Source of the DNA: Thermocatellispora tengchongensis
Lineage (GTDB): Bacteria > Actinomycetota > Actinomycetes > Streptosporangiales > Streptosporangiaceae
DNA length: 64,000 bases
NCBI RefSeq assembly: GCF_014202315.1
Contig: NZ_JACHGN010000004.1
Coordinates: forward strand, 62,001-126,000
Direction of reading: 5' to 3'
Shown: in pieces, positions 1-64,000 of the stretch
Layout: every line of letters starts with the position of its first letter
How positions within the stretch are numbered: the stretch's first letter is position 1
The notes under the pieces: model-generated
The model's database searches: none
Told to the model about the DNA's origin: nothing
Seen by the model: only the letters and a program-made list of their open reading frames with translations
Translations under genes and position numbers: made by a program

Positions 1-1671
1 GCCCGACTGGCCGGCGATGGAGGTGCTGAGCATGATCAGCGAGGGGTTCTCCCGGGACAGGCTCGCGTAGTCCAGCCCCCATTTGGCCATCTGGCCCGGC
101 GAGAAGGACTCCACGACGACGTCGGCCCGGCGGGCGAGGTCGCGCACGACCTGCTTGCCCTCCTCGGTCTTCAGATCGACGGTCATGCCGAGCTTGCCGG
201 CGTTGCAGTTGCCGTACAGGGCGGAGTTCTCCACGCCGGCGACGCCCCGGTAGAAGGGCTGCATCAGCCGCGCGGTCTCCACCCGCCGGCTCGACTCCAC
301 CCGGATCACCTCGGCGCCGAAGTCGGTCAGCGCCCGGCCGATCAGCGGCCCGGCCACCACCCAGGACAGGTCGAGCACCCGCAGCCCGTCCAGCGGCGGG
401 GCCGGGGACAGGTCCCCGGCGGGCGGGTGGGGCGAGGGCGTCGCTTCCGCGGGCGGCTGGGGTGGGGCGGCGTGCCACTCGGCCAGGACCTCGGCGGTGT
501 GCTCGCCGAGGGCGGGCGCGGAGCGGCGCACGCGCGGCCCGGCCCCGCCGCTGACCCGGGCGAAGGAGCCGGGGACGCGGACCCGCTTCCCGCCGGCGTC
601 CACCTCCGCCCAGAAGCCCCGGCTCTCCAGATGCCCGGCCGCGCAGATGTCGGCCACGTCGTAGATCGCCATGCACAGCAGCCGGTGCTCGATCGCCGCC
701 TGGACGATCTCGGCCTTGGTCCGGCCGGCCAGGAAGGCGCGCACGGCCGCGCGGGCCCGGTCCAGGTCGGCCGCGGTCAGCTCGCCGGTCTCCAGCCGGG
801 CGGGCAGGACCCGCCAGTCCCAGGCGGCGATGTCCGCCTCCACCGCGCCCTCGGCGGCCAGCCAGCGGAACAGGTTGTTGGTGAACGCGCCCGAGGCGGG
901 GCCCATGGACAGGTGCAGCTCGACCAGGCCGTCCCGGCAGCGCCACTTCTTCAGGCTGTTCGGGGTCGCGGCACCGCTGCCGCTCTGGTCGCGTCCGGCC
1001 ACCGGCTCGCGGTGCCACTCCGGCTGGGCGTCGCCGACGGAGTGGGCCAGCACCCGGGCCAGGGTGGCGGTGCCCACGGCGGCCTGCGCGGAGACGTCCA
1101 CGACCTGGCCGCGTCCGGTGCGCGCGCGGGCCAGCAGCGCCAGCAGGGCCCCGGCGGCGGCGTCGGCGCCCGCGTGCAGGTACGCCTGCGGCACGCTGAT
1201 CCGCAGCGGCGGCCGGTCGCCGTCGCGGTGCGGGTCCAGCGGGCCGCCCGCGGCCCACACGATCAGGTCGCTGTCGGCGTACCCGGCCTTCGGGCCCGTC
1301 CAGCCGAAGGCGCTGATCGCCACGTACACCAGGTGCGGGCAGGCCGCGCGCAGGGTCTCGGGGTCCAGGCCGCGCTCGCGCAGCCAGGCGGGCGGCATCG
1401 AGGTGACCAGCACGTCGGCGCGGCGGGCCAGCTCGGCCAGCTCGGCCCGGCCCGGCTCGGCGTCCAGGTCGAGCACGATGCCGCGGCGGCCGGCGGCGTA
1501 CGCGTGCCAGTACATCGACGTGCCGCCGGCGGTGAGCGGAGGCGCGAGGCGCGCGGGGGACCCGCCGGGCGGCTCGACCTGGACCACGTCGGCGCCGAGG
1601 TCGGCGAGCAGCCGCCCGCACATCAGGCCGCGCTCGTCGGTCAGGTCGAGGACGCGCAGGTGCTCAAGCAT
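1..1671 (-). CDS. Tandem-domain class III CoA-transferase (CaiB/BaiF), 3' end outside window
   Basis: Class III CoA-transferases move CoA between carboxylic acids. The protein starts LRVLDLTDERG and carries DLGADVVQVEPPGG, the usual N-terminal Rossmann-like signature. A second full start of the same domain appears near residue 427 (GLRVLDLSWVVAGPLIG, then DFGAEVIRVES). This is therefore a two-domain fusion, with 557 residues visible and the C-terminal half of domain two beyond the left edge. The ATG lies inside the ferredoxin gene (8-nt overlap), so translation is coupled to it. It is the last visible gene of the TRAP-P450-ferredoxin operon. The role in CoA activation of the imported or P450-oxidised acid is inferred. 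Tandem CaiB proteins are known in actinobacteria; the substrate cannot be read from the sequence. Confidence 0.88.
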   Translation of the reverse strand, partial: MLEHLRVLDLTDERGLMCGRLLADLGADVVQVEPPGGSPARLAPPLTAGGTSMYWHAYAAGRRGIVLDLDAEPGRAELAELARRADVLVTSMPPAWLRERGLDPETLRAACPHLVYVAISAFGWTGPKAGYADSDLIVWAAGGPLDPHRDGDRPPLRISVPQAYLHAGADAAAGALLALLARARTGRGQVVDVSAQAAVGTATLARVLAHSVGDAQPEWHREPVAGRDQSGSGAATPNSLKKWRCRDGLVELHLSMGPASGAFTNNLFRWLAAEGAVEADIAAWDWRVLPARLETGELTAADLDRARAAVRAFLAGRTKAEIVQAAIEHRLLCMAIYDVADICAAGHLESRGFWAEVDAGGKRVRVPGSFARVSGGAGPRVRRSAPALGEHTAEVLAEWHAAPPQPPAEATPSPHPPAGDLSPAPPLDGLRVLDLSWVVAGPLIGRALTDFGAEVIRVESSRRVETARLMQPFYRGVAGVENSALYGNCNAGKLGMTVDLKTEEGKQVVRDLARRADVVVESFSPGQMAKWGLDYASLSRENPSLIMLSTSIAGQSG

Positions 1672-1879
1672 CGGCCCGCGCGTGCTCCAGGATCGAGATC
1701 GCGCCCTCGGGGCAGGCGTCGGCGGCGTCGCGCGCCTGGCCGAGCAACCCCTCGGGGATCTGCAGGGTCTGCCCGCACTGCGCGACGTACCCCTGCTCGT
1801 CGTCGGAGAGCAGGTCCTCGGCCACCGCGTAGCACCGGCCGTGTCCCATGCACCTGCCGGCGTCGATGGCGATGTACAC
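1664..1879 (-). CDS. 3Fe-4S type ferredoxin, P450 redox partner
   Basis: A small acidic ferredoxin of 71 aa. Cluster ligands are the C-x5-C of CMGHGRC near the N-terminus and the C of DACPEGAI near the C-terminus. This three-cysteine spacing matches the single-cluster ferredoxins that serve actinobacterial P450s. The start is GTG at 1879, because GGAGG lies 8 nt upstream inside the end of the P450 gene. An in-frame ATG at 1894 would leave no ribosome site. It follows the P450 by 2 nt and overlaps the CoA-transferase start, so it very probably delivers electrons to the neighbouring P450. No ferredoxin reductase gene is visible nearby. Confidence 0.9.
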   Translation of the reverse strand: MYIAIDAGRCMGHGRCYAVAEDLLSDDEQGYVAQCGQTLQIPEGLLGQARDAADACPEGAISILEHARADA

Positions 1880-1881
1880 GA

Positions 1882-3081
1882 TCAAACCTCCCATTCCAGG
1901 GGCAGCGTCTTGAGGGTGAGCTGGCCGCCCCGCTCGACCAGGGTGGTGCCCTCCTTGATCCGGTAGTCGGGGATGCGCTCGTGCCACTCCTTCAGCACGA
2001 CCGCGAGCTCCAGGCGGGCCAGGTGCATGCCGAGGCAGCGGTGCGGGCCCGCGCCGAAGGCGAGGTGCTGGTTGACGCCCTTGCGGCCGAGCACGAACCG
2101 GTCGGGCTCGGGGAACTTGCGCGGGTCGCGGTTGGCCGAGCCGATGCCGAGCCACATCACGTCGCCGCGCCTGAGGTCCAGCCCGTGGAACTCCCCGTCC
2201 TCCTGGACCTCCCGGCCCGCCTGGATCACCAGCGGGTACAACCGGACGAACTCCTCCACCGCGGCCGGGATCAGGCCCGGGTCGGCGACGATCGCCCGGC
2301 GGTCCTCCTCGTGCCGGGCCAGGTGGGTGTAGATGTAGCCGAGCGCGCTGCGGGTGGTGTCCAGGCCGGCCAGCATCAGCGTCATGCAGATGGTCAGGAT
2401 GTCCTGCTCGGAGATGGGCTCGCCGTCGATGCGGGCCTCCACCAGGCGCGAGACCATGTCCTCGCGGGGGTCGCGCAGGTTGGCGCGGCGCTCGCGCACC
2501 GCCTCGGTGAAGTACGCGATGATGTTCGCCTTCGCCGCCGCCGCGGCGGCCGGGTCGCCGCCGAAGAACCCGGCGAACAGCGTCTCCGACCAGGGCAGGA
2601 AGAACTCGCCATCGCTGACCGGCAGCCCGAGCAGGGCCAGGAACAGGTCCGTCGGGTACCTGATCGCGAACTCGGCCACGAAGTCGCACGACCCCTTCGG
2701 CCGCAGCTCCTCGATCAGCTCCACGCACCGCTCGTGCGCCATCGGGGTCATCCGCTTGACCGCCGCCGGGGCGAAGAACGGGTTGAGCACCCGGCGCAGC
2801 TTGGCGTGCGCCTCGCCGTTGAGGTCCTGCGGCAGCAGCGCCGTACCCGGCTCGGGGTTCAGCGCGCTCCTGACGTGGGTGGTCCAGGTCTCGTGCCGCT
2901 GGAAGCCCTCCAGCACGTCGTCATAGCGCTGGAGCATGTAGAAGCCGCGCCGGGTGGTGTCGTTGAAGTGGAAGCGGCTCTCCTCGCGGTGCCCGTCCAG
3001 CAGCGCGTAGTGCCCGTAGATCTCGGTGTCGAGGCCGAAATCCACATGGCTGTAGGGGCAGCCGCGCTCGGTCTCGGTCAT
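1882..3081 (-). CDS. Cytochrome P450
   Basis: A soluble bacterial class I P450 of 399 aa, the usual length. Visible motifs are the I-helix oxygen-activation segment LMLAGLDTTRS (about residue 235), the ExxR motif in EEFVRLY (about residue 275) and the haem loop FGAGPHRCLGMHLAR with the Cys ligand near residue 347. The ATG at 3081 follows AAAGGA at a suitable distance; the open frame further upstream is antisense to DctM and is not coding. It lies 20 nt downstream of the TRAP large permease gene and 2 nt upstream of a dedicated ferredoxin. Probable role: hydroxylation of the imported organic acid in a catabolic pathway. The substrate is unknown. Confidence 0.93.
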   Translation of the reverse strand: MTETERGCPYSHVDFGLDTEIYGHYALLDGHREESRFHFNDTTRRGFYMLQRYDDVLEGFQRHETWTTHVRSALNPEPGTALLPQDLNGEAHAKLRRVLNPFFAPAAVKRMTPMAHERCVELIEELRPKGSCDFVAEFAIRYPTDLFLALLGLPVSDGEFFLPWSETLFAGFFGGDPAAAAAAKANIIAYFTEAVRERRANLRDPREDMVSRLVEARIDGEPISEQDILTICMTLMLAGLDTTRSALGYIYTHLARHEEDRRAIVADPGLIPAAVEEFVRLYPLVIQAGREVQEDGEFHGLDLRRGDVMWLGIGSANRDPRKFPEPDRFVLGRKGVNQHLAFGAGPHRCLGMHLARLELAVVLKEWHERIPDYRIKEGTTLVERGGQLTLKTLPLEWEV

Positions 3082-3101
3082 GCGTCCGTCCTTTTCGCTC
3101 G

Positions 3102-4589
3102 TCACTCGCCGGAGGTCAGGTCGGGGATGAACGTCGCGATCTCCGGGAAGAAGATCAGGACGACGGTCACCACGATCGCCATCGGCATGAACCACCACAG
3201 CGCGTTGAACACGTCGTTCATGCTGATGTGGCGGCCCTGGTTGACCTCGGGGTCCTTGCAGATCCCGTGGATGATGAAGGCCAGGATGCCCACCGGCGGC
3301 GACACGACGGCCAGCTCGCCCATGAACACCGCGAACACGCCGTACCACAGCAGCGAGATGTCCAGCGCCTCCAGCGTGGGCATCAGGATCGGGACGGTGA
3401 GCACCATCATCGGCAGGGGCTCCATGAAGGTGCCGAGCACGATGTAGATCAGCGTCATCAGCAGCAGGAACTGCACCCGGCCCAGGTTCAGGCCGTCCAC
3501 CAGCTCGGCGAAGCCGGTGCTGATCCCGGTCATGGTGAACATCCGCGACAGCGCCTCGACGCCCACCAGCATCAGGAAGATCGCGCCCACGCTGCTCACC
3601 GTCGCGGTGGCGGCGTCGGCGATGGCCCGCCAGGGCCGGTCACCGCGCTTCCACAGCAGCGTGATGCCCACCGAGAACAACGCCGCGACGGCGCCCGCCT
3701 CGGTCGCGGTGAACACGCCGGAGAACATCCCGGCGACGATCAGCGCGATGAGCAGGGGCACCGGCCAGACCCGCAGCAGGCTGGCGAAGCGCCCCCGCCA
3801 GTCGGCCTCGGGATGCTCCTCCGCCCGGCCGGGGGCGGCGACCGCCCACCTCCGGGCGAAGATCACGATCATCACGGTGAACAGCACGGCGACCAGGATG
3901 CCGGGACCGATGCCGGCCAGGAGCTGCGGGCCCACCGGGACCTCGGCGATGCCCGCGTAGATGACCAGCATGATGCTGGGCGGGATGAGCTGGCCGGGCA
4001 GGCCCGCCACGATCACCGAGCCGATCGCCAGGCGCTTGTCGTAGCCGGCCTTGAGCATCTCGGGGACGCCGATGCGGGCCAGCGCGTACGTCGTGCCGAC
4101 CGAGGAGCCGCTGACCGAGGCCAGGCCGGCGCCGGCCAGGTTGGTGCCGACCGCCAGGCCGCCGGGCAGCCAGCCCAGCCACTGGCGGCCGGCGGCGTAC
4201 AGGCCCTGGGTGAGGCCGGCCTTCCACAGCAGCAGGCCCATGAGGATGAACATGGGCACCACGCTGAGGGTCCAGTTGGCCACCTGCTGGTAGGGCAGCG
4301 TGGTCAGCGTGCTGCGCACGACCAGCGGGCCGCGCAGGGCGTACATGCCGGCCAGGGCCGGGATGATCATGGCGATCGCGACCGGCACCCGCAGGAAGAT
4401 CAGCCCGATCATGAGCACGCAGGCCAGGACGCCGATCGCCTCCGGGACCAGCGGCAGGAACATGCCCGCCGTCGATCCGGCCACGACGATCGCGGAGATG
4501 GCGAGCACGATCCACGAGCGGCGTCCGCCGCCGGCCGCCGTGGCCGCCTCGCCGCCGGGCGCGCCGGTCAGCGCGCGGGTCTGGGTCAT
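3102..4589 (-). CDS. dctM: TRAP transporter large permease, DctM family
   Basis: Integral membrane protein of 495 aa with about twelve hydrophobic segments. It is the ion-coupled transport subunit of a tripartite ATP-independent periplasmic transporter. Typical DctM features include the conserved SGSSVGTTYALARIGVPEM segment and the C-terminal VVSPPVGILAFI segment. Its ATG overlaps the stop of the small permease gene (ATGA). With DctP and DctQ it forms a complete three-part transporter, normally for carboxylates. The downstream P450/CoA-transferase suggests that the solute is an acid catabolised through a CoA ester. Confidence 0.93.
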   Translation of the reverse strand: MTQTRALTGAPGGEAATAAGGGRRSWIVLAISAIVVAGSTAGMFLPLVPEAIGVLACVLMIGLIFLRVPVAIAMIIPALAGMYALRGPLVVRSTLTTLPYQQVANWTLSVVPMFILMGLLLWKAGLTQGLYAAGRQWLGWLPGGLAVGTNLAGAGLASVSGSSVGTTYALARIGVPEMLKAGYDKRLAIGSVIVAGLPGQLIPPSIMLVIYAGIAEVPVGPQLLAGIGPGILVAVLFTVMIVIFARRWAVAAPGRAEEHPEADWRGRFASLLRVWPVPLLIALIVAGMFSGVFTATEAGAVAALFSVGITLLWKRGDRPWRAIADAATATVSSVGAIFLMLVGVEALSRMFTMTGISTGFAELVDGLNLGRVQFLLLMTLIYIVLGTFMEPLPMMVLTVPILMPTLEALDISLLWYGVFAVFMGELAVVSPPVGILAFIIHGICKDPEVNQGRHISMNDVFNALWWFMPMAIVVTVVLIFFPEIATFIPDLTSGE

Positions 4590-5161
4590 CGCCGCTCCAT
4601 CCCGTCGGCCGCCATCTGGGCCTCCAGCACCGCGTCTTCGGGGTCGCCCACGAGGTGGCCGTCCTCGCCGGGCCGGGTGACCGCGCGCACCGCCGCCACG
4701 GCGAACTGCACGGTCAGGCTGCCGAAGGCGAGCGGCGCCAGGAAGTACGCGGGCCAGGCGATCACGTCGCTCACCCCGGCCGTCTTGCCGATCTCCATCG
4801 CGTGCACGGCCTCACCCCACACGAACCAGGCGAAGGCCGCCGACAGCGCCGAGCACGCCGCGAACACCAGGGCCAGGACGTACCGGCGGGACGCCTGCGG
4901 GAGCCGCTGGTAGATCAGGTCGGTCGCGATGTGCTGGCCGCGGTACTGCGCCGCCACGAACCCCAGGAACGCCACGAGCGGCAGGTACCAGTACTGCACG
5001 ATCTCCAGCGTGTTCGGGATCGGCAGGTTCAGGAACGCGCGCAGCAGCGCGTTCGCGGAGATGTGGATCATCATCACGAAGGTGCAGATCACGGCCGGGA
5101 CCTCGATGAGCAGTTCGACCCGGCGCCATCGCCGCGGCGGCCGCGGGGTGTGCGTGGCCAC
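4586..5161 (-). CDS. dctQ: TRAP transporter small permease, DctQ family
   Basis: A 191-aa protein with four hydrophobic segments, the size and topology of DctQ. Diagnostic stretches are EIVQYWYLPLVAFLGFVAAQ, then RGQHIATDLI (both typical of the loop after helix 2) and WPAYFLAPLAFG near the last helix. The start is taken as GTG at 5161, 5 nt after the stop of the binding-protein gene. No strong ribosome site is visible, so expression is probably by translational coupling. It bridges DctP and DctM in the membrane. Confidence 0.88.
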   Translation of the reverse strand: MATHTPRPPRRWRRVELLIEVPAVICTFVMMIHISANALLRAFLNLPIPNTLEIVQYWYLPLVAFLGFVAAQYRGQHIATDLIYQRLPQASRRYVLALVFAACSALSAAFAWFVWGEAVHAMEIGKTAGVSDVIAWPAYFLAPLAFGSLTVQFAVAAVRAVTRPGEDGHLVGDPEDAVLEAQMAADGMERR

Positions 5162-5166
5162 GGCGA

Positions 5167-6468
5167 TCAGGCGGTGGCGGGCCGCTGCTTGAGGAAGATC
5201 TCCTCGAACAGCTTGTTCACGTACGGGTCGAGGTCCACCTTCCCGGCCGTGTACCAGTCGGCGAAGCCGTTGTAGTCGGTCTCGTTCTCGTAGCCGAGGT
5301 CCTTGATCAGGGTGAGCCACCTGGCCGAGGCCGCCTGGACGGCGTCCACGAACGCGTCGCCGTCGCCGACCGCCGTGTTCGAACGCAGCTCCTGCAAGAT
5401 GCCGTCGTTGGCCTTCTTCACCGCGGCCCGCGCGTCGTCGGAGAAGGTCTCCACCGAGCCGTTGGCCTTCTTCACCTGCTTGACCGCCTCGACGGTGTTC
5501 GGCCAGATCTTGTCCTCGATGTTGCCCTTGACGAAGACGTCCAGCCGGTCGTAGAAGAGCTGCTTGGCCACCAGCGGCAGGCTCTCCCAGGTGGTGGTGC
5601 TCATGGCCATCGCGCCGGGCGCCAGGGCGAAGCCGGCGTCGGGGTCGAGCAGCACGTGCGGCGCGGCCGGGATGAAGCCGCCCAGCACCGCGACGGTGAG
5701 GCTGGACATCGAGCAGGACACGACGCCGCGTTCCAGGCTCTCGAACAGCTCGGTGTAGGGGATGGAGGCCGCGGCGGCGCCGAGCGCGCCGATCTCCTTG
5801 GTCTGCGCCTGGCCGCCGGCCGCGATCTGCGCGCCCTTGAGCTGCGCCAGGTCGCGCCGGGCCGAGTTGCAGAACAGCGCGTTGGGCCCGGAGTTGTAGA
5901 CCGGCAGGAGCATCTTCATGCCGTGGTCCTCGAACTCCTTGGAGATGGCCGGGATGTTCGCGGCGACCTCCAGGGGCCAGGCGTTGGACTGCAGCGTGCC
6001 CACGACCACGCTCTGGTCCGAGACGAAGCTGGTGGAGATGAGCGCCGCGTTCGCCGGGTACTCCGCCGGCTCGTAGATCGGCAGCACCTGGCCCAGGTCG
6101 AGCCGGCCGTCCCGCAGCGCGTCGTCGATCTCGGCGGGCGGCGCCACCGCGTTCGAGTACTGCACGTCGAACTTGATCTTGCCGTCGGACCACTCGGTGA
6201 TCGCGGCGAGGTAGTCCTCGACGTTCTTGCCGGTCGCCGACCCCTTCGGCGCCGGGGTCTGCGTCCGCAGCGTGATCGGGTCCACATCGGCGAACGCGGC
6301 CCGGTACTGCTCCTTGGTGGCGCCGTACTCGACGCCGCCGCTCTGTGATCCCGTGCCCGCCGTGCCGCCGGTGCCGCCCTCGGCGCACCCGGCCAGTACC
6401 AGCGCCCCCACCAGGCCGACCCCGGCGATGCAGGCTTTGGCCCCCCGGCTCCCGCGCAATGTGACCAT
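5167..6468 (-). CDS. dctP: TRAP transporter solute-binding lipoprotein, DctP family
   Basis: Extracytoplasmic binding protein, 433 aa. A lipoprotein signal peptide ends in LVLAGC, with the Cys as lipid attachment site, as expected in a monoderm. The mature part has DctP-like features: YNSGPNALFC and a later segment rich in Lys/Glu helices. The ATG at 6468 has GGAG 6 nt upstream and gives a normal signal peptide; an ATG 27 codons further upstream would add an unlikely hydrophilic leader. It is first in a run dctP-dctQ-dctM-P450-ferredoxin-CoA-transferase and lies just downstream of a promoter/operator at 6550-6579. Confidence 0.92.
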   Translation of the reverse strand: MVTLRGSRGAKACIAGVGLVGALVLAGCAEGGTGGTAGTGSQSGGVEYGATKEQYRAAFADVDPITLRTQTPAPKGSATGKNVEDYLAAITEWSDGKIKFDVQYSNAVAPPAEIDDALRDGRLDLGQVLPIYEPAEYPANAALISTSFVSDQSVVVGTLQSNAWPLEVAANIPAISKEFEDHGMKMLLPVYNSGPNALFCNSARRDLAQLKGAQIAAGGQAQTKEIGALGAAAASIPYTELFESLERGVVSCSMSSLTVAVLGGFIPAAPHVLLDPDAGFALAPGAMAMSTTTWESLPLVAKQLFYDRLDVFVKGNIEDKIWPNTVEAVKQVKKANGSVETFSDDARAAVKKANDGILQELRSNTAVGDGDAFVDAVQAASARWLTLIKDLGYENETDYNGFADWYTAGKVDLDPYVNKLFEEIFLKQRPATA

Positions 6469-6549
6469 CGACCACTCCGTCACTACAGATGTGCCGCGAC
6501 CGCTGCCGACAGCAGGCCGCCGTGGTGAACCGTGCCACCAGATGTGCAT

Positions 6550-6579
6550 ATCATTCGCCTAGTTTGACCCTCAGGTCAA
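6550..6579 (-). promoter_or_regulatory. Promoter with overlapping inverted-repeat operator for the TRAP-P450 operon
   Basis: Reading the minus strand there is TTGACC (6579-6574), an 18-nt spacer and AATGAT (6555-6550). The -35 element is one arm of a perfect inverted repeat, TTGACC-4 nt-GGTCAA, at 6564-6579. A repressor bound there would block the polymerase. No local regulator gene is adjacent, so the binder is unknown; GntR or TetR families are plausible from the repeat size. Confidence 0.5.
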
Positions 6580-6641
6580 TACTTCTATGCGCATGAATTG
6601 CGCTCGTTGTCACACGTGCTTAACGCGCCCGAAACCGGACG

Positions 6642-7481
6642 TCAGCCCTCGGATGCGGCTGGTCCCAGCAGCGCGACGGGCTCCTCGTAGCGGCCCGAGG
6701 CGAACGGCGACGTGCCCCCCGCGCCGGTCATGCCGGCGTCCACCGGCAGCACCACGCCGGTCACGAACGCCGCGTCGTCGCCGGCCAGATAGAGCACGCC
6801 CGCGGCGATGTCGGCCGGCCGCAGGGGGCGGCCCATGAAGCAGGTCCTGCCCAGCGCCTCCTCCGCGCCCGCGAGGTCGTCCACGCCGCCCGCGACGACC
6901 TCCGCGGTCATCGCCGACACCACCGCACCCGGCACGATGGTGTTGACCCTGATCCCGTACGGCCGCAGCTCGGCCGCCACGGAATTGGACAGCCCGATCA
7001 CGCCCGCCTTCACCGCGCTGTAGACGTGCGCGCCCACCCCGCCGATCAGCGCCGCCGGGCTGGAGGTGGAGATGATGACGCCGGAGCGCCTCGGCTTCAT
7101 CACCCGCGCCGCGTGCTTCATGCCCAGCAGCACGCCGCGCAGGTTCACCGCGATGGTCAGGTCGGCGTCGGCGGTGCGGGTCTTGTCGATCGGGCCCAGC
7201 GCGCCCATGATCCCCGCGTTGTTGAACATCACGTCCAGCCCGCCGAACCGCTCGACGGCGGCGTCCACCGCGGCGGCGACGTCCTCCTCTCGGGTCACGT
7301 CGGTGCGCGCGAACAGGACGCCCGGCCCGAGTTCCGCCGCGAGCGCCCGGCCCGCCTCCTCCTGCACGTCGGCGATGACGACCTTCGCGCCCTCGGCGTG
7401 CAGGCGGCGTACGGCGCCCTCGCCGATGCCCACCGCCCCGCCCGTGATCAGCGCCACCCGTCCGGACATGCGCCCGCCCAT
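6642..7481 (-). CDS. Short-chain dehydrogenase/reductase (classical SDR)
   Basis: NAD(P)-dependent oxidoreductase of 279 aa. The nucleotide-binding TGGAVGIGEG is at residues 13-22, NNAG is near 90, Ser of the ISTSS strand precedes YSAVK (catalytic Tyr and Lys), and the PG segment after the active site is present. The N-terminal ATG at 7481 follows GGGGAGG closely; a second ATG four codons later is possible. It lies 37 nt after the aldehyde dehydrogenase gene and probably shares its transcript. Alcohol/ketone oxidation ahead of or after the aldehyde dehydrogenase is the natural inference; the substrate is not identifiable. Confidence 0.9.
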   Translation of the reverse strand: MGGRMSGRVALITGGAVGIGEGAVRRLHAEGAKVVIADVQEEAGRALAAELGPGVLFARTDVTREEDVAAAVDAAVERFGGLDVMFNNAGIMGALGPIDKTRTADADLTIAVNLRGVLLGMKHAARVMKPRRSGVIISTSSPAALIGGVGAHVYSAVKAGVIGLSNSVAAELRPYGIRVNTIVPGAVVSAMTAEVVAGGVDDLAGAEEALGRTCFMGRPLRPADIAAGVLYLAGDDAAFVTGVVLPVDAGMTGAGGTSPFASGRYEEPVALLGPAASEG

Positions 7482-7518
7482 GGTCCTCCCCTTTTTCCGC
7501 TTCCGTACGGGCGGCGTG

Positions 7519-8964
7519 TCAGCCGCGTACGGCGATCGACTTGGTCTCCAGGTACGCGCGGAAACCCTCCGGGCCCATCTCCCGGCCCAGCCCGGACTGC
7601 TTGTAGCCGCCGAACGGCGAGCCGAACGCCTGCGGCCTGCCGTTCACACTGACCATGCCGGTACGCACCCGGCGCGCGACCGCGAGCGCGCGGTCCTCAT
7701 CGGCGCTCCACACCGAGCCCGACAGCCCGTACGGCGAGTCGTTGGCGATGGCGACCGCCTCGTCCTCGCCGTCGTAGGCGATCACGGCCAGGACCGGCCC
7801 GAAGATCTCCTCCCGGGCCACGCGCATGGCGTTGTCCACGCCGGCGAGCAGGGTCGGGGCCACGAACCAGCCGCCCGCGAGATCGGCGGGCAGCGCGGGC
7901 CGCCCGCCCCCGGTCACCACCCGCGCGCCCTCGCGCCGGCCCACCTCGACGTAGCCCTCGACCCGATCGCGCTGCCGTTCGCTCACCAGCGGCCCGATCC
8001 CCGTCGCGGGGTCCATCGGGTCGCCCACCCGCTGCGCCCGCAACGCCTCGGCGACCGCCTCCACCAGCCGCCCCTCCAGGCGGCGCGGCACCAGCAGCCG
8101 GGTCTGCGCGATGCACGCCTGCCCGTTGACCAGCAGCGCCATCGGCAGCAGCGCCCGCACCACCTCCTCCACGTCCGCGTCGTCGAGGATGATCGCCGCC
8201 GACTTGCCGCCGAGCTCCAGCGTCACGCGCGCGATCCGCTCCGCGCACACGGCCATGATCTTCTTGCCCGCCGCGCTGCTGCCGGTGAAGGCCACCTTGT
8301 CCACCTCGGGGTGCGCCACCAGGTGCGCCCCCGCGTCCCGATCGCCGGGCACCACGCTCAGCACGCCCTCCGGCAGCCCGGCCTCCGCCAGCGCCTCCGC
8401 CAGGTGGTAGGCCGTCAGCGGGGTCTCCGGCGGCGGCTTGAGCACCACCGAGCACCCCGCCGCCAGCGCCGGGGCCACCTTCAACGCCGGCGTGCTCAGC
8501 GGACCGTTCCACGGCGTGATCGCCCCGACCACCCCGACGGGCTCCTGGGTGACCAGGCTGGTGTTCACCCCGTCCGTACGCAGCTCGTCGTAGGCGAACT
8601 CGGCGGCCAGCCCCGCGTAGTACCGCAGGTGCCGGATCGGGTTGGGCACGTGCGCCCGCTCGCTGAACCAGATCGGACACCCCAGCTCGGCCGTGATCAG
8701 CCTGGCCAGCTCGGCCGCCCGCTTCTCCAGCAGCTCGGCCGCCGCCCGCAACACCTCCGCCCGCCGCTCCGGCGCCTCCCCGGCCCACACCCCCGAGTCG
8801 AACGCGGCCCGCGCGGCGGCCACGGCGTCATCGATGTCGGCGGGCCCCGCCAGCCCGGCCTCACCCACGTCCTCACCGGTCGCCGGGTTGCGCACCCTGA
8901 CCTTCCGGCCCTCCCGCGGCGCTGCCCACTGCCCTCCGACGAACAGTTCCGGACGCTCGACCAC
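7519..8964 (-). CDS. Aldehyde dehydrogenase (NAD(P)+-dependent)
   Basis: ALDH superfamily enzyme of 481 aa, normal length. The catalytic Cys lies in NGQACIAQTR and the general-base Glu in TLELGGKSA. The NAD-binding FTGSSAAGKKI and the C-terminal FGSPFGGYKQSGLGREMG are both present. GTG at 8964 is chosen because GGGAGGG lies 7 nt upstream and homologues start near ELFVGGQW. An upstream ATG at 8988 lies inside an operator-like palindrome and is not preferred. It is the promoter-proximal gene of the ALDH-SDR pair. Confidence 0.93.
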   Translation of the reverse strand: MVERPELFVGGQWAAPREGRKVRVRNPATGEDVGEAGLAGPADIDDAVAAARAAFDSGVWAGEAPERRAEVLRAAAELLEKRAAELARLITAELGCPIWFSERAHVPNPIRHLRYYAGLAAEFAYDELRTDGVNTSLVTQEPVGVVGAITPWNGPLSTPALKVAPALAAGCSVVLKPPPETPLTAYHLAEALAEAGLPEGVLSVVPGDRDAGAHLVAHPEVDKVAFTGSSAAGKKIMAVCAERIARVTLELGGKSAAIILDDADVEEVVRALLPMALLVNGQACIAQTRLLVPRRLEGRLVEAVAEALRAQRVGDPMDPATGIGPLVSERQRDRVEGYVEVGRREGARVVTGGGRPALPADLAGGWFVAPTLLAGVDNAMRVAREEIFGPVLAVIAYDGEDEAVAIANDSPYGLSGSVWSADEDRALAVARRVRTGMVSVNGRPQAFGSPFGGYKQSGLGREMGPEGFRAYLETKSIAVRG

Positions 8965-8982
8965 CGCTCGACCCTCCCGCCA

Positions 8983-9029
8983 TTTCATGATAATGAAAGA
9001 ACTTAATTCACCGCCGAGCCGAGGGTCAA
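8983..9029 (-). promoter_or_regulatory. Promoter and palindromic operator upstream of the aldehyde dehydrogenase
   Basis: Minus strand: TTGACC (9029-9024), 18-nt spacer, TAAGTT (9005-9000). Directly downstream lies the perfect palindrome TTTCAT-GATA-ATGAAA (8983-8998), at the expected transcription start. This is a classic position for a repressor site. It is A/T-rich compared with everything around it, which makes chance less likely. Confidence 0.55.
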
Positions 9030-9219
9030 GGAAAGCACGACGCCGCCGGGGACACCCCTCCATGAAGGACAGCACCGCCGAGCCGCCGCACCGGGTGCGA
9101 CCGCCGCCGATCGACGGCACCCGGTCGCGCGCAGGGGACTTGGAGGCCGCGGACATCGAGCCCATGGCGGACATCAACCCCGCAAGGCGGGGCACCCTGA
9201 CGGTCGGCACCGACGGCGA

Positions 9220-9282
9220 CGAGCCCCAGGGCACGCGGGACGAGCCCCAGGGCACGCGGGACGAGCCCCAGAGCGCACGGCG
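9220..9282. repeat. 21-bp direct repeats, about three copies
   Basis: The unit CGAGCCCCAGGGCACGCGGGA occurs perfectly twice in tandem (9220-9240, 9241-9261). A third degenerate copy follows. The repeats sit at the start of a 1.45-kb gene-free stretch and do not fall in a credible reading frame. Confidence 0.75.
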
Positions 9283-9379
9283 ACGAGCGCCAGGGCCCAC
9301 GGCGATCCTCAGGGCACGCGGCGAGCCGCACGGCCCGGTGGGCGGGCGGGGGCACGGGCCACGAGGACGGCTCGACCGC

Positions 9380-9935
9380 GACCGACCCACCCCCACCGCC
9401 CCCACCGCCCCGATCGCGACCAGCCCCCGGCCCGCCCACCACCGGCCCGCCCCCAACCAGCCCGAACCCCACCAACCCGACCGCCACTGACCCCACCGAC
9501 CGAATCCCACCGGCCCGACCACCACCGACCCCACCGCAACCGACCTGACCCCCACGGCCCGACCGCCACCGACCCACCACCACCGATCCGACCGGGATCG
9601 GCCCGACCGCCACCGACCCAGCACCACCGCCCCCACCGCCACCGACCGAATCCCACCGACCCCACCGCCACCGACCCACCATCGGCCTGACCCCACCGAC
9701 CGGACCACCACCGACCCCACCGCCACCGGCCCGATCACCAGCGACCGCATCGCCGCCGACCCCACCCCCACCGACCTGCCCCTCACGCCGACGCGCGGGC
9801 CGAAGAAGCTGTGCACGTTCAAGGACCACGGGCCCGACCGCCACCGGCCCGACCACCATCGGCCCGACCGCCACCGACCCAACCCCACCGCCACTGACCG
9901 GACCCCCACCAACCTCAGCGCCACCGACCCGACCA
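9380..9935. repeat. Low-complexity CCACCGACC-rich tract in a gene-free region
   Basis: About 550 bp are built from shuffled short units such as CCCACCGACC, ACCACCGACC and GGCCCGACC, C-rich on the plus strand and G-rich on the minus strand. Open frames through it encode only simple Gly/Val/Ser/Arg or Pro/Thr runs without a ribosome site, so it is treated as non-coding. From 8965 to 10187 I see no gene. The G-rich strand could form quadruplex structures. Confidence 0.7.
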
Positions 9936-10187
9936 CCACCAACCCGGCCGTGGCCGTGGCCCGCCTTGTCCGCCGGGATGCCGCTCCCGGGCCGGTTTTC
10001 GACCGTTCGGCGTCACCGGCGCGGGGACGGGGAATTCGCGGGCCGGAAATCGTAATATCGGCCTGCTCGGATCGGGGAAGCGGCGGCCGGATACGCGTGA
10101 TCCCAGGAAGAGGCCACCGACCGGCAATGTGTCTGCGAAGCCACTTCCGGCCGCACTTGTAAGAAGTGCCGAAATACGGCCCATGGG

Positions 10188-10234
10188 TTGACATGATCTT
10201 TCACTGCCCCTAAACAAGGGGTATGATCTTTCGC
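10188..10234 (+). promoter_or_regulatory. Sigma-70-like promoter with 30-bp-spaced direct repeats
   Basis: TTGACA (10188-10193), 17-nt spacer, TAAACA (10211-10216). Two copies of ATGATCTTTCNC start at 10193 and 10223, exactly 30 bp apart, one overlapping the -35 and one downstream of the -10. CCCC-7 nt-GGGG lies between them. This is the first promoter-like signal before the regulatory genes of the cluster. Confidence 0.45.
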
Positions 10235-10419
10235 GGCACCTGAGATCCGCATGCCACAGCCGCCGCCAGGCGGTCTTCCAGTGTCCATTGGATCTGCCAC
10301 ATGAACACCCCACCGGCAACGCCGCCGGTATATGAAATATCCATTGTGCCCGCAGCCGGTTTAACATCGGGTCGCGCCGCGATGAACCCTCATTAAATCA
10401 CAGGGACCAGGAGGACGTT

Positions 10420-10539
10420 GTGAAGGTCTGCACCCCGGCTCCCGCAGGGACCGGGCCTGCCCTGAGAAGAAGAGGTCCGCGGGCGCGTCGCGCGAACGGC
10501 CGGGCGCCCGCCGGCGGCGGCGATATCGGCGTCCCCTGA
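10420..10539 (+). CDS. Possible small basic protein, 39 aa
   Basis: GTG is preceded by AGGAGG at 5-nt spacing, one of the better ribosome sites in the region. The peptide begins MKVCTPAPAGTGPALRRRGP and is rich in Arg, Pro and Gly with one Cys, ending at TGA 10537-10539. I recognise no family. It could be a leader peptide for the downstream anti-sigma/sigma genes or chance; only the ribosome site supports it. Confidence 0.3.
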   Translation: MKVCTPAPAGTGPALRRRGPRARRANGRAPAGGGDIGVP

Positions 10540-10770
10540 AGCCGAACCACTTCGGCCGAACCGGCGGCGACGCGCGCCGGCCGAATACGAGCCGTTCCCC
10601 GGGAGCCCGCGAAATGCGCCGATTCCCGGAGGGGCCCGGTCGCCCGCGAAATCGCGAAACGCGACCCCAAAGCGGCACCGGGATTTCATGACCGCCATTT
10701 CCTCGACGGCCCGGAGGTGGACCGTCGGCACGGCGCACGCTGGACGCACACCTTCACCAGGGTTTGAGGA

Positions 10771-11139
10771 ATGACATTGGATTTCAGGGACCAGGCCGTT
10801 TCCAACCCGCCCGCGCCCGCCGCGGTCGCATCAGCGCCCACCCCCGAAGCCCATCTGGGACCCCAGCTAATCTGCCAGACTGGCGATGTGGACGAGATGG
10901 CATGTTCGGAGCTGGTAGAGCGCGTTACCGACTATCTCGAAGGCGCACTCCAACCCGACGACCTCCGGCGCGTGCGCGACCATCTGGACGCGTGCGAAAG
11001 CTGTGAAAGTTACGTGGCCCAGATGCGGGCCGCCATCCGGGTGACCGGCAGCCTGTCCGAGGAGGGCACGACCGACGAGGTCGAGACCGGCCTGATCGAG
11101 ATTTACCGACAGTGGATCACCGAGCGGGACGACAAGTGA
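10771..11139 (+). CDS. Zinc-finger anti-sigma factor (RsrA/ZAS type)
   Basis: The C-terminal half shows MACSELVERVTDYLEGAL followed by HLDACESC, the C...H-x3-C-x2-C zinc signature of ZAS anti-sigma factors. The protein is cytosolic, with no membrane segment. The start is uncertain. ATG 10771 gives 122 aa with a disordered Pro/Ala-rich leader and a poorly placed GAGGA; GTG 10888 or ATG 10897 would give a compact protein of about 80 aa. Its stop overlaps the GTG start of the ECF sigma factor (GTGA), so the two are coupled. The anti-sigma gene comes first, the reverse of the common order. Confidence 0.82.
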   Translation: MTLDFRDQAVSNPPAPAAVASAPTPEAHLGPQLICQTGDVDEMACSELVERVTDYLEGALQPDDLRRVRDHLDACESCESYVAQMRAAIRVTGSLSEEGTTDEVETGLIEIYRQWITERDDK

Positions 11140-11765
11140 CCGAGGTGGATCTACAGGCGTTACTTCGCGGCGACGAGAACGCCTTCAAGGAACTGGTGCG
11201 CGCCTACAATCCGACCCTGCTCCGGCTCGCCCTCGTCTACTCGCCCACCCGCGAGGTCGCCGAGGAGACCGTCCAGGAAACCTGGATCGCGGTGCTGCGC
11301 GGCCTCGCTGGATTCGAGGGCAGATCCGCGTTGCGCACCTGGATCTGCCGCATCCTCATCAACATCGCCCACCGCCGCTCCGCGACCGAGACCCGGTCGC
11401 TGCCGTTCTCCAGCCTCGGCGACTCCGACGACGGCGGGCCCTCCGTCTCCCCGGAGCGGTTCCTGCAGTCGGGCCCGTACGCCGGGCACTGGGCGATCCC
11501 GCCCTTCGACCTGTCGGACGTGCCCGAGCACCGGCTGCTCTCGCGCGAGCTCAAGGAGGTCGTGGCCCAGGAGATCTCCCGGCTGTCCAGCACCCAGCGC
11601 GCCGTGATCACCATGCGCGACGTGGAGGGCTGGAGCACCGACGAGGTGTGCGAGACCCTCGGCATCGAGCACGGCAACGTGCGCGTGGCGCTCCACCGGG
11701 CGCGCAGCCGGGTCCGCGCCGCGTTGGAACGCTACCTGTCTCCCGAGGTCAGCGGCGTGAAATAG
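11136..11765 (+). CDS. ECF-type RNA polymerase sigma factor
   Basis: A 209-aa group 4 sigma factor. Region 2 lies at about residues 20-85, including VAEETVQETWIAVLRG and the DNA-melting stretch ALRTWICRILINIA. Region 4 lies at about 145-200 as a helix-turn-helix (VEGWSTDEVCETLGIEHGNV). A 45-residue linker rich in Ser/Pro separates them. Starting at the GTG overlapping the upstream stop removes a spurious 8-residue extension. It is presumably held by the adjacent anti-sigma factor. It may control its own operon and the MFS gene downstream. Confidence 0.93.
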   Translation: MTEVDLQALLRGDENAFKELVRAYNPTLLRLALVYSPTREVAEETVQETWIAVLRGLAGFEGRSALRTWICRILINIAHRRSATETRSLPFSSLGDSDDGGPSVSPERFLQSGPYAGHWAIPPFDLSDVPEHRLLSRELKEVVAQEISRLSSTQRAVITMRDVEGWSTDEVCETLGIEHGNVRVALHRARSRVRAALERYLSPEVSGVK

Positions 11766-11784
11766 CCGCCGCGCGAAATTGCCC

Positions 11785-11825
11785 GGAACAAGTCTGTAAC
11801 GAACGCTCCCCGCCGCCCCTCTAAG
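11785..11825 (+). promoter_or_regulatory. Candidate ECF-dependent promoter before the MFS gene
   Basis: The short gap between sigma factor and transporter contains GGAAC (11785) and TGTAAC (11795-11800), followed 18 nt later by CTCTAAG (11819-11825). These resemble the AAC-type -35 and short -10 elements of ECF promoters. No second copy was found in the window to confirm a regulon motif. Confidence 0.28.
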
Positions 11826-11882
11826 GCTCGGCAGACAAAACCGGCCGCCCTCACGGGGCGGAGATCACAGGGAGTGCTTCGG

Positions 11883-13160
11883 ATGACGACGACGACCACC
11901 AAGGAGCCGCCGGGCGGTCAGAGCACCGCCGACAGCGGCTTTCGCGCGTACGCCAAGGTGGTGCGCACACGCGGCATGCGCGCCTGGACCTTCATCGTGC
12001 TGTGCCAGCGCCTGCCGATCGCGATGTCGCCGCTCGCACTGGTCTACATCGGCCACCACGCGGGATCCTCCTACGCCGTCGGCGCGCTGCTCGCGGGGGC
12101 GTTCGCCTTCGCCGAGGCGCTCGCCGCCGGCGTGATGGGCCGCCGCTTCGACCGCCGCGCCGCCGGCCCCGAGCTGCGGCTCGTGCTCACGTTGCAGGCC
12201 GCGGCGCTGTTCCTGCTCGGCGTGCCGGCACTGGTCCAGCCGGGCCTGCTGCCCGTGTGGGCGCTGGTCGTCCTGGCCGCGCTCGCCGGAGGCATCGCCT
12301 CCGGCGCCCATGGCGGACTGCGCGCCCTGCTCCTGCGCACCGTCGATCCCTCGGGCCACCACGCCGCGCTCAGCCTGGAGTCCACGCTCACCACGCTGCT
12401 GTGGGCCGTCGGCCCGGCGGTGGTCGGGCTGATCGCGCTGTTCGCGGGCGAGATCTGGCCGACCGTCGTGATCGGCGTCATCGCCGCCGTCGGCGCGGTC
12501 GCCGCCGGCGCGCTGCGCGACAGCGGCCCCGTGTCCTCCGGGCACGAGAAGGCCGCCGACGTACGCGTGTGGCGGCTGAGCTGGCCGGCGCTGTTCCAGG
12601 AGGGCGCGGTCATGATGTGCGTCGGCGCCGCCTACACCGGCCTGCCGTCGCTGCTCGAACTCGTCGGCTCCGACCCCGGCGTGGCGGGCCCGGTGCTCGC
12701 CCTGTTCGCCGGCGCCGGCCTGATCGGCGGCCTGATCTACGGCAGCCGCACCTGGCCGGGCGCGTACCGCACCCAGAGCTTCGCGCTGGTGCTCGCGGTC
12801 ATCGTCGTCGTCGCGGTCGCGGTGGTCACCCCGACGGCCGCCACCATCATCACGCTGCTGATCATCTCCGGCTTCGCGGGCACGCCGGCGCTCACCGCGC
12901 GGGCGGCCGGCATGCAGGAGCTGCTGCCCGAGCGGGTCTGGGCCACCGGCTTCTCCGGCCTGTACGCCGCGGGCGGGATCGGGTTCGCCGCCTCCGGGAT
13001 CGTCGTGGCGGCTCTGCTCGAAGCGGCGGGCATCCGCGTCTCGCTGCTGGTGTGCGTCGCCCTCGCCGCCGCGGCCGCCCTGATCAGCGGCGCCGCCGAG
13101 TCACGCATGGCCAGGTCCCGGATGGCCGCCCAGGCGCGCGACCACGCCGCGACGGCCTGA
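11883..13160 (+). CDS. MFS-type multidrug/metabolite exporter
   Basis: A 425-aa protein with about twelve hydrophobic segments and a central hydrophilic loop near residue 200. This is the layout of major facilitator superfamily proteins, although no strong motif A is visible. The cytosolic N-terminus begins with a run of Thr. ATG 11883 has GGGAG 8 nt upstream. It follows the ECF sigma gene by 117 nt and precedes the SARP gene, so export of the cluster product or self-resistance is likely. Confidence 0.8.
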   Translation: MTTTTTKEPPGGQSTADSGFRAYAKVVRTRGMRAWTFIVLCQRLPIAMSPLALVYIGHHAGSSYAVGALLAGAFAFAEALAAGVMGRRFDRRAAGPELRLVLTLQAAALFLLGVPALVQPGLLPVWALVVLAALAGGIASGAHGGLRALLLRTVDPSGHHAALSLESTLTTLLWAVGPAVVGLIALFAGEIWPTVVIGVIAAVGAVAAGALRDSGPVSSGHEKAADVRVWRLSWPALFQEGAVMMCVGAAYTGLPSLLELVGSDPGVAGPVLALFAGAGLIGGLIYGSRTWPGAYRTQSFALVLAVIVVVAVAVVTPTAATIITLLIISGFAGTPALTARAAGMQELLPERVWATGFSGLYAAGGIGFAASGIVVAALLEAAGIRVSLLVCVALAAAAALISGAAESRMARSRMAAQARDHAATA

Positions 13161-13301
13161 CTCACCCCGCTCTCCCACCGTTCCATGGCACGACCGAAGA
13201 CGCCGGCCGGCGGCCGGCCGGGCCTCCTCGCCGATGCCGCCGGTTCGACGTCCGCATATAGCGCAACTTTCCACCTTTAATAGGCCAGGAGAAAAACCAC
13301 C

Positions 13302-14156
13302 ATGTTGCTGCATTCCGGACCACGACCCTTCCAGACGGTGACCGATCCCATCCCATCGCACGCCGGCGCGCTCCGCCCCCACCCCGAGGCCGTCCACCCG
13401 TACGCCGCGGCTCCGGGCGCGAAGACCGCCACCGAGGGGCCCGAGGTTCCCGGCGCGTCCACGCTGAAGCTGCTCGGCGGCTTCCGGCTCGTCCTGGACG
13501 GGGTGCCGGTCACCGTCAGCCCCAGGGCGCAGCGCCTGCTCACCGTGCTGGTCTGCCTGGGCAGGCACGCGCCCCGCAGCACGGTCGCCAACACGCTGTG
13601 GCCGGACAACCTGAGCACGCGCGCCCACGCCAACCTGCGTACCATCCTGTACCGGCTGCAACGGGTCTGCCCCGGCCTCGTGCTGTCCACCACGCGCGAC
13701 CTGTGGCTGTCGCCCGAGCTGCACGTGGACGTCGAGCACTCCCGCGCCATGGCGATCGAGCTGCTCAACACCCGCCCCGGCGCGGAACCGGCACTCCTGG
13801 AACGCGTGCACTGGACCGACTTCGCCGAGGACATGCTGCCCGAGTGGGACACCTCCTGGCTGGCCGACCACCAGTTCTGCTACCAGCGCCTCCGTCTCGA
13901 CGCACTGGAGCGGCTGTCCGACCTGCTGGTACAGGAGCAGATGTACGGCGCGGCGGTGCAGGCCGCCCTCATGGTCGTCCAGACCGACCCCCTCCGCGAC
14001 ACCGCGCACGAGGCGCTCATCCGGGCCTATGTCGCCCAGGGCAACCGCAACGACGCGATCAGCCACTACCGCGCGTACCGTCGCCAGCTCCGCGACGAAC
14101 TCGGCCTGGAGCCCGCCATGGCCGTAGGCCAGATGCTGTGGAGCGACGCGGCCTGA
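13302..14156 (+). CDS. SARP-family transcriptional activator (OmpR-type DNA-binding plus BTAD)
   Basis: A 284-aa regulator of the Streptomyces antibiotic regulatory protein type. After a 50-residue Pro-rich leader, LKLLGGFRLVLDGVPV opens the winged-helix domain, with NLRTILYRLQRV as recognition region. The bacterial transcriptional activation domain follows, ending in AYVAQGNRNDAISHYRAYRR and LGLEP. AGGAG lies 10 nt before the ATG. SARPs bind direct heptad repeats spaced 11 bp overlapping the -35 region. Such a site is present at 21193-21231 before the large plus-strand operon, making this the likely cluster-situated activator. Confidence 0.92.
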   Translation: MLLHSGPRPFQTVTDPIPSHAGALRPHPEAVHPYAAAPGAKTATEGPEVPGASTLKLLGGFRLVLDGVPVTVSPRAQRLLTVLVCLGRHAPRSTVANTLWPDNLSTRAHANLRTILYRLQRVCPGLVLSTTRDLWLSPELHVDVEHSRAMAIELLNTRPGAEPALLERVHWTDFAEDMLPEWDTSWLADHQFCYQRLRLDALERLSDLLVQEQMYGAAVQAALMVVQTDPLRDTAHEALIRAYVAQGNRNDAISHYRAYRRQLRDELGLEPAMAVGQMLWSDAA

Positions 14157-14167
14157 CACCGGCCCGC

Positions 14168-14206
14168 CACACAGCACCGCCACACAGCACCGCCACACAG
14201 CACCGC
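14168..14206. repeat. Three perfect copies of a 13-bp tandem repeat
   Basis: The unit CACACAGCACCGC occurs three times head to tail directly after the SARP gene. The stretch 14157-14961 holds this repeat and a gene remnant; otherwise I see nothing functional in it. Confidence 0.85.
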
Positions 14207-14580
14207 CACAACGGGGAAGCGCCACAGGGGCGCAACGGGGCGACCTGACCCGCTCCACACCGGACCGGCTCAGACGGGGCGAACGGGACGGGGCCCACGG
14301 GGAACCACACCACACACCGGCCACCACCGGCCGATCCACCATGCGCCCGCACCCCCCACCTTCCTCACCGACCGCAGGCAGCCATCCATAAGGGCTCCCA
14401 TCCACTCCAGAGGGACACCACCCACCTCACATCCCCCGAACCCGCGGGTCCCATCCTCCGAGGGACACCGCGCCCCCCACCCACGGAAACCCCGAGCCGA
14501 GACACGCCCCCACGGCCATCCCCCCGCATGCCGAGGCGCGGCGCATCGCTCCGATGCCTCCCACCGGACCCGGCCCTGGC

Positions 14581-14781
14581 GGTGGCCTCGGGCCGGCCCC
14601 AGTAGCCCCGCATGAGCAGGACGCCGTGGACCTGGAGCTCAGCAGACTCGCCGGGCGGGAAGGGCTTGCCCGCCGGGTCCACCGCCCGCACGTCCATCAG
14701 CGGCGAGGTCCACCCGGCCGATCCCGGGCCCGTGGCGAGCGGCCCGGTCGCGCTGCAGACGCTGCCGAGGGCCTCGGGGAT
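14581..14781 (-). pseudogene. Remnant of an AMP-forming acyl-CoA synthetase/adenylating enzyme
   Basis: A minus-strand frame reads IPEALGSVCSATGPLATG, then MDVRAVDPAGKPFPPGES, then LMRGYWGRPEAT. This matches the C-terminal core of ANL-superfamily adenylating enzymes: G-P ahead of the V-D-x-x-G-x-x-x-P-x-G-E motif and the GYW-x-x-P-E-A-T motif. Homology is lost on both sides, and the upstream P-loop and downstream TGD hinge are absent. It is a decayed fragment of about 67 codons between the SARP gene and the nucleotide operon. Confidence 0.7.
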
Positions 14782-14961
14782 GACGGACCGGGGCATGGCC
14801 TTACGCGGGCGCTCGGGCGGGTTGACCGGCGTCGCCTGTCCTCCGGCCGCCCGGTTCCGCGTCACCAGCCCGACCCCGTCCCCCGCCCGCAGCCCCGAAG
14901 GAGCGCGTCTGTCAGGTGGGCTCCGCGGTGAAGTGCGACCGGCGGCGGCCGGAAGGGACGC

Positions 14962-15930
14962 TCAGCCGAGTACGCCGGTGCCGTCGGCCGGGATCTCGGT
15001 GATCCGGGCATCAGGCGGGGCGGGGCCGATGCCCAGGGCGGACACCGCCGCGAGCGCCGCGGCGACCTGGCGGTCGGCGGAGGTGTGCCAGCCGCACAGC
15101 TCGCCGATGAGCCGGGGCGGCACCAGCAGACGGCGGTGCACCGTGCCCGTGGCGGGATCGGGGGCGGCCGGGCCGACCGCCGTGATCGCGGCGGCCATCC
15201 GGACCCGGGCCACCGGACGGCGACCGGGGGTGGTGTCCAGGAGGTAGCCGAGGTAGACCGGATCGGTCATCTCCATCTGCGTCTCCTCGCGGACCTCGCG
15301 CACGGCCGTGGCCGCCGCGTCACGGCCCTCGGCGCGCTCCACGGTGCCCCCGGGCAGCCCGCAGATGCCGTTGACGTCGACGTAGACCACCACCCGGCCG
15401 TCGGGGGCGAACAGCCACACCCAGGAGTGGCGGATCTTCAGGTCGTCGGGGACGGGTTCCTCGTGCCAGATCCAGGCGGCGCCGCTGTGCAGCCACGGCG
15501 CGATCCCGAACTCGCGCATGGCGGCGAGGACCCCCGGCGTGACGCCGTTCTCCAGGTACTCCGTCGTGCACGCCGCTCGGGCGCGCAGGGCGACGTCGAT
15601 GCGGCGCGCCTCGTCGGGGCGCATGTCGACCTCGGCGGGCCGGGCGAAGGCCGCGGTCGGCGACGTGCCGATGCGCCGGGCCGCCGAGAGGCCCGCCTCG
15701 CCGCCGTCGAAGACGTAGTGGGGGGCGTCGTCCACGCTGTCGAGGACCAGCGGCCGTCCCAGGCGCGGCGCCAGCCCGACCGCGGCCGAGACCGCGCGCA
15801 GGGCCGCCTGGCGGGGTGTCTCGCGGGAGGCGAGCGCGGCCCGCGGCAGCCGCCATCGGCCGCCCGCGGACCGGACGAGCAGCACCCGACCGTCGTGGTG
15901 GGTGACGAGCGAGGACGCGGTCGCCGTCAT
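14962..15930 (-). CDS. Tandem Nudix hydrolase-like protein
   Basis: A 322-aa protein with two Nudix folds. The first (about residues 5-75) has a degenerate box ending ALRAVSAAVGL, with the metal-binding Glu residues missing. The second (about 165-290) has GGTVERAEGRDAAATAVREV followed by REET, a near-canonical Nudix box with two extra residues before REV. It is therefore likely the catalytic domain that hydrolyses a nucleoside diphosphate linkage. ATG 15930 lies 4 nt after the HprK-like stop. It is the last gene of the seven-gene nucleotide operon; it may release or clean up a nucleotide intermediate. Confidence 0.82.
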   Translation of the reverse strand: MTATASSLVTHHDGRVLLVRSAGGRWRLPRAALASRETPRQAALRAVSAAVGLAPRLGRPLVLDSVDDAPHYVFDGGEAGLSAARRIGTSPTAAFARPAEVDMRPDEARRIDVALRARAACTTEYLENGVTPGVLAAMREFGIAPWLHSGAAWIWHEEPVPDDLKIRHSWVWLFAPDGRVVVYVDVNGICGLPGGTVERAEGRDAAATAVREVREETQMEMTDPVYLGYLLDTTPGRRPVARVRMAAAITAVGPAAPDPATGTVHRRLLVPPRLIGELCGWHTSADRQVAAALAAVSALGIGPAPPDARITEIPADGTGVLG

Positions 15931-15934
15931 CGTT

Positions 15935-17005
15935 CTATTCTGCAACCCCGGACCGCGCGGCGAGCTCGTCGAGCAGCGCGGCCGTGGACGCCGCGAGCGC
16001 GCCCATCGACTGCGTCAGCCGGTAGCAGCGCACCGTGGCGACGAGCCGATCGACCAGGCGCTGCCTGCGCGCGAGGTCCGTGCCGGGGAACCAGTCGGCC
16101 AGGAACGGGTCGTACTTCGTGCCCTGGAGCTCGATGTGCTCGTCGAGCATGGCCCGTGCGGTCTCGCCGCCGAGCCTGGTCAGCGCGGGCGCGGTGGCGG
16201 AGGAGTCGAACGCGGGGAACACCAGGGCGTCCACCGCGTGCTCGTCGATGAGCACGCAGCCGGTGACCTCGGCCAGCTCCGCGGGACGCACCCACAACGA
16301 CCCCGGCAGCACGTCGCCCGACGTCGTGGCGAGCGATTCGGTCGTACGATGCTTGCCGGCGAAGGTGTTGGTCGGATGGTCGCCGCTGGACAGCAGCCGC
16401 GTCAGCCGGATGTTCGACTCGGCCAGCGTCAGCAGCGAGTCGGTGCGGATGTTGACCGTGCGCGGGGAGCCGTATCCGGTGAGGCCGCCGCCGGGCGATT
16501 CCACGAGGGCCAGGTCGTCGTTGGAGACGAAGCCGGCGCCGCCGTGCACCAGCGCGCTCAGGATGCTGGAGGTCTTCCCGGAGCGCTTGCCCCCCACGAA
16601 GGCCACGCCGCGCCCGCGCAGCGACACCAGGCCGCCGTGCAGCAGCAGGTCGCCCGCCTGGTACGCCTGCCATCGCAGCATGTGCCTGACCGAGCGGAGC
16701 ACCTGCTGGGTGCGCCACTTGGGCGAGCCGGAGGAGACCCAGACGGCCCGCCGCCCGTCGTGCACCCACAGGACCCGGTCGGGCTCGTAGTCGGAGGACA
16801 GGATCAGCCGCTGCCATCCCGGCTCCCTGGGCGGCCCGGGGCGTACCAGGACCGAGGGCAGGCCGTCGCGGCCCGCGTCGTCGCCGGGACCGACGGTGAT
16901 GAACGGCCGGGTGAGCGCGACCAGCTCCATCACGACGTCGGCCGGCGCGGAGACGTGCACGGCCGCGGATCGGACCCGCGCGCACGCGGTGACATACTCA
17001 CTCAT
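15935..17005 (-). CDS. HPr kinase-like (HprK-type P-loop) protein
   Basis: A 356-aa protein. After about 110 N-terminal residues without a recognised fold it shows LLHGGLVSLRGRGVAFVGGK followed by RSGKTS, a Walker A loop in the setting typical of HprK-like kinases. SNDDLALV follows at the Walker-B-like position. HprK-type enzymes phosphorylate Ser/Thr on proteins or peptides, and homologues are known to tailor some lasso peptides. There is no HPr, PTS or lasso machinery here, so a small-molecule or partner-protein target is more likely. ATG 17005 overlaps the stop of the preceding gene (ATGA). Confidence 0.75.
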   Translation of the reverse strand: MSEYVTACARVRSAAVHVSAPADVVMELVALTRPFITVGPGDDAGRDGLPSVLVRPGPPREPGWQRLILSSDYEPDRVLWVHDGRRAVWVSSGSPKWRTQQVLRSVRHMLRWQAYQAGDLLLHGGLVSLRGRGVAFVGGKRSGKTSSILSALVHGGAGFVSNDDLALVESPGGGLTGYGSPRTVNIRTDSLLTLAESNIRLTRLLSSGDHPTNTFAGKHRTTESLATTSGDVLPGSLWVRPAELAEVTGCVLIDEHAVDALVFPAFDSSATAPALTRLGGETARAMLDEHIELQGTKYDPFLADWFPGTDLARRQRLVDRLVATVRCYRLTQSMGALAASTAALLDELAARSGVAE

Positions 17006-17538
17006 TTGACGAGCGTCTCCCAGTGCCGGTCGCGGTAGATCTTCGACTTCTGCGGGCCGATGGAGCCCTGGTACTTGCCCTTGTAGAGGGTGATCTTGCC
17101 CTTCGGCTTCCAGAAGGTCATCTGGGCGATCCGCATGCCGGGGTACACGCGCAGCGCCAGGGTGGAGAACAGTTGGAAGGTGATGGTGCCGATCGAGCCG
17201 ATGTCGATGAGGTCCGCGGTCACATGCACGAACAGCCCGGCCCGCGCGGTGCTCGACTTGGCGTGCACCAGCGGCACGTACTTCGTGCTGCCCACGATCT
17301 CGCGGGACGAGCCCAGGCAGAAGCTCAACGGCTCAAGCGTGAGGCCGTCCTCGGGAATCTTGACCTCGACGACCTCCGGCTCCACTCTCGGGTCGATGAT
17401 CGGGTCGCAGTAACGCAGGATCGTGTCGCCCAGAGTCAGATCGATGCTGTTCGGGTTGATGTGATCGGCATTGAACGGGGTGACGGTGATCTCGTCCGCC
17501 TCAACCCTGCTGCGGATCTCGTGGCCGCTGAGAATCAC
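17002..17538 (-). CDS. dCTP deaminase/dUTPase-fold protein, catalytic Glu replaced by Gln
   Basis: 178 aa, close to the usual dCTP deaminase length. NPNSIDLTLGD matches the N-terminal DCD signature. KSSTARAGLFVHVTADLIDI aligns with the family's RSSxARxGLxxHxTAxxxDxG, and YPGMRIAQMTFW with the C-terminal nucleotide-binding strand. By eye the catalytic Glu (LE of GxxGxxxLE; E138 in Escherichia coli Dcd) is Gln here (GTITFQLF), and the first Arg of RSS is Lys. Simple dCTP deamination is therefore doubtful. GTG 17538 lies 16 nt after the second paralogue's stop. It may be a non-deaminating binder or work with the neighbouring paralogue. Confidence 0.85.
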   Translation of the reverse strand: MILSGHEIRSRVEADEITVTPFNADHINPNSIDLTLGDTILRYCDPIIDPRVEPEVVEVKIPEDGLTLEPLSFCLGSSREIVGSTKYVPLVHAKSSTARAGLFVHVTADLIDIGSIGTITFQLFSTLALRVYPGMRIAQMTFWKPKGKITLYKGKYQGSIGPQKSKIYRDRHWETLVK

Positions 17539-17554
17539 GGTGGTCTCGAATCTC

Positions 17555-18076
17555 TCAGTGTTCGGACATGTTCGTGTGCAGTTTCGACGGCATGGGCCGG
17601 TCGTGCCGGCCGTACCACCCCTCGTAAGGGAGCACTCTGCCGGTCGTCGACCAGAAGGAGACCTGGCCCAGGATCTGTCCTGGATAGAGGTAGATGTCCA
17701 GGGCGGGCAGCAGCTCCAGGGTCCATCGGTGCACGGCGCCGCGATGCCCGAGATCCGCCGACAACTGGACGAACAGGCCGAGCCTGCCCATGGAACTGCG
17801 TCCGATCAGCGAGGTCACGTACCGGTCGCTGCCGATCCGCTCCAGCGTGTGGCCGAGGTAGAAGCGCCCCTTGCGCAGCAGGAAGCGTCCGTCGGCCGGC
17901 TCCAGCCGTTCGTACCGGGGTTTCGCGTCGGGGTCGTCGCCGGAGTGGACCCGGTAGATCTCCGCGCCGAGGCGGTAGTTGTAGCTGTTCGGGTTGACCC
18001 GGGACTCGTCGAACGGATCGATGACGATGTCGCCGCGGGCGACGGCCTCGGCGATGGCGGATCCGGTGAGGATCAT
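17555..18076 (-). CDS. dCTP deaminase-like protein, paralogue 2, conserved Asp replaced
   Basis: 173 aa. VNPNSYNYRLGAEIY, then GRSSMGRLGLFVQLSADL, TLELL and LYPGQILGQVSFW identify the dCTP deaminase fold. Here RSS and the catalytic Glu (WTLEL) are kept. The conserved T-A-x-x-x-D-x-G becomes SADLGHRGAVHR, so by gapless alignment the Asp is His. It differs strongly from its neighbour and is no recent duplicate. Family members are trimers with active sites shared between subunits, so a mixed complex is conceivable. ATG 18076 overlaps the stop of the phosphotransferase-like gene. Confidence 0.85.
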   Translation of the reverse strand: MILTGSAIAEAVARGDIVIDPFDESRVNPNSYNYRLGAEIYRVHSGDDPDAKPRYERLEPADGRFLLRKGRFYLGHTLERIGSDRYVTSLIGRSSMGRLGLFVQLSADLGHRGAVHRWTLELLPALDIYLYPGQILGQVSFWSTTGRVLPYEGWYGRHDRPMPSKLHTNMSEH

Positions 18077-19011
18077 GAGGCCGCCGATCCGGCGAAGTGC
18101 GTGATCACCAGGTTCCGGAAGTCCTCGTCCAGGGTCACCGGCGCGCCCCAGTTGCGCCACGCGTGCCGGTTCTCCGGCTCGCGCGCCGCGTAGAACGACA
18201 GGATTCCCAGCAGCGCCCACAGTTCGAAGTGGGGCACCATCTCGGCGTCGCCGGGGCAGACCTCGGCCGTGGCCGCCTCCAGGAACGGGGCGTGTTGCGG
18301 GTGGTTGCGCAGGTGGGCGCTTATCGCGCCCACGGCCTGCGCCGGGGTGGACAGGCCGACGATGGGCACGTTCAGCACCACGATCCCGCCGCCGGGCGTG
18401 ACGATGAGGTTCTTGAGGTTGACGTCGATCGCCACGGTGGTGAACGGCGCCGGGTTGCGCCCGGCCGCCTCGGCGAAACCGCCCGACAGCCACTCGTCCA
18501 CCGCCCTGCCCACGCGTGTGCCGTCGTAGAACGGGCGGGCGCGCCGCCAGTAGCGGCCCGCGTAGTGCAGGACGAACTCGCGGTGCGTGGCGATCACGGG
18601 CGCGTCGCGCTTGTAGAGCCCGAACCCGTCGTGCATCCTGGGCAGCTCGCGGCAGGCCAGCGCGAACGTGCACAGGTGCCGCACCAGCTCGGCGGTGGCC
18701 GGCAGGTCGCGGCCGTCGGTCAGCGCCGAGGCCAGGTCGCGCCCCTCGACGTACTCGGCGAAGACCGCGTCGAAGGGGTCGCCGCGCCGCGTCTCCCACA
18801 CCCGCCTGATGCGCTGGACCGGCACGTGCCCGGCGAGCGCGGCGTTGGCCTCGGCGAGGTACGCCAGCGGGATGTCGGAGTCGGTCACGTGCTTGGCCAC
18901 GAGGATCCCCTCGGCGGTCCGCACCTCGTAGACGAGGTTGTTGGTGCCGCTGAGCTCGCTGATCCGCGCGCCGGGGAACTCCCCTTCCAGGAACTCGCGG
19001 AAGGTCTCCAC
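18073..19011 (-). CDS. APH-fold (aminoglycoside phosphotransferase-like) protein, probably atypical
   Basis: 312 aa. The N-lobe has LSGTNNLVYEVRTAEGILVA followed by the Lys of KHV, and FAEYVEGRDL matches the hinge. The catalytic loop reads AIDVNLKNLIV where H-G-D-x-x-x-x-N is usual: Asp and Asn are kept but His is lost. The metal-binding Asp of the following strand appears as Asn (IVVLNVP). It may be a weak kinase or a pseudokinase. GTG 19011 follows the kinase/deaminase stop by 6 nt. The substrate is unknown; in this operon a nucleoside or sugar hydroxyl is possible. Confidence 0.7.
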   Translation of the reverse strand: METFREFLEGEFPGARISELSGTNNLVYEVRTAEGILVAKHVTDSDIPLAYLAEANAALAGHVPVQRIRRVWETRRGDPFDAVFAEYVEGRDLASALTDGRDLPATAELVRHLCTFALACRELPRMHDGFGLYKRDAPVIATHREFVLHYAGRYWRRARPFYDGTRVGRAVDEWLSGGFAEAAGRNPAPFTTVAIDVNLKNLIVTPGGGIVVLNVPIVGLSTPAQAVGAISAHLRNHPQHAPFLEAATAEVCPGDAEMVPHFELWALLGILSFYAAREPENRHAWRNWGAPVTLDEDFRNLVITHFAGSAAS

Positions 19012-19017
19012 GTCAGA

Positions 19018-20058
19018 TCACCGCCCTTCCGCCACGGGCGCGACGGCCCACTTCGTACCGACGTATTTGTGCGGCAACAGCTCGGACAGCGCGACCAGGG
19101 CCGGCCCGCCGTCCGACCGCACGACGGCCATCATGTCGCGGCTGTAGTCGAGCAGGATCTCGCGGCACAGGCCGCACGGCGGCACCAGCCGGATCTCCCG
19201 CCGCTCCTCCGACGGCTTGGGATGGCGTACCGCGAGCACGATGCGAAGGTCGCTCGCGCCCGCCGCGCGCGCCTTGCCCAGTGCGACGGCCTCGGCACAG
19301 ATCGACGCGCGGCCGACCATCGCCTCCAGGTGCAGCCCGGTGAACACCCTGCCGTCCCCGGCCACGATGACCGCGGCGATCTGGTGCCGGTTCTCGGCGT
19401 AGCGGGCGGAGATCGTGTCCTGCGCCAGCCGGACGAGCGAGGCCAGGCGGGCGCCGCCGTCACCTCCGGACGCGGGCTGCGGCGGCAGCGCGATGAGCTT
19501 CTTGGCCAGGTCGGCGACGCGCGCCCGCAGCTCGTCGAGGCCGGCGGAGTTGTCGATCTCGAAGTCGGGGACGATCGTGTCGATGCCGAGCTCGGTCGGA
19601 TGGTCGTCGGCCCCGGCCGTACGGTCGCCACGGCCCGCCTTCCGGCGCCTTCGCACGTCCTCGGGCGCGGTGACCCGCACGATGGTGAAGCCCTGCCAGG
19701 CCAGGCCGGCCGAGTCGGCGGGCCTGGCGTCGTCGCAGATCACCGCGTTCGCCCCGCCGAGCGCCGCGTTGCCCCACCGCTGGGCGAAGTCGGCCAGCAG
19801 GAACTCCGGGTCCACGGCGCGGAAGTGCGATCCGAGGAAGTTCAGCAGCGCGCCGTCCTGTTGCCCCGTGGCGAGCGGGAGACCGATGCGGGAGTAGAAG
19901 AACTCCTGGACGTCGTACAGGGGCGTGGCGGTCTTGACGATCGCGACGTCGCGCCCCATCTCCGCGAGGGTCTGCCGGAGCAGGCCCCCGCTGGTCGACT
20001 TCCCCGCGCCCGGCAGCCCGAACAGGGCCACGCGAAGCGGTGCGCGGAATTCGGTCAT
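19018..20058 (-). CDS. P-loop nucleotide kinase fused to cytidine deaminase domain
   Basis: 346 aa with two domains. Residues about 5-190: a deoxynucleotide-monophosphate-kinase-like P-loop domain with ALFGLPGAGKST, CDDARPADSAG and a C-terminal FEIDNSAGLDELRARV. Residues about 210-340: a zinc cytidine deaminase fold with GRASICAEAVALG (C-A-E zinc/proton-shuttle motif) and VPPCGLCREIL (P-C-x-x-C). All expected catalytic residues are present in both. The same order, kinase-like P-loop then deaminase, is described for anti-phage deoxycytidylate deaminases (DcdV/AvcD), although those use an H-A-E motif. ATG 20058 has GGGAGAG 7 nt upstream. Role: probably converts a cytidine nucleoside or nucleotide to its uridine form. 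Confidence 0.82.
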   Translation of the reverse strand: MTEFRAPLRVALFGLPGAGKSTSGGLLRQTLAEMGRDVAIVKTATPLYDVQEFFYSRIGLPLATGQQDGALLNFLGSHFRAVDPEFLLADFAQRWGNAALGGANAVICDDARPADSAGLAWQGFTIVRVTAPEDVRRRRKAGRGDRTAGADDHPTELGIDTIVPDFEIDNSAGLDELRARVADLAKKLIALPPQPASGGDGGARLASLVRLAQDTISARYAENRHQIAAVIVAGDGRVFTGLHLEAMVGRASICAEAVALGKARAAGASDLRIVLAVRHPKPSEERREIRLVPPCGLCREILLDYSRDMMAVVRSDGGPALVALSELLPHKYVGTKWAVAPVAEGR

Positions 20059-20071
20059 GCGGCTCTCCCGA

Positions 20072-20953
20072 TTACTTGCAGACGAACACGGAGTTCTGCT
20101 TGCTGAGCTCGAAGTACCCTCGTTCTGCGATGGCGGCCTTCACTTTCGCCTCGACGTTCGCGTAGAGCTGATCGAACATGGACTCAGGAAAATCTTCGCC
20201 GGCCATCGCTTTGGCGCCGCAGAACTTGTGACCGGTGGCGTAGAACTCCATGTACGGCTCGGTCGTGTCGAACCGCAGCGCGTCCGCATACGGCCGCTCC
20301 TCGACGCTCTCGAAGTGCCTGGAAAGATATTCGGCCGCGTTGTCGAGCACCATTTTGCCGCGCCGGGTGCGGGGCAGGCGCTCGATGAAGTCGGCGGGGA
20401 ATCCTACCTCCGCCATCGCGTCGAAGTGCATCTTATACATTTCCGGCATGGAGTGCCGGGCCTCGATGGTGACGATCGCGTGGCCCGACTTCTTGGTGAC
20501 CCGGGCGATCTCGGCGCACACCACGTCGGGCTCGGTGATGTAGTGGAAGATGAAATTGGCCATCACCCGGTCGAACGTGCCGTCGTCGAAGCGCGAGAGG
20601 TCCTCCGCCTTCCCCTCGACGAACGCCAGCGGCGCCCACGACACCGTGACGTTGCGTTTGGCCAGCTCAAGCATGGCCGGCGAGATGTCGAGCGCGACCG
20701 TGCGCCCCCCGTGGCGGATCTTGCTCACGACGTCCCTGAGGATGAACCCGTTGCCGCAGCCGAGGTCGAGCACGGCCTCCCGCCCGGTCAGGTCCAGGCA
20801 GTCCAGAATGTGGTCGGCCAGGGGCTTCGGGTTCTGGCGGAAGAGATTGTGCGTCTTCTGCTGCGTGGCCAGGGCGACGTTGTTGCCGAAGTGCACGCGT
20901 ATGTAGTCCAACCCGAAGTTGAACGGCTCCGCCTGCGACGTGCTCTCGCTCAT
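20072..20953 (-). CDS. SAM-dependent methyltransferase (class I)
   Basis: 293 aa. Motif I is AVLDLGCGNGF near residue 70, the acidic motif II is VALDIS, and motif IV with the following strand is FDRVMANFIFHYITEPD. It has a long C-terminal region rich in aromatic residues that may recognise the substrate. ATG 20953 has AGGTGA at good spacing; further upstream ATGs lie in the control region. It is the promoter-proximal gene of the minus operon. The acceptor is unknown; a pyrimidine nucleoside or an operon-encoded intermediate is likely. Confidence 0.87.
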   Translation of the reverse strand: MSESTSQAEPFNFGLDYIRVHFGNNVALATQQKTHNLFRQNPKPLADHILDCLDLTGREAVLDLGCGNGFILRDVVSKIRHGGRTVALDISPAMLELAKRNVTVSWAPLAFVEGKAEDLSRFDDGTFDRVMANFIFHYITEPDVVCAEIARVTKKSGHAIVTIEARHSMPEMYKMHFDAMAEVGFPADFIERLPRTRRGKMVLDNAAEYLSRHFESVEERPYADALRFDTTEPYMEFYATGHKFCGAKAMAGEDFPESMFDQLYANVEAKVKAAIAERGYFELSKQNSVFVCK

Positions 20954-20980
20954 TTCACCTCGCTCGATGGTGGTGCGGGC

Positions 20981-21004
20981 ATGCTTCAAGAAACTTGCAA
21001 GCAT
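20981..21004. promoter_or_regulatory. Imperfect palindrome upstream of the methyltransferase operon
   Basis: ATGCTTCAAG-AAA-CTTGCAAGCAT forms an A/T-rich inverted repeat 28 bp upstream of the methyltransferase ATG. Its position in the divergent control region suggests an operator for the minus-strand operon. No matching second site was found. Confidence 0.4.
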
Positions 21005-21192
21005 TCGCATCCGCTGATCACATGTCGCCGCAGTGGCGCATTGCGGGTGTCCGAGGCATTGCAAATGAGATCGATGGAGCGCCCCCGGTTACCACCCGGC
21101 GCGGATCCGCCGGCTGCCGGCCAGCACGGATCCGCAGGAATGCGGCGGTGTACCAGACCATAAGGTTCCGTTTGCGGTTTGACAACCCCTAC

Positions 21193-21231
21193 GTCACCCT
21201 CTGGTCAACTCTCGGGTCGGCGTGCTAGCGT
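21193..21231 (+). promoter_or_regulatory. SARP-type activator site overlapping a promoter
   Basis: GTCACCC (21193-21199) and GTCAACT (21204-21210) are direct heptads spaced 11 bp. A weaker GTCGGCG (21216-21222) follows, then the -10-like TAGCGT (21226-21231). The -35 position is GGTCAA, poor for sigma alone and overlapped by the second heptad. This is the arrangement known for SARP-dependent promoters. TTGACA at 21179 lies too far from this -10 to serve it. It should drive the 14.7-kb plus operon. The remainder of the 440-bp divergent gap holds two copies of CGGATCCGC and no gene. Confidence 0.6.
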
Positions 21232-21394
21232 CCTGCCGGATTTCACTTGCGCCGGGCGGGGTACACGGAGCCGCCTTTCCGATCACAAGCAGGTGACACG
21301 ACGGGGATTCTGGATTAGTACGGGAAATTTCGCTTGTCAACGGCGAACCGACTCTTCGGTGCCTTCCCGCGCCTGACACTGGAGGAGGTGACCG

Positions 21395-22285
21395 GTGGCA
21401 GTGCTGGAGGTCCGTGGCCTGACGGTGGCCTATGGGGACCATCTCGCGCTGAACGAGGTCTCATTGTCCGTCGAAGCCGGCCAGGTGCTCGGGCTCCTCG
21501 GGCCCAACGGCGCCGGCAAATCGACGCTGATGGGCTCCGTGGTGGGCGCCGTGCGCCCCCGTTCGGGCACGGTGCGGGTCTGCGGCGTCGACGTCGCCTC
21601 GCGGCCCCGCCGGGCGCGGGCCCATGTCGGTTACGCCGAACAGGACATCGCCGTGTTCCCGACCCTCACCGTGCGCGAGAACGTCGCCGACTGGGCGGCG
21701 CTGAGCGGGCTGCGGTCGAGGGAGCTGGCGGGGGCCGTCGCGCGCACACTGTCGGCGCTGCTGCTCGACGACATCGCGGACCGGCAGGTGCGCACCCTCT
21801 CCGGCGGCCAGCGGCGGCGCGTGCACTGCGCGATGGCGACCGTGTCGCGGCCCCCGCTGCTGCTCCTCGACGAGCCCACGGTCGGCGTGGACCCCGCGAC
21901 CAGGCGGGCGGTCCTGGACCACGTGCTCACTCTCGCCGCCGAGGGGGCCGCGATCTGCTACAGCACCCACTACCTCCCCGAGATCGAGAGCCTCGACGCC
22001 GAGGTCGTCCTGCTCAACAAGGGCGTCGTCGCCGCGCGCGGGGCCGTGGCCACGCTGCTGCGCCGCTACGGCCGGACCGTGGTCGACCTGCGCCTCGGCG
22101 GCGACTCCGGCGAGGTGCGCACCGTCTCCTCGGCGGTGGAGGGGCCGGATGACCTGCCGGCGATCCTCCAGGGCCTCGGCCCCGACCTGGCCCGCCTGTC
22201 CGGGCTGGAGATCCGCCGGTCGAGCCTGGACGAGGTGTTCGAACGCGTGGTGGAGGACGAGGAGGGCGCCCTCGATGCGTCGTGA
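21395..22285 (+). CDS. ABC transporter ATP-binding protein
   Basis: 296 aa. Walker A GPNGAGKST, Q-loop region YAEQDIAVFPTLTVREN, signature LSGGQRRR, Walker B LLLLDEPTVGVD and the switch His in YSTHYLPEIE are all intact. The GTG start has GGAGGAGG about 7 nt upstream. About 60 C-terminal residues form the extra domain typical of drug/lipid exporter ATPases. It overlaps the permease gene by 11 nt. Likely role: ATP-driven export of the cluster product, the first step encoded by the plus operon. Confidence 0.95.
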   Translation: MAVLEVRGLTVAYGDHLALNEVSLSVEAGQVLGLLGPNGAGKSTLMGSVVGAVRPRSGTVRVCGVDVASRPRRARAHVGYAEQDIAVFPTLTVRENVADWAALSGLRSRELAGAVARTLSALLLDDIADRQVRTLSGGQRRRVHCAMATVSRPPLLLLDEPTVGVDPATRRAVLDHVLTLAAEGAAICYSTHYLPEIESLDAEVVLLNKGVVAARGAVATLLRRYGRTVVDLRLGGDSGEVRTVSSAVEGPDDLPAILQGLGPDLARLSGLEIRRSSLDEVFERVVEDEEGALDAS

Positions 22286-23051
22286 GCTGAGCGTGGCCGG
22301 CGTCCTGGTGGCGCACGAGTGGCGGGTGCAGCGGCGCGACCTGGTGCCGCAGCTCATCCTCACGGTGATGCCGCTGGTGCTGATGGCGTTCCTGCTGCCG
22401 ACCTACCAGGCGGCGATGGCCGCGACGGGCGAGCCGGGGACGGGAGCCGAGCAGGCGGTGGCGGGACTGTCGGTGATGTTCTCCATGTTCCTCGTCTCCC
22501 ACGTGGGCATGGTGTTCTTCCGCGACCACGGCTGGAACACCTGGAACCGGTTCCGCGCCACGCCGGTGCCCGTCGGGGTGCTGGTGCTGAGCAAGGCGGT
22601 CGTCCCGCTGGGGTTGCTGCTGGCCCAGTTCACCGTGCTGATCAGCGCCGGCGCCCTGTTCTTCGGGCTCCGCGTCAAGGGCTCCCTGGCCGCGCTCGCC
22701 CTGGTGGTCCTGCTGTTCGCGGCGTGCCTGGTGGCGCTGGGCGTGCTCGGCTTCGCCGTGTGCCGCACGGTCGTGCAGATGACCTCGGCGGCCAACATCC
22801 TGGCGATCACCATGGCCGGGCTCGGCGGCGCCCTGGTGCCCCAGTCCTTGCTGCCCGCGTGGGCCGCCCCCGTCGCGCCCGCCACGCCGTCGTACTGGGC
22901 CGTGCGCGGCATGCGCGAGGTCGTCTCCACCGGGGCGGGCGTGGCCGAGGTCGCGGCGGAGCTCGCCGCGCTGGCCGCCTTCGCGGCGCTGTTCTCCACC
23001 CTGGCCGTCGTTCTCCTCAAACCGGATCAAAGGAAGATCTCATGGTCGTGA
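22275..23051 (+). CDS. ABC-2 type transporter permease
   Basis: 258 aa with six hydrophobic segments and an N-terminal cytoplasmic stretch, typical of ABC-2 permeases. FRATPVPVGVLVLSKAV matches the conserved loop before the second half. ATG 22275 lies within the end of the ATPase gene. Together with the preceding ATPase it forms a one-plus-one exporter, probably working as a 2+2 complex for a lipophilic product. Confidence 0.92.
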   Translation: MRRELSVAGVLVAHEWRVQRRDLVPQLILTVMPLVLMAFLLPTYQAAMAATGEPGTGAEQAVAGLSVMFSMFLVSHVGMVFFRDHGWNTWNRFRATPVPVGVLVLSKAVVPLGLLLAQFTVLISAGALFFGLRVKGSLAALALVVLLFAACLVALGVLGFAVCRTVVQMTSAANILAITMAGLGGALVPQSLLPAWAAPVAPATPSYWAVRGMREVVSTGAGVAEVAAELAALAAFAALFSTLAVVLLKPDQRKISWS

Positions 23052-24001
23052 TGCAGGGCGCGGACATCGCGCGGGCTCTCAGCGTCGTCGGGCTCACGGT
23101 GAACGACGTGCTCACGCTCGGCGGCAGCATGCTGACCGTGGGCCCCGCCTACCTCGTCGGCTCGCTGGCGGGCGGGCTCGGCAACCGCGGCAGCGATGTC
23201 GACATCCACCTGCTGGTCCCCGACATCGACAAGCCCACGCCGGCGTTCCTGTTCTTCTTCGGGCCGACGCCGATCGACATCGAGCACTACCCCGCGTCCA
23301 TGCCGGGGCGGATGATCGAGGCGGCGCGGGCGTTCCCGGTGCGCGAACTGCCGGTGGGCCCGGTGAGCACGGCGCCCGCTCCCGGCAAGCGCACGCGCCG
23401 CACCGCGGCCCGCTGGATGCACGCGCTGCCGCTGTTCCCCGGCCAGCCCCCGGTGTTCGACGAGACCGCGGCGGGCGACATCCTGCCCACCCTCGTCCGC
23501 GCCGCGCTGGACCAGCTCCTGCTCGTGTGGGCGACGGCCCGCCTGGCCGAGGGCGAGGCGGCGCGATACCTGTGGGCGCGGGCCGGCCGCGAACTGCTCG
23601 AACTGCGATGCCGCGGCCAGGGCGACGTGCTGACCAGCGAGAAGTGGCTGCCGAGCCGCGCCGCCCGCCTGGGCCTCGACCCGGAGTTCGTCGGCGCCCA
23701 CTATCGCGCGTCCAGCGAGGACGACCTCGTCGCCTTGCTCGCCGACACCGGCATGGCCGGCTGGGACCCCTGGCGGCTCACCGCGGTGCGCCCCGAGCCG
23801 GGACGCCGCGAGGTCAAGTTCGGCAAGCAGGTCCTGACCCTCACCCGCCACGGACGGCTGCTCGACGCGATCGGCGTGCAGGGCGCGGTGGCCGAGGCCG
23901 TCGGCGCGTACGACGCCGGCCGCCTGCTGCGCGCCATCCGCGACGGCGAGCTCGTCCTGGAAGTGGCGTCCTCCGAACTTGCCGAGGTGCTCGATGACTG
24001 A
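23042..24001 (+). CDS. Nucleotidyltransferase-fold protein of unknown role
   Basis: 319 aa. VGSLAGGLGNRGSDVDIHLL has the G-S...S-D-x-D pattern of the polymerase-beta/MNT nucleotidyltransferase fold. A third carboxylate is possible in PTPIDIEHY. The C-terminal 200 residues are helical and unassigned. ATG 23042 has AAAGGA upstream and overlaps the permease stop. Known members transfer NMP groups to small molecules, RNA or proteins. Within this operon an adenylylation/nucleotidylylation step on the product, or self-protection, is possible. I do not recognise a specific characterised homologue. Confidence 0.65.
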   Translation: MVVMQGADIARALSVVGLTVNDVLTLGGSMLTVGPAYLVGSLAGGLGNRGSDVDIHLLVPDIDKPTPAFLFFFGPTPIDIEHYPASMPGRMIEAARAFPVRELPVGPVSTAPAPGKRTRRTAARWMHALPLFPGQPPVFDETAAGDILPTLVRAALDQLLLVWATARLAEGEAARYLWARAGRELLELRCRGQGDVLTSEKWLPSRAARLGLDPEFVGAHYRASSEDDLVALLADTGMAGWDPWRLTAVRPEPGRREVKFGKQVLTLTRHGRLLDAIGVQGAVAEAVGAYDAGRLLRAIRDGELVLEVASSELAEVLDD

Positions 24002-24497
24002 CGACCGTGTCGGCGGAACCGACGTGATGTGGCTGCTCACCCACGGCGCGGGCATGGCCTGGCAGTACGCCATGGCCGTGCAGACGGCCCTGACCGACAT
24101 CGACGCGGCCATCGCCGCGGAGGACTATCCGGTCGCCGTGGAGGCGTGCGCGGTCGCGCTGCGCGCGATGGCCTACTGCGAGCAGGTCGGCGAGGGCTAC
24201 ACGGGCAGGCCGACGCACGTCGAGCATCACGTCCACCTGGCCGTGGACGGCTCGCCGGCGGCGCTGGCGCTGCGGCGGCTGCCCCCGCCGTGCGGCGCCA
24301 CCGCCGAGCAGGCGCAGGAGGCCAGGACCACCGTGCTGGCCGAGAACGAGAGGCTGCGGGCCCGCCTGCCCCTCACGATCCCGGTGATGCGCACGGCCAA
24401 CGGCTTCTTCCCGATCATGGGCATCGCCGGTGCCCTGGAGAAGCTGCGCGCCGAGAGCGGGCTGGGCGCGATGGATTGGGACCAATGGGGCATCTGA
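23994..24497 (+). CDS. Conserved-looking hypothetical protein, helical
   Basis: 167 aa, unrecognised. It is mostly helical with motifs MWLLTHGAGMAWQYAMAVQ, AYCEQVGEGYTG and VMRTANGFFPIMGIAG. No signal peptide or membrane helix is seen. ATG 23994 overlaps the stop of the nucleotidyltransferase gene, and the two are probably co-translated partners, as in antitoxin-like or accessory pairs. Its function cannot be stated. Confidence 0.7.
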   Translation: MTDDRVGGTDVMWLLTHGAGMAWQYAMAVQTALTDIDAAIAAEDYPVAVEACAVALRAMAYCEQVGEGYTGRPTHVEHHVHLAVDGSPAALALRRLPPPCGATAEQAQEARTTVLAENERLRARLPLTIPVMRTANGFFPIMGIAGALEKLRAESGLGAMDWDQWGI

Positions 24498-24516
24498 CGG
24501 TGACTACGGAGGGCGA

Positions 24517-24975
24517 ATGCCAACGGTGACCACGCGCCACACGTGCGCGGAGAACGCGGACGACGTCTGGGCGGCGCTGCTGGACAGCGAGTCGTACGCC
24601 AGCTACATGGACGAGGTCCGCGAGATCTCGATCGTCGAGTGGGAGGGCGACCGCCGGGTGAGCCACTGGTCGGTGCTGCTCAAGGGCTCGGAGCTGGAAT
24701 GGGAGGAGGAGGAGTTCATCGACCACGAACGCCGCCGCATCGAGTTCCGCCAGCTCGACGGCGATCTGGCCTACTTCAACGGCCACTGGCAGGTGACGGC
24801 CGACGAGCACGGCACGACCGCGGAGCTCCACGTCGAGTTCGACATCGGCATCCCGCTGATGAGCGAGATGCTCAACCCGGTCGCCGCGCGGGCACTGGAG
24901 GACAACTCCCGGGCGATCCTGGAGCAGCTCGGCCGACGGGCGAGGGCCGACGCCGCCGTACGGGTCCGGCCGTGA
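24517..24975 (+). CDS. SRPBCC/START-like (polyketide cyclase/COQ10-type) protein
   Basis: 152 aa. The pattern ENADDVWAALLDSESYASYM, then VREISIVEW, then NGHWQV and a long C-terminal helix is that of the helix-grip hydrophobic-cavity proteins used as lipid binders, aromatases/cyclases or chaperones. ATG 24517 has GGAGGGCGA directly upstream. In an acyl-chain operon a carrier or cyclase for an acyl intermediate is reasonable; the sequence does not decide between them. Confidence 0.8.
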   Translation: MPTVTTRHTCAENADDVWAALLDSESYASYMDEVREISIVEWEGDRRVSHWSVLLKGSELEWEEEEFIDHERRRIEFRQLDGDLAYFNGHWQVTADEHGTTAELHVEFDIGIPLMSEMLNPVAARALEDNSRAILEQLGRRARADAAVRVRP

Positions 24976-26267
24976 GCGAGCACCGCGGCGTGGCTCCCGG
25001 CGCCGGCGGAGGAGGCGCCGCGAGCGACAGGTCACCGGCCAGGGAGACCTTCCGGCGGATCCGCGCGCACATGTCCCCCGCGCTGGCGCTGGCGGGGAAG
25101 TTCGCCGGGCAGGGGGCGGTGGAGACCGCCGGCGAGGGGTGCCGGGTCCGGCTCTCCGACGGGCGATCCGCCCTCGATTTCGGGTCGTACGCCGTGACGC
25201 TGCTCGGCCACCGCCACCCCGGCGTCGTGGCCGCGGTCGCCCGGCAACTGCACACCATGCCCGTCTCGACCCGCACGCTGAGCAACCCGCTCCTCGCGTC
25301 CGCCGCCGAGGAGGTGGTGACGTACCTGGGGTCGCGACTGCCGCGCGTGTATTTCGGCGTCAACGGCGCCGACGCGGTGGAGGTGTCGGTCAAGCTCGCC
25401 CGCCTGGCCACCGGCCGCACCACCGTGGTCGCGGTGCGCGGCGCCTACCACGGCAAGACGATGGGGGCGCTCGCGCTGACGTGGCAGCCCCGGTTCCGGA
25501 CCGGGCTGGAGCACCTGCTCCAGGGCGTGGTGCACGCCGACCCGGGCGACGCCGAGGCGGTGGGACGGGTCGCCGCGTCGGGCGACCTCGCGGCGGTGAT
25601 CTTCGAGCCGGTGCAGGGCGAGAACGGCGTGGTCGTGCTCGACCCGGCGATACTGGCCCGCTGGGCCGCCGACGCCCGCGCCGCGGGCGCGATGGTCGTC
25701 TCCGACGAGATCCAGGCGGGGCTGCGGCGCGCCGGCCCCCGCTCCCTCGCGCTGGAGGCGGGGCTGCCCGTGGACGCGGTCCTGCTCGGCAAGGCGCTGG
25801 GCGGCGGCGTCGTCCCGGTGTCGGCCGCGGTCTGCTCCGAGCGCCTGTACCGGCCGTTGCTGGCCGACCCGTTCCTGCACACCTCGACGTTCGCCGGGCA
25901 GCCTCTCGCGATGGCGGCCGTGGGAGCGGCCCTGGAGGCGATCGAGTCCCACGCCGGGGCGGCGCCGGCGATCTCCGCCGCGCTGGGCGAGGGCCTGGCC
26001 CGCCTGCGCGAGGACCACCAGGACGTGATCACCGGCGTGCGCGGGCGGGGCCTGATCTGGGGGATCGACTTCGCCGGTCCCGAGCAGGCCGGCGAGGTGG
26101 CCTTCGCCCTCGCCGAGCGCGGACTGCTGGTGTCGCCGTGCCTGAGCCGTCCGGAGTGCCTGCGGCTGCTGCCGCCGATGACCGCCACCGAGCGCGAGGT
26201 GGGCGAGGCGCTCGACGTGCTGTCGGCCGCCGCCGGCCTCGCCGGGAGATTGGAGGTTCCCGCGTGA
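24972..26267 (+). CDS. Class III PLP-dependent aminotransferase
   Basis: 431 aa. FGVNGADAVEVSVKLAR is the phosphate-binding region. GAYHGKTMGAL, FEPVQGENGVVVLDP and SDEIQAGLRRAG follow, and the Schiff-base Lys is in LLGKALGGG. A 40-residue Gly/Arg-rich leader precedes the fold; GTG 24972 overlaps the SRPBCC stop. It could transaminate an aldehyde made by the thioester reductase encoded downstream, as TamH-type enzymes do in tambjamine alkylamine formation, giving a fatty amine. That coupling is inferred from the operon. Confidence 0.9.
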   Translation: MSEHRGVAPGAGGGGAASDRSPARETFRRIRAHMSPALALAGKFAGQGAVETAGEGCRVRLSDGRSALDFGSYAVTLLGHRHPGVVAAVARQLHTMPVSTRTLSNPLLASAAEEVVTYLGSRLPRVYFGVNGADAVEVSVKLARLATGRTTVVAVRGAYHGKTMGALALTWQPRFRTGLEHLLQGVVHADPGDAEAVGRVAASGDLAAVIFEPVQGENGVVVLDPAILARWAADARAAGAMVVSDEIQAGLRRAGPRSLALEAGLPVDAVLLGKALGGGVVPVSAAVCSERLYRPLLADPFLHTSTFAGQPLAMAAVGAALEAIESHAGAAPAISAALGEGLARLREDHQDVITGVRGRGLIWGIDFAGPEQAGEVAFALAERGLLVSPCLSRPECLRLLPPMTATEREVGEALDVLSAAAGLAGRLEVPA

Positions 26268-27517
26268 ACGACGATGGAACGATCGAGCACGGCGCGCCCC
26301 ATCCTTTCGACGGCTGCTGGCCCGACGCGGGCCGGTGGCTCGCGCCGGACGTCCTGGCCGAGATCGGCGCCCTCGCCGCGGCCGCCGACCGCGACGGCAG
26401 GCCCGCCGGGCGCGCCCTGGACCTGCTCCGCGGTGGAGGCTGGCCCGGCCTGGCGGTGCCGGAGAAGTTCCACGGCACCGGGCTGACGCTGGTGGAGTGC
26501 TGCGCCGTGCAGCGGGCGCTCGCCGTGGCCGACCCCGCGCTGGCGATAGCGGTGAACATGCACCTGTTCTCGGTGGGGCTCATGGTCGAGCACTGGCGCA
26601 GGCGCACCGACACCTCGTGGCTGCTGCTGGAGGCCGTCGCCACCCAGAACCGCCTGATCGCCTCGGCGTTCGCCGAGCCCAACCTGGGCGGTTCGGGCAC
26701 CCGCTCGACCTTGCGCGCCGAGCCGGTGGACGGCGGCTGGCGGGTGTCCGGCCGAAAGCGGCCGTGCTCGCTGGCCGGGCAGGCCGACCTGGTCTGCCTT
26801 CAGGTGCAGACCGCGGCCGACCCGTCGGAGGTGCTGGTCGCGCTGCTGCCCACGACGGCGCCCGGCCTGCGGGTCGTGGAGGACTGGGACACGCTCGGCA
26901 TGCGCGGCTCGGCGTCCGACACGCTGGTGATCGAGGAGTGCTTCATCCCGAAGGAGCTCGTCTTCTACCGGGCCCCGGCCGGCGCCGAGGACGACGACGT
27001 GCTCGCCGCCGGGGTCATCTGGTTCGCCCTCACGAGCACCGCCTGCTACCTGGGGGTCGCGCGGGCGGCGATGACGCAGGCGGCCACGCTGCTGCGCGCG
27101 CTGCGTATCGCGCACCTCGGCCAGAGCCGGGCCTCGCTGCCCAGCTACCAGGCGACGGTCGGCGACGCCGCCGCCGAGGTGCTGGCATTGGAGTCGGCCT
27201 GCGCCGAGGTGGCCCGCCGGATGGACGCGGGCGCGGAGCCGGAGAACCTGGTCGTCGCCGCGCTCGCGGTAAAGCAGCGGGCCGTGCGCGTGATACCCGC
27301 GTTCGTCGGCACGCTCGCCGAGGCGTGCGGCGGCGCGTCGTACGCCAGGTCGCTGCCGCTGGAGCGGCTCTGGCGCGACGCCCAGGCGATCCGGTTCCAC
27401 CCGCCGACCCCGGCGGCGGCGCGGCAGTACCTCGGCAGGCGGGCACTCGGCCTGCCGTCGTCGCTGGACCTCGACGAGTGCGCCCCCGGTCTCGCGGCCG
27501 CGGAGGCGGCGACATGA
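26264..27517 (+). CDS. Acyl-CoA dehydrogenase family protein (1)
   Basis: 417 aa, a flavin-dependent dehydrogenase. IASAFAEPNLGGSG is the FAD-contact segment, DTLGMRGSASDTLVIEECFI the middle beta-domain motif, and ACGGASYARSLPLERLWRDA the C-terminal helical domain. GTG 26264 has GGAGG 7 nt upstream. It probably introduces an alpha,beta double bond into a carrier-bound acyl chain or acts as a flavin oxygenase of that fold. It is one of three ACAD-like genes in this operon. Confidence 0.9.
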   Translation: MNDDGTIEHGAPHPFDGCWPDAGRWLAPDVLAEIGALAAAADRDGRPAGRALDLLRGGGWPGLAVPEKFHGTGLTLVECCAVQRALAVADPALAIAVNMHLFSVGLMVEHWRRRTDTSWLLLEAVATQNRLIASAFAEPNLGGSGTRSTLRAEPVDGGWRVSGRKRPCSLAGQADLVCLQVQTAADPSEVLVALLPTTAPGLRVVEDWDTLGMRGSASDTLVIEECFIPKELVFYRAPAGAEDDDVLAAGVIWFALTSTACYLGVARAAMTQAATLLRALRIAHLGQSRASLPSYQATVGDAAAEVLALESACAEVARRMDAGAEPENLVVAALAVKQRAVRVIPAFVGTLAEACGGASYARSLPLERLWRDAQAIRFHPPTPAAARQYLGRRALGLPSSLDLDECAPGLAAAEAAT

Positions 27518-28761
27518 CCGGCGGCGGGCGCCCGGACCGCGAGCGGGTCGTCGTCACCGGGGTCGGCGTCAAGAGCCCGGCGGGCACCACGGTGAAGGAG
27601 TCGCTGGCCGCGCTGCTGGCGGCCGAGTCGGCCGCGACGACGATCCCGGAGCTGACGCGTGCGGGCGCGGTGGTCGACTTCGGGTGCACCGTCCCGGAGT
27701 TCGGCAGGGAGAGCTACCTGACGCCGAAGGAGATGCGCCAGATCGACCGGCTGAACGCCCTGGCCATCGCGGCGGCGATGGACGCGGTGGCCGACTCCGG
27801 GCCGCACTGGCCCGCGTCCCCCGGGCGGAGCGGGGTGTTCGTCGGCACGGGCATCGGCGGGCTCGGCACGATGGAGCTGGCCGCGATGACCCACCAGCAC
27901 CGGCCGCACCGCATCCCGGCCTTCACCGTGCTGCGGGTGATGAACAGCTCCCCCGCCGCCCGGATCAGCGCGCGGCTCGGCGTGAGCGGGCTCACCCTCA
28001 CCTTCTCCACCGCGTGCGCCAGCGGCGCGACCGCCATAGGAGAGGCGGTGCGGCGGATCCGGTCCGGCGAGCTGACCACGGTGCTCGCCGGGGGCGTGGA
28101 CGCGCCGCTGACGCCACTGGTGGTGTCGGCGTTCGCGGCCATGCGCGCGTTGAGCACCCGCATGGACGTGCCGCACGAGGCGTGCCGGCCCTTCGACGAC
28201 GACCGCGACGGCTTCGTCATGGCCGAGGGAGCGGCCTTCGTCGTGCTGGAACGGCTCGACCACGCCATGGAACGGGGAGCCCGGGTGTACGGCGAGGTCG
28301 CGGGGTACGGCGTGAACACCGACACCGGCGACCTCGTCTCCCCCTCGGCCGACGGCGGCGTGGCCGCCGAGGTGATCGCCATGGCCCTGGCCGACGCCGC
28401 CCTCTCGCCCGGCGACATCGGCCACGTCAGCGCGCACGGCACCAGCACCGTGCTGAACGACCGGTCGGAGGCGCGCGCCCTGGAGCTGATCTTCGGGGAG
28501 GCGTGCCCGCCCGTGACCGCGCCCAAGGGCGTCGTCGGGCACATGATCGGCGCGGCGGGGGCGTTCGAGGCCGCGATGGCGCTCCTGCTGGCCCGCGAGG
28601 GTCTCGTCCCGCCCGTGGCCAACTTCCGGGCGGGGCGCGACGCCGACCGCATCGACCTGGTCAGCGGCGCGCCACGCCGCATACCGGTCAAACCCGCGCT
28701 GTCCACGTCGTTCGGCTTCGGCGGTCAGAACACCTGTCTCGTCGTCGTCCCCGCGCCTTAG
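27514..28761 (+). CDS. Beta-ketoacyl-ACP synthase, KAS II (FabF) type
   Basis: 415 aa thiolase-fold condensing enzyme. The catalytic triad is Cys in FSTACASGATA, His in SAHGTST and His in VGHMIGAAGAFE. The Gly-rich end SFGFGGQNTC is present. It elongates an ACP-bound acyl chain with malonyl units. ATG 27514 overlaps the preceding stop. No ketoreductase, dehydratase or malonyl transferase lies in the operon, so those would be borrowed from primary metabolism or a single condensation is made. Confidence 0.92.
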   Translation: MTGGGRPDRERVVVTGVGVKSPAGTTVKESLAALLAAESAATTIPELTRAGAVVDFGCTVPEFGRESYLTPKEMRQIDRLNALAIAAAMDAVADSGPHWPASPGRSGVFVGTGIGGLGTMELAAMTHQHRPHRIPAFTVLRVMNSSPAARISARLGVSGLTLTFSTACASGATAIGEAVRRIRSGELTTVLAGGVDAPLTPLVVSAFAAMRALSTRMDVPHEACRPFDDDRDGFVMAEGAAFVVLERLDHAMERGARVYGEVAGYGVNTDTGDLVSPSADGGVAAEVIAMALADAALSPGDIGHVSAHGTSTVLNDRSEARALELIFGEACPPVTAPKGVVGHMIGAAGAFEAAMALLLAREGLVPPVANFRAGRDADRIDLVSGAPRRIPVKPALSTSFGFGGQNTCLVVVPAP

Positions 28762-28794
28762 CGGGAGATCGAACCGTCTGGAATAGGGAGGACC

Positions 28795-30528
28795 ATGTCG
28801 TCTGCGACGACGTTTCTCGAGCACGTCTTGGCCAGGATCTCCGAGGTGGGCGCGCGGTGCTCGTACACCTTCGTGACCAGGACGGGCGGCACCACCCGGG
28901 ACCAGGTGCTGACGTTCGCCGGCCTCGACCGCGAGGCGCGGTCGATCGCGGCGTCCCTGGGCGAGCGCGCCGCGGGCGGCCCGGTGCTCCTGATGTTCCC
29001 CACGGGCCTGGACTTCCTGCGCGCCTTCCTCGGCTGCATGTACGCGGGCGTGGTGTCCGTCCCCGCGCCCCTGCCCACCTCGGACCCCAGAGCGCTGGAG
29101 CGGGGCGCGAGGATCATCGCCGACGCCGGGGTGAGGCTCGTGCTCACCGACGCGGGCAGCCGCGAGGAGCTGGCGGGCTGGCTGGCGCGCGACGGGCTGG
29201 CCGGGCGGGTGGACTGCCTGGCCCTGGACGACGTGCGCTTCGCCGAGCCCGAGACGTGGCGGATGCCGGCCGTGCGCCCGCACGATGTCGCCTATCTGCA
29301 GTACACCTCCGGTTCGACCGGCGAGCCGCGCGGCGTCATCGTGACGCAGGACAACCTGCTGCGCAATCTCACCGACATCTGGCGCATGATCGGCTCGCCC
29401 GAGACCGGGGTCGGCGCGGGCTGGCTGCCCCACTACCACGACATGGGCCTGGTCGGCCAGTTCCTCTCCCCGTTGTACGTCGGCGGCAGCCTCGCGTTCT
29501 GCACCCCGATGTCGTTCGTGAAGCGGCCGGCGCTCTGGCTGGAGCTGATCAGCCGCCACCGGGCCGGCTACACGGCGGCGCCCGACTTCGCCTACGACTG
29601 GTGCGCCAAGCAGGTGCCCGACGAACACGTGCGCGACATCGACCTGTCCTGCCTCCAGGTGGCGATGAACGGCGCCGAGCCGGTGCGGGCGGCCACGCTG
29701 ACCGCGTTCGAGAAGCGGTTCGCCCCCGTCGGGTTCCGCGCCGGGAGCTGGCGGCCCGTGTACGGCATGGCGGAGGCGACCCTGCTGGTCACCGGCCTGG
29801 CCGGCACGAGCAGGCCGGCGGTGCTGAGCCTTTCGGCCGCGGACCTGGAGCGCAACCGCGCGGTTCCCGGCACCGGGGAGGCGGCGCGGCAGGTGGTGTC
29901 GTGCGGCAGGCCCGTCAGCCTGGACGTCCGCGTCGTCGATCCCGCCTCGCTGGCACCGCTCCCGGACCGGGAGATCGGCGAGATCTGGGTCCGCGGCGCC
30001 AGCGTCGCCGCGGGGTACTGGGCCAACCCGGCCGCCACCGAGGAGACCTTCCAGGCCCGGCTGGCGACCGGCGAGGGACCGTACCTGCGCACCGGCGACG
30101 TCGGCTTCCTCGACGCCGGCGCGCTGTACGTCACCGGCCGGATCAAGGACATCCTCATCGTCAACGGCCGCAACATCTATCCCCAGGACGTCGAGGAGAC
30201 CGCCCGGGAGAGCCACCCGGCCCTCGGTCTCGGCGCGGCCTTCACCCTCGGCGGCGACGAGACCGTCCTGGTCCAGGAGGTGCGGCCGAGCAGGCTGGGC
30301 GGCGGGTCCACCCCCGAGAAGGTGGCCGAGGACATCGCCGTGCGGCTGGCGCGCCTGACCGGGCTGCCGAACGTGCGCGTCGTCCTGGTGCGCAACGGCA
30401 CGGTGGAGCGCACCACGAGCGGCAAGGTGCGCCGCCGTCACATGCGCGACCTGCTCCTGGCGGGCGCGCTGCAGCCCGTGCACGAGCGGATTCCCGCCGC
30501 GGCGCGTCCGGCGCAGGCGGCGTCATGA
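28795..30528 (+). CDS. Fatty acyl-AMP ligase (FAAL)
   Basis: 577 aa. The adenylation P-loop is YTSGSTGEPRGV. WLPHYHDMGLVGQFL is the hallmark of FAALs as opposed to acyl-CoA ligases, and YLRTGDVGFL with a later KDILIVNGRNIYPQD completes the ANL core. FAALs activate free fatty acids as acyl-adenylates and load them on an ACP. It follows the KAS gene by 33 nt. The ACP for loading is very probably the one at 34373-34648. Confidence 0.94.
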   Translation: MSSATTFLEHVLARISEVGARCSYTFVTRTGGTTRDQVLTFAGLDREARSIAASLGERAAGGPVLLMFPTGLDFLRAFLGCMYAGVVSVPAPLPTSDPRALERGARIIADAGVRLVLTDAGSREELAGWLARDGLAGRVDCLALDDVRFAEPETWRMPAVRPHDVAYLQYTSGSTGEPRGVIVTQDNLLRNLTDIWRMIGSPETGVGAGWLPHYHDMGLVGQFLSPLYVGGSLAFCTPMSFVKRPALWLELISRHRAGYTAAPDFAYDWCAKQVPDEHVRDIDLSCLQVAMNGAEPVRAATLTAFEKRFAPVGFRAGSWRPVYGMAEATLLVTGLAGTSRPAVLSLSAADLERNRAVPGTGEAARQVVSCGRPVSLDVRVVDPASLAPLPDREIGEIWVRGASVAAGYWANPAATEETFQARLATGEGPYLRTGDVGFLDAGALYVTGRIKDILIVNGRNIYPQDVEETARESHPALGLGAAFTLGGDETVLVQEVRPSRLGGGSTPEKVAEDIAVRLARLTGLPNVRVVLVRNGTVERTTSGKVRRRHMRDLLLAGALQPVHERIPAAARPAQAAS

Positions 30529-31550
30529 GGATCCTGGTCACCGGCGCGACCGGCATCGTGGGCAGCGAGGTGATGCGGACGCTGCGGGCCGCTCCCGGGG
30601 TCGAGGTCCAGGGGGTGTCGCGCTCGGGCGACGCCGCGCGGGGCGTGGCCAAGTGGCACCTCGGGGCCGAGCCGCCGCCCGCCGTGCTGCGCGGCCCGTG
30701 GGACGCGGTCGTGCACAGCGCCGCCGACATCCGCTGGAACCTGCCGTTCGACCAGGCGCGCCGGGCCAACATCGCCTCCACCGAGGCGGTGCTCGGCCTC
30801 GTGGGCCCGGAGACGACCGTCGTGCACGTCTCCTCCGCCTTCGCCGCCGGGCTCCGCGGCGACGTCGCCTCGGACGACCCCGCCGACTACCGCAACTCCT
30901 ACGAGTGGTCGAAGGCGGCGGCGGAGCGGCTGGTGGACGCCGCCTGCCCGAACTGGACGGTACGTCCACCGATGATCATCGGACGGCGGGCCGACGGCCA
31001 CATCGCCCGCTTCCACGGCGTCTACCAGGTGCTCCAGGGCTACCTGTGGGGCGCGTTGCCGGTCATGGTGGCCAACGACGCCTGCCGGGTCGAGCTCGTG
31101 CCGGTGGACGAGGTCGCCGCGGTCGTCGCCGCCCGCGCCCTGGCCGGGCGGCCCGCGGCCAAGGAGGTCGCCACGCTCGGGGCGGGCGACGGCGCCCTGT
31201 CCGGAGCCGCCGTCGTGAAGATCGTGTTCGACGAGCTGAACGCGTGGCGGGCCGGGCGCGGCGTGCCCCCGGTCGGCCTTCCGCCGCTGATCGCGCCCAG
31301 GCGCTGGGAGCGGTTCTTCCGGCCCTTCGCCGAACAGCACCTCAGCCGCGGGCAGCTCGCGCTGATCCACGCCTTCGACCCCTATCTCCCCTACTGGGCG
31401 ATGGAGGACCATCTCCGGCCCGACACCTACGTGGTGGACGTGGAGGACGCGCTGCGGGCGAGCATCCGCTACTGGGCCGACCGGCATCCGCAGGGGGCGA
31501 GCGCCACGCCGCGGCAGTGGCGCGCCGTAGGGGGCGGTGTCCGTGCCTGA
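30525..31550 (+). CDS. NAD(P)-dependent thioester/fatty acyl reductase-like protein
   Basis: 341 aa extended SDR. The GATGIVGSEVMRTLR nucleotide loop, NIASTEAVLGL, VVHVSSAF and the active-site Tyr/Lys of NSYEWSKAAAERLV resemble the male-sterility/thioester-reductase (NAD_binding_4) group more than sugar epimerases. The later WTVRPPMIIG...FHGVYQ region fits as well. It could reduce an acyl-ACP to the aldehyde that the aminotransferase of the same operon needs. ATG 30525 overlaps the FAAL stop. Confidence 0.78.
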   Translation: MRILVTGATGIVGSEVMRTLRAAPGVEVQGVSRSGDAARGVAKWHLGAEPPPAVLRGPWDAVVHSAADIRWNLPFDQARRANIASTEAVLGLVGPETTVVHVSSAFAAGLRGDVASDDPADYRNSYEWSKAAAERLVDAACPNWTVRPPMIIGRRADGHIARFHGVYQVLQGYLWGALPVMVANDACRVELVPVDEVAAVVAARALAGRPAAKEVATLGAGDGALSGAAVVKIVFDELNAWRAGRGVPPVGLPPLIAPRRWERFFRPFAEQHLSRGQLALIHAFDPYLPYWAMEDHLRPDTYVVDVEDALRASIRYWADRHPQGASATPRQWRAVGGGVRA

Positions 31551-33249
31551 GCGGTACCCGCCCTTCACCGACCTGGAGCGGCTTGAGTCCCACCTCGGCG
31601 ACCCGCACGACGAGCGGGTGGTGTTCTCCCATGCCGCCTGCGTCCGGCTGGACGCCGCGGAGGAGTTCCCCGGCGACATCTGCGCGCATCTCGACCGTTG
31701 GGGCGTACCGGCGTACTACGTGCCGGCGGAGTGCGGCGGCGCGCTGCGCACGCTGGAACACGGGCTGCACCTGCTGCGCGCCATCGCCCGCCGCGACCTC
31801 ACCGTGGCCATCGGGCACGGCAAGACGTTCCTCGGCGCCGTCTCGGCGTGGTTCGGCGGCCCGGAGATCCAGGAGCTCGTCGCCCGGTGGGTGCTCGCGG
31901 GCGTCCCGGTGTCCTGGGGCCTCACCGAGCGCGCGCACGGCAGCGACCTGCTCGCCGGCGAGGTGACCGTCGAGGAGACCGACGGCGCGCTGCGGCTCAC
32001 CGGCGAGAAGTGGCTGATCAACAACGCGACGCGCGGCGGCGTCACCGCCGTCCTGGCGCGCGTCCACGGCCGCGAGGGGCCCCGGGCGTTCGACGTGGTC
32101 TACGCCGACAAGGCCGGCCTGGCTCCGGGGACGTTCCGTACGCTGCCCAAGGAGCGGACGCTGGGCATCCGCGGCGCGGACATCAGCGGGATCGCCTACA
32201 CCGGCGCGCCGGTCCCCGAGGGGAACCGCGTGGGCGAGCCGGGGACCGGGCTGGAGACCGTGCTCCGCGCCCTGCAGCTCACCCGTACGATGTGCGCCGG
32301 CCTGTCCCTCGGCGGCGGCGAGCACGCGCTGCGGCTGGCCATGTCGATGCTGGGGCCGCGCGCGGGCGAGCCCGAGGCGCGCGCCCGCCTCCTCGACGCC
32401 TACGCCGACCACCTGGCCGCCGAGGTCGTGGCCACGGTGGCGGCGCGCTGCGCGCACCTCGCGCCGGCCGAGCTCAGCGTCGTCAGCGCCGCGGTCAAGT
32501 ACCTCGTGCCGCTGCGCACCGACGCGCTGATCCGCAGGCTCGGCGACCTCCTCGGGATGGCGGCGTGGGACGGCGGCCCCGAGGCCGTCCGGTTCGACAA
32601 GGTGGCGCGGGACCACCGGATCGTGGACCTGTTCGACGGCAACCGGGTCGTGAACCTGTACGCGATCGTCAACCAGCTTCCCCTGCTGGCCGCCGCGTGC
32701 GCGCGGCCCGTCGAGTGGCCGCAGGCGGCCGGGCTCGCGGCGCTGGACCGCCCCTGCCCCGCGCTGGCGCCGGGCCGGCTGAGGCTGGTGGCCGCGCGTG
32801 GCGTCACCGTGCTGCGGGCCCTGCCCGGCGCCGCGGAGCGGCTGCGGGAGATGGCGGCGCGGCGCCCGGAGCTCCGGCCCCTGGCCGAGGTAGCCGCGGA
32901 GGTCCTGGCCCGGGCGAGGAGCCTGTGCGAGCGCACCGCCGCGCTCAAGCCCGCGCCCGCGCTCGTGCCCGTCGAGCACTTCGAGGCGGCGGAATCGTTC
33001 GCCGCGGTGTTCGCCGCCGCCGCCGCGGTCGAGGTCTGGCTCGCCACGCACGGCTCCAAGCCGGTCGCAGCGGACGATCCCCGGTGGGCCGGCGGGGCGT
33101 GGGTGCGCATGGTCGTCCACCGCCTGCTCGGCACCCCCTGCGACGAGCCGGCCCGCGAGGCGATGTGGACGGCCCTGACCGCCCAGCACCGTGAGGGCAT
33201 GTTGCTCTCCCTGTTCCCGTGCCGGCTGGCGGAAGGGGGGATGGGCTGA
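31543..33249 (+). CDS. Acyl-CoA dehydrogenase-like protein with long C-terminal extension (2)
   Basis: 568 aa, clearly longer than the usual 380. Residues 1-370 show the ACAD fold: WGLTERAHGSDL, TGEKWLINNATRGG and the domain-linking segments. About 190 Ala/Arg-rich helical residues follow. The usual C-terminal motif is unusual (VVNLYAIVNQLPLL). GTG 31543 is preferred over GTG 31537 because the G-rich ribosome site is then 8 nt away. It may be a desaturating or N-/C-oxidising flavoenzyme acting on the ACP-bound chain, paired with the next gene. Confidence 0.8.
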   Translation: MPERYPPFTDLERLESHLGDPHDERVVFSHAACVRLDAAEEFPGDICAHLDRWGVPAYYVPAECGGALRTLEHGLHLLRAIARRDLTVAIGHGKTFLGAVSAWFGGPEIQELVARWVLAGVPVSWGLTERAHGSDLLAGEVTVEETDGALRLTGEKWLINNATRGGVTAVLARVHGREGPRAFDVVYADKAGLAPGTFRTLPKERTLGIRGADISGIAYTGAPVPEGNRVGEPGTGLETVLRALQLTRTMCAGLSLGGGEHALRLAMSMLGPRAGEPEARARLLDAYADHLAAEVVATVAARCAHLAPAELSVVSAAVKYLVPLRTDALIRRLGDLLGMAAWDGGPEAVRFDKVARDHRIVDLFDGNRVVNLYAIVNQLPLLAAACARPVEWPQAAGLAALDRPCPALAPGRLRLVAARGVTVLRALPGAAERLREMAARRPELRPLAEVAAEVLARARSLCERTAALKPAPALVPVEHFEAAESFAAVFAAAAAVEVWLATHGSKPVAADDPRWAGGAWVRMVVHRLLGTPCDEPAREAMWTALTAQHREGMLLSLFPCRLAEGGMG

Positions 33250-34376
33250 TGCGCGCCGCCGGTTCGCTCGCCGCCTGGATGCCGGGCGGCGCCGGCCCGC
33301 CGCAGTCCGTGGAGTACATGCGGGCCCTGCGACCCCTGTTCCGCCGCGACTCCGCGGCCGGGATGTCGCTGCTGGGCGCCGTGGTGCGCCCGGCGGTGGC
33401 CGCCCGCATGGCCGCGGGCCAGGAGGTGTTCGACGAGGTCGGCGCGCACGTGACCGGCGGCGCGGAGTGCGCGTACGCCGACGAGGGGGTGACCGCGGAG
33501 GCCCGGGACGGCCGAATCCGGCTGTACGGGCGGGGCGTGCCGGTGCTCAACGGCGCCCGCGGCTCGCTCCTCGTGGCGGTGGTGCGCAGCGCGGGCGCGC
33601 CCTGGCTCGCCGTCGCCGATGGAACCGGGACGCCGCGCACCAGGGGCATCGGCTGCGACGCCGTGGATCTGGACGGCGTCCCGGTGCGCGTCCGCGCGCC
33701 CCTGCCCGGGGCGGACCCACCCTATGTCGTCTCCGGCGCCCTGATCGCGGGCGGCGCGGTGGGCGGCGTGGACGACGCGCTGCGCACCGTGCTGCGGTTC
33801 GCGCTGTCCCGCGAGTTGTACGGCACGACCGTCGCCCGCCTGCCGCACGCCCGCGGCCTGCTCGCCGGGGCGTACGCCGACCTGCTCATCGCCGACGCCC
33901 TCGCGCGCGCCGCCGTCACCGCGGACGCGCCCGGCGCCGGGGCGGCGACCTGGGCGGCCACCCGGCTGCTCACCGGGATCCTGCGGGATCTGGCGACACT
34001 CCTGGGGGCCAGGTTCTACCTGCGCGAGGGGCCGTACGCCGGCTTCGGCGCGCACTGGCGCGCCCTGCGGGCGCTGCGCGCCGCCTGCGGCGACCCGCGC
34101 CGGTGCACCCCCGGCGCGATCCCCCCGGCCGCGGAGCTCGCCGCTCTCGCCGGCCATCCGCCGCCCCTTCCGCCGGGCGTCTCCGTCGTTTCGCGCCTGT
34201 CTCACCTCGACGCCGAGGTGCGTACGCCACTCGCCCCCGACGCGGCCGATCCGCTGCTCCGCGACCTCACGGCCAGGCTGGAGAGCGGCGTGTCCCTAGA
34301 CCTCGACCCCACCCCCGTCGATACCCACACCCCCATCCCCCCGGACCGGGGAGACGACCAGGGAGACATGTCATGA
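33249..34376 (+). CDS. Divergent acyl-CoA dehydrogenase-like protein (3)
   Basis: 375 aa. The weak similarity to ACADs is mainly in the C-terminal helical domain (DALRTVLRFALSRELYGTTV, then ARGLLAGAYADLLIADALAR). The N-terminal FAD/substrate segments are degenerate: no TE-x-x-x-G-S-D, no G-x-K-x-x-I-T-N. ATG 33249 overlaps the preceding stop by one base. It is probably a non-catalytic partner of the longer ACAD, as in known heteromeric ACAD pairs; this is inference. A Pro/Asp-rich tail ends the protein. Confidence 0.72.
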   Translation: MRAAGSLAAWMPGGAGPPQSVEYMRALRPLFRRDSAAGMSLLGAVVRPAVAARMAAGQEVFDEVGAHVTGGAECAYADEGVTAEARDGRIRLYGRGVPVLNGARGSLLVAVVRSAGAPWLAVADGTGTPRTRGIGCDAVDLDGVPVRVRAPLPGADPPYVVSGALIAGGAVGGVDDALRTVLRFALSRELYGTTVARLPHARGLLAGAYADLLIADALARAAVTADAPGAGAATWAATRLLTGILRDLATLLGARFYLREGPYAGFGAHWRALRALRAACGDPRRCTPGAIPPAAELAALAGHPPPLPPGVSVVSRLSHLDAEVRTPLAPDAADPLLRDLTARLESGVSLDLDPTPVDTHTPIPPDRGDDQGDMS

Positions 34377-34648
34377 CCGCTGACAACAGCGCGAGCACCG
34401 CGTCGATCAGGGCCTGGCTCACCGAGCAGGTCGCCCTCTACGTCGAGCTCGCGCCGGAGGCCATCGACCACGACACCGACCTCGCCTCGTACGGGATGGA
34501 CTCCATCCGCGCCCTCACGCTCGCGGCCCGGATCGAGGACGAGTTCGGCATCGAGGTAGACGAGGACCTCGCCTGGGACCACCGTACGATCACGGCCATC
34601 GCCGGCGTCGTCGCCGCCGAGCTCGCGAAGCGGGTGGAGGCCGTGTGA
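34373..34648 (+). CDS. Acyl carrier protein
   Basis: 91 aa, acidic. GMDSIRALTLAARIEDEFGI contains the phosphopantetheine-attachment Ser in the DS motif, followed by the recognition helix II. ATG 34373 overlaps the stop of the ACAD-like gene. It is the likely acceptor of the FAAL-activated acyl group and the platform for the KAS, ACADs and reductase. Confidence 0.96.
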   Translation: MTADNSASTASIRAWLTEQVALYVELAPEAIDHDTDLASYGMDSIRALTLAARIEDEFGIEVDEDLAWDHRTITAIAGVVAAELAKRVEAV

Positions 34649-35511
34649 TGACCGAGTTCCCGGCCCTGATCCGGTACTCGATCCCCGCGTTCCTGCTCCT
34701 GATGGCGGTCGAGATGGCGTCCTACCGCCTGCTGCCCGACCCGGACAAGGCCGGCTACCGGGCCAAGGACACCATGACCAGCCTGGCCATGGGGATCGGC
34801 AGCGAGCTGTTCGCCCTGGTGCTCGGCCTGGAGTACCTGCTCGCCTACTCCGCGCTGTACTGGCTCGCCCCGGTGAAGATCTCCTTCGAGTGGTGGATGC
34901 TGCCCGGGCTTCTCGTGGCCCAGGACTTCTTCTACTACTGGAGGCACCGCGGCCACCATGTGATCCGGTGGTTCTGGGCGTCGCACGTGGTGCACCACTC
35001 AAGCCGGCACTTCAACCTCTCCACCGCCGTGCGGCACTCGTGGTTCAGCCCGGGAGGATGGATCTTCTACGCGCCCCTGGTGCTGATCGGCTTCCACCCC
35101 GCCGCGGTGCTCTTCTGCCACTCGCTCAACCTGCTGTACCAGTTCTGGTTGCACACCGAGCGGATCGGCAAGCTGGCCCGCCCGATCGAGTTCCTGTTGG
35201 TGACGCCGTCGCACCACCGGGTGCACCACGGGTCGCAGGGCGGCTATCTCGACCGGAACTTCGGCGGCATCCTGATCATCTGGGACCGCATGTTCGGCTC
35301 CTACGCCGAGGAGATCGAGGTGCCGAGGTACGGCCTGACCAAGGACATCCGGACCTTCAATCCGGTCCGGGTCGCCTTCCACGAGTGGGCGGCCCTGGCC
35401 AGGGACCTGTGGCGGGCGCCCACCTGGGCCGACCGGGGGCGATACCTCGTCAATCGGCCGGGGTGGGCGCCGGAGACGCCACGGGAGAGACCGGCCGATG
35501 TGCCTCGATAG
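34648..35511 (+). CDS. Membrane di-iron fatty acid hydroxylase (sterol desaturase superfamily)
   Basis: 287 aa with four to five hydrophobic segments and the three histidine clusters of the superfamily: WRHRGHH, HVVHHSSRHFN and HHRVHHG. These enzymes hydroxylate or desaturate lipid chains with O2. ATG 34648 has GGAGG 7 nt upstream; GTG 34645 is an alternative. Lying directly after the ACP gene, it may act on the ACP-bound or released chain. It is not a JamB-type FA desaturase, so a terminal-alkyne cassette is not indicated. Confidence 0.9.
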   Translation: MTEFPALIRYSIPAFLLLMAVEMASYRLLPDPDKAGYRAKDTMTSLAMGIGSELFALVLGLEYLLAYSALYWLAPVKISFEWWMLPGLLVAQDFFYYWRHRGHHVIRWFWASHVVHHSSRHFNLSTAVRHSWFSPGGWIFYAPLVLIGFHPAAVLFCHSLNLLYQFWLHTERIGKLARPIEFLLVTPSHHRVHHGSQGGYLDRNFGGILIIWDRMFGSYAEEIEVPRYGLTKDIRTFNPVRVAFHEWAALARDLWRAPTWADRGRYLVNRPGWAPETPRERPADVPR

Positions 35512-36064
35512 CGCCCGCGAGACGCCGGGCGAGCCCGGACTCGGCACCGCGCCGCCCCACGGCCACGCCGGCGACGCGCCGGACGAGCCCGGGGTGGCGC
35601 CCGCCGAGTTCCGCCGCGCCCTGGCCCGGCACGCCGCGGGAACCGTGGTGGTGACCGGGCCGGGCCCCCTGGGGTTCACCGCCACGTCGTTCACCGCCGT
35701 GAGCCTCCACCCGCCGCTGGTCTCCTTCTGCGTCGGCCTCGACTCCGCGAGCTGGCCGAAGCTGCGTGAAGCCGGCCACTTCGCCGTCAACCTGCTCGCC
35801 GAGCACCAACGGAACGTCGCCGAACGCTTCGCCGCCAGGAACGTGGACCGGTTCGGGCCCCCGACCCGCTGGAGCGAGGGCCCGTACGGGCTGCCCGTCC
35901 TCGACGGCGCGACGGCGCACCTGGTCTGCCGCCGCTACGTGGAGTCGGCTCTGGGCGATCACATGCTGGTCGTGGGCCTGCTCGTGGCCACGACGCTGCT
36001 GCCGGACAAGCTCCCCCTGCTGTACCACGAGGGCCGGTTCGGCGGCTTCAACGCCCAACTCTGA
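35498..36064 (+). CDS. Flavin reductase (FMN-binding split-barrel) protein
   Basis: 188 aa. FRRALARHAAGTVVVTGPGP, FTATSFTAVSLHPPLVSFCV, HFAVNLLAEHQRNVAERFA and YHEGRFGGF are typical of the flavin reductase-like split-barrel family that supplies FMNH2/FADH2 to monooxygenases. It overlaps the hydroxylase gene by 14 nt and ends the operon. It may reduce flavin for one of the ACAD-fold enzymes if that acts as an oxygenase. Confidence 0.93.
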   Translation: MCLDSARETPGEPGLGTAPPHGHAGDAPDEPGVAPAEFRRALARHAAGTVVVTGPGPLGFTATSFTAVSLHPPLVSFCVGLDSASWPKLREAGHFAVNLLAEHQRNVAERFAARNVDRFGPPTRWSEGPYGLPVLDGATAHLVCRRYVESALGDHMLVVGLLVATTLLPDKLPLLYHEGRFGGFNAQL

Positions 36065-36074
36065 CCGCGCGGGC

Positions 36075-36335
36075 CATCCCGAGCGCGCCGTACACGTGCT
36101 CGACCGTCATCACCACGAGCATCCTCCCGATCGGACACCATGACCGAGCGGCACTCGCCCCAGTCGGGGTGCTCACCGCGGCCCCACGGTAGTAGCCGAC
36201 CAGCGCCCCGCCCTCTGGCCGTGGGGGTGCGATGCCCGCCCCGACGAGCCTGGCCGTGCCCTCGGCGATGGCCCAGGCCCAGCCGTGGAGGCTGTGCCAA
36301 GTCCCGGCCCGACGCCACTGTTCCCGGCCAGCGGG
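36075..36335 (-). pseudogene. Possible decayed gene downstream of the flavin reductase
   Basis: A minus-strand frame with good G/C third positions reads REQWRRAGTWHSLHGWAWAI and later MTVEHVYGALGMARAV. The apparent upstream continuation (VTAPGAESGIRLGARLLARW) is in a different frame. No start, ribosome site or recognised family is seen. It may be a frameshifted remnant or chance coding potential. The whole stretch 36065-37202 otherwise holds only repeats. Confidence 0.2.
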
Positions 36336-36456
36336 CGAGGAGGCGGGCGCCCAGGCGGATGCCGGACTCGGCGCCGGGGGCGGTCACCTGGCCGTTGAGG
36401 GTCGTCACCAGGCAGCCCCACCAGCAGCGGTGGTCGCGGGCGGGGGCGGGAGGGCC

Positions 36457-36629
36457 GGTCGCGGGAGAACCCGGCTGTGAGCCACCGGCACGAAACGGCC
36501 ACAGAACCGGCCCTGCGGAAGGCCGCGCACGGTACAGGCCCCCGGACCTCCGGCCCGCCCAAGCGGTCGCGGGAGGACCCCGCCGCGCGCCACCGGCACG
36601 AAGCGAGCGTGAGAACGGCGCGCTGCGGG
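36457..36629. repeat. About 175-bp imperfect direct repeat, copy A
   Basis: This copy begins GGTCGCGGGAGAACCCGGCT and ends GAACGGCGCGCTGCGG. It matches 36736-36912 along its full length with scattered mismatches and few 1-3-bp indels. The internal GGTCGCGGGAG element occurs again halfway, so each copy contains a smaller repeat. No reading frame is conserved between the copies. Confidence 0.85.
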
Positions 36630-36735
36630 AGGACCGGAAACCGGAGCGGCTCCGGAAAGACGGGATGTGGGGCGGAGGCGCGCGGGAGGGGCGCGGTCGC
36701 GGGAACTGGGCGGGAGCGGGGGCATCCAAGGGCGC

Positions 36736-36912
36736 GGTCGCGGGGAAACGCGGCTGTGAGCCTCCCGAACCAAGCGGCCACAGAACCGGGGCCCTGCGGA
36801 AGGCCACGCACGGTACAGGCCCCCGAACCTCCGGCCCGCCCCAAGCGGTCGCGGGAGAACCCGGCCGTGCGCCACCGGGGACGGAGCGGGCGTGAGAGCG
36901 GCGCGCTGCGGA
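36736..36912. repeat. About 175-bp imperfect direct repeat, copy B
   Basis: Second copy of the element at 36457-36629, in the same orientation and starting 279 bp later. Shared landmarks are CGGCCACAGAACCGG, CCCTGCGGAAGGCC and CACGGTACAGGCCCCCG. Differences include GGGGAAACG for GGGAGAACC near the start. Confidence 0.85.
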
Positions 36913-36921
36913 GGGCGGGCG

Positions 36922-37060
36922 GAGTGGGAGGGGTGGGCGCCGACGGGATTGGGCGCGGCCCGGAGTGGGAGCGGTGGGCGCCGACGGGATTGGGCGCGGG
37001 CGGAGTGGGAGCGGTGGGCGCCGACGGGATTGGGCGCGGGCGGGGTGGGAGGGGTGGTTG
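36922..37060. repeat. 40-41-bp tandem repeat, three and a half copies
   Basis: Units start with GTGGGCGCCGACGGGATTGG at 36933, 36974 and 37014, each followed by a GCGCGG(G)CGGAGTGGGAG tail. A partial unit lies before the first. The near identity indicates recent slippage or amplification just upstream of the next gene. Confidence 0.88.
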
Positions 37061-37202
37061 TGGGTGGGGGGTGGTGGGGTGGTTGTGGGTGTCACGCTGC
37101 GGCCACGGGTGCGCGACGGGTGGGGGTCGATCGTGGTGCGGTACCCCTCGTGCCGGCTTGGCCGGCGACGTCACGACCACGACAGGAATGGTGGGATCAA
37201 GC

Positions 37203-38753
37203 GTGACCGAAGTGATCGATGTCCATCGGGCGCCGGGGGATCGTCCCGCGTCCTCCGGGTTGCCGCCCCTGCTGAGGACCAGCGACCGGTGGACCGACGA
37301 GATGGTGACGGCCGCCGGCATACCGATGCGCGACAAGCCGGTGGTCACCGTGGGCGGCGGGATCGGCTCGTTCGTGACCGTGGATTACCTGCGGATCGCG
37401 GGTGGGCTGCCCACCTCGGACATCCAGGTGGTGTCCAACCTGAGCCACCCGTGGCAGACCTACGAGCACCTGGCCACGGTGTCGCAGATCGCCCTGGACG
37501 ACCGGATTCGTTCCGACGCGGCGTCGCGGCCGGACAACATCTGGGGCTTCCCCTCGTACGCGGTCTCCGAGGCGTTCCGCAAGCGCACCCTCGCCCCGCT
37601 GATGCAGGTGCTGCTGGAACCGGTGTTCGCCGATTTCTACACGCCGAAGCTGCGCGCCGTGCTGGAGTCGATCGCCCGGGAGGCGCGGCGCATCCGCTAC
37701 TGGGACATGCTTGAGCGCGGCGATGTGGAGATGGTGCGCCGGCGGGCGGGCGGCGGGTATTTCGTGCTGTTCGCCGACCAGCGGATCGCCGAGCCCGAGC
37801 ACCGGGTGATCCGCTGCCGCGACGTGCACCTGGCGGTCGGCTACACCGGGCTGAAGTTCCTGCCGGAGCTGCAGGAGTTCCGCGCCGGCATGAACGACTT
37901 CCACCACGTGGTCAACGCCTACGAGGACCACGAGCACGTCTACCACGCGCTGCGGCGGCGGCCGGGCACGGTGCTGGTGCGCGGCGGCGGGATCGTCGCC
38001 TCCCGGGTGCTGGAGCGCCTGATCAGGGAGCGCATGGACCACGGCCTGCAGACGCGGATTCTGCACGTGCTGCGCACCTACTTCTCCGGCAGGCACGGCA
38101 AGCAGCTCTGGGCCCGCCGCCGCGGCAAGGACGGCTTCGCCTACCAGGGGTTCAACTACCCCAAGTCGGTCTGGGGCGGGCAGCTCAAGGCCGAGATGCG
38201 CAAGCTCGACCCCGACGCGCGGCTCAAGGTGCACGAGAACATCGACGGCACCACCACGGCCTGGCGGCGGGAGTGGCAGCGCCAGCTCCGCACCGCGCGC
38301 TCGCAGGGCTGGTACCGCGCGGTCAACGGGACGTTCGAGGATCTCCGGCGGGACGGTGAGGGCGTGCTCGCCCGGCTGCGCACCGCCGACGGCACCCTCG
38401 AACTGCACGCGGACTACGTCATCGACTGCACCGGCCTGAACGCCGAGGTGCGCGACCACCAGGTGCTGCGCGACCTGCTCGACCACGGCGGCGCCCGGAT
38501 GAACGGGCTCGGCCGGATCGACGTCGGCCGCGAGTTCGCGGTGACGGGCGCCGACAGCGGCATGGGCCGGATCTACCTGAGCGGCGCCGCCGCGCTGGGC
38601 GGCCCGTTCCCGGGCGTGGACACCTTCCTCGGGCTGCAGATCGCCGCCCAGGAGATCGTCGATGACATGGCCAGGCGGGGTTTCTGCCGCCGGATGGGGC
38701 CGGCGGGCGCGCTGGCGCACTGGGTGCGCTGGGCCGCCGGCCGCCAGATCTGA
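37203..38753 (+). CDS. FAD/NAD(P)-binding oxidoreductase-like protein
   Basis: 516 aa. VVTVGGGIGSFVTVDYLRI is a Rossmann dinucleotide-binding loop near residue 45. The C-terminal YVIDCTGLNAEV resembles the ATG/CTG motif of flavin monooxygenases, and RIYLSGAAALGGPFPGVDTF is the second FAD contact. Family assignment is limited to the two-dinucleotide-binding flavoprotein class. GTG 37203 has GGGA six bases upstream; ATG 37188 is an alternative but is jammed against AGGA. The gene stands alone directly after the repeat region. Substrate unknown. Confidence 0.75.
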   Translation: MTEVIDVHRAPGDRPASSGLPPLLRTSDRWTDEMVTAAGIPMRDKPVVTVGGGIGSFVTVDYLRIAGGLPTSDIQVVSNLSHPWQTYEHLATVSQIALDDRIRSDAASRPDNIWGFPSYAVSEAFRKRTLAPLMQVLLEPVFADFYTPKLRAVLESIAREARRIRYWDMLERGDVEMVRRRAGGGYFVLFADQRIAEPEHRVIRCRDVHLAVGYTGLKFLPELQEFRAGMNDFHHVVNAYEDHEHVYHALRRRPGTVLVRGGGIVASRVLERLIRERMDHGLQTRILHVLRTYFSGRHGKQLWARRRGKDGFAYQGFNYPKSVWGGQLKAEMRKLDPDARLKVHENIDGTTTAWRREWQRQLRTARSQGWYRAVNGTFEDLRRDGEGVLARLRTADGTLELHADYVIDCTGLNAEVRDHQVLRDLLDHGGARMNGLGRIDVGREFAVTGADSGMGRIYLSGAAALGGPFPGVDTFLGLQIAAQEIVDDMARRGFCRRMGPAGALAHWVRWAAGRQI

Positions 38754-38805
38754 CAGGCCCGGCCCGCGAGAGGGAGCCGGAGGGGAGTCGGAAAGGAGGG
38801 AGATC

Positions 38806-39243
38806 GTGGTACCGACTCTGTTCGGCCGCATCCAGACGCGGCTGTTCATGCTGGCGCTGGTCGGCGGTGTGGTCACCGCGGCCGTGGCGCCGCTGCTCCC
38901 GGTCGACGCGCCCGCCGCGGCGCGCTACCAGAGCGTGTACGTCGTGCTCGCCGCGGTCGCGGTGCTCGGCGTCGGCTGGGAGCTGATCTATCACGTGCTC
39001 ATGCAGTGGCGGTGGGAGAAGGACTGGCCGACGCTGTTCGGCCTGGTCACCATCGTCCCCGAGGGCGTGCTCGCCGGTTTCCTGGCCACCGGCGGGCACC
39101 TGCCCGGCCTGCCGGGACCGGTGCCGCTGCCGGCGTTCGCGGTGCATTTCACCGTGGTGTGGCTGGCGGTGTGGCTGTTCGTCAACGGGCCGGTGCGCGT
39201 GCCGTTCATCCGCTGGCGCTTCCGTGGCGGGAGGTTGCTGTGA
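38806..39243 (+). CDS. Small integral membrane protein
   Basis: 145 aa with about four hydrophobic helices (MLALVGGVVTAAVAPLLPV; VYVVLAAVAVLGVGWELIY; LFGLVTIVPEGVLAGFLA; AVHFTVVWLAVWLFV) and a basic C-terminus. The GTG start has AAGGAGGGAGATC immediately upstream. It overlaps the FHA gene by 4 nt (GTGA), so the two are co-translated and may form a membrane-signalling pair. No family recognised. Confidence 0.85.
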   Translation: MVPTLFGRIQTRLFMLALVGGVVTAAVAPLLPVDAPAAARYQSVYVVLAAVAVLGVGWELIYHVLMQWRWEKDWPTLFGLVTIVPEGVLAGFLATGGHLPGLPGPVPLPAFAVHFTVVWLAVWLFVNGPVRVPFIRWRFRGGRLL

Positions 39244-40406
39244 CCACCGCCATCCGGCCGGCGCGTCCGGTCAAGCTGCGCCCTGGCAAGGGCGTCCTGG
39301 CCCGGTACGAGGGCCTGACCCTGCTGTTCGAGACCGAGGACGAGAAGCTGACCGGCGAGCTGCTGCGGGAGGCGGGCCTGGCCTCCCAGGCGGACCAGCC
39401 GGGGCGCCGGCTCGGCCAGGCCCTGACGCGGCTGCTCGCCTCGTCCGGCGGCGGCTTCCCTTCGCTGTGCGCGTTCGGCGAGGTGGAGGGCGGCACGGCC
39501 GCGCTGGTGCACGGCCGGGCCCGGCTCACCGTGCGTACGGAGACGGGCGCGCTGGTCCTCGACGGCAGGGACGCGGTGACGATGTCCGACCGCATCGTCC
39601 CGGGCACGCTGTCCGCGGCGCACGCCGTGCTCGGCGAGGACGACTCCGGCGCGTCGGCCGACCCCTGGTGCGAGATCGCGTCGGGGGTCGTGCGCGCGGA
39701 CGCGCTGTGGCTCGCGGACGCGGGACCCGATGCCGGTCTGGAGGTGGAATCGGGGCCTGACCTGGAGGCGGGCTCCGAGACCGGTTCGGAGACGGGATCG
39801 GCGTCCCGTTCGGACACCGCGTCTGGTTCCAACACCGCGTCTCGTTCGGGCACCGCGTCCGGTTCTGTTCCCGGGGGCGGCTTCGCGCCGGTGCCTGCGG
39901 GCCTGACGGGCGATGCGGAGAGCGGTGAGGAGAGCGCGGACGCGCGGGTCTCCGGGGCGCTGTGCCGCAGGGGGCACTTCAACGATCCGTCGCTGCGCTA
40001 CTGCGGCGTGTGCGGTCTCGGCTTGACGCAGGCCGGGCGGGTGCCGGCGCGCAGCGAGCGGCCCGTGCTGGGGGTGCTCGTGCTGGACGACGGCACGATG
40101 TTCCCGCTCGACCGGGACCACGTGCTCGGGCGGGTGCCCGAGCGGGTGGAGGAGGTGCGGGCGAGGTCGGCCCAGGCGGTGCGGCTGCACGACGCCACGG
40201 TGGCGGAGGTGCACGCCCGGGTGAGCCTGGACGGCTGGGAGGTGAGCGTCACCGACGCGGCCTCGGCCACCGGCACGTACGTGCGCCTGCCCGGCGCGCG
40301 CGACTGGGAGCGGCTGCCGAGCGGGGTGCCCTCCGTGCTGCGGCCGGGCACGGTGGTCGCGGTCGGCCGCCGCCAGTTCCGATACGACAGCTATCGCAAG
40401 GCCTGA
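39240..40406 (+). CDS. FHA-domain protein with zinc ribbon and Ser/Thr-rich linker
   Basis: 388 aa. The C-terminal third is a forkhead-associated phosphothreonine-binding domain (DHVLGRVPERV, ATVAEVHARVSLDGWEVSVT, ASATGTYVRLPG). A ribbon CRRGHFNDPSLRYCGVCG with Cys/His ligands precedes it. A linker of about 35 residues built of E/T/G/S repeats separates these from an N-terminal domain of about 150 aa. Ribbon-FHA proteins of this kind are common actinobacterial partners of Ser/Thr kinases, but none is encoded nearby. GTG 39240 overlaps the upstream stop. Confidence 0.85.
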   Translation: MTTAIRPARPVKLRPGKGVLARYEGLTLLFETEDEKLTGELLREAGLASQADQPGRRLGQALTRLLASSGGGFPSLCAFGEVEGGTAALVHGRARLTVRTETGALVLDGRDAVTMSDRIVPGTLSAAHAVLGEDDSGASADPWCEIASGVVRADALWLADAGPDAGLEVESGPDLEAGSETGSETGSASRSDTASGSNTASRSGTASGSVPGGGFAPVPAGLTGDAESGEESADARVSGALCRRGHFNDPSLRYCGVCGLGLTQAGRVPARSERPVLGVLVLDDGTMFPLDRDHVLGRVPERVEEVRARSAQAVRLHDATVAEVHARVSLDGWEVSVTDAASATGTYVRLPGARDWERLPSGVPSVLRPGTVVAVGRRQFRYDSYRKA

Positions 40407-40428
40407 CGGACAGATGGAGGTGGGATCG

Positions 40429-40497
40429 ATGGACGCGCCCCCCGGGCCGCCGTGGTGCCCGGCCACCGCCCCCGCGAGCGGAGCCGAGGTGCCGTGA
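40429..40497 (+). CDS. Possible 22-aa leader peptide coupled to the antiporter
   Basis: ATG 40429 has GGAGG 8 nt upstream. The frame MDAPPGPPWCPATAPASGAE ends two codons later at a TGA that overlaps the antiporter GTG (GTGA). It is Pro-rich and likely slow to translate. It could be a coupling or attenuation leader; the overlap and ribosome site are the only evidence. Confidence 0.35.
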   Translation: MDAPPGPPWCPATAPASGAEVP

Positions 40498-41810
40498 CCA
40501 ACTTGATGATGTTGCTGGATGTGGCGGTGATCGTGCTGGCGGCCAAGCTCGCCGGCCGGCTGGCCGTCCGGATCGGGCAGCCCGCCGTGGTCGGTGAGAT
40601 CGCGGCGGGCGTGCTGCTGGCCGCGGTGCTGCACGGCGGCGGCATGACCGAGACGGTGCTGCCCGGCGGCGTGAAGGACGCGCTGCACGCCATCGCCACG
40701 TTCGGGCTGGTGCTGTTCATGTTCACCGTCGGCCACGAGTGGGACCCCCGGCTGCTGCGCGGCAGGCGGGGGGCCACGGTGGCCATCGTGCTGGGCTCGA
40801 CCCTGCTGCCGCTCGCGCTCGGCTGCGCGCTGGCCTGGTGGCTGGCGGCCACGACGTACCATCCGGCGAACCCGGCGCTGTTCGTGCTGTTCCTCGGCAC
40901 CGCGATGTCGATCACCGCGCTGCCCGTGCTGGCCAGGATCGTCACCGACCGGGGCCTGACCGGGACCGTGGCCGGCGGGCTGGCGGTGGTGTGCGCGGCC
41001 GTGGTGGACGTCCTGGCCTGGGTGGTGCTCGCGGTGGTCGTCGCGCTGGGCGGCGGCGCCTCGCCGTGGCAGATGCTGCTGTCGGTGCCGTACCTGCTGG
41101 TGTTGCTGTTCGGGGTACGGCCGCTGCTGTCCTTCGTGCTGCGCAGGTGGTCCGGCAGGGCGGAGTTCGGCGTGATCCTGGCCGGCCTGTTCCTGTCGGC
41201 CGCCGCCACCGAGGGCCTGGGCATGCACTACGTCTTCGGCGCGTTCCTGTTCGGCGCGGTGCTGCCCGGCAAGGACGATCCGGTGATGAAGCGGCAGATG
41301 AGCGAGATCGCCCGGCTGTGCCGGACGTTCCTGCTGCCGATCTTCTTCGTGGTGGCGGCGCTCGCCGTGGACACGACCGCCCTGGGGCTGAGCGGGCTCG
41401 GCGAGCTGGCGCTGATCCTGCTGGTCGCGATCGGCGCCAAGGCGGGCGGCGCGTATCTCGGCGCCCGGCTGTACGGGATGCGCCGCGGCGAAGCGGCGTC
41501 GGTGGCCGCGCTGATGAACGCCCGCGGCGTCACCGAGCTGGTCGTGCTCCAGGTGGGCCTGCAGCTCGCGGTGCTGGACGAGCGGCTGTACTCGCTCATG
41601 GTGGTGATGGCGCTGGTCACCACGGCCCTCACCGGCCCGCTGCTGAGCCTGGTGCGCAGGTTCGCCCGCGTCTCCGGCCAGGAGCCGCCGGCTCCCCCGG
41701 CCGAGCAGGCCGAGGAGGTCGAGGAGGCCGAGGAGGCCGAGGAAGCCGTAGAGAGCGACGCCGAGGAGGCCGGGAAGGCCGGCGCCCCCGTCCTGACCGC
41801 GAGGAGGTGA
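40494..41810 (+). CDS. CPA2-family monovalent cation/H+ antiporter (Kef type)
   Basis: 438 aa with about 12 hydrophobic segments. IGQPAVVGEIAAGVLL is the conserved helix after TM1, FLGTAMSITALPVLARIVTD carries the unwound-helix signature, and GAKAGGAYLGARLYGM follows the ion-site region. No RCK/TrkA-N domain is attached. The tail is instead a highly acidic Glu/Ala repeat (EEVEEAEEAEEAVES). GTG 40494 has GAGG 4 nt upstream. It ends at a strong bidirectional terminator. Confidence 0.92.
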   Translation: MTNLMMLLDVAVIVLAAKLAGRLAVRIGQPAVVGEIAAGVLLAAVLHGGGMTETVLPGGVKDALHAIATFGLVLFMFTVGHEWDPRLLRGRRGATVAIVLGSTLLPLALGCALAWWLAATTYHPANPALFVLFLGTAMSITALPVLARIVTDRGLTGTVAGGLAVVCAAVVDVLAWVVLAVVVALGGGASPWQMLLSVPYLLVLLFGVRPLLSFVLRRWSGRAEFGVILAGLFLSAAATEGLGMHYVFGAFLFGAVLPGKDDPVMKRQMSEIARLCRTFLLPIFFVVAALAVDTTALGLSGLGELALILLVAIGAKAGGAYLGARLYGMRRGEAASVAALMNARGVTELVVLQVGLQLAVLDERLYSLMVVMALVTTALTGPLLSLVRRFARVSGQEPPAPPAEQAEEVEEAEEAEEAVESDAEEAGKAGAPVLTARR

Positions 41811-41827
41811 GCGGGCCGAGACACCAG

Positions 41828-41861
41828 AAGGCCGCTCCGGGTGTACGCCCGGAGCGGCCTT
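41828..41861. terminator. Bidirectional hairpin terminator
   Basis: AAGGCCGCTCCGGG and CCCGGAGCGGCCTT form a perfect 14-bp stem with a 6-nt loop between two convergent genes. There is no T-run, as is usual in high-GC actinomycetes. Confidence 0.9.
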
Positions 41862-41877
41862 CGCCGTTGCGGGGGGA

Positions 41878-42273
41878 TCAGGCGGGCGCGCTCTTGGCCG
41901 CCAGCCTGGCCAGGAACCTGCTGCGGCTGATCACGGCCCGGGTGTGGGTCCCGCGCAGGATCTCGTCGGTGCCGTCGTGGGCGTGGACGTCGAAGGTGAG
42001 CCGGGCGCCGTCGCGCTCGCGGAGCACGGCGGTGAGGTGGACCTCGTGCCCGGCGGGGGTGGGGGCCAGGTGGCTGGAGTCGTGGCTCAGGCCGACGGTC
42101 ATCTCGTCCTCGTCGAGGTAGCCCTCCAGGGCGCGCATGGCGGTGATCTCGCCGAGCCACAGCAGGACCGGGGTGGCCAGGACCGGCAGGTCGTTGCGCC
42201 ACTGGTCGGCGGTGTCGCGGGAGGTGACCTCGTGCGTGTAGCTGGCGGACAGGGTGCTCGGCAGGGCCTTCAT
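41878..42273 (-). CDS. Fluoroacetyl-CoA thioesterase (FlK)-type hot-dog thioesterase
   Basis: 131 aa hot-dog fold. VTSRDTADQWRNDLPVLATP, TAMRALEGYLDEDEMTVG and SSHLAPTPAGHEVHLTAVL match the FlK-like family, including the Thr, Glu and His positions of its active site (T..., ALE, H-x-A-x-T-P-x-G). It hydrolyses small or specialised acyl thioesters. It is the last gene of the minus operon but sits behind a 90-nt gap containing a strong hairpin, so it may have reduced or independent expression. Confidence 0.85.
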   Translation of the reverse strand: MKALPSTLSASYTHEVTSRDTADQWRNDLPVLATPVLLWLGEITAMRALEGYLDEDEMTVGLSHDSSHLAPTPAGHEVHLTAVLRERDGARLTFDVHAHDGTDEILRGTHTRAVISRSRFLARLAAKSAPA

Positions 42274-42327
42274 GGGGGTGTCCCTTCTCGTGTGAGTGAG
42301 CCTTCCGGAACATGGGCGAGGCCCCGG

Positions 42328-42350
42328 CCCGGGTCCGGCTCGGACCCGGG
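42328..42350 (-). terminator. Strong intra-operon hairpin (terminator or attenuator)
   Basis: CCCGGGTCCG-GCT-CGGACCCGGG is a perfect 10-bp stem, extendable outwards by GGCCCCG/CGGGGCC. It sits in the 90-nt gap between the decarboxylase and thioesterase genes, and could give partial termination or mRNA processing. Confidence 0.65.
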
Positions 42351-42363
42351 GGCGGGGCCCCGG

Positions 42364-43788
42364 TCAGGCTGCGGCGGGTACGGTGCGGGGGGTGGCGATC
42401 TCGACCAGGTCGAGCAGGCGGTCGAGGTGTGCCGGGGTGACGTCGGGATTGAGCAGGGTGATCTTGAGCCAGAGACGGTCGTCCTCGGCCGTCCTGGCCC
42501 GGCCGAGCACCGCCTTGCCGTCGGCGAGCAGGGACCGCCGGATTCCGGCCACCAGCGCGTTGCCCTCGGGCACCGGCATGGCGTCGGCGGCGACGGGCCG
42601 GAACAGCACGGTGCTGATCTCCGGCCGGGTGAGCAGGCGCAGCGCGGGCCGCTCGGCGATCATGTGGGCCAGCGAGGCGGCGGCGTCGCAGCAGCGGTCG
42701 GTGAGCCGGGCCAGGCCGGACCAGCCGAGCGCCTGGAAGGTGACCGCCATCTTCAGCGCGTCCGGACGCCGGGAGGTGCGGATGGACCGCCCCAGCAGGT
42801 CCGGCATGCCGCTCTCCTGGTCGTCGGGGGCGTTGAGGTAGTCGGCCACCAGCGACAGCGGGGCGAGGGAGGCGGTGTCGCGTACCGCGAGGAGCCCGGC
42901 CGGCAGCGGCTGCCAGCCGAACTTGTGCAGGTCGAGCGCCACGGAGTCGGCGCGCGGCAGGCCGTCGAGCAGCCGCGCGCGGCGGTGGCTGAACAGCAGC
43001 CCGCCACCGTAGGCGGCGTCCACGTGCAGGTACGCCCCGCGCCGCGCGGCCAGCCCGGCGACCTCGCCGATCGGGTCGATCGCCCCTCTGTCGGTGGTGC
43101 CCGCGGTGGCCACCACGCAGTGGGGTCCGGGCACGATGGCCAGGGTCTGGGCCAGCGCGCCGAGGTCGATCCGCCCGCCGGCGGTGCGCACCCCGACCGG
43201 CGGGGCGAGACCGAGCATCCACGCGGCTCGGCCGACGCTGTGGTGGGCGTCCGCCGAGCAGATCACGCGCAGCCGCGGGCCGAGGCGCTCCCTGGCGAGC
43301 AGCAGCGCGACCAGGTTGGACTCCGTGGCGCCGGTGGTGACCAGCGCGTCGGCCTCCTCGCGGCCGGGGTAGACCAGCCCGGCCACCGTGGCGGTGACCA
43401 GGCGTTCCACCTCCCCGGCCGCGGGCGCCTGGTCCCAGGAGTCCAGTGACGGGTTGAGCACGCTCGCGGCCAGGTCGGCCGCGGCGGCCACGGCCAGGGG
43501 GGCGCCGTGCAGGTGGGCCGCGCACAACGGGTTGGACGGGTCGGCCGCGCCGGCGGCGACCGCCTCCACGATCGTGGTGAGCGCCCGCTCGGGCCCGGCG
43601 CCCTCCAGCGGCAGGACCAGGGGGATGCGCCTGCGTACCTCCTCGGCCACCTCGGCGGGGCCGCCGCGGGCGATCGGCCCCTGGCGGGCGTCGCGCCCGT
43701 CGCCGATCGCCCGCAGCACCGTGGCCAGCAGCCCGCGAAGCGCGCCGAGCCCCAGCGGGGTGGCGGCGAGGAGCCGGCCGGCGTTCAC
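42364..43788 (-). CDS. Group II PLP-dependent decarboxylase (diaminobutyrate decarboxylase-like)
   Basis: 474 aa. SADAHHSVGRAAWMLGL carries the PLP-stacking His, HVDAAYGGGLLFS the Asp contacting the pyridine N, and LDLHKFGWQPLPAG the Schiff-base Lys. This is the glutamate/DOPA/2,4-diaminobutyrate decarboxylase group. GTG 43788 overlaps the stop of the diaminobutyrate-type aminotransferase. That neighbour points to 2,4-diaminobutyrate as substrate and 1,3-diaminopropane as product, as in RhbA/RhbB-type pairs. An aromatic amino acid substrate is the alternative. Confidence 0.87.
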   Translation of the reverse strand: MNAGRLLAATPLGLGALRGLLATVLRAIGDGRDARQGPIARGGPAEVAEEVRRRIPLVLPLEGAGPERALTTIVEAVAAGAADPSNPLCAAHLHGAPLAVAAAADLAASVLNPSLDSWDQAPAAGEVERLVTATVAGLVYPGREEADALVTTGATESNLVALLLARERLGPRLRVICSADAHHSVGRAAWMLGLAPPVGVRTAGGRIDLGALAQTLAIVPGPHCVVATAGTTDRGAIDPIGEVAGLAARRGAYLHVDAAYGGGLLFSHRRARLLDGLPRADSVALDLHKFGWQPLPAGLLAVRDTASLAPLSLVADYLNAPDDQESGMPDLLGRSIRTSRRPDALKMAVTFQALGWSGLARLTDRCCDAAASLAHMIAERPALRLLTRPEISTVLFRPVAADAMPVPEGNALVAGIRRSLLADGKAVLGRARTAEDDRLWLKITLLNPDVTPAHLDRLLDLVEIATPRTVPAAA

Positions 43789-45083
43789 GCCGCCGCCCCC
43801 GCCGCCGTGACCGCGGGGACGCCCGCGGTCGCGATCACCACATCGCCGATGACGCCGCCGACCTCGCGCCAGTCGGCGGGGGACATCGTCAGCGGCGGCA
43901 GCAGCTTGAGCACCCGTCCGTCGCCGGAGGTCTCGGCGATCACCGAGGCGCGGAACAGCTCGTGCCGCACCCGCTCGGCCGTCGCGGCGTCGGCGAAGCG
44001 CAGCCCGCTCATGGCGCCGCGCCCGGCCGGCTCGGCGATCCCCTCGGGCAGCTCGGCGACGATGTCGCGCAGCGTGTCGCGGACGGCGGCGGCGAGATGG
44101 CGCACGTGGGCGACGAAGTCGGGATCGGACCAGTAGTCCAGCGCCGCCGTCGCGCCCACGAACGCCAGGTTCTGCCCGCGGAAGGTGCCGTTGTGCTCGC
44201 CGGGCGCCCACCGGTCCAGGTCCTGCCGGATCAGCACCATCGCCAGGGGCAGTCCCATGCCGCTGAGCGACTTCGACAGGCACACCAGGTCGGGCCGCAG
44301 CTCGGGCACGTGCTCGAAGCTGAAGAACGTGCCGGTGCGCCCGCAGCCGGCCTGGACGTCGTCCACGATGACCAGCGCGCCCACCTCGTCGGCGATCCGC
44401 CGGACCCGGGCCAGCCAGGGCCGGGAGGCCACGTTGAGGCCGCCCTCGCCCTGCACGGTCTCCAGCAGGATCGCGGCGGGCGCCTCGGCGCGGCGGCCCG
44501 GACCCAGCAGCGCGTACTCCAGCGCCGCGGCCGGGTCGGGGTCGCCGGGCGCCGCGTCGTACGGCAGGAGCCGCACGCCCGGCAGGTGGGTGCCGGCCGC
44601 GCCGCGCAGCAGCGGCGAGGTGGTGGCGGCCAGCGAGCCGAGCGAGGCCCCGTGGAAGCCGCCGCGGAAGGCGACCACCTCGGACCGGCCGGTCGTCTTG
44701 CGGGCCAGCTTCAGCGCGGCCTCCACGGCGAGGGTCCCGGCGGGGCCGGGGAACTGCATGACGTACTCCCCCAGCCCTTTCGGCACCAGCACCTGGGCGG
44801 CGAAGCGGCGCAGGAACTCCGCCTTCGCCGTGGTGTACAGGTCCAGCGACTGCACGGGGCCGCCGCTGAGCAGGTACTCCGCGACCCGCCGGACGATCCT
44901 GGGCGGGTTGTGCCCGTAGTTGAGCGAGCCCGCCCCGCACAGCAGGTCGGTGTACCTCCGTCCCGTGGTGTCCCACAGGTGGTGCCCGCCGGCGCGGTCG
45001 AAGACGACCGGGAAGCTGCGGCAGTAGCTGCGCACCCGCGACTCCCAGCGCTCGAAGACCTCGGCCGGCCTGTGCTCCGGCAT
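43785..45083 (-). CDS. L-2,4-diaminobutyrate aminotransferase (EctB/Dat-like, class III)
   Basis: 432 aa. FERWESRVRSYCRSFPVVF and the diagnostic LCGAGSLNYGHNPP identify the EctB/Dat branch of class III aminotransferases. AFRGGFHGASLGSL, VDDVQAGCGRTGTFFSFE and the PLP Lys in CLSKSLSGMG complete the fold. It makes 2,4-diaminobutyrate from aspartate semialdehyde. There is no ectA or ectC nearby, so ectoine is not the product; the adjacent decarboxylase suggests a diamine. ATG 45083 is chosen; GTG 45092 and GTG 45122 (overlapping the previous stop) are alternatives. Confidence 0.9.
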   Translation of the reverse strand: MPEHRPAEVFERWESRVRSYCRSFPVVFDRAGGHHLWDTTGRRYTDLLCGAGSLNYGHNPPRIVRRVAEYLLSGGPVQSLDLYTTAKAEFLRRFAAQVLVPKGLGEYVMQFPGPAGTLAVEAALKLARKTTGRSEVVAFRGGFHGASLGSLAATTSPLLRGAAGTHLPGVRLLPYDAAPGDPDPAAALEYALLGPGRRAEAPAAILLETVQGEGGLNVASRPWLARVRRIADEVGALVIVDDVQAGCGRTGTFFSFEHVPELRPDLVCLSKSLSGMGLPLAMVLIRQDLDRWAPGEHNGTFRGQNLAFVGATAALDYWSDPDFVAHVRHLAAAVRDTLRDIVAELPEGIAEPAGRGAMSGLRFADAATAERVRHELFRASVIAETSGDGRVLKLLPPLTMSPADWREVGGVIGDVVIATAGVPAVTAAGAAA

Positions 45084-45118
45084 CCTTATCACCCCTTCTC
45101 CGATTCGCCGCGGCGTGT

Positions 45119-46468
45119 TCACGCCGCCTCGATGGCCACGAGCGCCCGCTGTTCCAGGTCGCGGGCGTGGTCCAGGTCGGTGCCGATGACCATGTAGTCG
45201 AGCGACCCGGTGCGGGCCACGTCCTCGATCGCGACGATGACCCCGGTGCGGGTGGACTTGTCATAGCCCACCCCGGCGGCGTCCAGCGCCTTCACCACGG
45301 CGGGGAAGTCGCGGGCGGCGACCCAGTTGTAGGTGAGCACCACGCGCTCGCGGGTGTAGTCCTCCCCGACCAGCGCGCGGGCGAGGTAGTCGATGTTGGT
45401 GCAGCAGCCCATGCGGCCGTTGACCTCGTTGAACAGCAGCCCGCCGTCCACGGTGGTGATGGAGTCGATGTTCAGATAGCCGACGAAGCCGCGGCGCCCG
45501 GCCTCCCTGGCCAGGTTCATGCTGTGCGCGGTCATCTCGCCGAGGTCGTGGGCGCGCATGCGCTGCCCGGGGATCTCGAAGCCGATGAAGGTCGGCTCCA
45601 TCCGCATCTCGCCGAAGTTGAGCAGCTTGGGCGCGCCGGAGGGGCCGGGCACCCACAGCTCGCTGTAGTACACCTGGGCGGCCTGGTGGTACGCCTCCAC
45701 CACGACGCGGGTGTTGCGCTGCTTGGCGATGCGCGGCCACAGGTCGGCGGCCAGCGCCGCCAGGTCGCCGCCCTCCTCCGGCACCCGCACCACCCGGGAG
45801 GCGCCGGTGAGCCGGGTCTCGTCGTGCACGGTGACGACGGTGTTCCCGGCGCTGCCGGAGTTCAGCTCCTGCTTGATGATCACCCTGCCGGTCTCGGGGA
45901 GCAGCGTGCGGATCGCGACCTCCAGCTCGTGCTCGCGCGAGGCGATGCGGCCGGAGGGCACGGGCGCGTTCACGGTGGCGGCGAGCTGGCGGAACAGCAC
46001 CTTGCTGTTGAAGCTCTCGGCGCCGCCGCAGCGCAGGAAGTCGCGGCAGGCCAGGTCGGTGGCGTCGTCCACGCCGTACAGGGGCAGGCCCAGCTCGTCG
46101 GCCAGCGCCATCACCGGGCGGTCGAGGAAGTACGCCTCCATCCGCCACCCGGTCAGGTCGCCGGCGCGCTCGCGGATCTGCGCGGCGACGTGGCCGTCGT
46201 TGAGCGAGGCGTCGTTGAGGATGAGCTGGCGGACGTCGCCGTCCTTGGGCACCACGACGTTCCTGCTGGTGAGGTTCCGGTCGAGCAGGCCGCCGACGTA
46301 CTCGATGAACTCCTCCGACACCGAGTGCGGCAGCACCACCAGGTCCTGTTCCTCGGCCATCACCAGCAGGCGACAGCAGCACATCGAGCTGAGCGCGTGG
46401 ACCTCCGGCGACATGTCGGTGCCGCACATCGAGTCGCTGTCCACGTTGGCGATGATCACCTTCGGCAT
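45119..46468 (-). CDS. ATP-grasp ligase with pre-ATP-grasp domain (PGM1-like)
   Basis: 449 aa. The N-terminus VIIANVDSDSMCGTDMSPEV resembles the pre-ATP-grasp domain of peptide ligases of the pheganomycin PGM1 group. ESFNSKVLFRQLA, then VIIKQELNSGSAGNTVVTV (ATP-binding Lys), then LLFNEVNGRMGCCTNIDYLA (Mg-binding Glu/Asn) form the ATP-grasp fold. Such enzymes join a carboxylate to an amine through an acyl phosphate. In this operon a diamine or amino acid is a plausible acceptor. Its stop overlaps a possible GTG start of the next gene. Confidence 0.82.
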   Translation of the reverse strand: MPKVIIANVDSDSMCGTDMSPEVHALSSMCCCRLLVMAEEQDLVVLPHSVSEEFIEYVGGLLDRNLTSRNVVVPKDGDVRQLILNDASLNDGHVAAQIRERAGDLTGWRMEAYFLDRPVMALADELGLPLYGVDDATDLACRDFLRCGGAESFNSKVLFRQLAATVNAPVPSGRIASREHELEVAIRTLLPETGRVIIKQELNSGSAGNTVVTVHDETRLTGASRVVRVPEEGGDLAALAADLWPRIAKQRNTRVVVEAYHQAAQVYYSELWVPGPSGAPKLLNFGEMRMEPTFIGFEIPGQRMRAHDLGEMTAHSMNLAREAGRRGFVGYLNIDSITTVDGGLLFNEVNGRMGCCTNIDYLARALVGEDYTRERVVLTYNWVAARDFPAVVKALDAAGVGYDKSTRTGVIVAIEDVARTGSLDYMVIGTDLDHARDLEQRALVAIEAA

Positions 46469-46501
46469 TGCTGTGGTTCCTTTCCGGGAGGGTTGGCGGG
46501 G

Positions 46502-47692
46502 TCAGGCGGCGCTGCCGCTGACGGCGGGCGTGGCCGCGCGCTGGGACTTACGCAGCCTGAGGAGCTGGGTGAAGATGTTCTTGCGCTGGATGTCGGAGGT
46601 GCCGCCCGCGATGAGGGTCCCCAGCGCGTCCTGCACGTTGCGGGAGTGGTGGCCGAGCTGGTAGCCGGTGTGGCCGAATATCTGCATCACGTCCAGGGCG
46701 GCGCCGGCCAGGCCCTCCGAGCCGATGAGCTTGGCCGTGGAGGACATCAGGGCGGCCTCCTCGCGCTCCTCCAGCAGGCTGGCGAGCGCGGCGTAGGAGA
46801 CCCAGCGGGCCGACTCGATGGCCAGCTTCACGTTGGTGATCCGCCGCTGGACGTACTGGTAGTCGGCGATGGGGCGGCCGAAGGCGGTGCGCTGCTCGGC
46901 GAAGCCGATCGCCTCCTGCAGCAGCCCCTCCAGGTACGCCGCGCCGACCACGCCGTACAGCAGCCGGTCCAGGGCGATGGTGGCGTACGTCAGGCTCAGC
47001 CCGTCGCCCGGCCGGCCGAGCACCTGGCCGGCGGTGATGGGCAGGCCGAAGAAGGAGACCGGGCCGGTCGGGCTGCTGCGGTTGCCGAACATGTGCTCCG
47101 GCGCGCCGATCTGCATCCCGGACGACTGCCGCTCCAGCACGAAGACCGAGATGTCGCGCTTGGCGGGCAGCTTGTCGATGCGTCCGAGCACCCAGAACAT
47201 GTCGGCCACCGGGGCGTTGGTGATGTGGGTCTTGGTGCCGACGAGCTTGTAGCCCTGGGCGGTGGGGTGGGCGGTGGTGGCGACCCTGGCCACGTCGGAG
47301 CCGCCGCTCATCTCGGTGAGCGCGGTCGCGCCGATCGCGCCGCCCATCATCTTCGGCAGCGCCACGGTGTGGTGGTACTCCCCGCCGAAGATCACCAGCG
47401 AGCGCAGGAACCCGGCGTGGGCGATGAGCGACAGGCAGAAGCCGAGGTCGCGCCCGCCCCTGGCGATGCCCTCCAGCGCCGCGCAGAACTCCCACCAGGT
47501 CATGCCGTGCCCGCCGAGCTCCTCCGGCACCGGGATGCGCCACAGCCCGTCGTCGGCCAGGGCCCTCCAGGCGCCCTGGTCGAGCTGCTCGCGGGCGTAG
47601 TGCCACTCGGACCGGGCGGCGACGTGCTCGCGGGCCAGGGCCTCGTAGTGGTCGGCGATGGCCCGTTGCGCCAGCGTCCAGCCGATCTTCAT
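46502..47692 (-). CDS. Acyl-CoA dehydrogenase family protein (4)
   Basis: 396 aa, standard length. TALTEMSGGSDVAR is the FAD/substrate segment, LVGTKTHITNAP the G-x-K-x-x-I-T-N motif, and QRTAFGRPIADYQYVQRRI and IAGGTSDIQRKNI are the C-terminal motifs. The position that is Glu in short-chain ACADs (I-Y-E-G-T) is Ala here, so the base lies elsewhere or the reaction differs. ATG 47692 overlaps the stop of the aminotransferase gene. It probably oxidises an acyl intermediate of the second cluster. Confidence 0.9.
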   Translation of the reverse strand: MKIGWTLAQRAIADHYEALAREHVAARSEWHYAREQLDQGAWRALADDGLWRIPVPEELGGHGMTWWEFCAALEGIARGGRDLGFCLSLIAHAGFLRSLVIFGGEYHHTVALPKMMGGAIGATALTEMSGGSDVARVATTAHPTAQGYKLVGTKTHITNAPVADMFWVLGRIDKLPAKRDISVFVLERQSSGMQIGAPEHMFGNRSSPTGPVSFFGLPITAGQVLGRPGDGLSLTYATIALDRLLYGVVGAAYLEGLLQEAIGFAEQRTAFGRPIADYQYVQRRITNVKLAIESARWVSYAALASLLEEREEAALMSSTAKLIGSEGLAGAALDVMQIFGHTGYQLGHHSRNVQDALGTLIAGGTSDIQRKNIFTQLLRLRKSQRAATPAVSGSAA

Positions 47693-49017
47693 CGCAGTGC
47701 TCCTTCCAGGGATGCGGCCACGCGCGGACGGACGGTGTCGAGCGCGGTCGCGAACAGGTCCACGAGCCGGTCCAGCTCGGCCACGGTGATCGTCAGCGGT
47801 GGCGCGACCATGACCGCCTGGGGCACCGGGGTGACGCCGGCCGGGTACAGCAGCAGCCCGGCGTCGCGCGCGGCGCGTACGACCTCGGCCGCGGTGATGC
47901 CGGGCTCCTCGCCGGGGCGGGAGAAGTCCACCGCGAGCAGCAGGCCCCGGCCGCGCACGTCGGCCTGGATCCCGCGGGCCCGCAGCACCCGGCGCAGGCC
48001 CGCGGCCAGCCGGGGGCCCAGCTCCCTGGCCCGTGCCGGCAGGTCGTGCTCGCGGACGTACCGGAGCACGGCCAGGCCGACCGCGGCCGACAGCGGGTTG
48101 GCGGCGTAGGTGTGCCCCAGGGAGAACTGGCCGCTGCCCGCGCCGATCGCGTCGTGGACGCGGTCGCGCAGCAGCACCGCGCCCAGCGGGGCGTACCCGG
48201 CGCTGAGCCCCTTGCCCAGCACCAGCAGGTCGGGCACGATCCCCTCCTCGTCGCAGCCGAACCAGTGCCCGGTGCGGCCCAGCCCCGTGATCACCTCATC
48301 GGCGATCAGGAGCACGTCGTGGCGCCGGCAGATCGCGGCGACCTCGCGCAGGTAGCCCGGCGGCGGCGGGACCGCGCCGCCCGAGGCGCCCACGACCGGC
48401 TCGATCACCACGGCGGCGACCCGCTCGGGGCCCGCGGCGAGGATGGCGTCCTCGATGGAGCGGGCGCAGTCGAGACCGCAGGTCGAGCGGGTCAGCCCGA
48501 AGGGGCAGGAGTAGCAGTTCGCCGCCGCCGCCCTGGGCCAGGCGGGCAGCACCGCGCGTACGGTGTGGCGCCGGTTGGGGTGGCCCGACAGGCCGATCGC
48601 GCCGAGCGTGGCCCCGTGGTAGCTGCCGTCGCGCGAGATCATCACCGTACGCTCCGGCCTGCCGGTCTCCTGCCAGTACTGGAAGGCCAGCCGCATGGCC
48701 GCCTCGATCGCCTCCGACCCGCTGTTGGTGAAGAAGACGTGGCCGAGGTCGCCGGGCGCGAGCGCGGTCAGCTCGGCGGCCAGCCGCTCCGCCTGCGGGT
48801 TGGTGAACTGCAGCCGCGTGACGAAGGTGATCTTCTCGACCTGGGCCCGGATGGCCTCGGCGATCTCGGGCACGCCGTGGCCGATGTTGACCACGATGGC
48901 CCCGGAGCAGCCGTCCAGGTAGGACTTGCCCTCGGCGTCGTAGACGTAGCTGCCCTTGGCCCGGACCGCGACCGGATACTCCCGGCCCAGCTCGGGGTAC
49001 AGCATCCTGGTGCTCAT
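47689..49017 (-). CDS. Class III PLP-dependent aminotransferase with Cys-rich insertion
   Basis: 442 aa. FFTNSGSEAIEAAMRLAFQY, SRDGSYHGATLGAIGL, VVIEPVVGASGGAVPPP, IADEVITGLGRTG and the PLP Lys in LVLGKGLSAGYAP are all present. NCYSCPFGLTRSTCGLDC is a four-cysteine insertion known in a subgroup of class III enzymes. The fold resembles beta-amino acid/diamine:pyruvate aminotransferases. It overlaps the KAS III gene upstream and the ACAD gene downstream, so it acts in the same pathway; the exact amine is unknown. Confidence 0.9.
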   Translation of the reverse strand: MSTRMLYPELGREYPVAVRAKGSYVYDAEGKSYLDGCSGAIVVNIGHGVPEIAEAIRAQVEKITFVTRLQFTNPQAERLAAELTALAPGDLGHVFFTNSGSEAIEAAMRLAFQYWQETGRPERTVMISRDGSYHGATLGAIGLSGHPNRRHTVRAVLPAWPRAAAANCYSCPFGLTRSTCGLDCARSIEDAILAAGPERVAAVVIEPVVGASGGAVPPPPGYLREVAAICRRHDVLLIADEVITGLGRTGHWFGCDEEGIVPDLLVLGKGLSAGYAPLGAVLLRDRVHDAIGAGSGQFSLGHTYAANPLSAAVGLAVLRYVREHDLPARARELGPRLAAGLRRVLRARGIQADVRGRGLLLAVDFSRPGEEPGITAAEVVRAARDAGLLLYPAGVTPVPQAVMVAPPLTITVAELDRLVDLFATALDTVRPRVAASLEGALR

Positions 49018-50051
49018 GACCGCACCGCCCGCTCGGCGTCGCCGACGCCGCTGAGCCCGGCCGTGGTGCCGGCCCAGCGGTGCAGCGACGCGCCCGCGCT
49101 CATCCCGCCGCCGACGCCGAGCAGCACCACCACGTCGCCGCGCTCGATCCCCCGCCGGCGCACCACGTCGTCGAGCGTGACCGGGATCGAGGCGGCGGCG
49201 GTGTTGCCGTAGAAGGGGCAGGTGAGGTGGAGCTTGTCCGGCGCCACCCCGGCGGCGGAGAAGCAGTCGCGCAGCAGCACCGCGTTGGCCTGGTGCGGCA
49301 CCACCAGATCGACGTCCTCGACCGTCAGGTCGCACTCCTTGAGCACCGCGCACAGCAGGTCGGGCACGACCTGCTGGACGTACTCGCGCACGGCGCGGCC
49401 TCGCATGGTGAACAGGCCCTCGCCGGCCAGCAGCGAGGACGGGGTGAGCGGGCTGCGGCTGCCGCCGCCGGCGACCTTCACCAGCTCGCTCAGCCGCCCG
49501 TCCGACAGCAGCCGCGAGGTGAGGATGCCGTGGTCGTCGTCCACCGGGCCGAGCACCACCGCGCCCGCGCCGTCGCCGAACAGCACCGCGGAGCGGTGGT
49601 CGTCGAAGTTCATCTGCCGCGAGTAGATGTCGGCGCCGATGACCAGGGCGTAGCGGGCGTTCGGGTCGGCGGTGAGCAGCCCGCGCGCGGTGTCGAGCGC
49701 GTAGACGAAGCTGGCGCACACCGAGTTGACGTCGAAGGCCGCCGCCTTGTCCGCCCCGAGCGCGGCCTGCACCACCACAGCCGTGGCGGGCTGCGGGAAG
49801 TCCGGCGTGGAGGTGCCGACCACGATGAAGTCCAGCAGTTCGGCGGGCAGTTCGGCGGCCTCCAGCGCCCGCCGGGCCGCGTGGCCGGCGAGGTCGCTGG
49901 TGGCCTGGCCCGACTCGCAGAAGCGCCGCTCGTGGATGCCCGTGCGCTCCACGATCCACTCCGCCGTCACGCCCGTACGGGCGGCCAGCGCCTCGTTGGT
50001 CACGACGGCGGGCGGAAGATACGAACCGGTACCGAGGATTCCGTACCGCAT
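49014..50051 (-). CDS. Beta-ketoacyl-ACP synthase III (FabH-like)
   Basis: 345 aa. Catalytic Cys in VNSVCASFVYALDTARGLL, His in VVPHQANAVLL and Asn in PFYGNTAAASIPVTLDD give the complete KAS III triad. The C-terminal VLLGVGGGMSAGASLHRW is typical. ATG 50051 is chosen because the protein then begins MRYGILGTGSYLPP, as in FabH. It is first in the minus operon, so a KAS III condensation or acyl transfer is the probable entry reaction of the second cluster. Confidence 0.93.
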   Translation of the reverse strand: MRYGILGTGSYLPPAVVTNEALAARTGVTAEWIVERTGIHERRFCESGQATSDLAGHAARRALEAAELPAELLDFIVVGTSTPDFPQPATAVVVQAALGADKAAAFDVNSVCASFVYALDTARGLLTADPNARYALVIGADIYSRQMNFDDHRSAVLFGDGAGAVVLGPVDDDHGILTSRLLSDGRLSELVKVAGGGSRSPLTPSSLLAGEGLFTMRGRAVREYVQQVVPDLLCAVLKECDLTVEDVDLVVPHQANAVLLRDCFSAAGVAPDKLHLTCPFYGNTAAASIPVTLDDVVRRRGIERGDVVVLLGVGGGMSAGASLHRWAGTTAGLSGVGDAERAVRS

Positions 50052-50082
50052 GTTGGTTGTGTCCCTACTCTCGGTCGGAGGA

Positions 50083-51678
50083 TCAGAAGGAGGCGATCCC
50101 GAACGGCGCGGCCTCGCCGCCGCGGCCGAAGGGCTCAAGCTGGAACACCTGGTGCTGCTCCACGTAGGTCAGCAGCCCGTTGGAGTTGACCTTGAACACC
50201 CACAGGGAGCCGTTGAAGGAGTTGAGCTGGTACAGGAACCCGCCGTCGCGGCTCAGGCTCAGGTCGGTCGCGCCCTCGGGAATCCGGTCGTTCTTGCGGT
50301 CCTTGCCGTCCGGCGCGGAGGCCACCTCCTGCGCCAGCGTCAGCGCCCCGTCGCGGCCCAGCCGGTAGGACGAGATGATGCCGCCGTCGAAGGGGCTGGA
50401 GACGAACACCAGGCGCTGGTCACGGGTGATCGCCACCCAGCAACTGTCGGTCTGCCGGTTGGCGACCGAGCCGTTGATCGAGCGCAGCGTGCGGTCCCCG
50501 TTGATCTCGTACGCCGCGGCGTTGCCGCCGCCCGGGTTGGCCAGGGCGCCGTTCTGCTCGCTGACGATCAGCTTGCCGTCGCGGGTGAAGTTGAAGCCGA
50601 ACGGCCCGACGCCGCTGGGGTCGTTGAGCTGCTTGCGGCCCAGGGTGCCGTCGTAGCGGACGTCGAAGGTGACCAGCGCGCCCTTGTTCTGCCGGCTCTG
50701 CCCCGGCAGCGAGGCGATGCGCTCGCTGACGACGAGGGTGCGCCCGTCGGGCGTGAACGACACCTGCGAGCAGCCGGAACGCCCGCGCCCGCTGAGCTGG
50801 CGGGTGGAGTTCTCGATCGCCTGCAGCGCGCCGTCGGGGGTGACCCGGAAGCCGGTCACCGACGGGGCGTCGCCGTGCCCGCAGTTCTCCAGCGCCGTGG
50901 TGGGGCCGACGATCAGCCGCCGATCCTCCTCGCCGCTGTTGAGGACGTACAGCAGGCCGTTGTTCACGGTCAGGCTCACCGGCCGCTTGCCGCCCGAGGG
51001 CGTCTGGCCCACCAGCTCAAGCCCTCCGCCCAGCACCCGGAACACCGAGATCGTGCCGCTGCCGGCGTTGGTGACGAACAGCAGGTCGGCCTGGTCGATG
51101 TTCTGGATCGGCGACGCCTCGCCGTCGGCGGTGCCCAGCACGATCCCCTGGGCGCTGTCCTCGAAGCTGCCGGTGCCCTGGCCGCCGGTGGCGTACCGGC
51201 CGACCTCGCTCAGCGTCCCGTCCGCCTCGCGGGCGAACGCGACGACCTCGTTCGCGACGGGGTCGTTGGACTGCAGGAACACCGCGCCCTCGCGCAGATC
51301 GGCGTCTCCCGCGGGCCGTACCCCGTTCTCCACCGTCGCGACCTGCCCGCCGTCGCCCTCTGCCGGTGGGGCGGTCGGCTGGGCGGGCGCCTCGTCCATG
51401 ACCAGCCCCGCCCGGCCCAGCTCGGCGTCGTCCTCCCCGACCGCCCGGGTGAGAAGCGAGGACGCGACCGCGATGGCCACCGCCACCACCACGGCGAGCA
51501 GCGTCACCAGCGTCCGCCGTCCCCGTTTCCTCATGTACGCCGCTCCGGCCGACGCCCACGCGGGCTCTCCCGGCGGGCCCGGAACGGAAAACGGCGGCGG
51601 CGCGAACGCCTGGGCCTGACCCTGCGCGTCCGTACGCCGGCAGTCGCAGGCTTCCCCGTGCTCACAGTTGTTTGCCAT
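50083..51678 (-). CDS. Membrane-anchored beta-propeller (lactonase-like) protein
   Basis: 531 aa. A Cys/His-containing start (MANNCEHGEACDC), a Pro-rich stretch, one membrane segment near residues 55-75 (LVTLLAVVVAVAIAVASSLL) and a large exported domain. That domain has repeated blades with D-G-x-L/x-V-S-x-F elements (SGTISVFRVLGG; SQVSFTPDGRTLVVSERIA; LSLSRDGGFLYQLNS), as in the lactonase/YncE-type propeller family. ATG 51678 has GAGGAGG 7 nt upstream. It lies 31 nt beyond the KAS III start on the same strand and may or may not belong to that operon. Confidence 0.85.
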   Translation of the reverse strand: MANNCEHGEACDCRRTDAQGQAQAFAPPPFSVPGPPGEPAWASAGAAYMRKRGRRTLVTLLAVVVAVAIAVASSLLTRAVGEDDAELGRAGLVMDEAPAQPTAPPAEGDGGQVATVENGVRPAGDADLREGAVFLQSNDPVANEVVAFAREADGTLSEVGRYATGGQGTGSFEDSAQGIVLGTADGEASPIQNIDQADLLFVTNAGSGTISVFRVLGGGLELVGQTPSGGKRPVSLTVNNGLLYVLNSGEEDRRLIVGPTTALENCGHGDAPSVTGFRVTPDGALQAIENSTRQLSGRGRSGCSQVSFTPDGRTLVVSERIASLPGQSRQNKGALVTFDVRYDGTLGRKQLNDPSGVGPFGFNFTRDGKLIVSEQNGALANPGGGNAAAYEINGDRTLRSINGSVANRQTDSCWVAITRDQRLVFVSSPFDGGIISSYRLGRDGALTLAQEVASAPDGKDRKNDRIPEGATDLSLSRDGGFLYQLNSFNGSLWVFKVNSNGLLTYVEQHQVFQLEPFGRGGEAAPFGIASF

Positions 51679-51747
51679 GACAACCTCCTCGGCGAATCAC
51701 TCACCGAGAATGCGGCGCACCCCGTGGCCAGGGCGTGACACCCGCGT

Positions 51748-51842
51748 CGCACCCGCGTACGGACCCCGCGCCGCACCCGCTCACGGCCCCGCGCCCCACC
51801 CGCTCACGGCCCCGCGCCCCACCCCCTTACGGCCCCGCTTCG
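51748..51842. repeat. Four 23-24-bp tandem repeats in a promoter gap
   Basis: Units of the form CGCACCCGCTCACGGCCCCG start at about 51748, 51772, 51796 and 51819, with increasing divergence at the ends. They fill much of the 313-bp gap between divergent genes. The rest of the gap shows AGGGGAG before the PHP gene but no clear -10/-35. Confidence 0.85.
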
Positions 51843-51991
51843 CCGCGCCCGGGTGCGGAGCCGAAAGCTGGTGTTCGCGTGGGCGTCGGAGGTCGAACAC
51901 CTGTCGTTCCCCAAGATCCGTGAGATTGTCTGCGGCATTTTTCGCCGCTCGAATCGGACAGCTACATGGGCCAAGGCCCAGGGGAGCACAA

Positions 51992-53686
51992 ATGGGCCAC
52001 GGCCACTCACACCACGATCACGACCACATTCAGGGCGCCGGCGGGGACCTGCCCCCGGCGCTCGACCTGTCCGTGCCGGAGAGCGAGCTGTCGCCGGAGG
52101 AGTCCTCCCGGCGGGGGTTCCTGCGTCGTACCGGGCTGCTCGGCGCGGGCGTCGCCGCGACCGTGCTGGCCACCACGGAGCCGGCGCACGCGCAGGCCGC
52201 CGCTCACGGGCGAGGCCGCGAGGAGAAGGGCGGGTTCCTGTGGCTGGCCGGTGACCACCACATCCACACCCAGTACAGCTCCGACGCCCAGTACCGGGTG
52301 GTGGACCAGGCCCGGCACGCGCACGCGTACGGGCTGGACTGGATCGTCATCACCGACCACGGCAGCGCCACGCACGCCAAGATCGGCGTGGAGAAGGTGA
52401 ACCCGGACATCGTCGCGGCCCGGGAGCAGATCGAGGACCTGCTGATCTACCAGGGCCTGGAGTGGAACATCCCGGCCGCCGAGCACGCCACCGTGTTCGT
52501 CCACCCCGGCCGCAACGAGGTGGCGGTGCTCAAGGAGTTCGAGAACGCCTACGACGGCAGCGTCAAGGGCGCCGGCGACTCGACCCCGGCCAACGAGGCC
52601 CTGGCCATCGCGGGCATCAAGTTCCTCGGCGAGCAGGTGCGCAGGCGCCGGGTCGAGGGCGCGCTGTTCCTGGCCAACCACCCGGCCCGGCGCGGCATCG
52701 ACTCCCCGCACGAGATGCGCGCCTGGCGCGACGCCGACCCCAGCGTCGCGATCGGCATGGAGGGCGCCCCCGGCCACCAGGCCGCCGGCCTGCCACGCGC
52801 GAGCGGCGGGCGCGCCCGCGGTTACTACGACAACAACCCCTCCGCCGCGTCGTTCCCCGGCTATCCCCTGGAGAGCTACCGCACCTGGGGCGGCTTCGAC
52901 TGGATGACCGCGACCGTCGGCGGGCTGTGGGACAGCCTGCTCGCCGAGGGCAGGCCGTGGTGGATCAGCGCCAACTCCGACTCGCACGTCAACTACCTGG
53001 ACACCTCGCAGCGCGGGCCCAACAGCGACTTCAACCTCAACGGCAAGTACAACGACCCGGTGTACGGGCCGGTGCTCACCGACGCCGGCGACTACTGGCC
53101 GGGCCAGTACAGCCGTACGCACGTCGGCGCCACCTCCTTCGGCTACCGCGCGGTGATGGACGGGCTGCGGGCGGGCCGGGTGTGGGTGGACCACGGCGGC
53201 CTGATCAGCGGGCTCGACGTCCGGGTCCGGCGGGCCGGCGACCGGCGCAGGGACACCGGCACCCCGCTGGGCGGCGTCATGCGGGTCAGGCGGGGCACGA
53301 GCGTGGAGGTGGTCATCGACATCGACCTGGCCACCACGCCGAACTGGGCGCAGTTCGTGCCCAGGCTGGCCCGGGTGGACGTGATCGCCGGTACGGTGAC
53401 CGGCCCGGTCTCCGACCCGGACGCCTTCACCGCCCCGAACACCCGCGTCGTGAAGTCCTTCGAGGTGAGCCAGAACACCGGCCGGGTCTCCTTCACCCAC
53501 TCCTTCGGCAGCGTGAGCGAGCCGTTCTACCTGCGCATCCGCGGCACCGACGGCAAGCGCAGCGCACCGGGCCTGATGGGCGCCCAGGTAGACCCGGCCG
53601 GTCCCGCGCTGGACGTCGCCGGCGCCGCCGACCCGTGGGAGGACCTGTGGTTCTACGCCAACCCGATCTGGGTGCTGCCCAGTTGA
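51992..53686 (+). CDS. Tat-exported PHP-domain metallophosphoesterase
   Basis: 564 aa. A histidine/aspartate-rich start (MGHGHSHHDHDHIQGAGGD), probably metal-binding, precedes a twin-arginine signal (SSRRGFLRRTGLLGAGVAAT, cleavage after AHA). The PHP domain follows: GDHHIHTQYSSDAQ, WIVITDHGSATHAK, the later ISANSDSHVNY and further His/Asp ligands. The C-terminal 180 residues are beta-rich, possibly a binding module. ATG 51992 has GGGGAG 6 nt upstream. An exported phosphoesterase is likely; the substrate could be a phosphate ester outside the cell. Confidence 0.9.
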   Translation: MGHGHSHHDHDHIQGAGGDLPPALDLSVPESELSPEESSRRGFLRRTGLLGAGVAATVLATTEPAHAQAAAHGRGREEKGGFLWLAGDHHIHTQYSSDAQYRVVDQARHAHAYGLDWIVITDHGSATHAKIGVEKVNPDIVAAREQIEDLLIYQGLEWNIPAAEHATVFVHPGRNEVAVLKEFENAYDGSVKGAGDSTPANEALAIAGIKFLGEQVRRRRVEGALFLANHPARRGIDSPHEMRAWRDADPSVAIGMEGAPGHQAAGLPRASGGRARGYYDNNPSAASFPGYPLESYRTWGGFDWMTATVGGLWDSLLAEGRPWWISANSDSHVNYLDTSQRGPNSDFNLNGKYNDPVYGPVLTDAGDYWPGQYSRTHVGATSFGYRAVMDGLRAGRVWVDHGGLISGLDVRVRRAGDRRRDTGTPLGGVMRVRRGTSVEVVIDIDLATTPNWAQFVPRLARVDVIAGTVTGPVSDPDAFTAPNTRVVKSFEVSQNTGRVSFTHSFGSVSEPFYLRIRGTDGKRSAPGLMGAQVDPAGPALDVAGAADPWEDLWFYANPIWVLPS

Positions 53687-54183
53687 TCGGGCTCAGCCTG
53701 GGACACCGTACGGAGCGGGAGGCCGAGCACTGGCTGCGCGAGATCGTGCCGCCGTCCGGCCTCCCGGGCCTGGTCGCCTGCACCCACCTGGTGCAGGCGC
53801 CGTACCCGCACGTCGCGATCAGCCTGGCCGTCGCCGAACCGCCGCCCGGCCTCCCGGCGCCGGCGCCGGAGCTGCGCGACGCGGCCGGACGCGCCGCGGC
53901 CGAGCACGCCGCCCGCCGCTCCGGGCGGGCGGTGCTCTACCCCGGAGTGGAGCGCCTGACCGGCACCCTGACCGTGGGCGAGGTGCTGGCGGTGAGCGCC
54001 ATCGAGAGGGTGACGCAGCTCGGCGGCCCGCCGCCCGGCCCGGACGTGGAGGTCGAGACCCGGGACTTCGTCCGCCCGCTCTGGCACGACGGCCTGCTCA
54101 CGCTGGTCACCGTGCCGGTCGCCGGGGGCCGGGTGGCGCCGTTCGAGGTGCCCGACCCGACTCCCTGCTGCGCCGATCATTGA
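53683..54183 (+). CDS. Hypothetical protein coupled to the PHP phosphoesterase
   Basis: 166 aa, unrecognised. It starts TTG (LIGLSLGHRTEREAEHWL) overlapping the PHP stop, a coupling arrangement. It is Pro/Ala-rich with RSGRAVLYPGVERLTG in the middle and DPTPCCADH at the end. No signal peptide is seen, so it is probably cytosolic. Function unknown. Confidence 0.65.
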   Translation: MIGLSLGHRTEREAEHWLREIVPPSGLPGLVACTHLVQAPYPHVAISLAVAEPPPGLPAPAPELRDAAGRAAAEHAARRSGRAVLYPGVERLTGTLTVGEVLAVSAIERVTQLGGPPPGPDVEVETRDFVRPLWHDGLLTLVTVPVAGGRVAPFEVPDPTPCCADH

Positions 54184-54241
54184 TGCCCCGGTCACGCTCC
54201 GTACGCGCACGGTTTCCCGTGTAGATATATCGTGACCAGTT

Positions 54242-55534
54242 GTGGACCGTTCCCAGCACATCCTCGACATGCTCGTCACCGAGTTCGGCCGATCCATCTC
54301 CCGCGACCCGGCGGCCTTCCGCCGCAAGTTCCGCAAGATGGCGGCCTCGCCCTTCGCCTTCTACCGCGGCAGCGCGTGCCTGTTCTACGCCGACATGACC
54401 GGCGCGTTCGCGGACGAGGCGTACCTCGACGAGCAGACCAGCCGGGTGTGGATCCACGGCGACCTGCACGCGGAGAACTTCGGCACCTACATGAACGCCT
54501 CCGGGGTGCTGGTGTTCAACGTCAACGACTTCGACGAGGCCTACGTCGGCCCGTACACGTGGGACCTCAAGCGCCTGGCCGCCAGCCTCGCGCTGATCGG
54601 CTACGCCAAGGCGCTGTCCGACCACGCGATCACGGCCCTGGTGCGCGAGTTCGCGCAGGCGTACCTGGACGAGCTGACCGGCCTGGCCGAGGGCGGCGAC
54701 GACGCGATGGGCGCGCTCACGCTGGCCACCACGACCGGCGTGCTCCACCGGGTGCTGCAACGGGCCCGGCTCAACACCCGGGTCGCGCTGCTGGACCTGG
54801 AGACCACGATCGAGAACTTCGACCGCCGGTTCGGCGTGATGGAGGGCCGCTTCCCCGTTGACGCCGCCACCCGGCGCCTGGTCGAGGCGGCCTTCGCCGA
54901 CTATGTCACCACGCTGCCCGCGGTCTCGGAGGTCGGGCACGAGATCAAGGATGTTGCGCTGCGCACGGGGGTGGGCATCGGCTCGGCCGGGCTGCCGTCG
55001 TACAACCTGCTGCTGGAGGGCCACACCCAGGCCCTGGAGAACGACGTCATCCTGTACATGAAGCAGGCCCAGACCCCGGCCGTGGCCCGGCACATCGACG
55101 ACGAGCGCGTCCGGTCCTACTTCCGCCACCAGGGCCACCGCACCGCCGAGTCGCAGCGGGCCCTCCAGGCCTACGCCGACCCCTGGCTCGGCTACACCGA
55201 GCTGAACGGCGTGGGCCAGCTCGTCGCGGAGGTCTCGCCCTACTCCGCCGACCTGGACTGGGACGAGGTCAACGAGCCCGAGGAGTTCACCTCCGTGGTG
55301 CGGTACCTCGGCGTCGCGGTGGCCCGCATGCACTCCGTCGCCGACGACGAGTCCAGCCACGACCTGGTGAACTTCTCCACCGAGGACGCCATCGCCGCGG
55401 TCATCGGCGACGACCACGCCGGGTTCGCCCGGACGCTGGTGGACTTCGCCCACGCCTACGGCGCGCGGGCCCGCGCCGACCACCAGCTCTTCGTGGACCT
55501 GTTCCGCAACGAGCGCCTGGTCCCGGGCCTGTAG
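54242..55534 (+). CDS. DUF2252 family protein (kinase-like fold)
   Basis: 430 aa. MAASPFAFYRGSACLFYADM, RVWIHGDLHAENFGTY and NDFDEAYVGPYTWDLKRLAA are the family's defining motifs. HGDLHAENFG is equivalent to the catalytic H-G-D-x-x-x-x-N of APH-like kinases, and DFDEA to the metal-binding Asp. The physiological substrate is not established for the family. GTG 54242 follows TAGATA (54223-54228) by only about 14 nt, so the mRNA is probably leaderless or nearly so. Confidence 0.88.
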   Translation: MDRSQHILDMLVTEFGRSISRDPAAFRRKFRKMAASPFAFYRGSACLFYADMTGAFADEAYLDEQTSRVWIHGDLHAENFGTYMNASGVLVFNVNDFDEAYVGPYTWDLKRLAASLALIGYAKALSDHAITALVREFAQAYLDELTGLAEGGDDAMGALTLATTTGVLHRVLQRARLNTRVALLDLETTIENFDRRFGVMEGRFPVDAATRRLVEAAFADYVTTLPAVSEVGHEIKDVALRTGVGIGSAGLPSYNLLLEGHTQALENDVILYMKQAQTPAVARHIDDERVRSYFRHQGHRTAESQRALQAYADPWLGYTELNGVGQLVAEVSPYSADLDWDEVNEPEEFTSVVRYLGVAVARMHSVADDESSHDLVNFSTEDAIAAVIGDDHAGFARTLVDFAHAYGARARADHQLFVDLFRNERLVPGL

Positions 55535-55563
55535 TCACCCGCCCCGCACGCCTCCGTCACCGG

Positions 55564-56718
55564 TCACGACGGGCTCCCCGTGGGGATGCGGGCCCGTACG
55601 ACGAAGCCGCCGTCGGCCTGCCGGTCGGCGCTGAACTCGCCGTCCAGGGCCTCGACCCGCTCCCGGAGCCCGGCCAGACCCCGCCCGCTCCCGCCAAGAG
55701 AGCCGGTCCGCGAGCCGGAACCGTCGTTGCCGATCTCCACGCTGATCTCCTTGCGGCCATGGCGCACGCGAACCCCGGTACGGCTGCCGTGGGCGTACTT
55801 GAGGGCGTTCGTCAGAGCTTCCTGCACGACCCGATAGGCCACGAACTCGGCGCTGCCGGCCGGCTCCGCCGGGGTGCCCTCCTCGGCGAACTCCACCGGC
55901 TGCCCGGCCGAGCGGGTCTGCTCCACGAGCGTGCGCAGGTCACCGGTGGACGGCGTGCTGACGTCGGTGTCGTGGTCGGGGTTGAGCAGGTCGAGCAGGT
56001 GCCGCAGGTCGGAGATGGCCCGCCGGCCGGTGTCGGTGACCGCGCTCAGGGCCGTGTCGAGGCGTTCGGGCGCGGCGGTCAGGTAGCGCGCCGCCTCGGC
56101 CTGCACGACCATGGCGGTCACGTGGTGGGTGACGACGTCGTGGAGTTCGCTGGCGATGCGGGTGCGTTCGGCGGCGCGGGTGGCCTCGGCGATGTGGCGG
56201 CGGCGTTCGGCCTCGGCGGCCCGGGTGGAGCGCAGCCAGGCCCCGACGGCCCACGCGAGGACCAGCGCCAGGTAGAACAGCGCGAGGTCCGCCGGCCCCT
56301 CGTTCGAGCCGAGCCGGTCGAGCGCGACCACCAGCGGCAGGTACGCCGCGGACAGCAGGACCACGGTGACACGCCGGTGCCGTTCCAGATGGGCGCCCGC
56401 GCTCATCAGCGCGATGGGCAGCGCGATGCCCGCCACCGCGTGGTAGGTGAAGAGCTGGTCCAGGGCGAAACCCAGCGACACCAGGACGAGGCCGGCGGCC
56501 GGCCACCGCCGGCGCACGGTGAGCGGGAGGCTCTCCAGGGCGACCACGAGGACGGCCAGCGCGTCGTAGGGGCGGGCCGGCAGATCGCCGAGCTGCGTCC
56601 CGTCGCCGTGGAACCCCGGCAGGAGCGACACGACGGTCAGCAGCAGCGCCAACGGGAAATCCCGGACCATGACGTCACACCGCCGCCACAGGTCCGGGAT
56701 CCGGCGAAGAACCGTCAC
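55564..56718 (-). CDS. Two-component sensor histidine kinase (NarL/HisKA_3 type)
   Basis: 384 aa. Five to six membrane helices lie in the first 170 residues. The dimerisation/phosphoacceptor helix RIASELHDVVTHHVTAMVVQ has the His near residue 210. The ATPase domain has QEALTNALKYAHGS (N box) and GRGLAGLRERVEALDG (G box). No response regulator lies next to it. GTG 56718 overlaps the stop of the CPBP protease gene, so the partner in signalling may be that protease, with the regulator encoded elsewhere. Confidence 0.92.
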   Translation of the reverse strand: MTVLRRIPDLWRRCDVMVRDFPLALLLTVVSLLPGFHGDGTQLGDLPARPYDALAVLVVALESLPLTVRRRWPAAGLVLVSLGFALDQLFTYHAVAGIALPIALMSAGAHLERHRRVTVVLLSAAYLPLVVALDRLGSNEGPADLALFYLALVLAWAVGAWLRSTRAAEAERRRHIAEATRAAERTRIASELHDVVTHHVTAMVVQAEAARYLTAAPERLDTALSAVTDTGRRAISDLRHLLDLLNPDHDTDVSTPSTGDLRTLVEQTRSAGQPVEFAEEGTPAEPAGSAEFVAYRVVQEALTNALKYAHGSRTGVRVRHGRKEISVEIGNDGSGSRTGSLGGSGRGLAGLRERVEALDGEFSADRQADGGFVVRARIPTGSPS

Positions 56719-57548
56719 CGGGCGAGCCCGGCGGTCGCGGCGGCCCGGGAGCCGCGCCGCAGCGGGACCAGGTTGCCCCGCCGGCGGGCCAGCCACATGA
56801 ACGCGATCGTCAGCAGCGCGCCGAACAGAACCGCGTACGGGCTCGCCTCCGGCCCGAACTCGCCGCCGGTGAGCAGGGCGGGGCCGGACGTCACGGCGTT
56901 CAGCAGCCCCTGCGCGGTGCCGTTGCCGGAGACCTCGGTGCTGAAGATGCCGGCCGCGGCGAAGTTCCAGCCGAAGTGCAGGCCGATCGGCAGCCACAGG
57001 GTGCGGGTGGCGGCGTAGGCGGCGGCGAGCATGCCACCGGCCTCGATCGCGATCGCGATCGCGCCCCACAGGCTGGCGTGCGGGTTGAACAGGTGCGACA
57101 GGCCGAACAGCACGCCGGTCAGCACCAGCGCGAGCCACGTGCCGGTGCGTTCCTCGATGATCCGGAACAGGATGCCGCGGAAGATCAGCTCCTCGGTCAC
57201 GGCGGCGGCGGCCATGAAGCCGAACAGCCCGGCCGCGCCCGCCACCGATCCCAGGCCGTCCACCCGGTAGTAGCCCAGGAAGGCGATGTTGACGATGACG
57301 GCCGCGAACATCCCGACGCCGATCAGCATCCCCCGGCCGATGCTCGGGGCGGCCCCCTTCGCGGCCACCTCCACCGGCGCCCGGCGCTCGGACCACCGCA
57401 CCACCCGGGCGTACACGAACACCGCGAGCGCCGCCGTCGCGACACCGAGCACCAGGGTGAGCACCGCGTTCCCCTGCACCGCGCCCACGGCCGCGCTGCC
57501 GGCGAAGGCGACCACCGCGACGGCCACGAGTTGCTTCAACAGTCGCAT
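56715..57548 (-). CDS. CPBP (CAAX/Abi) family intramembrane metalloprotease
   Basis: 277 aa with eight hydrophobic segments. TEELIFRGILFRIIEERTG is motif 1 (E-E-x-x-x-R), VLFGLSHLFNPHASLWG motif 2 (F-x-x-x-H) and LPIGLHFGWNF motif 3 (H-x-x-x-N/B). All metal ligands are present, so activity is likely. ATG 57548 lies at the inner end of a large inverted repeat shared with the divergent lipoprotein gene. Co-transcribed with the histidine kinase. Confidence 0.92.
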   Translation of the reverse strand: MRLLKQLVAVAVVAFAGSAAVGAVQGNAVLTLVLGVATAALAVFVYARVVRWSERRAPVEVAAKGAAPSIGRGMLIGVGMFAAVIVNIAFLGYYRVDGLGSVAGAAGLFGFMAAAAVTEELIFRGILFRIIEERTGTWLALVLTGVLFGLSHLFNPHASLWGAIAIAIEAGGMLAAAYAATRTLWLPIGLHFGWNFAAAGIFSTEVSGNGTAQGLLNAVTSGPALLTGGEFGPEASPYAVLFGALLTIAFMWLARRRGNLVPLRRGSRAAATAGLAR

Positions 57549-57594
57549 GACGACTCCTTTACGGGATCCCGCGGCCGGAGCGCCGCGGCTACGT

Positions 57595-57879
57595 CGAGAA
57601 CGCTATGGATTCGACGCCCCGGAATCGTCACCACAGGGTGGACATTCGCGGGTAGCTCGCACGGGGGACAACCGGATGCGCCACGCGAAACGGCCCCCCG
57701 GGCCGCCTAGTTGCGGGGCGCGGGCGGTGCCGAGCCGACATGCCCGCCAGGGCACCACCCGCCCCGCGAGAGGGGCCAGTCCCTTTGATGGGCCGGCGCG
57801 CTTGTCCCCCGTGCGAGCTACCGGCGAATGTCCACCGCACGGTGACGATTCCGGCACCGCCGATTCCGTAGCGTTCTCG
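57595..57879. repeat. 77-78-bp inverted duplication of a promoter region
   Basis: Left arm 57595-57671 and right arm 57802-57879 are inverted copies with about 85% identity. Each contains GGTGACGATTCC, about 20 nt, then TAGCGTTCTCG pointing outwards to the CPBP gene and to the lipoprotein hydrolase. TAGCGT fits an actinomycete -10. The 130-bp centre carries no gene. Both divergent units are thus likely under the same control. Confidence 0.85.
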
Positions 57880-57953
57880 TCGTCGCCACGGCGGCACCCC
57901 ACCACCCCACCGGGGAAACCGACCCGACCTCGATCCGCTCACCGGAGGACATA

Positions 57954-58853
57954 ATGCCGCGCAAGATGAACAGGACCGTCGCGATCGCGCTGTGCTGCGC
58001 CGTGGCCGGCGGGGCTCTCACCGCCTGCTCAGGCGGCTCCCTGGAGAACTGGGACCCGCTCGCCCCCGCCACCCCCGAAGCCGACGCCGACCTGATCTCC
58101 GGAACCCAGAAGATCGATGTCGCGGGCAGCTCGGTGAACGTCTCCTGCTCCGGCGACCCGGCCGGCGACCGGCCGGTCATCGTCCTGCTGCCCGGAGCGG
58201 GCGACGGCCTGGACAAGATGGCCGCCCTCCAGAAGACCCTGAGCGAGAAGAACCGGGTCTGCACCTACGACCGCCTCGGCGCGGGCGCCAGCGACCAGCC
58301 CGACGCCCCCCAGGACTTCACCGCCACCGGGAAGATCCTGACCGGGGTCCTGGACCGCGTCGCCGGTGACGCCCCGGTCGTCCTGGCCGGGCACTCCCTG
58401 GGCGGCCTGATCGCCGCCAGGTACGCCCCCGACCACCAGGACAGGGTCAAGGGGGTGGTGCTGATGGACGCCACCTCCCCCACCATGACCGCCGACATCA
58501 CCACGGCGATCCCCGAGTCCGCCACCGGCCCGGCGGCCGAGTTGCGCGCCCAGAACCTCGCGGTGCTCCAGGGGAACAACCCGGAGAAGCTCGTCATCCC
58601 CGACGGGAAGGTCCGTTCCGCCGGGGACATCCCGGTGGAGGTGATCCAGCACGGCAAGCGGTATCTGGCGGCCGTGCCGGAGTACGGCCCGCGCCTGGAG
58701 AAGGCGTGGTCCGCGGGCCAGCGCAAGTGGCTGGCGCTGTCCAGCCGCAGCAAGCTGAGCACGGCCACCGACAGCGAGCACTACATCTACGTCGATCAGC
58801 CCGATGTCGCCGTCAAGGCCATCCAGCGCGTCGCCTCCCAGGTCGCCGGCTGA
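57954..58853 (+). CDS. Lipoprotein alpha/beta hydrolase
   Basis: 299 aa. The lipobox is GALTAC after a short basic start. VIVLLPGAGDGLDKM is the oxyanion region, YDRLGAGASD the typical post-strand motif, VLAGHSLGGLIAARYAPDHQ the nucleophile elbow (Ser), and a C-terminal DSEHYIYVDQPD the catalytic His segment. ATG 57954 has GGAGG 6 nt upstream. It is a surface-anchored esterase/lipase-like enzyme, probably co-regulated with the CPBP protease/histidine kinase pair across the inverted promoter repeat. Confidence 0.92.
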   Translation: MPRKMNRTVAIALCCAVAGGALTACSGGSLENWDPLAPATPEADADLISGTQKIDVAGSSVNVSCSGDPAGDRPVIVLLPGAGDGLDKMAALQKTLSEKNRVCTYDRLGAGASDQPDAPQDFTATGKILTGVLDRVAGDAPVVLAGHSLGGLIAARYAPDHQDRVKGVVLMDATSPTMTADITTAIPESATGPAAELRAQNLAVLQGNNPEKLVIPDGKVRSAGDIPVEVIQHGKRYLAAVPEYGPRLEKAWSAGQRKWLALSSRSKLSTATDSEHYIYVDQPDVAVKAIQRVASQVAG

Positions 58854-58858
58854 GCGCG

Positions 58859-59026
58859 ATGACGGACATGTCGCGAGCGATGCCGCCGGAGAGTCAGTGG
58901 GATCTCCTCGACGAGTACGGCTTGAACGGCCGCTTCGATGTGGTCTGGATCGAACGGAGGAACCGGGACTGGTTCGCAGCCTCGCGCGTCCTCTACCGCA
59001 TTCCCACGGACGCCTGGTCTCGCTGA
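58859..59026 (+). CDS. Small hypothetical protein, 55 aa
   Basis: ATG 58859 is 5 nt after the hydrolase stop. The sequence begins MTDMSRAMPPESQWDLLDEY and includes FDVVWIERRNRDWFAASR. Composition is protein-like (balanced, several Trp), unlike shadow frames. It may be a real small protein or a truncated remnant of a larger gene. No family recognised. Confidence 0.4.
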   Translation: MTDMSRAMPPESQWDLLDEYGLNGRFDVVWIERRNRDWFAASRVLYRIPTDAWSR

Positions 59027-59126
59027 TTCAGCCCTTTCCAGCGCACCAGATCCCGGCACGCCAACCGTCGCCCGCGATCCCACAAGCGCCACATCACGAC
59101 TGCCTGGTTTGGCGTGTGCCCAGGGC

Positions 59127-59345
59127 TCACGTCACGGGCACGAGGTCGGGCAGGGTGAGGGCCGAATGGGCCGGGCGGCCCTCCGTGGGGGGCATGGCAC
59201 TGAGATCGCGCAGCCTGTTGTTGCGCTGCTCCAGGGCCTGAGCGGTGGTCGGGAAGAGTGTGGCGCCACCCTCGCCGACCAGCCCCTGGTTCGCGGTCAC
59301 GAACTCGCGGGTGCCGTATTCGTAGGCGGCGTCCGAGGTGGTGTG
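59127..59345 (-). pseudogene. C-terminal gene remnant of unknown family
   Basis: A 72-codon open frame after an in-frame TAG (59346-59348) reads TSDAAYEYGTREFVTANQGL, then TLFPTTAQALEQRNNRLRDL, ending at TGA 59127-59129. The composition is coding-like but no good start or ribosome site exists, suggesting the 3' end of a truncated gene. Apart from this, 59027-59445 shows nothing. Confidence 0.35.
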
Positions 59346-59445
59346 CTATGGCGGACCATCGGCCCAGGGGCGTATCGACAGTACGGGCCGAGCCGCTCGC
59401 GTCGAAGCGGCCGGCAGGCGCGCACGCAGCCGCCTTGGCCGCCGA

Positions 59446-60063
59446 TCAGCCGGCCCGCGCCCACCCGCGCAACGCGCCGAGGTAGGCCTCGGTCAGCCGG
59501 GTGATGACCTCTCGGCGGGACAGGTCGGTCTCCTGCAGCAGGTCCTGGATCTCCCGCGGGTCGTACATCATGTTGTTGAGGAACAGGGCGTACTCGATCA
59601 TGTTGTCCGGGAGGCCGAGGTCGTCGAGCAGCCCTTGCACCGGCCGGCTCCAGGCGTCGCGCAGGGCGGCGATGATCTCGTTCCCGTTGTGGAGCCGCTC
59701 CAGGAAACCCCGCCGGGATCGAAGCTGCACCAACGCCGGGCCGTGCTCGGCGAGAAGGTCCACCCATTTGTCCACGACGGCATCGAACAGCGGTCGCCCT
59801 TCCGCGGTCGATGTCGTGCTGAAATCGCGGAGCTTCTCGACGACGCTGAGCACATAGGCCGCGAGCACGTCGTCCATCGAGGAGTAGTAGCGGTAGGCGG
59901 TGGCCGGGCCGATCTCCGCGCGGGACGCTACGGCCTGCATGGTGAGCTGCCCGGGCGCCTCGCGGGCGAGCTCGCCGACGGCGTCGAGGAGGCGCCGGCG
60001 GTTGCGGCGGGTGTCACTCCGCAGCTTGCGCTCCCCACGTGGGGCGGCCTGCTGATCGGTCAC
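59446..60063 (-). CDS. TetR family transcriptional regulator
   Basis: 205 aa. The helix-turn-helix is LTMQAVASRAEIGPATAYRY followed by YSSMDDVLAAYV. The ligand-binding C-terminal domain is helical and unassigned. GTG 60063 is chosen because GGAGG lies 6 nt upstream; the ATGs upstream (60069, 60081) overlap that ribosome site. A TATACT -10 lies at 60101-60096. It may control the two secreted hydrolases or the decayed neighbouring genes; the palindrome at 63067-63082 is a candidate operator. Confidence 0.9.
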   Translation of the reverse strand: MTDQQAAPRGERKLRSDTRRNRRRLLDAVGELAREAPGQLTMQAVASRAEIGPATAYRYYSSMDDVLAAYVLSVVEKLRDFSTTSTAEGRPLFDAVVDKWVDLLAEHGPALVQLRSRRGFLERLHNGNEIIAALRDAWSRPVQGLLDDLGLPDNMIEYALFLNNMMYDPREIQDLLQETDLSRREVITRLTEAYLGALRGWARAG

Positions 60064-60186
60064 AGGCATCCTCCCCCTCATCGAAATGCAGGCGAAGTAT
60101 ATCCGCTCCAAGTGGCCTGTATTCGGCCGTGCAGGTGAATCCGAAGGCCAGTCGGCGATCACCTGGGCGGGTGCCGCCCGGCCTCG

Positions 60187-60327
60187 TCAGGGTCTCGCGT
60201 CGCCGAGGTGACGGACGATGCGGGCCAGCCCGATCCGCAGGTCGTCCTCGGAGGCCGGGGCGAGGGCCGGGCGCCGCGACCGGCGGCGCAGTTCCCCGAT
60301 CCGGAAGGCGGGCAGCATGGTGGTCAT
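60187..60327 (-). CDS. Small ORF downstream of the RraA remnant, 46 aa
   Basis: ATG 60327 overlaps the stop of the RraA frame (ATGA). The peptide starts MTTMLPAFRIGELRRRSRRP and ends IVRHLGDARP. The coupling suggests a former operon partner of RraA. It is short and unrecognised, so it may itself be a truncated remnant. Confidence 0.3.
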   Translation of the reverse strand: MTTMLPAFRIGELRRRSRRPALAPASEDDLRIGLARIVRHLGDARP

Positions 60328-60562
60328 CGGGCCGCCGCCGTACGGCCGGAGCGCCCAGCGAGGATGCGCTGCCGGAGCGCCTCCTCCTTCTCGACGATCC
60401 CGCCGATCGCGTCCACGACTTCCCGCACGCGGTGGCGGGGGACGACGACGCCGTCGGCGTCACCGACGAGCACGTCACCGGCCGCCACACCACGCCGCCG
60501 ACCGCGACCGGGGCGCCGATGGCGCCGGGTCCGTTCTTGAACGGTCCGGCGGGGGTGGTGAC
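60324..60562 (-). pseudogene. RraA-family (HMG/oxaloacetate aldolase-like) pseudogene fragment
   Basis: One frame reads TTPAGPFKNGPGAIGAPVAV and then GGVV. After a one-base loss the homology continues in a second frame as AAGDVLVGDADGVVVPRHRV, then VVDAIGGIVEKEEALRQRIL to a TGA. These are the C-terminal hallmarks of RraA-like proteins (G-P-F-K-N-G-P-G; P-G-D-x-x-x-G-D-x-D-G-V). The N-terminal half is missing and the frame is broken, so it is a pseudogene. It may be a relic of an aromatic-acid degradation operon. Confidence 0.8.
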
Positions 60563-60610
60563 CGCACGTGCACCGTCAGGGCGTTTCCGAGTGACGCGGC
60601 GCGCTCCGAA

Positions 60611-60652
60611 AGGGGCCGCTGCCCGGCGCGTCCGGCGCGGGCAGCGGCCCCT
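60611..60652 (-). terminator. Hairpin terminator after the secreted hydrolase pair
   Basis: AGGGGCCGCTGCCC (60611-60624) and GGGCAGCGGCCCCT (60639-60652) form a perfect 14-bp stem with a GC-rich loop that can itself pair. It starts 6 nt beyond the hydrolase stop. Confidence 0.88.
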
Positions 60653-60657
60653 GCGGC

Positions 60658-62046
60658 TCAGCTCGGGTAGGGCCGGTTGAACCGGGGTGGGGTGAAGGAG
60701 ACATACCGCGGGGCGGGGCCGGCCCCCAGCGCCGCGGCGCGGGCGTTCATCGCCGCGGCGGACGTCGCGGGCCAGTGACCGTTCCGCAGCCGGTCGAACA
60801 TCGTCACCAGCGCCGCCTGCTGCTCCGCCGGTGAGAAGTCGCAGTGGCCGACGGTCTCGGTGTACGTCTGGCGCAGCAGGGGGTTCGCTCCCGCCCGGCG
60901 CACCTTCTCCCCGTACGACTGCTGCTGGGCGACGGTGGAGATCTGGTCACCGGTGCCGGACAAGGTCAGGACGGGGATCCGCAGTTCGCCGTCCAGGACG
61001 ATGCCGCGGGAGAACCGCTTGACGGCCTCCGGGTCGGCCGCGATGCGAGGCGCGGCGGCCAGCTTCCTCAAGTCGGCCCCGAGTTCCAGACCTGCCGCCT
61101 TGTACAGTTCGCCGACGGCGCGCCGGAGGGCGGGATCGGCCAGGCGCAGTTGCCTCGTGTAGTCCACGCCGGTGTTCCAGGACGGGTTTCCGCCGACCAC
61201 CGCCATGATCTGGCGCCGGCTGCTCATGGCCTGCCCGACGTAGGGCAGGGGGCCACCGGCGAGCGCGAGGTAGGCGCCCCGCTCCAGCGCGTCGGCGTCC
61301 CCGCTGTCCGGAGGCGGCGGCGTGGACCCGTCGGGGTTCCGCCCCCACGCCGGTAGCTGGCCGATCGCGGCGGCCAGTGCGATCCGGGCTCGGCCCTCGG
61401 GAGTCTGCTGTGCCGCGGCGAGGGCGTCGATCCACGCCTTCCGGGCCGACTCGACATCCTCCGGGATGTCGATGACCGGCAGCCCCGGTGCGATCAGGCG
61501 CTCAAGCACGAAGAGCGTGTCGAGCTTCTGATTCCACTGGGCGACGGACCCGCCCAGTCCCCCGCACATCGGGACGGCCGCGTCGAAGGCGTCGGGGTGG
61601 ACCTGGGCGACGCCGGCGGCGACGAAGCCTCCCATCGAGTTCCCGGAGGCGATCGCCTTGCGGGCCGGGCCGTAGGTCTGCTCGAAGCGGGTCAGCGCTT
61701 CGGCCTGGTTGTCGATGGCGGACCGGATGTCCCAGCCGGTGATCGCCCGGCTCGTCCCGCCGCGGGCCACGCCGTCGGCCAGCAACCTCGCGGTCAGTGG
61801 CTCGTTCCGGCCCGAACCGGCGAAGTCGAGGGCGACCACCACGGTGCCGTTCCAGTCGGCCGGGACGACGAACTCGTACGGCGTGCCGTCATCGAGGGTG
61901 CCGCTGATGCAGGTGGGGCGGGCGGGGGACTCCGGCAGGCACGGTGTGCCGCCGGAGGGCCCGGCGGGGGCGGCGGCGGCGGTTCCGCTCCCGACGGCGG
62001 TCGCCACCGCGATGGCCAGGCACACGGTCGCTTTGCGGCGGATCAC
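60658..62046 (-). CDS. Secreted alpha/beta hydrolase (1)
   Basis: 462 aa with a Sec signal peptide (basic start, hydrophobic core, cleavage near TAAAAPAG). The mature protein has SGTLDDGTPYEFVVPADWNG, the nucleophile elbow in ASGNSMGGFVAAGVA, PVLTLSGTGDQISTVAQQ at the acid residue and TVGHCDFSP with the catalytic His. This gives a plausible Ser-Asp-His triad. GTG 62046 overlaps the stop of the next hydrolase and has AAGGGG 8 nt upstream. An extracellular esterase or peptidase is likely; substrate unknown. Confidence 0.88.
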   Translation of the reverse strand: MIRRKATVCLAIAVATAVGSGTAAAAPAGPSGGTPCLPESPARPTCISGTLDDGTPYEFVVPADWNGTVVVALDFAGSGRNEPLTARLLADGVARGGTSRAITGWDIRSAIDNQAEALTRFEQTYGPARKAIASGNSMGGFVAAGVAQVHPDAFDAAVPMCGGLGGSVAQWNQKLDTLFVLERLIAPGLPVIDIPEDVESARKAWIDALAAAQQTPEGRARIALAAAIGQLPAWGRNPDGSTPPPPDSGDADALERGAYLALAGGPLPYVGQAMSSRRQIMAVVGGNPSWNTGVDYTRQLRLADPALRRAVGELYKAAGLELGADLRKLAAAPRIAADPEAVKRFSRGIVLDGELRIPVLTLSGTGDQISTVAQQQSYGEKVRRAGANPLLRQTYTETVGHCDFSPAEQQAALVTMFDRLRNGHWPATSAAAMNARAAALGAGPAPRYVSFTPPRFNRPYPS

Positions 62047-62957
62047 AGCGAAAGCCCCTTCGACTCGATCGTCCAGCCGTCCTCGGCGCACAGTCCGCAG
62101 TCGGGACCGACGAAGCGCGCCCCGGCAGCGCGGTCGCCGCGCAGGATGTAGTCGAACCAGTCCGCGGCCACCTGCCAGCCCTCGGTCGCCTCAAGACCCG
62201 CGATCAAGCCGACGTGGCCCGCCGCCGCGTCACTGGCCAGCACGGCGGGGACGTCGAGCAAGGCGTAGTTCTCGATGCTGTTCTGGTAGGCGACGTCGTC
62301 CGGACCGCCGTTGACCAGCAGCGTCGGAGTGTGCAGGTCGGCGAGACGGTCGCGCCCGTAGCCGCCGAAGCTCGGCTGCGGGAAGTACCCGGTGTTGAAT
62401 CCGGCGACCGCGTCGACCATGGGGTCGGTCCCGGCGGCGAGGGCCTCGATGCCGCCGCAACTGTGGCCGAGCACGCCGACCCGCGTCGTGTCCACGCGTC
62501 CGTCGAACTGCTTGCGGGCCTGCTTCGTCTCGGTGGCCCAGCGGGCGGCCGCGAGGAGCGCCTCGGGGTGCGCCGTCGTTTTGTCGGGGGTGCTGGGGAC
62601 GGGGAACTCGTCCACCCCGCCGTTGGCCACGACGATGTATCCCTGGGACGCCAGGCCGGTGAGGAACGTGATCCCTTCGAGGTTGCTCGTCGCGCAGGCG
62701 CCGTTGCCGTGGACGATCACGGGCAGGCTGCCCTTCGGCAGAGCCTTGAGGTCGGCCGGGCGGTAGACGGTGTGCCCGGGCAACCCGTCGGCGGCCTCCC
62801 GGACCGTGGGCAGCACGGTCGGCGAGGAGGAACCGGCTGTGGCGGGCTTCGGCGGTGGCGGATTGTGGGCGGCCGCGGCGGGGCCGGGGCCGGCGAGGAC
62901 GACCGCCCCCACGGTCGCCGCCAGCAGGGTCCGCGCGGTCATGGAGCGGGCGAACAT
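62043..62957 (-). CDS. Secreted alpha/beta hydrolase (2), GHSCGG type
   Basis: 304 aa with an N-terminal signal peptide cleaved after GPAAAA. PVIVHGNGACATSNLEGITF, VGVLGHSCGGIEALAAG (nucleophile Ser followed by Cys), TPTLLVNGGPDDVAYQN (Asp region) and AGHVGLI (His) form the active site. The fold resembles dienelactone hydrolase/cutinase-like secreted enzymes. ATG 62957 has GGAGG 5 nt upstream, making the GTG at 62969 unnecessary. First gene of the two-gene hydrolase operon behind the promoter at 63083-63111. Confidence 0.88.
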   Translation of the reverse strand: MFARSMTARTLLAATVGAVVLAGPGPAAAAHNPPPPKPATAGSSSPTVLPTVREAADGLPGHTVYRPADLKALPKGSLPVIVHGNGACATSNLEGITFLTGLASQGYIVVANGGVDEFPVPSTPDKTTAHPEALLAAARWATETKQARKQFDGRVDTTRVGVLGHSCGGIEALAAGTDPMVDAVAGFNTGYFPQPSFGGYGRDRLADLHTPTLLVNGGPDDVAYQNSIENYALLDVPAVLASDAAAGHVGLIAGLEATEGWQVAADWFDYILRGDRAAGARFVGPDCGLCAEDGWTIESKGLSL

Positions 62958-63066
62958 GGTTTCCTCCACGGTTGATGGACGGGCAGGGGGTGTGTTGGCT
63001 CGGGGGCCCGACGAGGTCCGCGAATGGCCGGCGGGGCACCTGGCAGGCTGTTGTACGGCATATGGC

Positions 63067-63111
63067 CGTCTCAGCAGAGACGATCGTTCAGCTTTCTGTC
63101 ACTCATGTCAA
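63067..63111 (-). promoter_or_regulatory. Promoter plus palindromic operator for the hydrolase pair
   Basis: Minus strand: TTGACA (63111-63106), 17-nt spacer, AACGAT (63088-63083). Immediately downstream is the perfect palindrome CGTCTC-AGCA-GAGACG (63067-63082), at the transcription start. This fits repression by a dimeric regulator. The rest of 62958-63449 holds no gene that I can support. Confidence 0.55.
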
Positions 63112-63449
63112 TCCCCTGATCGCCGCCTCGATCACGTGGCAGAGCGACCGGGACGTGCGCCGGCCGCGGCGCCGGCACGTCGCTCCACGGTGCCCGGCCT
63201 GCCCTGCTTACGCTGGTGAGGCAGACGGCCGGGGACGTCCGCCCGGCCTGCCGTGGCGAGGTTGACACCTCCGGTCCATGACCTGACGGGCGACGTCCAC
63301 ACGGCGACGGCATCGGTAAACGTCATATGGAACGCGCCGGAGTGCGCACCCCGGCAACGCCCGCGCCGAGGACCGGCGTCTGAAGGCGGTGGTCGTGCCG
63401 GGCGGACGGCGACGGCCGGCGCTCGCGTCGGCCGCCCCCGGAAGCGGGC

Positions 63450-64000
63450 TCAACCGCGGGTGACCAGGCGCAGCGGTGTCGATCTGGGCCCGAACTCCAG
63501 CCAGTTGAACATCTCCACCTCGCCGTCCGGTTCGATACGGGTGGTGCCCGCGAGCAGCTCGCCCAGCGCCGCCGTCATCTCCAGCCGCGCCATCGCCGCG
63601 CCGGGGCAGCGGTGCGCGCCCCGGCCGAACGCGAGGTGCCGGTTGGGCCGCCGCTCCAGGTCGAACCGGTCGGCGTCGTCGAACACCGCCTCGTCCCGGT
63701 TCGCCGACGGGAAGATCATCGCGATCGCCTCGCCGGCGCGCACCGTGCGGCCGCCGAGCTCGACGTCCCGTGTGGCGGTGCGGGCGAACACCCGATAGGG
63801 GGCGTACAGCCGCAGGAGCTCCTCGATCGCCGCCGGCAGCAGCCCGGGGTCGGCGCGCAGCCGGTCCTGGAGCTCGGGGTCGCGGGACAGGTGGACGGCG
63901 GCGCTGCCCAGCACGGCGTGCGGCGCCCCGATGCCGGCCACGATGGTCTGCCGTACGGTGGCCACGACCAGGTCGTGCGGGATCGGCCGCTCCGGGTCGC
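63450..64000 (-). CDS. Cytochrome P450, N-terminal part outside window
   Basis: The C-terminal 183 residues of a bacterial P450. Visible are the ExxR helix IEELLRLYAPYRVF, the PSANRDEAVFDDADRFDLER segment and the haem loop HLAFGRGAHRCPGAAMARLE with the Cys ligand. The I-helix just enters at the right edge (TIVAGIGAPHAVL), where the usual A-G-x-D/E-T is replaced by A-G-I-G-A. The oxygen-activating acid/alcohol pair therefore seems absent, as in some P450s with unusual chemistry. The gene continues beyond base 64000. Confidence 0.92.
   Translation of the reverse strand, partial: DPERPIPHDLVVATVRQTIVAGIGAPHAVLGSAAVHLSRDPELQDRLRADPGLLPAAIEELLRLYAPYRVFARTATRDVELGGRTVRAGEAIAMIFPSANRDEAVFDDADRFDLERRPNRHLAFGRGAHRCPGAAMARLEMTAALGELLAGTTRIEPDGEVEMFNWLEFGPRSTPLRLVTRG

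Follow-up and report, generated by a model that had tools for sequence, protein, structure and literature searches.

Reciprocally degenerate dCTP-deaminase paralogues and their recurring partner genes point to an uncharacterised nucleotide-modifying pathway

A seven-gene operon and its divergent neighbour

The window, a 64,000-nucleotide stretch of Thermocatellispora tengchongensis DNA, holds seven co-directional, tightly packed genes on the minus strand at 14962-20953 (g1 to g7; Table 1). The gaps from g1 to g7 are 13, 6, -4, 16, -4 and 4 nt, the widest being the 16 nt that an earlier note on this DNA had given as the maximum. Overlaps of 4 nt number two, and a third, of 11 nt, arises only if the Nudix gene g7 starts at the TTG. 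A single promoter-like site lies upstream of g1 at 21185-21157, and no terminator-like sites were found.

Table 1. Genes of the operon and its surroundings, with positions in the window.
Feature	Position	Strand	Evidence and remarks
SARP/BTAD-type activator	13338..14156	+	Pfam BTAD E 2e-17; adjoins operon, candidate cluster member
g7, tandem Nudix protein	14962..15930 (ATG start) or to 15945 (TTG start)	-	Pfam NUDIX E 4e-12
g6, HprK/PEPCK-superfamily kinase	15935..17005	-	Add-on; AF2 model pLDDT 85
g5, DCD2, dCTP-deaminase fold	17002..17538	-	Pfam DCD E 5e-36; residue counts (see text)
g4, DCD1, dCTP-deaminase fold	17555..18076	-	Pfam DCD E 2e-32; residue counts (see text)
g3, APH-like (weak call)	18073..19011	-	Add-on; Pfam APH E 1e-3, below cutoff
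g2, P-loop kinase/CDA fusion	19018..20058	-	Core module; NCBIfam PRK06848 above cutoff
g1, class I SAM methyltransferase	20072..20953	-	Core module; Pfam Methyltransf_11 E 1e-21
ABC ATPase (21401-22285) and ABC-2 permease (22275-23051)	21401..23051	+	Pfam; conserved in both Micromonospora clusters
MNT-like nucleotidyltransferase (weak), uncharacterised protein, SRPBCC protein	23042..24975	+	Pfam; both Micromonospora clusters
Class III aminotransferase, acyl-CoA-dehydrogenase-fold protein, FabF-like ketosynthase	25071..28761	+	Pfam, NCBIfam; both Micromonospora clusters
Fatty-acyl-AMP-ligase-like protein	28846..30528	+	Not found in Micromonospora clusters
Thioester-reductase-like (NAD_binding_4) protein	30525..31550	+	Pfam E 7e-25; 42-44% to Micromonospora
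Two acyl-CoA-dehydrogenase-fold proteins, ACP (34373-34648), fatty-acid-hydroxylase-like protein, flavin reductase	31537..36064	+	Pfam; window-side additions

Most family labels given in that note stood, namely those of the methyltransferase, cytidine deaminase (CDA), dCTP-deaminase-like (DCD) and Nudix proteins, and together they do indicate pyrimidine-nucleotide chemistry; the HprK label is weak by sequence but backed by a structure model, and the APH label is weak. The N-terminal kinase of g2 has the P-loop GLPGAGKST, and its CDA domain (Pfam E 2e-8; PRK06848 141 bits, cutoff 131) has blasticidin-S deaminase as its best PDB match (E 9e-17). In g7 the full Nudix box is, by eye, missing from the first domain. 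The assignment of g3 draws on weak sequence similarity (19.2 bits against Pfam APH, gathering score 23.2; 29% to an Umezawaea APH beside an HprK), and its structure model is poor (pLDDT 45). For g6, HprK profiles gave Pfam E 0.19 and NCBIfam E 5e-4 to 3e-4, far below cutoffs (19.5 bits against the 240 needed for the whole-protein equivalog TIGR00679), and the N-terminal half differs from HPr kinase and FomB-like phosphonate kinase. Its C-terminal P-loop kinase domain is nonetheless like theirs: the AlphaFold model (mean pLDDT 85) aligned with the C-terminal domain of the HPr kinase 1ko7 over 140 residues (Z 13.3, rmsd 2.9). The model also matches PEPCK, and such PEPCK-wide matches were taken to mean superfamily membership only.

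Biosynthetic partners, including an exporter, a ketosynthase, an aminotransferase and a reductase, lie in the divergent operon, and the seven genes do sit within a probable biosynthetic cluster, as had been proposed. The thioester-reductase-like protein scores 67 bits against TIGR01746, below cutoff. In the Micromonospora clusters an ACP sits, by eye, between the dehydrogenase and the ketosynthase.

Residue pattern and co-inheritance of the DCD pair

Both DCD proteins match the fold profile PF22769 (112.7 bits for DCD1 and 124.5 for DCD2, cutoff 27) and have most core motifs in common with dCTP deaminase and the bifunctional dCTP deaminase:dUTPase; the cutoff of the TIGR02274 equivalog (92.8 bits) is passed by DCD2 (101.4) and missed by DCD1 (69.6). 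Unlike dCTP deaminase, there are here two diverged paralogues per locus, a different catalytic element missing in each, and their identity to ordinary DCDs is 24-42% over the set compared. An ordinary DCD is encoded elsewhere in the source genome, on contig 25.

Ahead of the residue counts, each sequence was labelled DCD1 or DCD2 according to which of eight seed sequences it matched best, and 30 ordinary DCDs were compared with them (27 among the matches listed, L077-L104 without L100, plus L117, L029 and L032; L100, from which no DCD was extracted, was omitted from residue counts and tree). We take Mtb Glu129 to be the catalytic Glu of dCTP deaminase. According to PMC3905902, the dUTPase counterpart of Asp119 contacts the OH of the deoxyribose, and an aromatic residue three positions on stacks against the sugar ring. 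Ordinary DCDs keep Glu, Asp and aromatic in 30/30. DCD1 keeps the deaminase Glu in 27/27 and has neither the sugar-holding Asp (0/27) nor the aromatic at Asp+3 (0/27), while DCD2 keeps the Asp in 28/28 and the aromatic in 12/28 and never has the catalytic Glu (0/28; Gln in 19, Met in 9). The phosphate-site Arg is present in all 28 DCD2 and in 16 of the 27 DCD1, the window's included, and absent from the other 11. In the window's pair, DCD2 has Gln for Glu and keeps Asp, phosphate site and lid, and the lid of DCD1 is degenerate. No single chain of the pair thus has a complete dCTP deaminase site by these counts: DCD1 and DCD2 are reciprocally degenerate paralogues. This is our main new result, and it goes beyond the earlier claim of two different dCTP-deaminase-like proteins, which itself holds.

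The two genes are adjacent in 24 of the 27 pairs and 1.2-9 kb apart in three, and one further locus (L074) has DCD2 alone. DCD1 forms one group in the tree (99/94), separate from ordinary DCDs (100/100); DCD2 does so in only 36% of bootstraps, its monophyly not being rejected (p-AU 0.58). The two paralogues are co-inherited: in a mirror-tree comparison of 26 pairs (L069 left out) their distances correlated with r=0.898, a value reached in 0/10000 permutations, a correlation that also fits linkage since both travel with the operon.

PMC4827122 describes DCDs and trimeric dUTPases as classical homotrimers whose active sites lie where subunits meet. DCD1 and DCD2 may be subunits of one split enzyme with dCTP deaminase/dUTPase ancestry, a hetero-oligomer in which DCD1 would give the base-deaminating Glu, and DCD2 a phosphate site and a C-terminal lid that are both intact. 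As DCD1 is without both deoxyribose-gripping residues, the natural substrate probably has another sugar (ribose or modified). However, motif III of a single chain contains both Asp119 and Glu129, so that a mixed trimer would not unite them in one pocket; DCD1 and DCD2 could instead be separate enzymes that diverged after duplication, a DCD1 deaminase and a DCD2 dUTPase-like pyrophosphatase, each a homotrimer, acting sequentially on the pathway nucleotide. dUTPases are not known to have a Glu at the position of the DCD catalytic Glu, and DCD2 resembles them in this and in its dUTPase-type Asp; moreover, DCD1 keeps the phosphate-site Arg in 16/27 pairs, the window's own among them, to which the best argument for a heteromer is therefore inapplicable. 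Against this, DCD1 in the 11 pairs without that Arg should bind no triphosphate alone, and both sugar-site residues are absent from every DCD1; we regard two sequential homotrimers as doubtful, though well worth keeping in view. If the catalytic elements of one split enzyme are instead divided between the co-inherited paralogues, this would be a clean reciprocal degeneration whose shared-site division of labour is directly testable.

Recurrence of the operon and of a five-gene core

The seven-gene set and the divergent ABC-exporter/acyl-amine operon are both present, with gene order conserved, in two Micromonospora genomes. A smaller core of DCD1, DCD2, P-loop kinase, blasticidin-deaminase-like CDA and methyltransferase occurs in 13 of 28 DCD2-bearing loci, which were retrieved with DCD2 queries, partner frequencies being conditional on DCD2. 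Core-bearing loci include Micromonospora, Nonomuraea and Streptomyces plasmids and two Rhizobium plasmids. The co-occurrence check suggested in the earlier note yielded a set that recurs in distant genomes, which, like the separately encoded ordinary DCD, runs counter to the refuting outcome named there. Relatives of the g1 methyltransferase were detected by HMM in 15/28 loci (53% to a Rhizobium etli protein), and the g2 fusion is 46% to a Rhizobium fusion. The kinase P-loop is intact in 16/18 cases, and the CDA zinc ligands and catalytic Glu (CAE, PCxxC) in 14/14 CDA domains found; g2 keeps these motifs and passes the PRK06848 cutoff, and it differs from blasticidin-S deaminase in carrying a P-loop kinase on the same chain, as the Rhizobium protein also does, and in sharing its operon with DCD paralogues. 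Kinase and CDA are fused in 6 of the 14 loci having both and separate genes in 8.

These counts include rows that match by construction, as the HMM seeds are members of the counted set (the window, L034, L036, L062, L063, L065, L066, L068, L071, L072, L073, L075, L105 and L106; also L010). L068 and L069 are near copies, and L109 and L115 were dropped as copies of L062 and L064. In a comparison set of 41 loci (220,688 bases) the kinase had no match, the CDA was matched once (L041 at 51 bits), the methyltransferase twice (L085 at 54 bits and L010 at 33 bits) and g3 once (L010 at 28 bits), while the HprK matches came from L010 and L041, both fetched for their HprK; since L014 and L015, with ACAD matches, are in the Micromonospora clusters, this set is not pure background.

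The earlier note had treated the seven genes as one set. We rejected them as an indivisible unit, since Umezawaea has an APH+HprK pair related to g3 and g6 without the DCD pair, and Rhizobium has the core without APH- and HprK-like genes; the five-gene core, often with kinase and CDA unfused, takes their place. Umezawaea itself was rejected as a whole-operon relative, its one DCD match being 33% identical and away from its HprK. Another genome (G623) keeps g2-g7 without the methyltransferase or the acyl operon. Other locus types carry GT4, epimerase, AurF-like N-oxygenase and EPSP-synthase-fold enzymes, and in loci of types A and B the resistance-type kinases give way to glycosyltransferases and to sugar or N-oxygenase genes.

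A candidate pathway and its alternatives

The DCD pair and its recurring partner genes point to an uncharacterised nucleotide-modifying pathway. Our search of the open-licence literature found no characterised counterpart, in line with the earlier note, a result that does not establish the absence of any report. Clusters for pyrimidine nucleoside antibiotics such as nikkomycin/polyoxin and blasticidin mix nucleotide, methyltransferase, and glycosyl- or amino-transfer genes. The gene mix here is comparable, three loci of type B also having an EPSP-synthase-fold enzyme, but we know of no DCD pair in those clusters.

In the scheme we propose, the core would make or remodel a pyrimidine nucleotide: a nucleoside monophosphate would be phosphorylated towards the triphosphate by the P-loop kinase, the CDA would act as a deaminase on nucleosides, and tailoring or trimming of the product may fall to the methyltransferase and the Nudix protein, with the APH- and HprK-like kinases as putative add-ons for self-protection or tailoring. 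The divergent operon would build an ACP-bound acyl chain, release it as an aldehyde, aminate it and export the result. That the seven genes are the nucleotide-handling half of a biosynthetic cluster, that the DCD pair is a split enzyme and that both operons lead to one product is a reading to which we give about an even chance. We are a little less ready to accept its fuller form, a tentative proposal in which an old dCTP deaminase has been split into two co-inherited, catalytically incomplete subunits of an undescribed heteromeric enzyme, within a mobile actinomycete/Rhizobium pathway family leading to a sugar-modified pyrimidine nucleotide, here joined to a carrier-protein-made acyl-amine. 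The DCD pair offers a genome-mining handle for several locus architectures with different tailoring enzymes, and one solved product could decode many of these loci; with its five genes, the Rhizobium operon offers a compact form of the core that could serve to identify the reaction.

The same Rhizobium operons lend weight to a serious rival, in which a toxic cytosine nucleoside is taken up or inactivated by phosphorylation, deamination and methylation, for detoxification, salvage or self-resistance. Obvious biosynthetic partners are absent there, the core being flanked by neither acyl nor glycosyl nor exporter genes. In R. sullae it adjoins genes for a BMP-family ABC transporter (a predicted nucleoside-type importer), a HAD protein and a metallophosphoesterase. 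Moreover, the nearest PDB relative of the CDA domain is blasticidin-S deaminase, and APH- and HprK/FomB-like kinases are types used in resistance. This explanation accounts poorly for the type A and B loci, with their glycosyltransferase, sugar or N-oxygenase genes instead of such kinases, and leaves two divergent DCD proteins unexplained; we consider it unlikely.

Phage defence by altering or depleting nucleotide pools, raised earlier as an NTP-depleting immune module, is less likely and in our view very improbable. In AvcD-type antiphage dCTP/dCMP deaminases a P-loop domain precedes the zinc deaminase domain. The order in g2 is similar, and several loci are plasmid-borne, but kinase and CDA are mostly separate genes, and the window's neighbouring genes are biosynthetic. 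The PADLOC hits were confined to g1 and came from models that include a methyltransferase (mads_2 E 1e-18 and two weak matches), and no PADLOC family was found for g2-g6 or g7. In NCBIfam g2 matches CDA models and not an antiphage one; its lack of antiphage matches in both libraries is to be read knowing that either may hold no AvcD-type model. By tblastn, 13 phage records each gave one distant DCD match, and a viral-contig scan with exact-peptide patterns returned 4 stretches, none of them a relative. Finally, although every fold is ordinary, an accidental grouping of housekeeping-type nucleotide genes is barely credible, since gene order is conserved in Micromonospora, the core recurs in Rhizobium and the same genome encodes an ordinary DCD apart from the pair.

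Close relatives of the seven-gene operon

The seven genes g1-g7 of the nucleotide-type operon and the divergent exporter/acyl/amine operon, which begins ~450 nt from it, are listed in the table together with the loci used for comparison. The score for g3 as an APH protein lies under the Pfam cutoff, and the confident predicted structure of g6 resembles HPr kinase catalytic domains. The g6 protein was scanned for among 84,980 species by means of exact-peptide patterns, which therefore reach close relatives only; this returned Micromonospora echinofusca, M. halophytica, Umezawaea tangerina and one weak match. In both Micromonospora species, g1-g6 stand in the same order as in the window with g7 next (its M. 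halophytica relative matches the first part of g7 only), and the divergent operon is present from the ABC ATPase to the ketosynthase and reductase at 42-85% identity; no relative of the AMP ligase was found in these two clusters. The grouping of the seven genes is conserved.

A fourth genome, G623, retains g2-g7 with a g2 devoid of its N-terminal P-loop; the 60 kb examined there yielded no counterpart of g1 or of the acyl operon. Judged by g6, the close form of the operon is rare: at E<=1e-10 it matched one of 396 genomes in the phylum sample (its own), and at E<=1e-8 six of 341 in the family, strongly in its own genome and G623 only. Rhizobium etli Mim1 and R. sullae carry a plasmid operon with DCD1, DCD2, a methyltransferase (53% identical to g1 in R. 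etli), a kinase-cytidine deaminase (CDA) fusion (46% identical to g2 in both) and a Nudix gene, and a five-protein core is therefore common to an actinomycete and a proteobacterium.

Features of the window and of the comparison loci
Feature	Position or loci	Strand	Content
Seven-gene operon, g1-g7	window 14962-20953	-	intergenic gaps 13, 6, -4, 16, -4, 4 nt
g1		-	class I methyltransferase
g2		-	P-loop kinase fused to CDA
g3		-	APH-like protein
g4 (DCD1), g5 (DCD2)		-	both dCTP-deaminase fold
g6		-	HprK/PEPCK-superfamily kinase
g7		-	tandem Nudix protein
Divergent operon		+	in order: ABC ATPase, ABC-2 permease, weakly MNT-like protein, unknown protein, SRPBCC protein, class III aminotransferase, acyl-CoA-dehydrogenase-fold protein, FabF-like ketosynthase, AMP ligase, thioester-reductase-like protein, more acyl genes and ACP
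Second acyl/amine gene run	window 41878-50003	-	FlK-like thioesterase, PLP decarboxylase, two class III aminotransferases, PreATP-grasp/PGM1_C protein, acyl-CoA dehydrogenase, KASIII
Simple-sequence-like stretch	window 8001-10000		strong skew (GC skew -0.24, AT skew +0.27); low-complexity ORFs overlapping one another
g7 relative, M. halophytica	L035:185-421		78-residue ORF
Remnant of nucleotide operon, G623	L039:8268-10400		truncated kinase-CDA gene adjoined by transposase-like fragment (IS630 type by eye)
Operon-like run, U. tangerina	L010:3755-11017		methyltransferase, Nudix, APH, ParA/Mrp-like P-loop protein, class II tRNA-synthetase-like protein, S66 LD-carboxypeptidase, APH, HprK ~50% identical to g6
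R. sullae plasmid	L106:660-8088		five-gene core adjoined by BMP-family ABC transporter genes; MurR/RpiR regulator, HAD, metallophosphoesterase beside it
Type A, nine loci	L062-L066, L108, L111-L113		
Type B, eight loci	L068, L069, L071-L073, L075, L110, L116		AurF-like N-oxygenase adjoins DCD2/DCD pair in L068, L069, L071, L072, L073; GT4 and HIT genes nearby
CTP synthase-like (by eye)	L072:14346-15944		
Type C	L067, L070, L114		kinase relative present
DCD2 fusion	L067:1081-3612		N-terminal part of 843-aa protein (length as called); remainder matches PPDK-type ATP-binding and PEP-utiliser domains
DCD2 fusion	L070:9897-12326		N-terminal part of 809-aa protein (length as called)
Separate architecture	L107		TauD, PIG-L, GT4, aminoacyl-tRNA-ligase-like gene

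The DCD1-DCD2 pair and its residues

Searches with DCD2 matched 16 of 345 genomes of the order at E<=1e-26 (best matches 41-53% identical, own genome and G623 aside), 20 plasmid records (11 with two or three DCD places and, by the totals given, nine with one each) and 174 of the 396 genomes of the phylum sample at E<=1e-14, where, among the matches listed, two adjacent DCD matches occur in the own genome and G193 only. We assembled 28 loci: the window, the two Micromonospora, G623, 14 more genomes of the order search, G193 and nine plasmid loci. Both proteins are present in 27 and are neighbours in 24 of these 27 pairs, being 1.2-9 kb apart in the three type C loci; L074 has DCD2 without DCD1.

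Residues were numbered, via alignment, on the M. tuberculosis DCD sequence. Ordinary DCDs (30 sequences; 31 loci taken, one without sequence) invariably keep Arg106, Asp119, Glu129, which performs deamination, and a Phe or Trp as the aromatic residue at Asp+3. All 27 DCD1 proteins keep Glu129, and none has Asp119 (His 18, Asn 8, Gln 1) or the aromatic residue (Ala 13, His 8, Ser 5, Thr 1); Arg106 is lost in 11/27 (types B and C) and kept in the remaining 16, including the window. All 28 DCD2 proteins have Asp119, Arg106 and the K-Y-Q that opens the lid, and none has Glu129 (Gln 19, Met 9); the aromatic is present in 12 of them, and the other 16, including that of the window, carry Ser there. 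Because this loss is fixed and reciprocal, each chain is an incomplete DCD.

Passages on dUTPase in PMC3905902 describe uracil and deoxyribose as held by motif III of one subunit, with a Tyr stacked against the sugar, whose OH is bound by an Asp three positions ahead of that Tyr; DCD active sites, in a passage of PMC4827122, are clefts between subunits. As the pocket forms between chains, the Glu of DCD1 could meet the phosphate site and lid of DCD2 in a mixed trimer. Since no motif III of such a trimer could contain the Asp as well as the Glu, and the motif III of DCD1 has lost its deoxyribose grip, we predict a nucleotide substrate with a sugar other than deoxyribose; for the same reasons we keep, as an unlikely yet serious rival to the mixed trimer, two separate enzymes.

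One branch of the finished 85-sequence tree sets off ordinary DCDs (100/100), and another sets off DCD1 (99/94). DCD2 comes out as a single group in 36% of bootstrap trees; a tree constrained to keep it together was not rejected (p-AU 0.58) and had a slightly better likelihood. The tree program flagged a possible long-branch join of window-type and Rhizobium DCD1. For 26 pairs, the distances within DCD1 and within DCD2 are correlated (r=0.898); none of 10000 permutations exceeded 0.415. Tree and correlation are consistent with one old duplication and joint inheritance, and are no proof of contact.

Partner genes and a putative pathway

Partner-gene HMMs, whose seeds were drawn partly from the 28 loci themselves, found kinase relatives in 18 loci, CDA relatives in 14, the g1-type methyltransferase in 15 and the complete five-gene core in 13. 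Type A loci hold the kinase, DCD1, DCD2, CDA (not found by these HMMs in L064) and methyltransferase, kinase and CDA being two unfused genes, followed by sugar-nucleotide genes or a radical SAM gene and by a GT4 glycosyltransferase. Type B loci hold DCD2, DCD1 and a GT4 of a second family; five of the eight also have an AurF-like N-oxygenase, and three an EPSP-synthase-fold relative. In the window, Micromonospora, type A and type B loci, the partner genes suggest synthesis of a decorated nucleotide; detoxification, suggested by the blasticidin-S-deaminase-like CDA and the surroundings of the Rhizobium operons, is in our view an unlikely yet serious rival. If a decorated nucleotide is made, the window version of the pathway would add an acyl-amine line and an exporter to the nucleotide part.

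We found no counterpart of the DCD pair, its residue pattern or the module in the open-licence papers searched; every fold in the module is already known. Enzymatic activity, DCD1/DCD2 complex and product are all putative.
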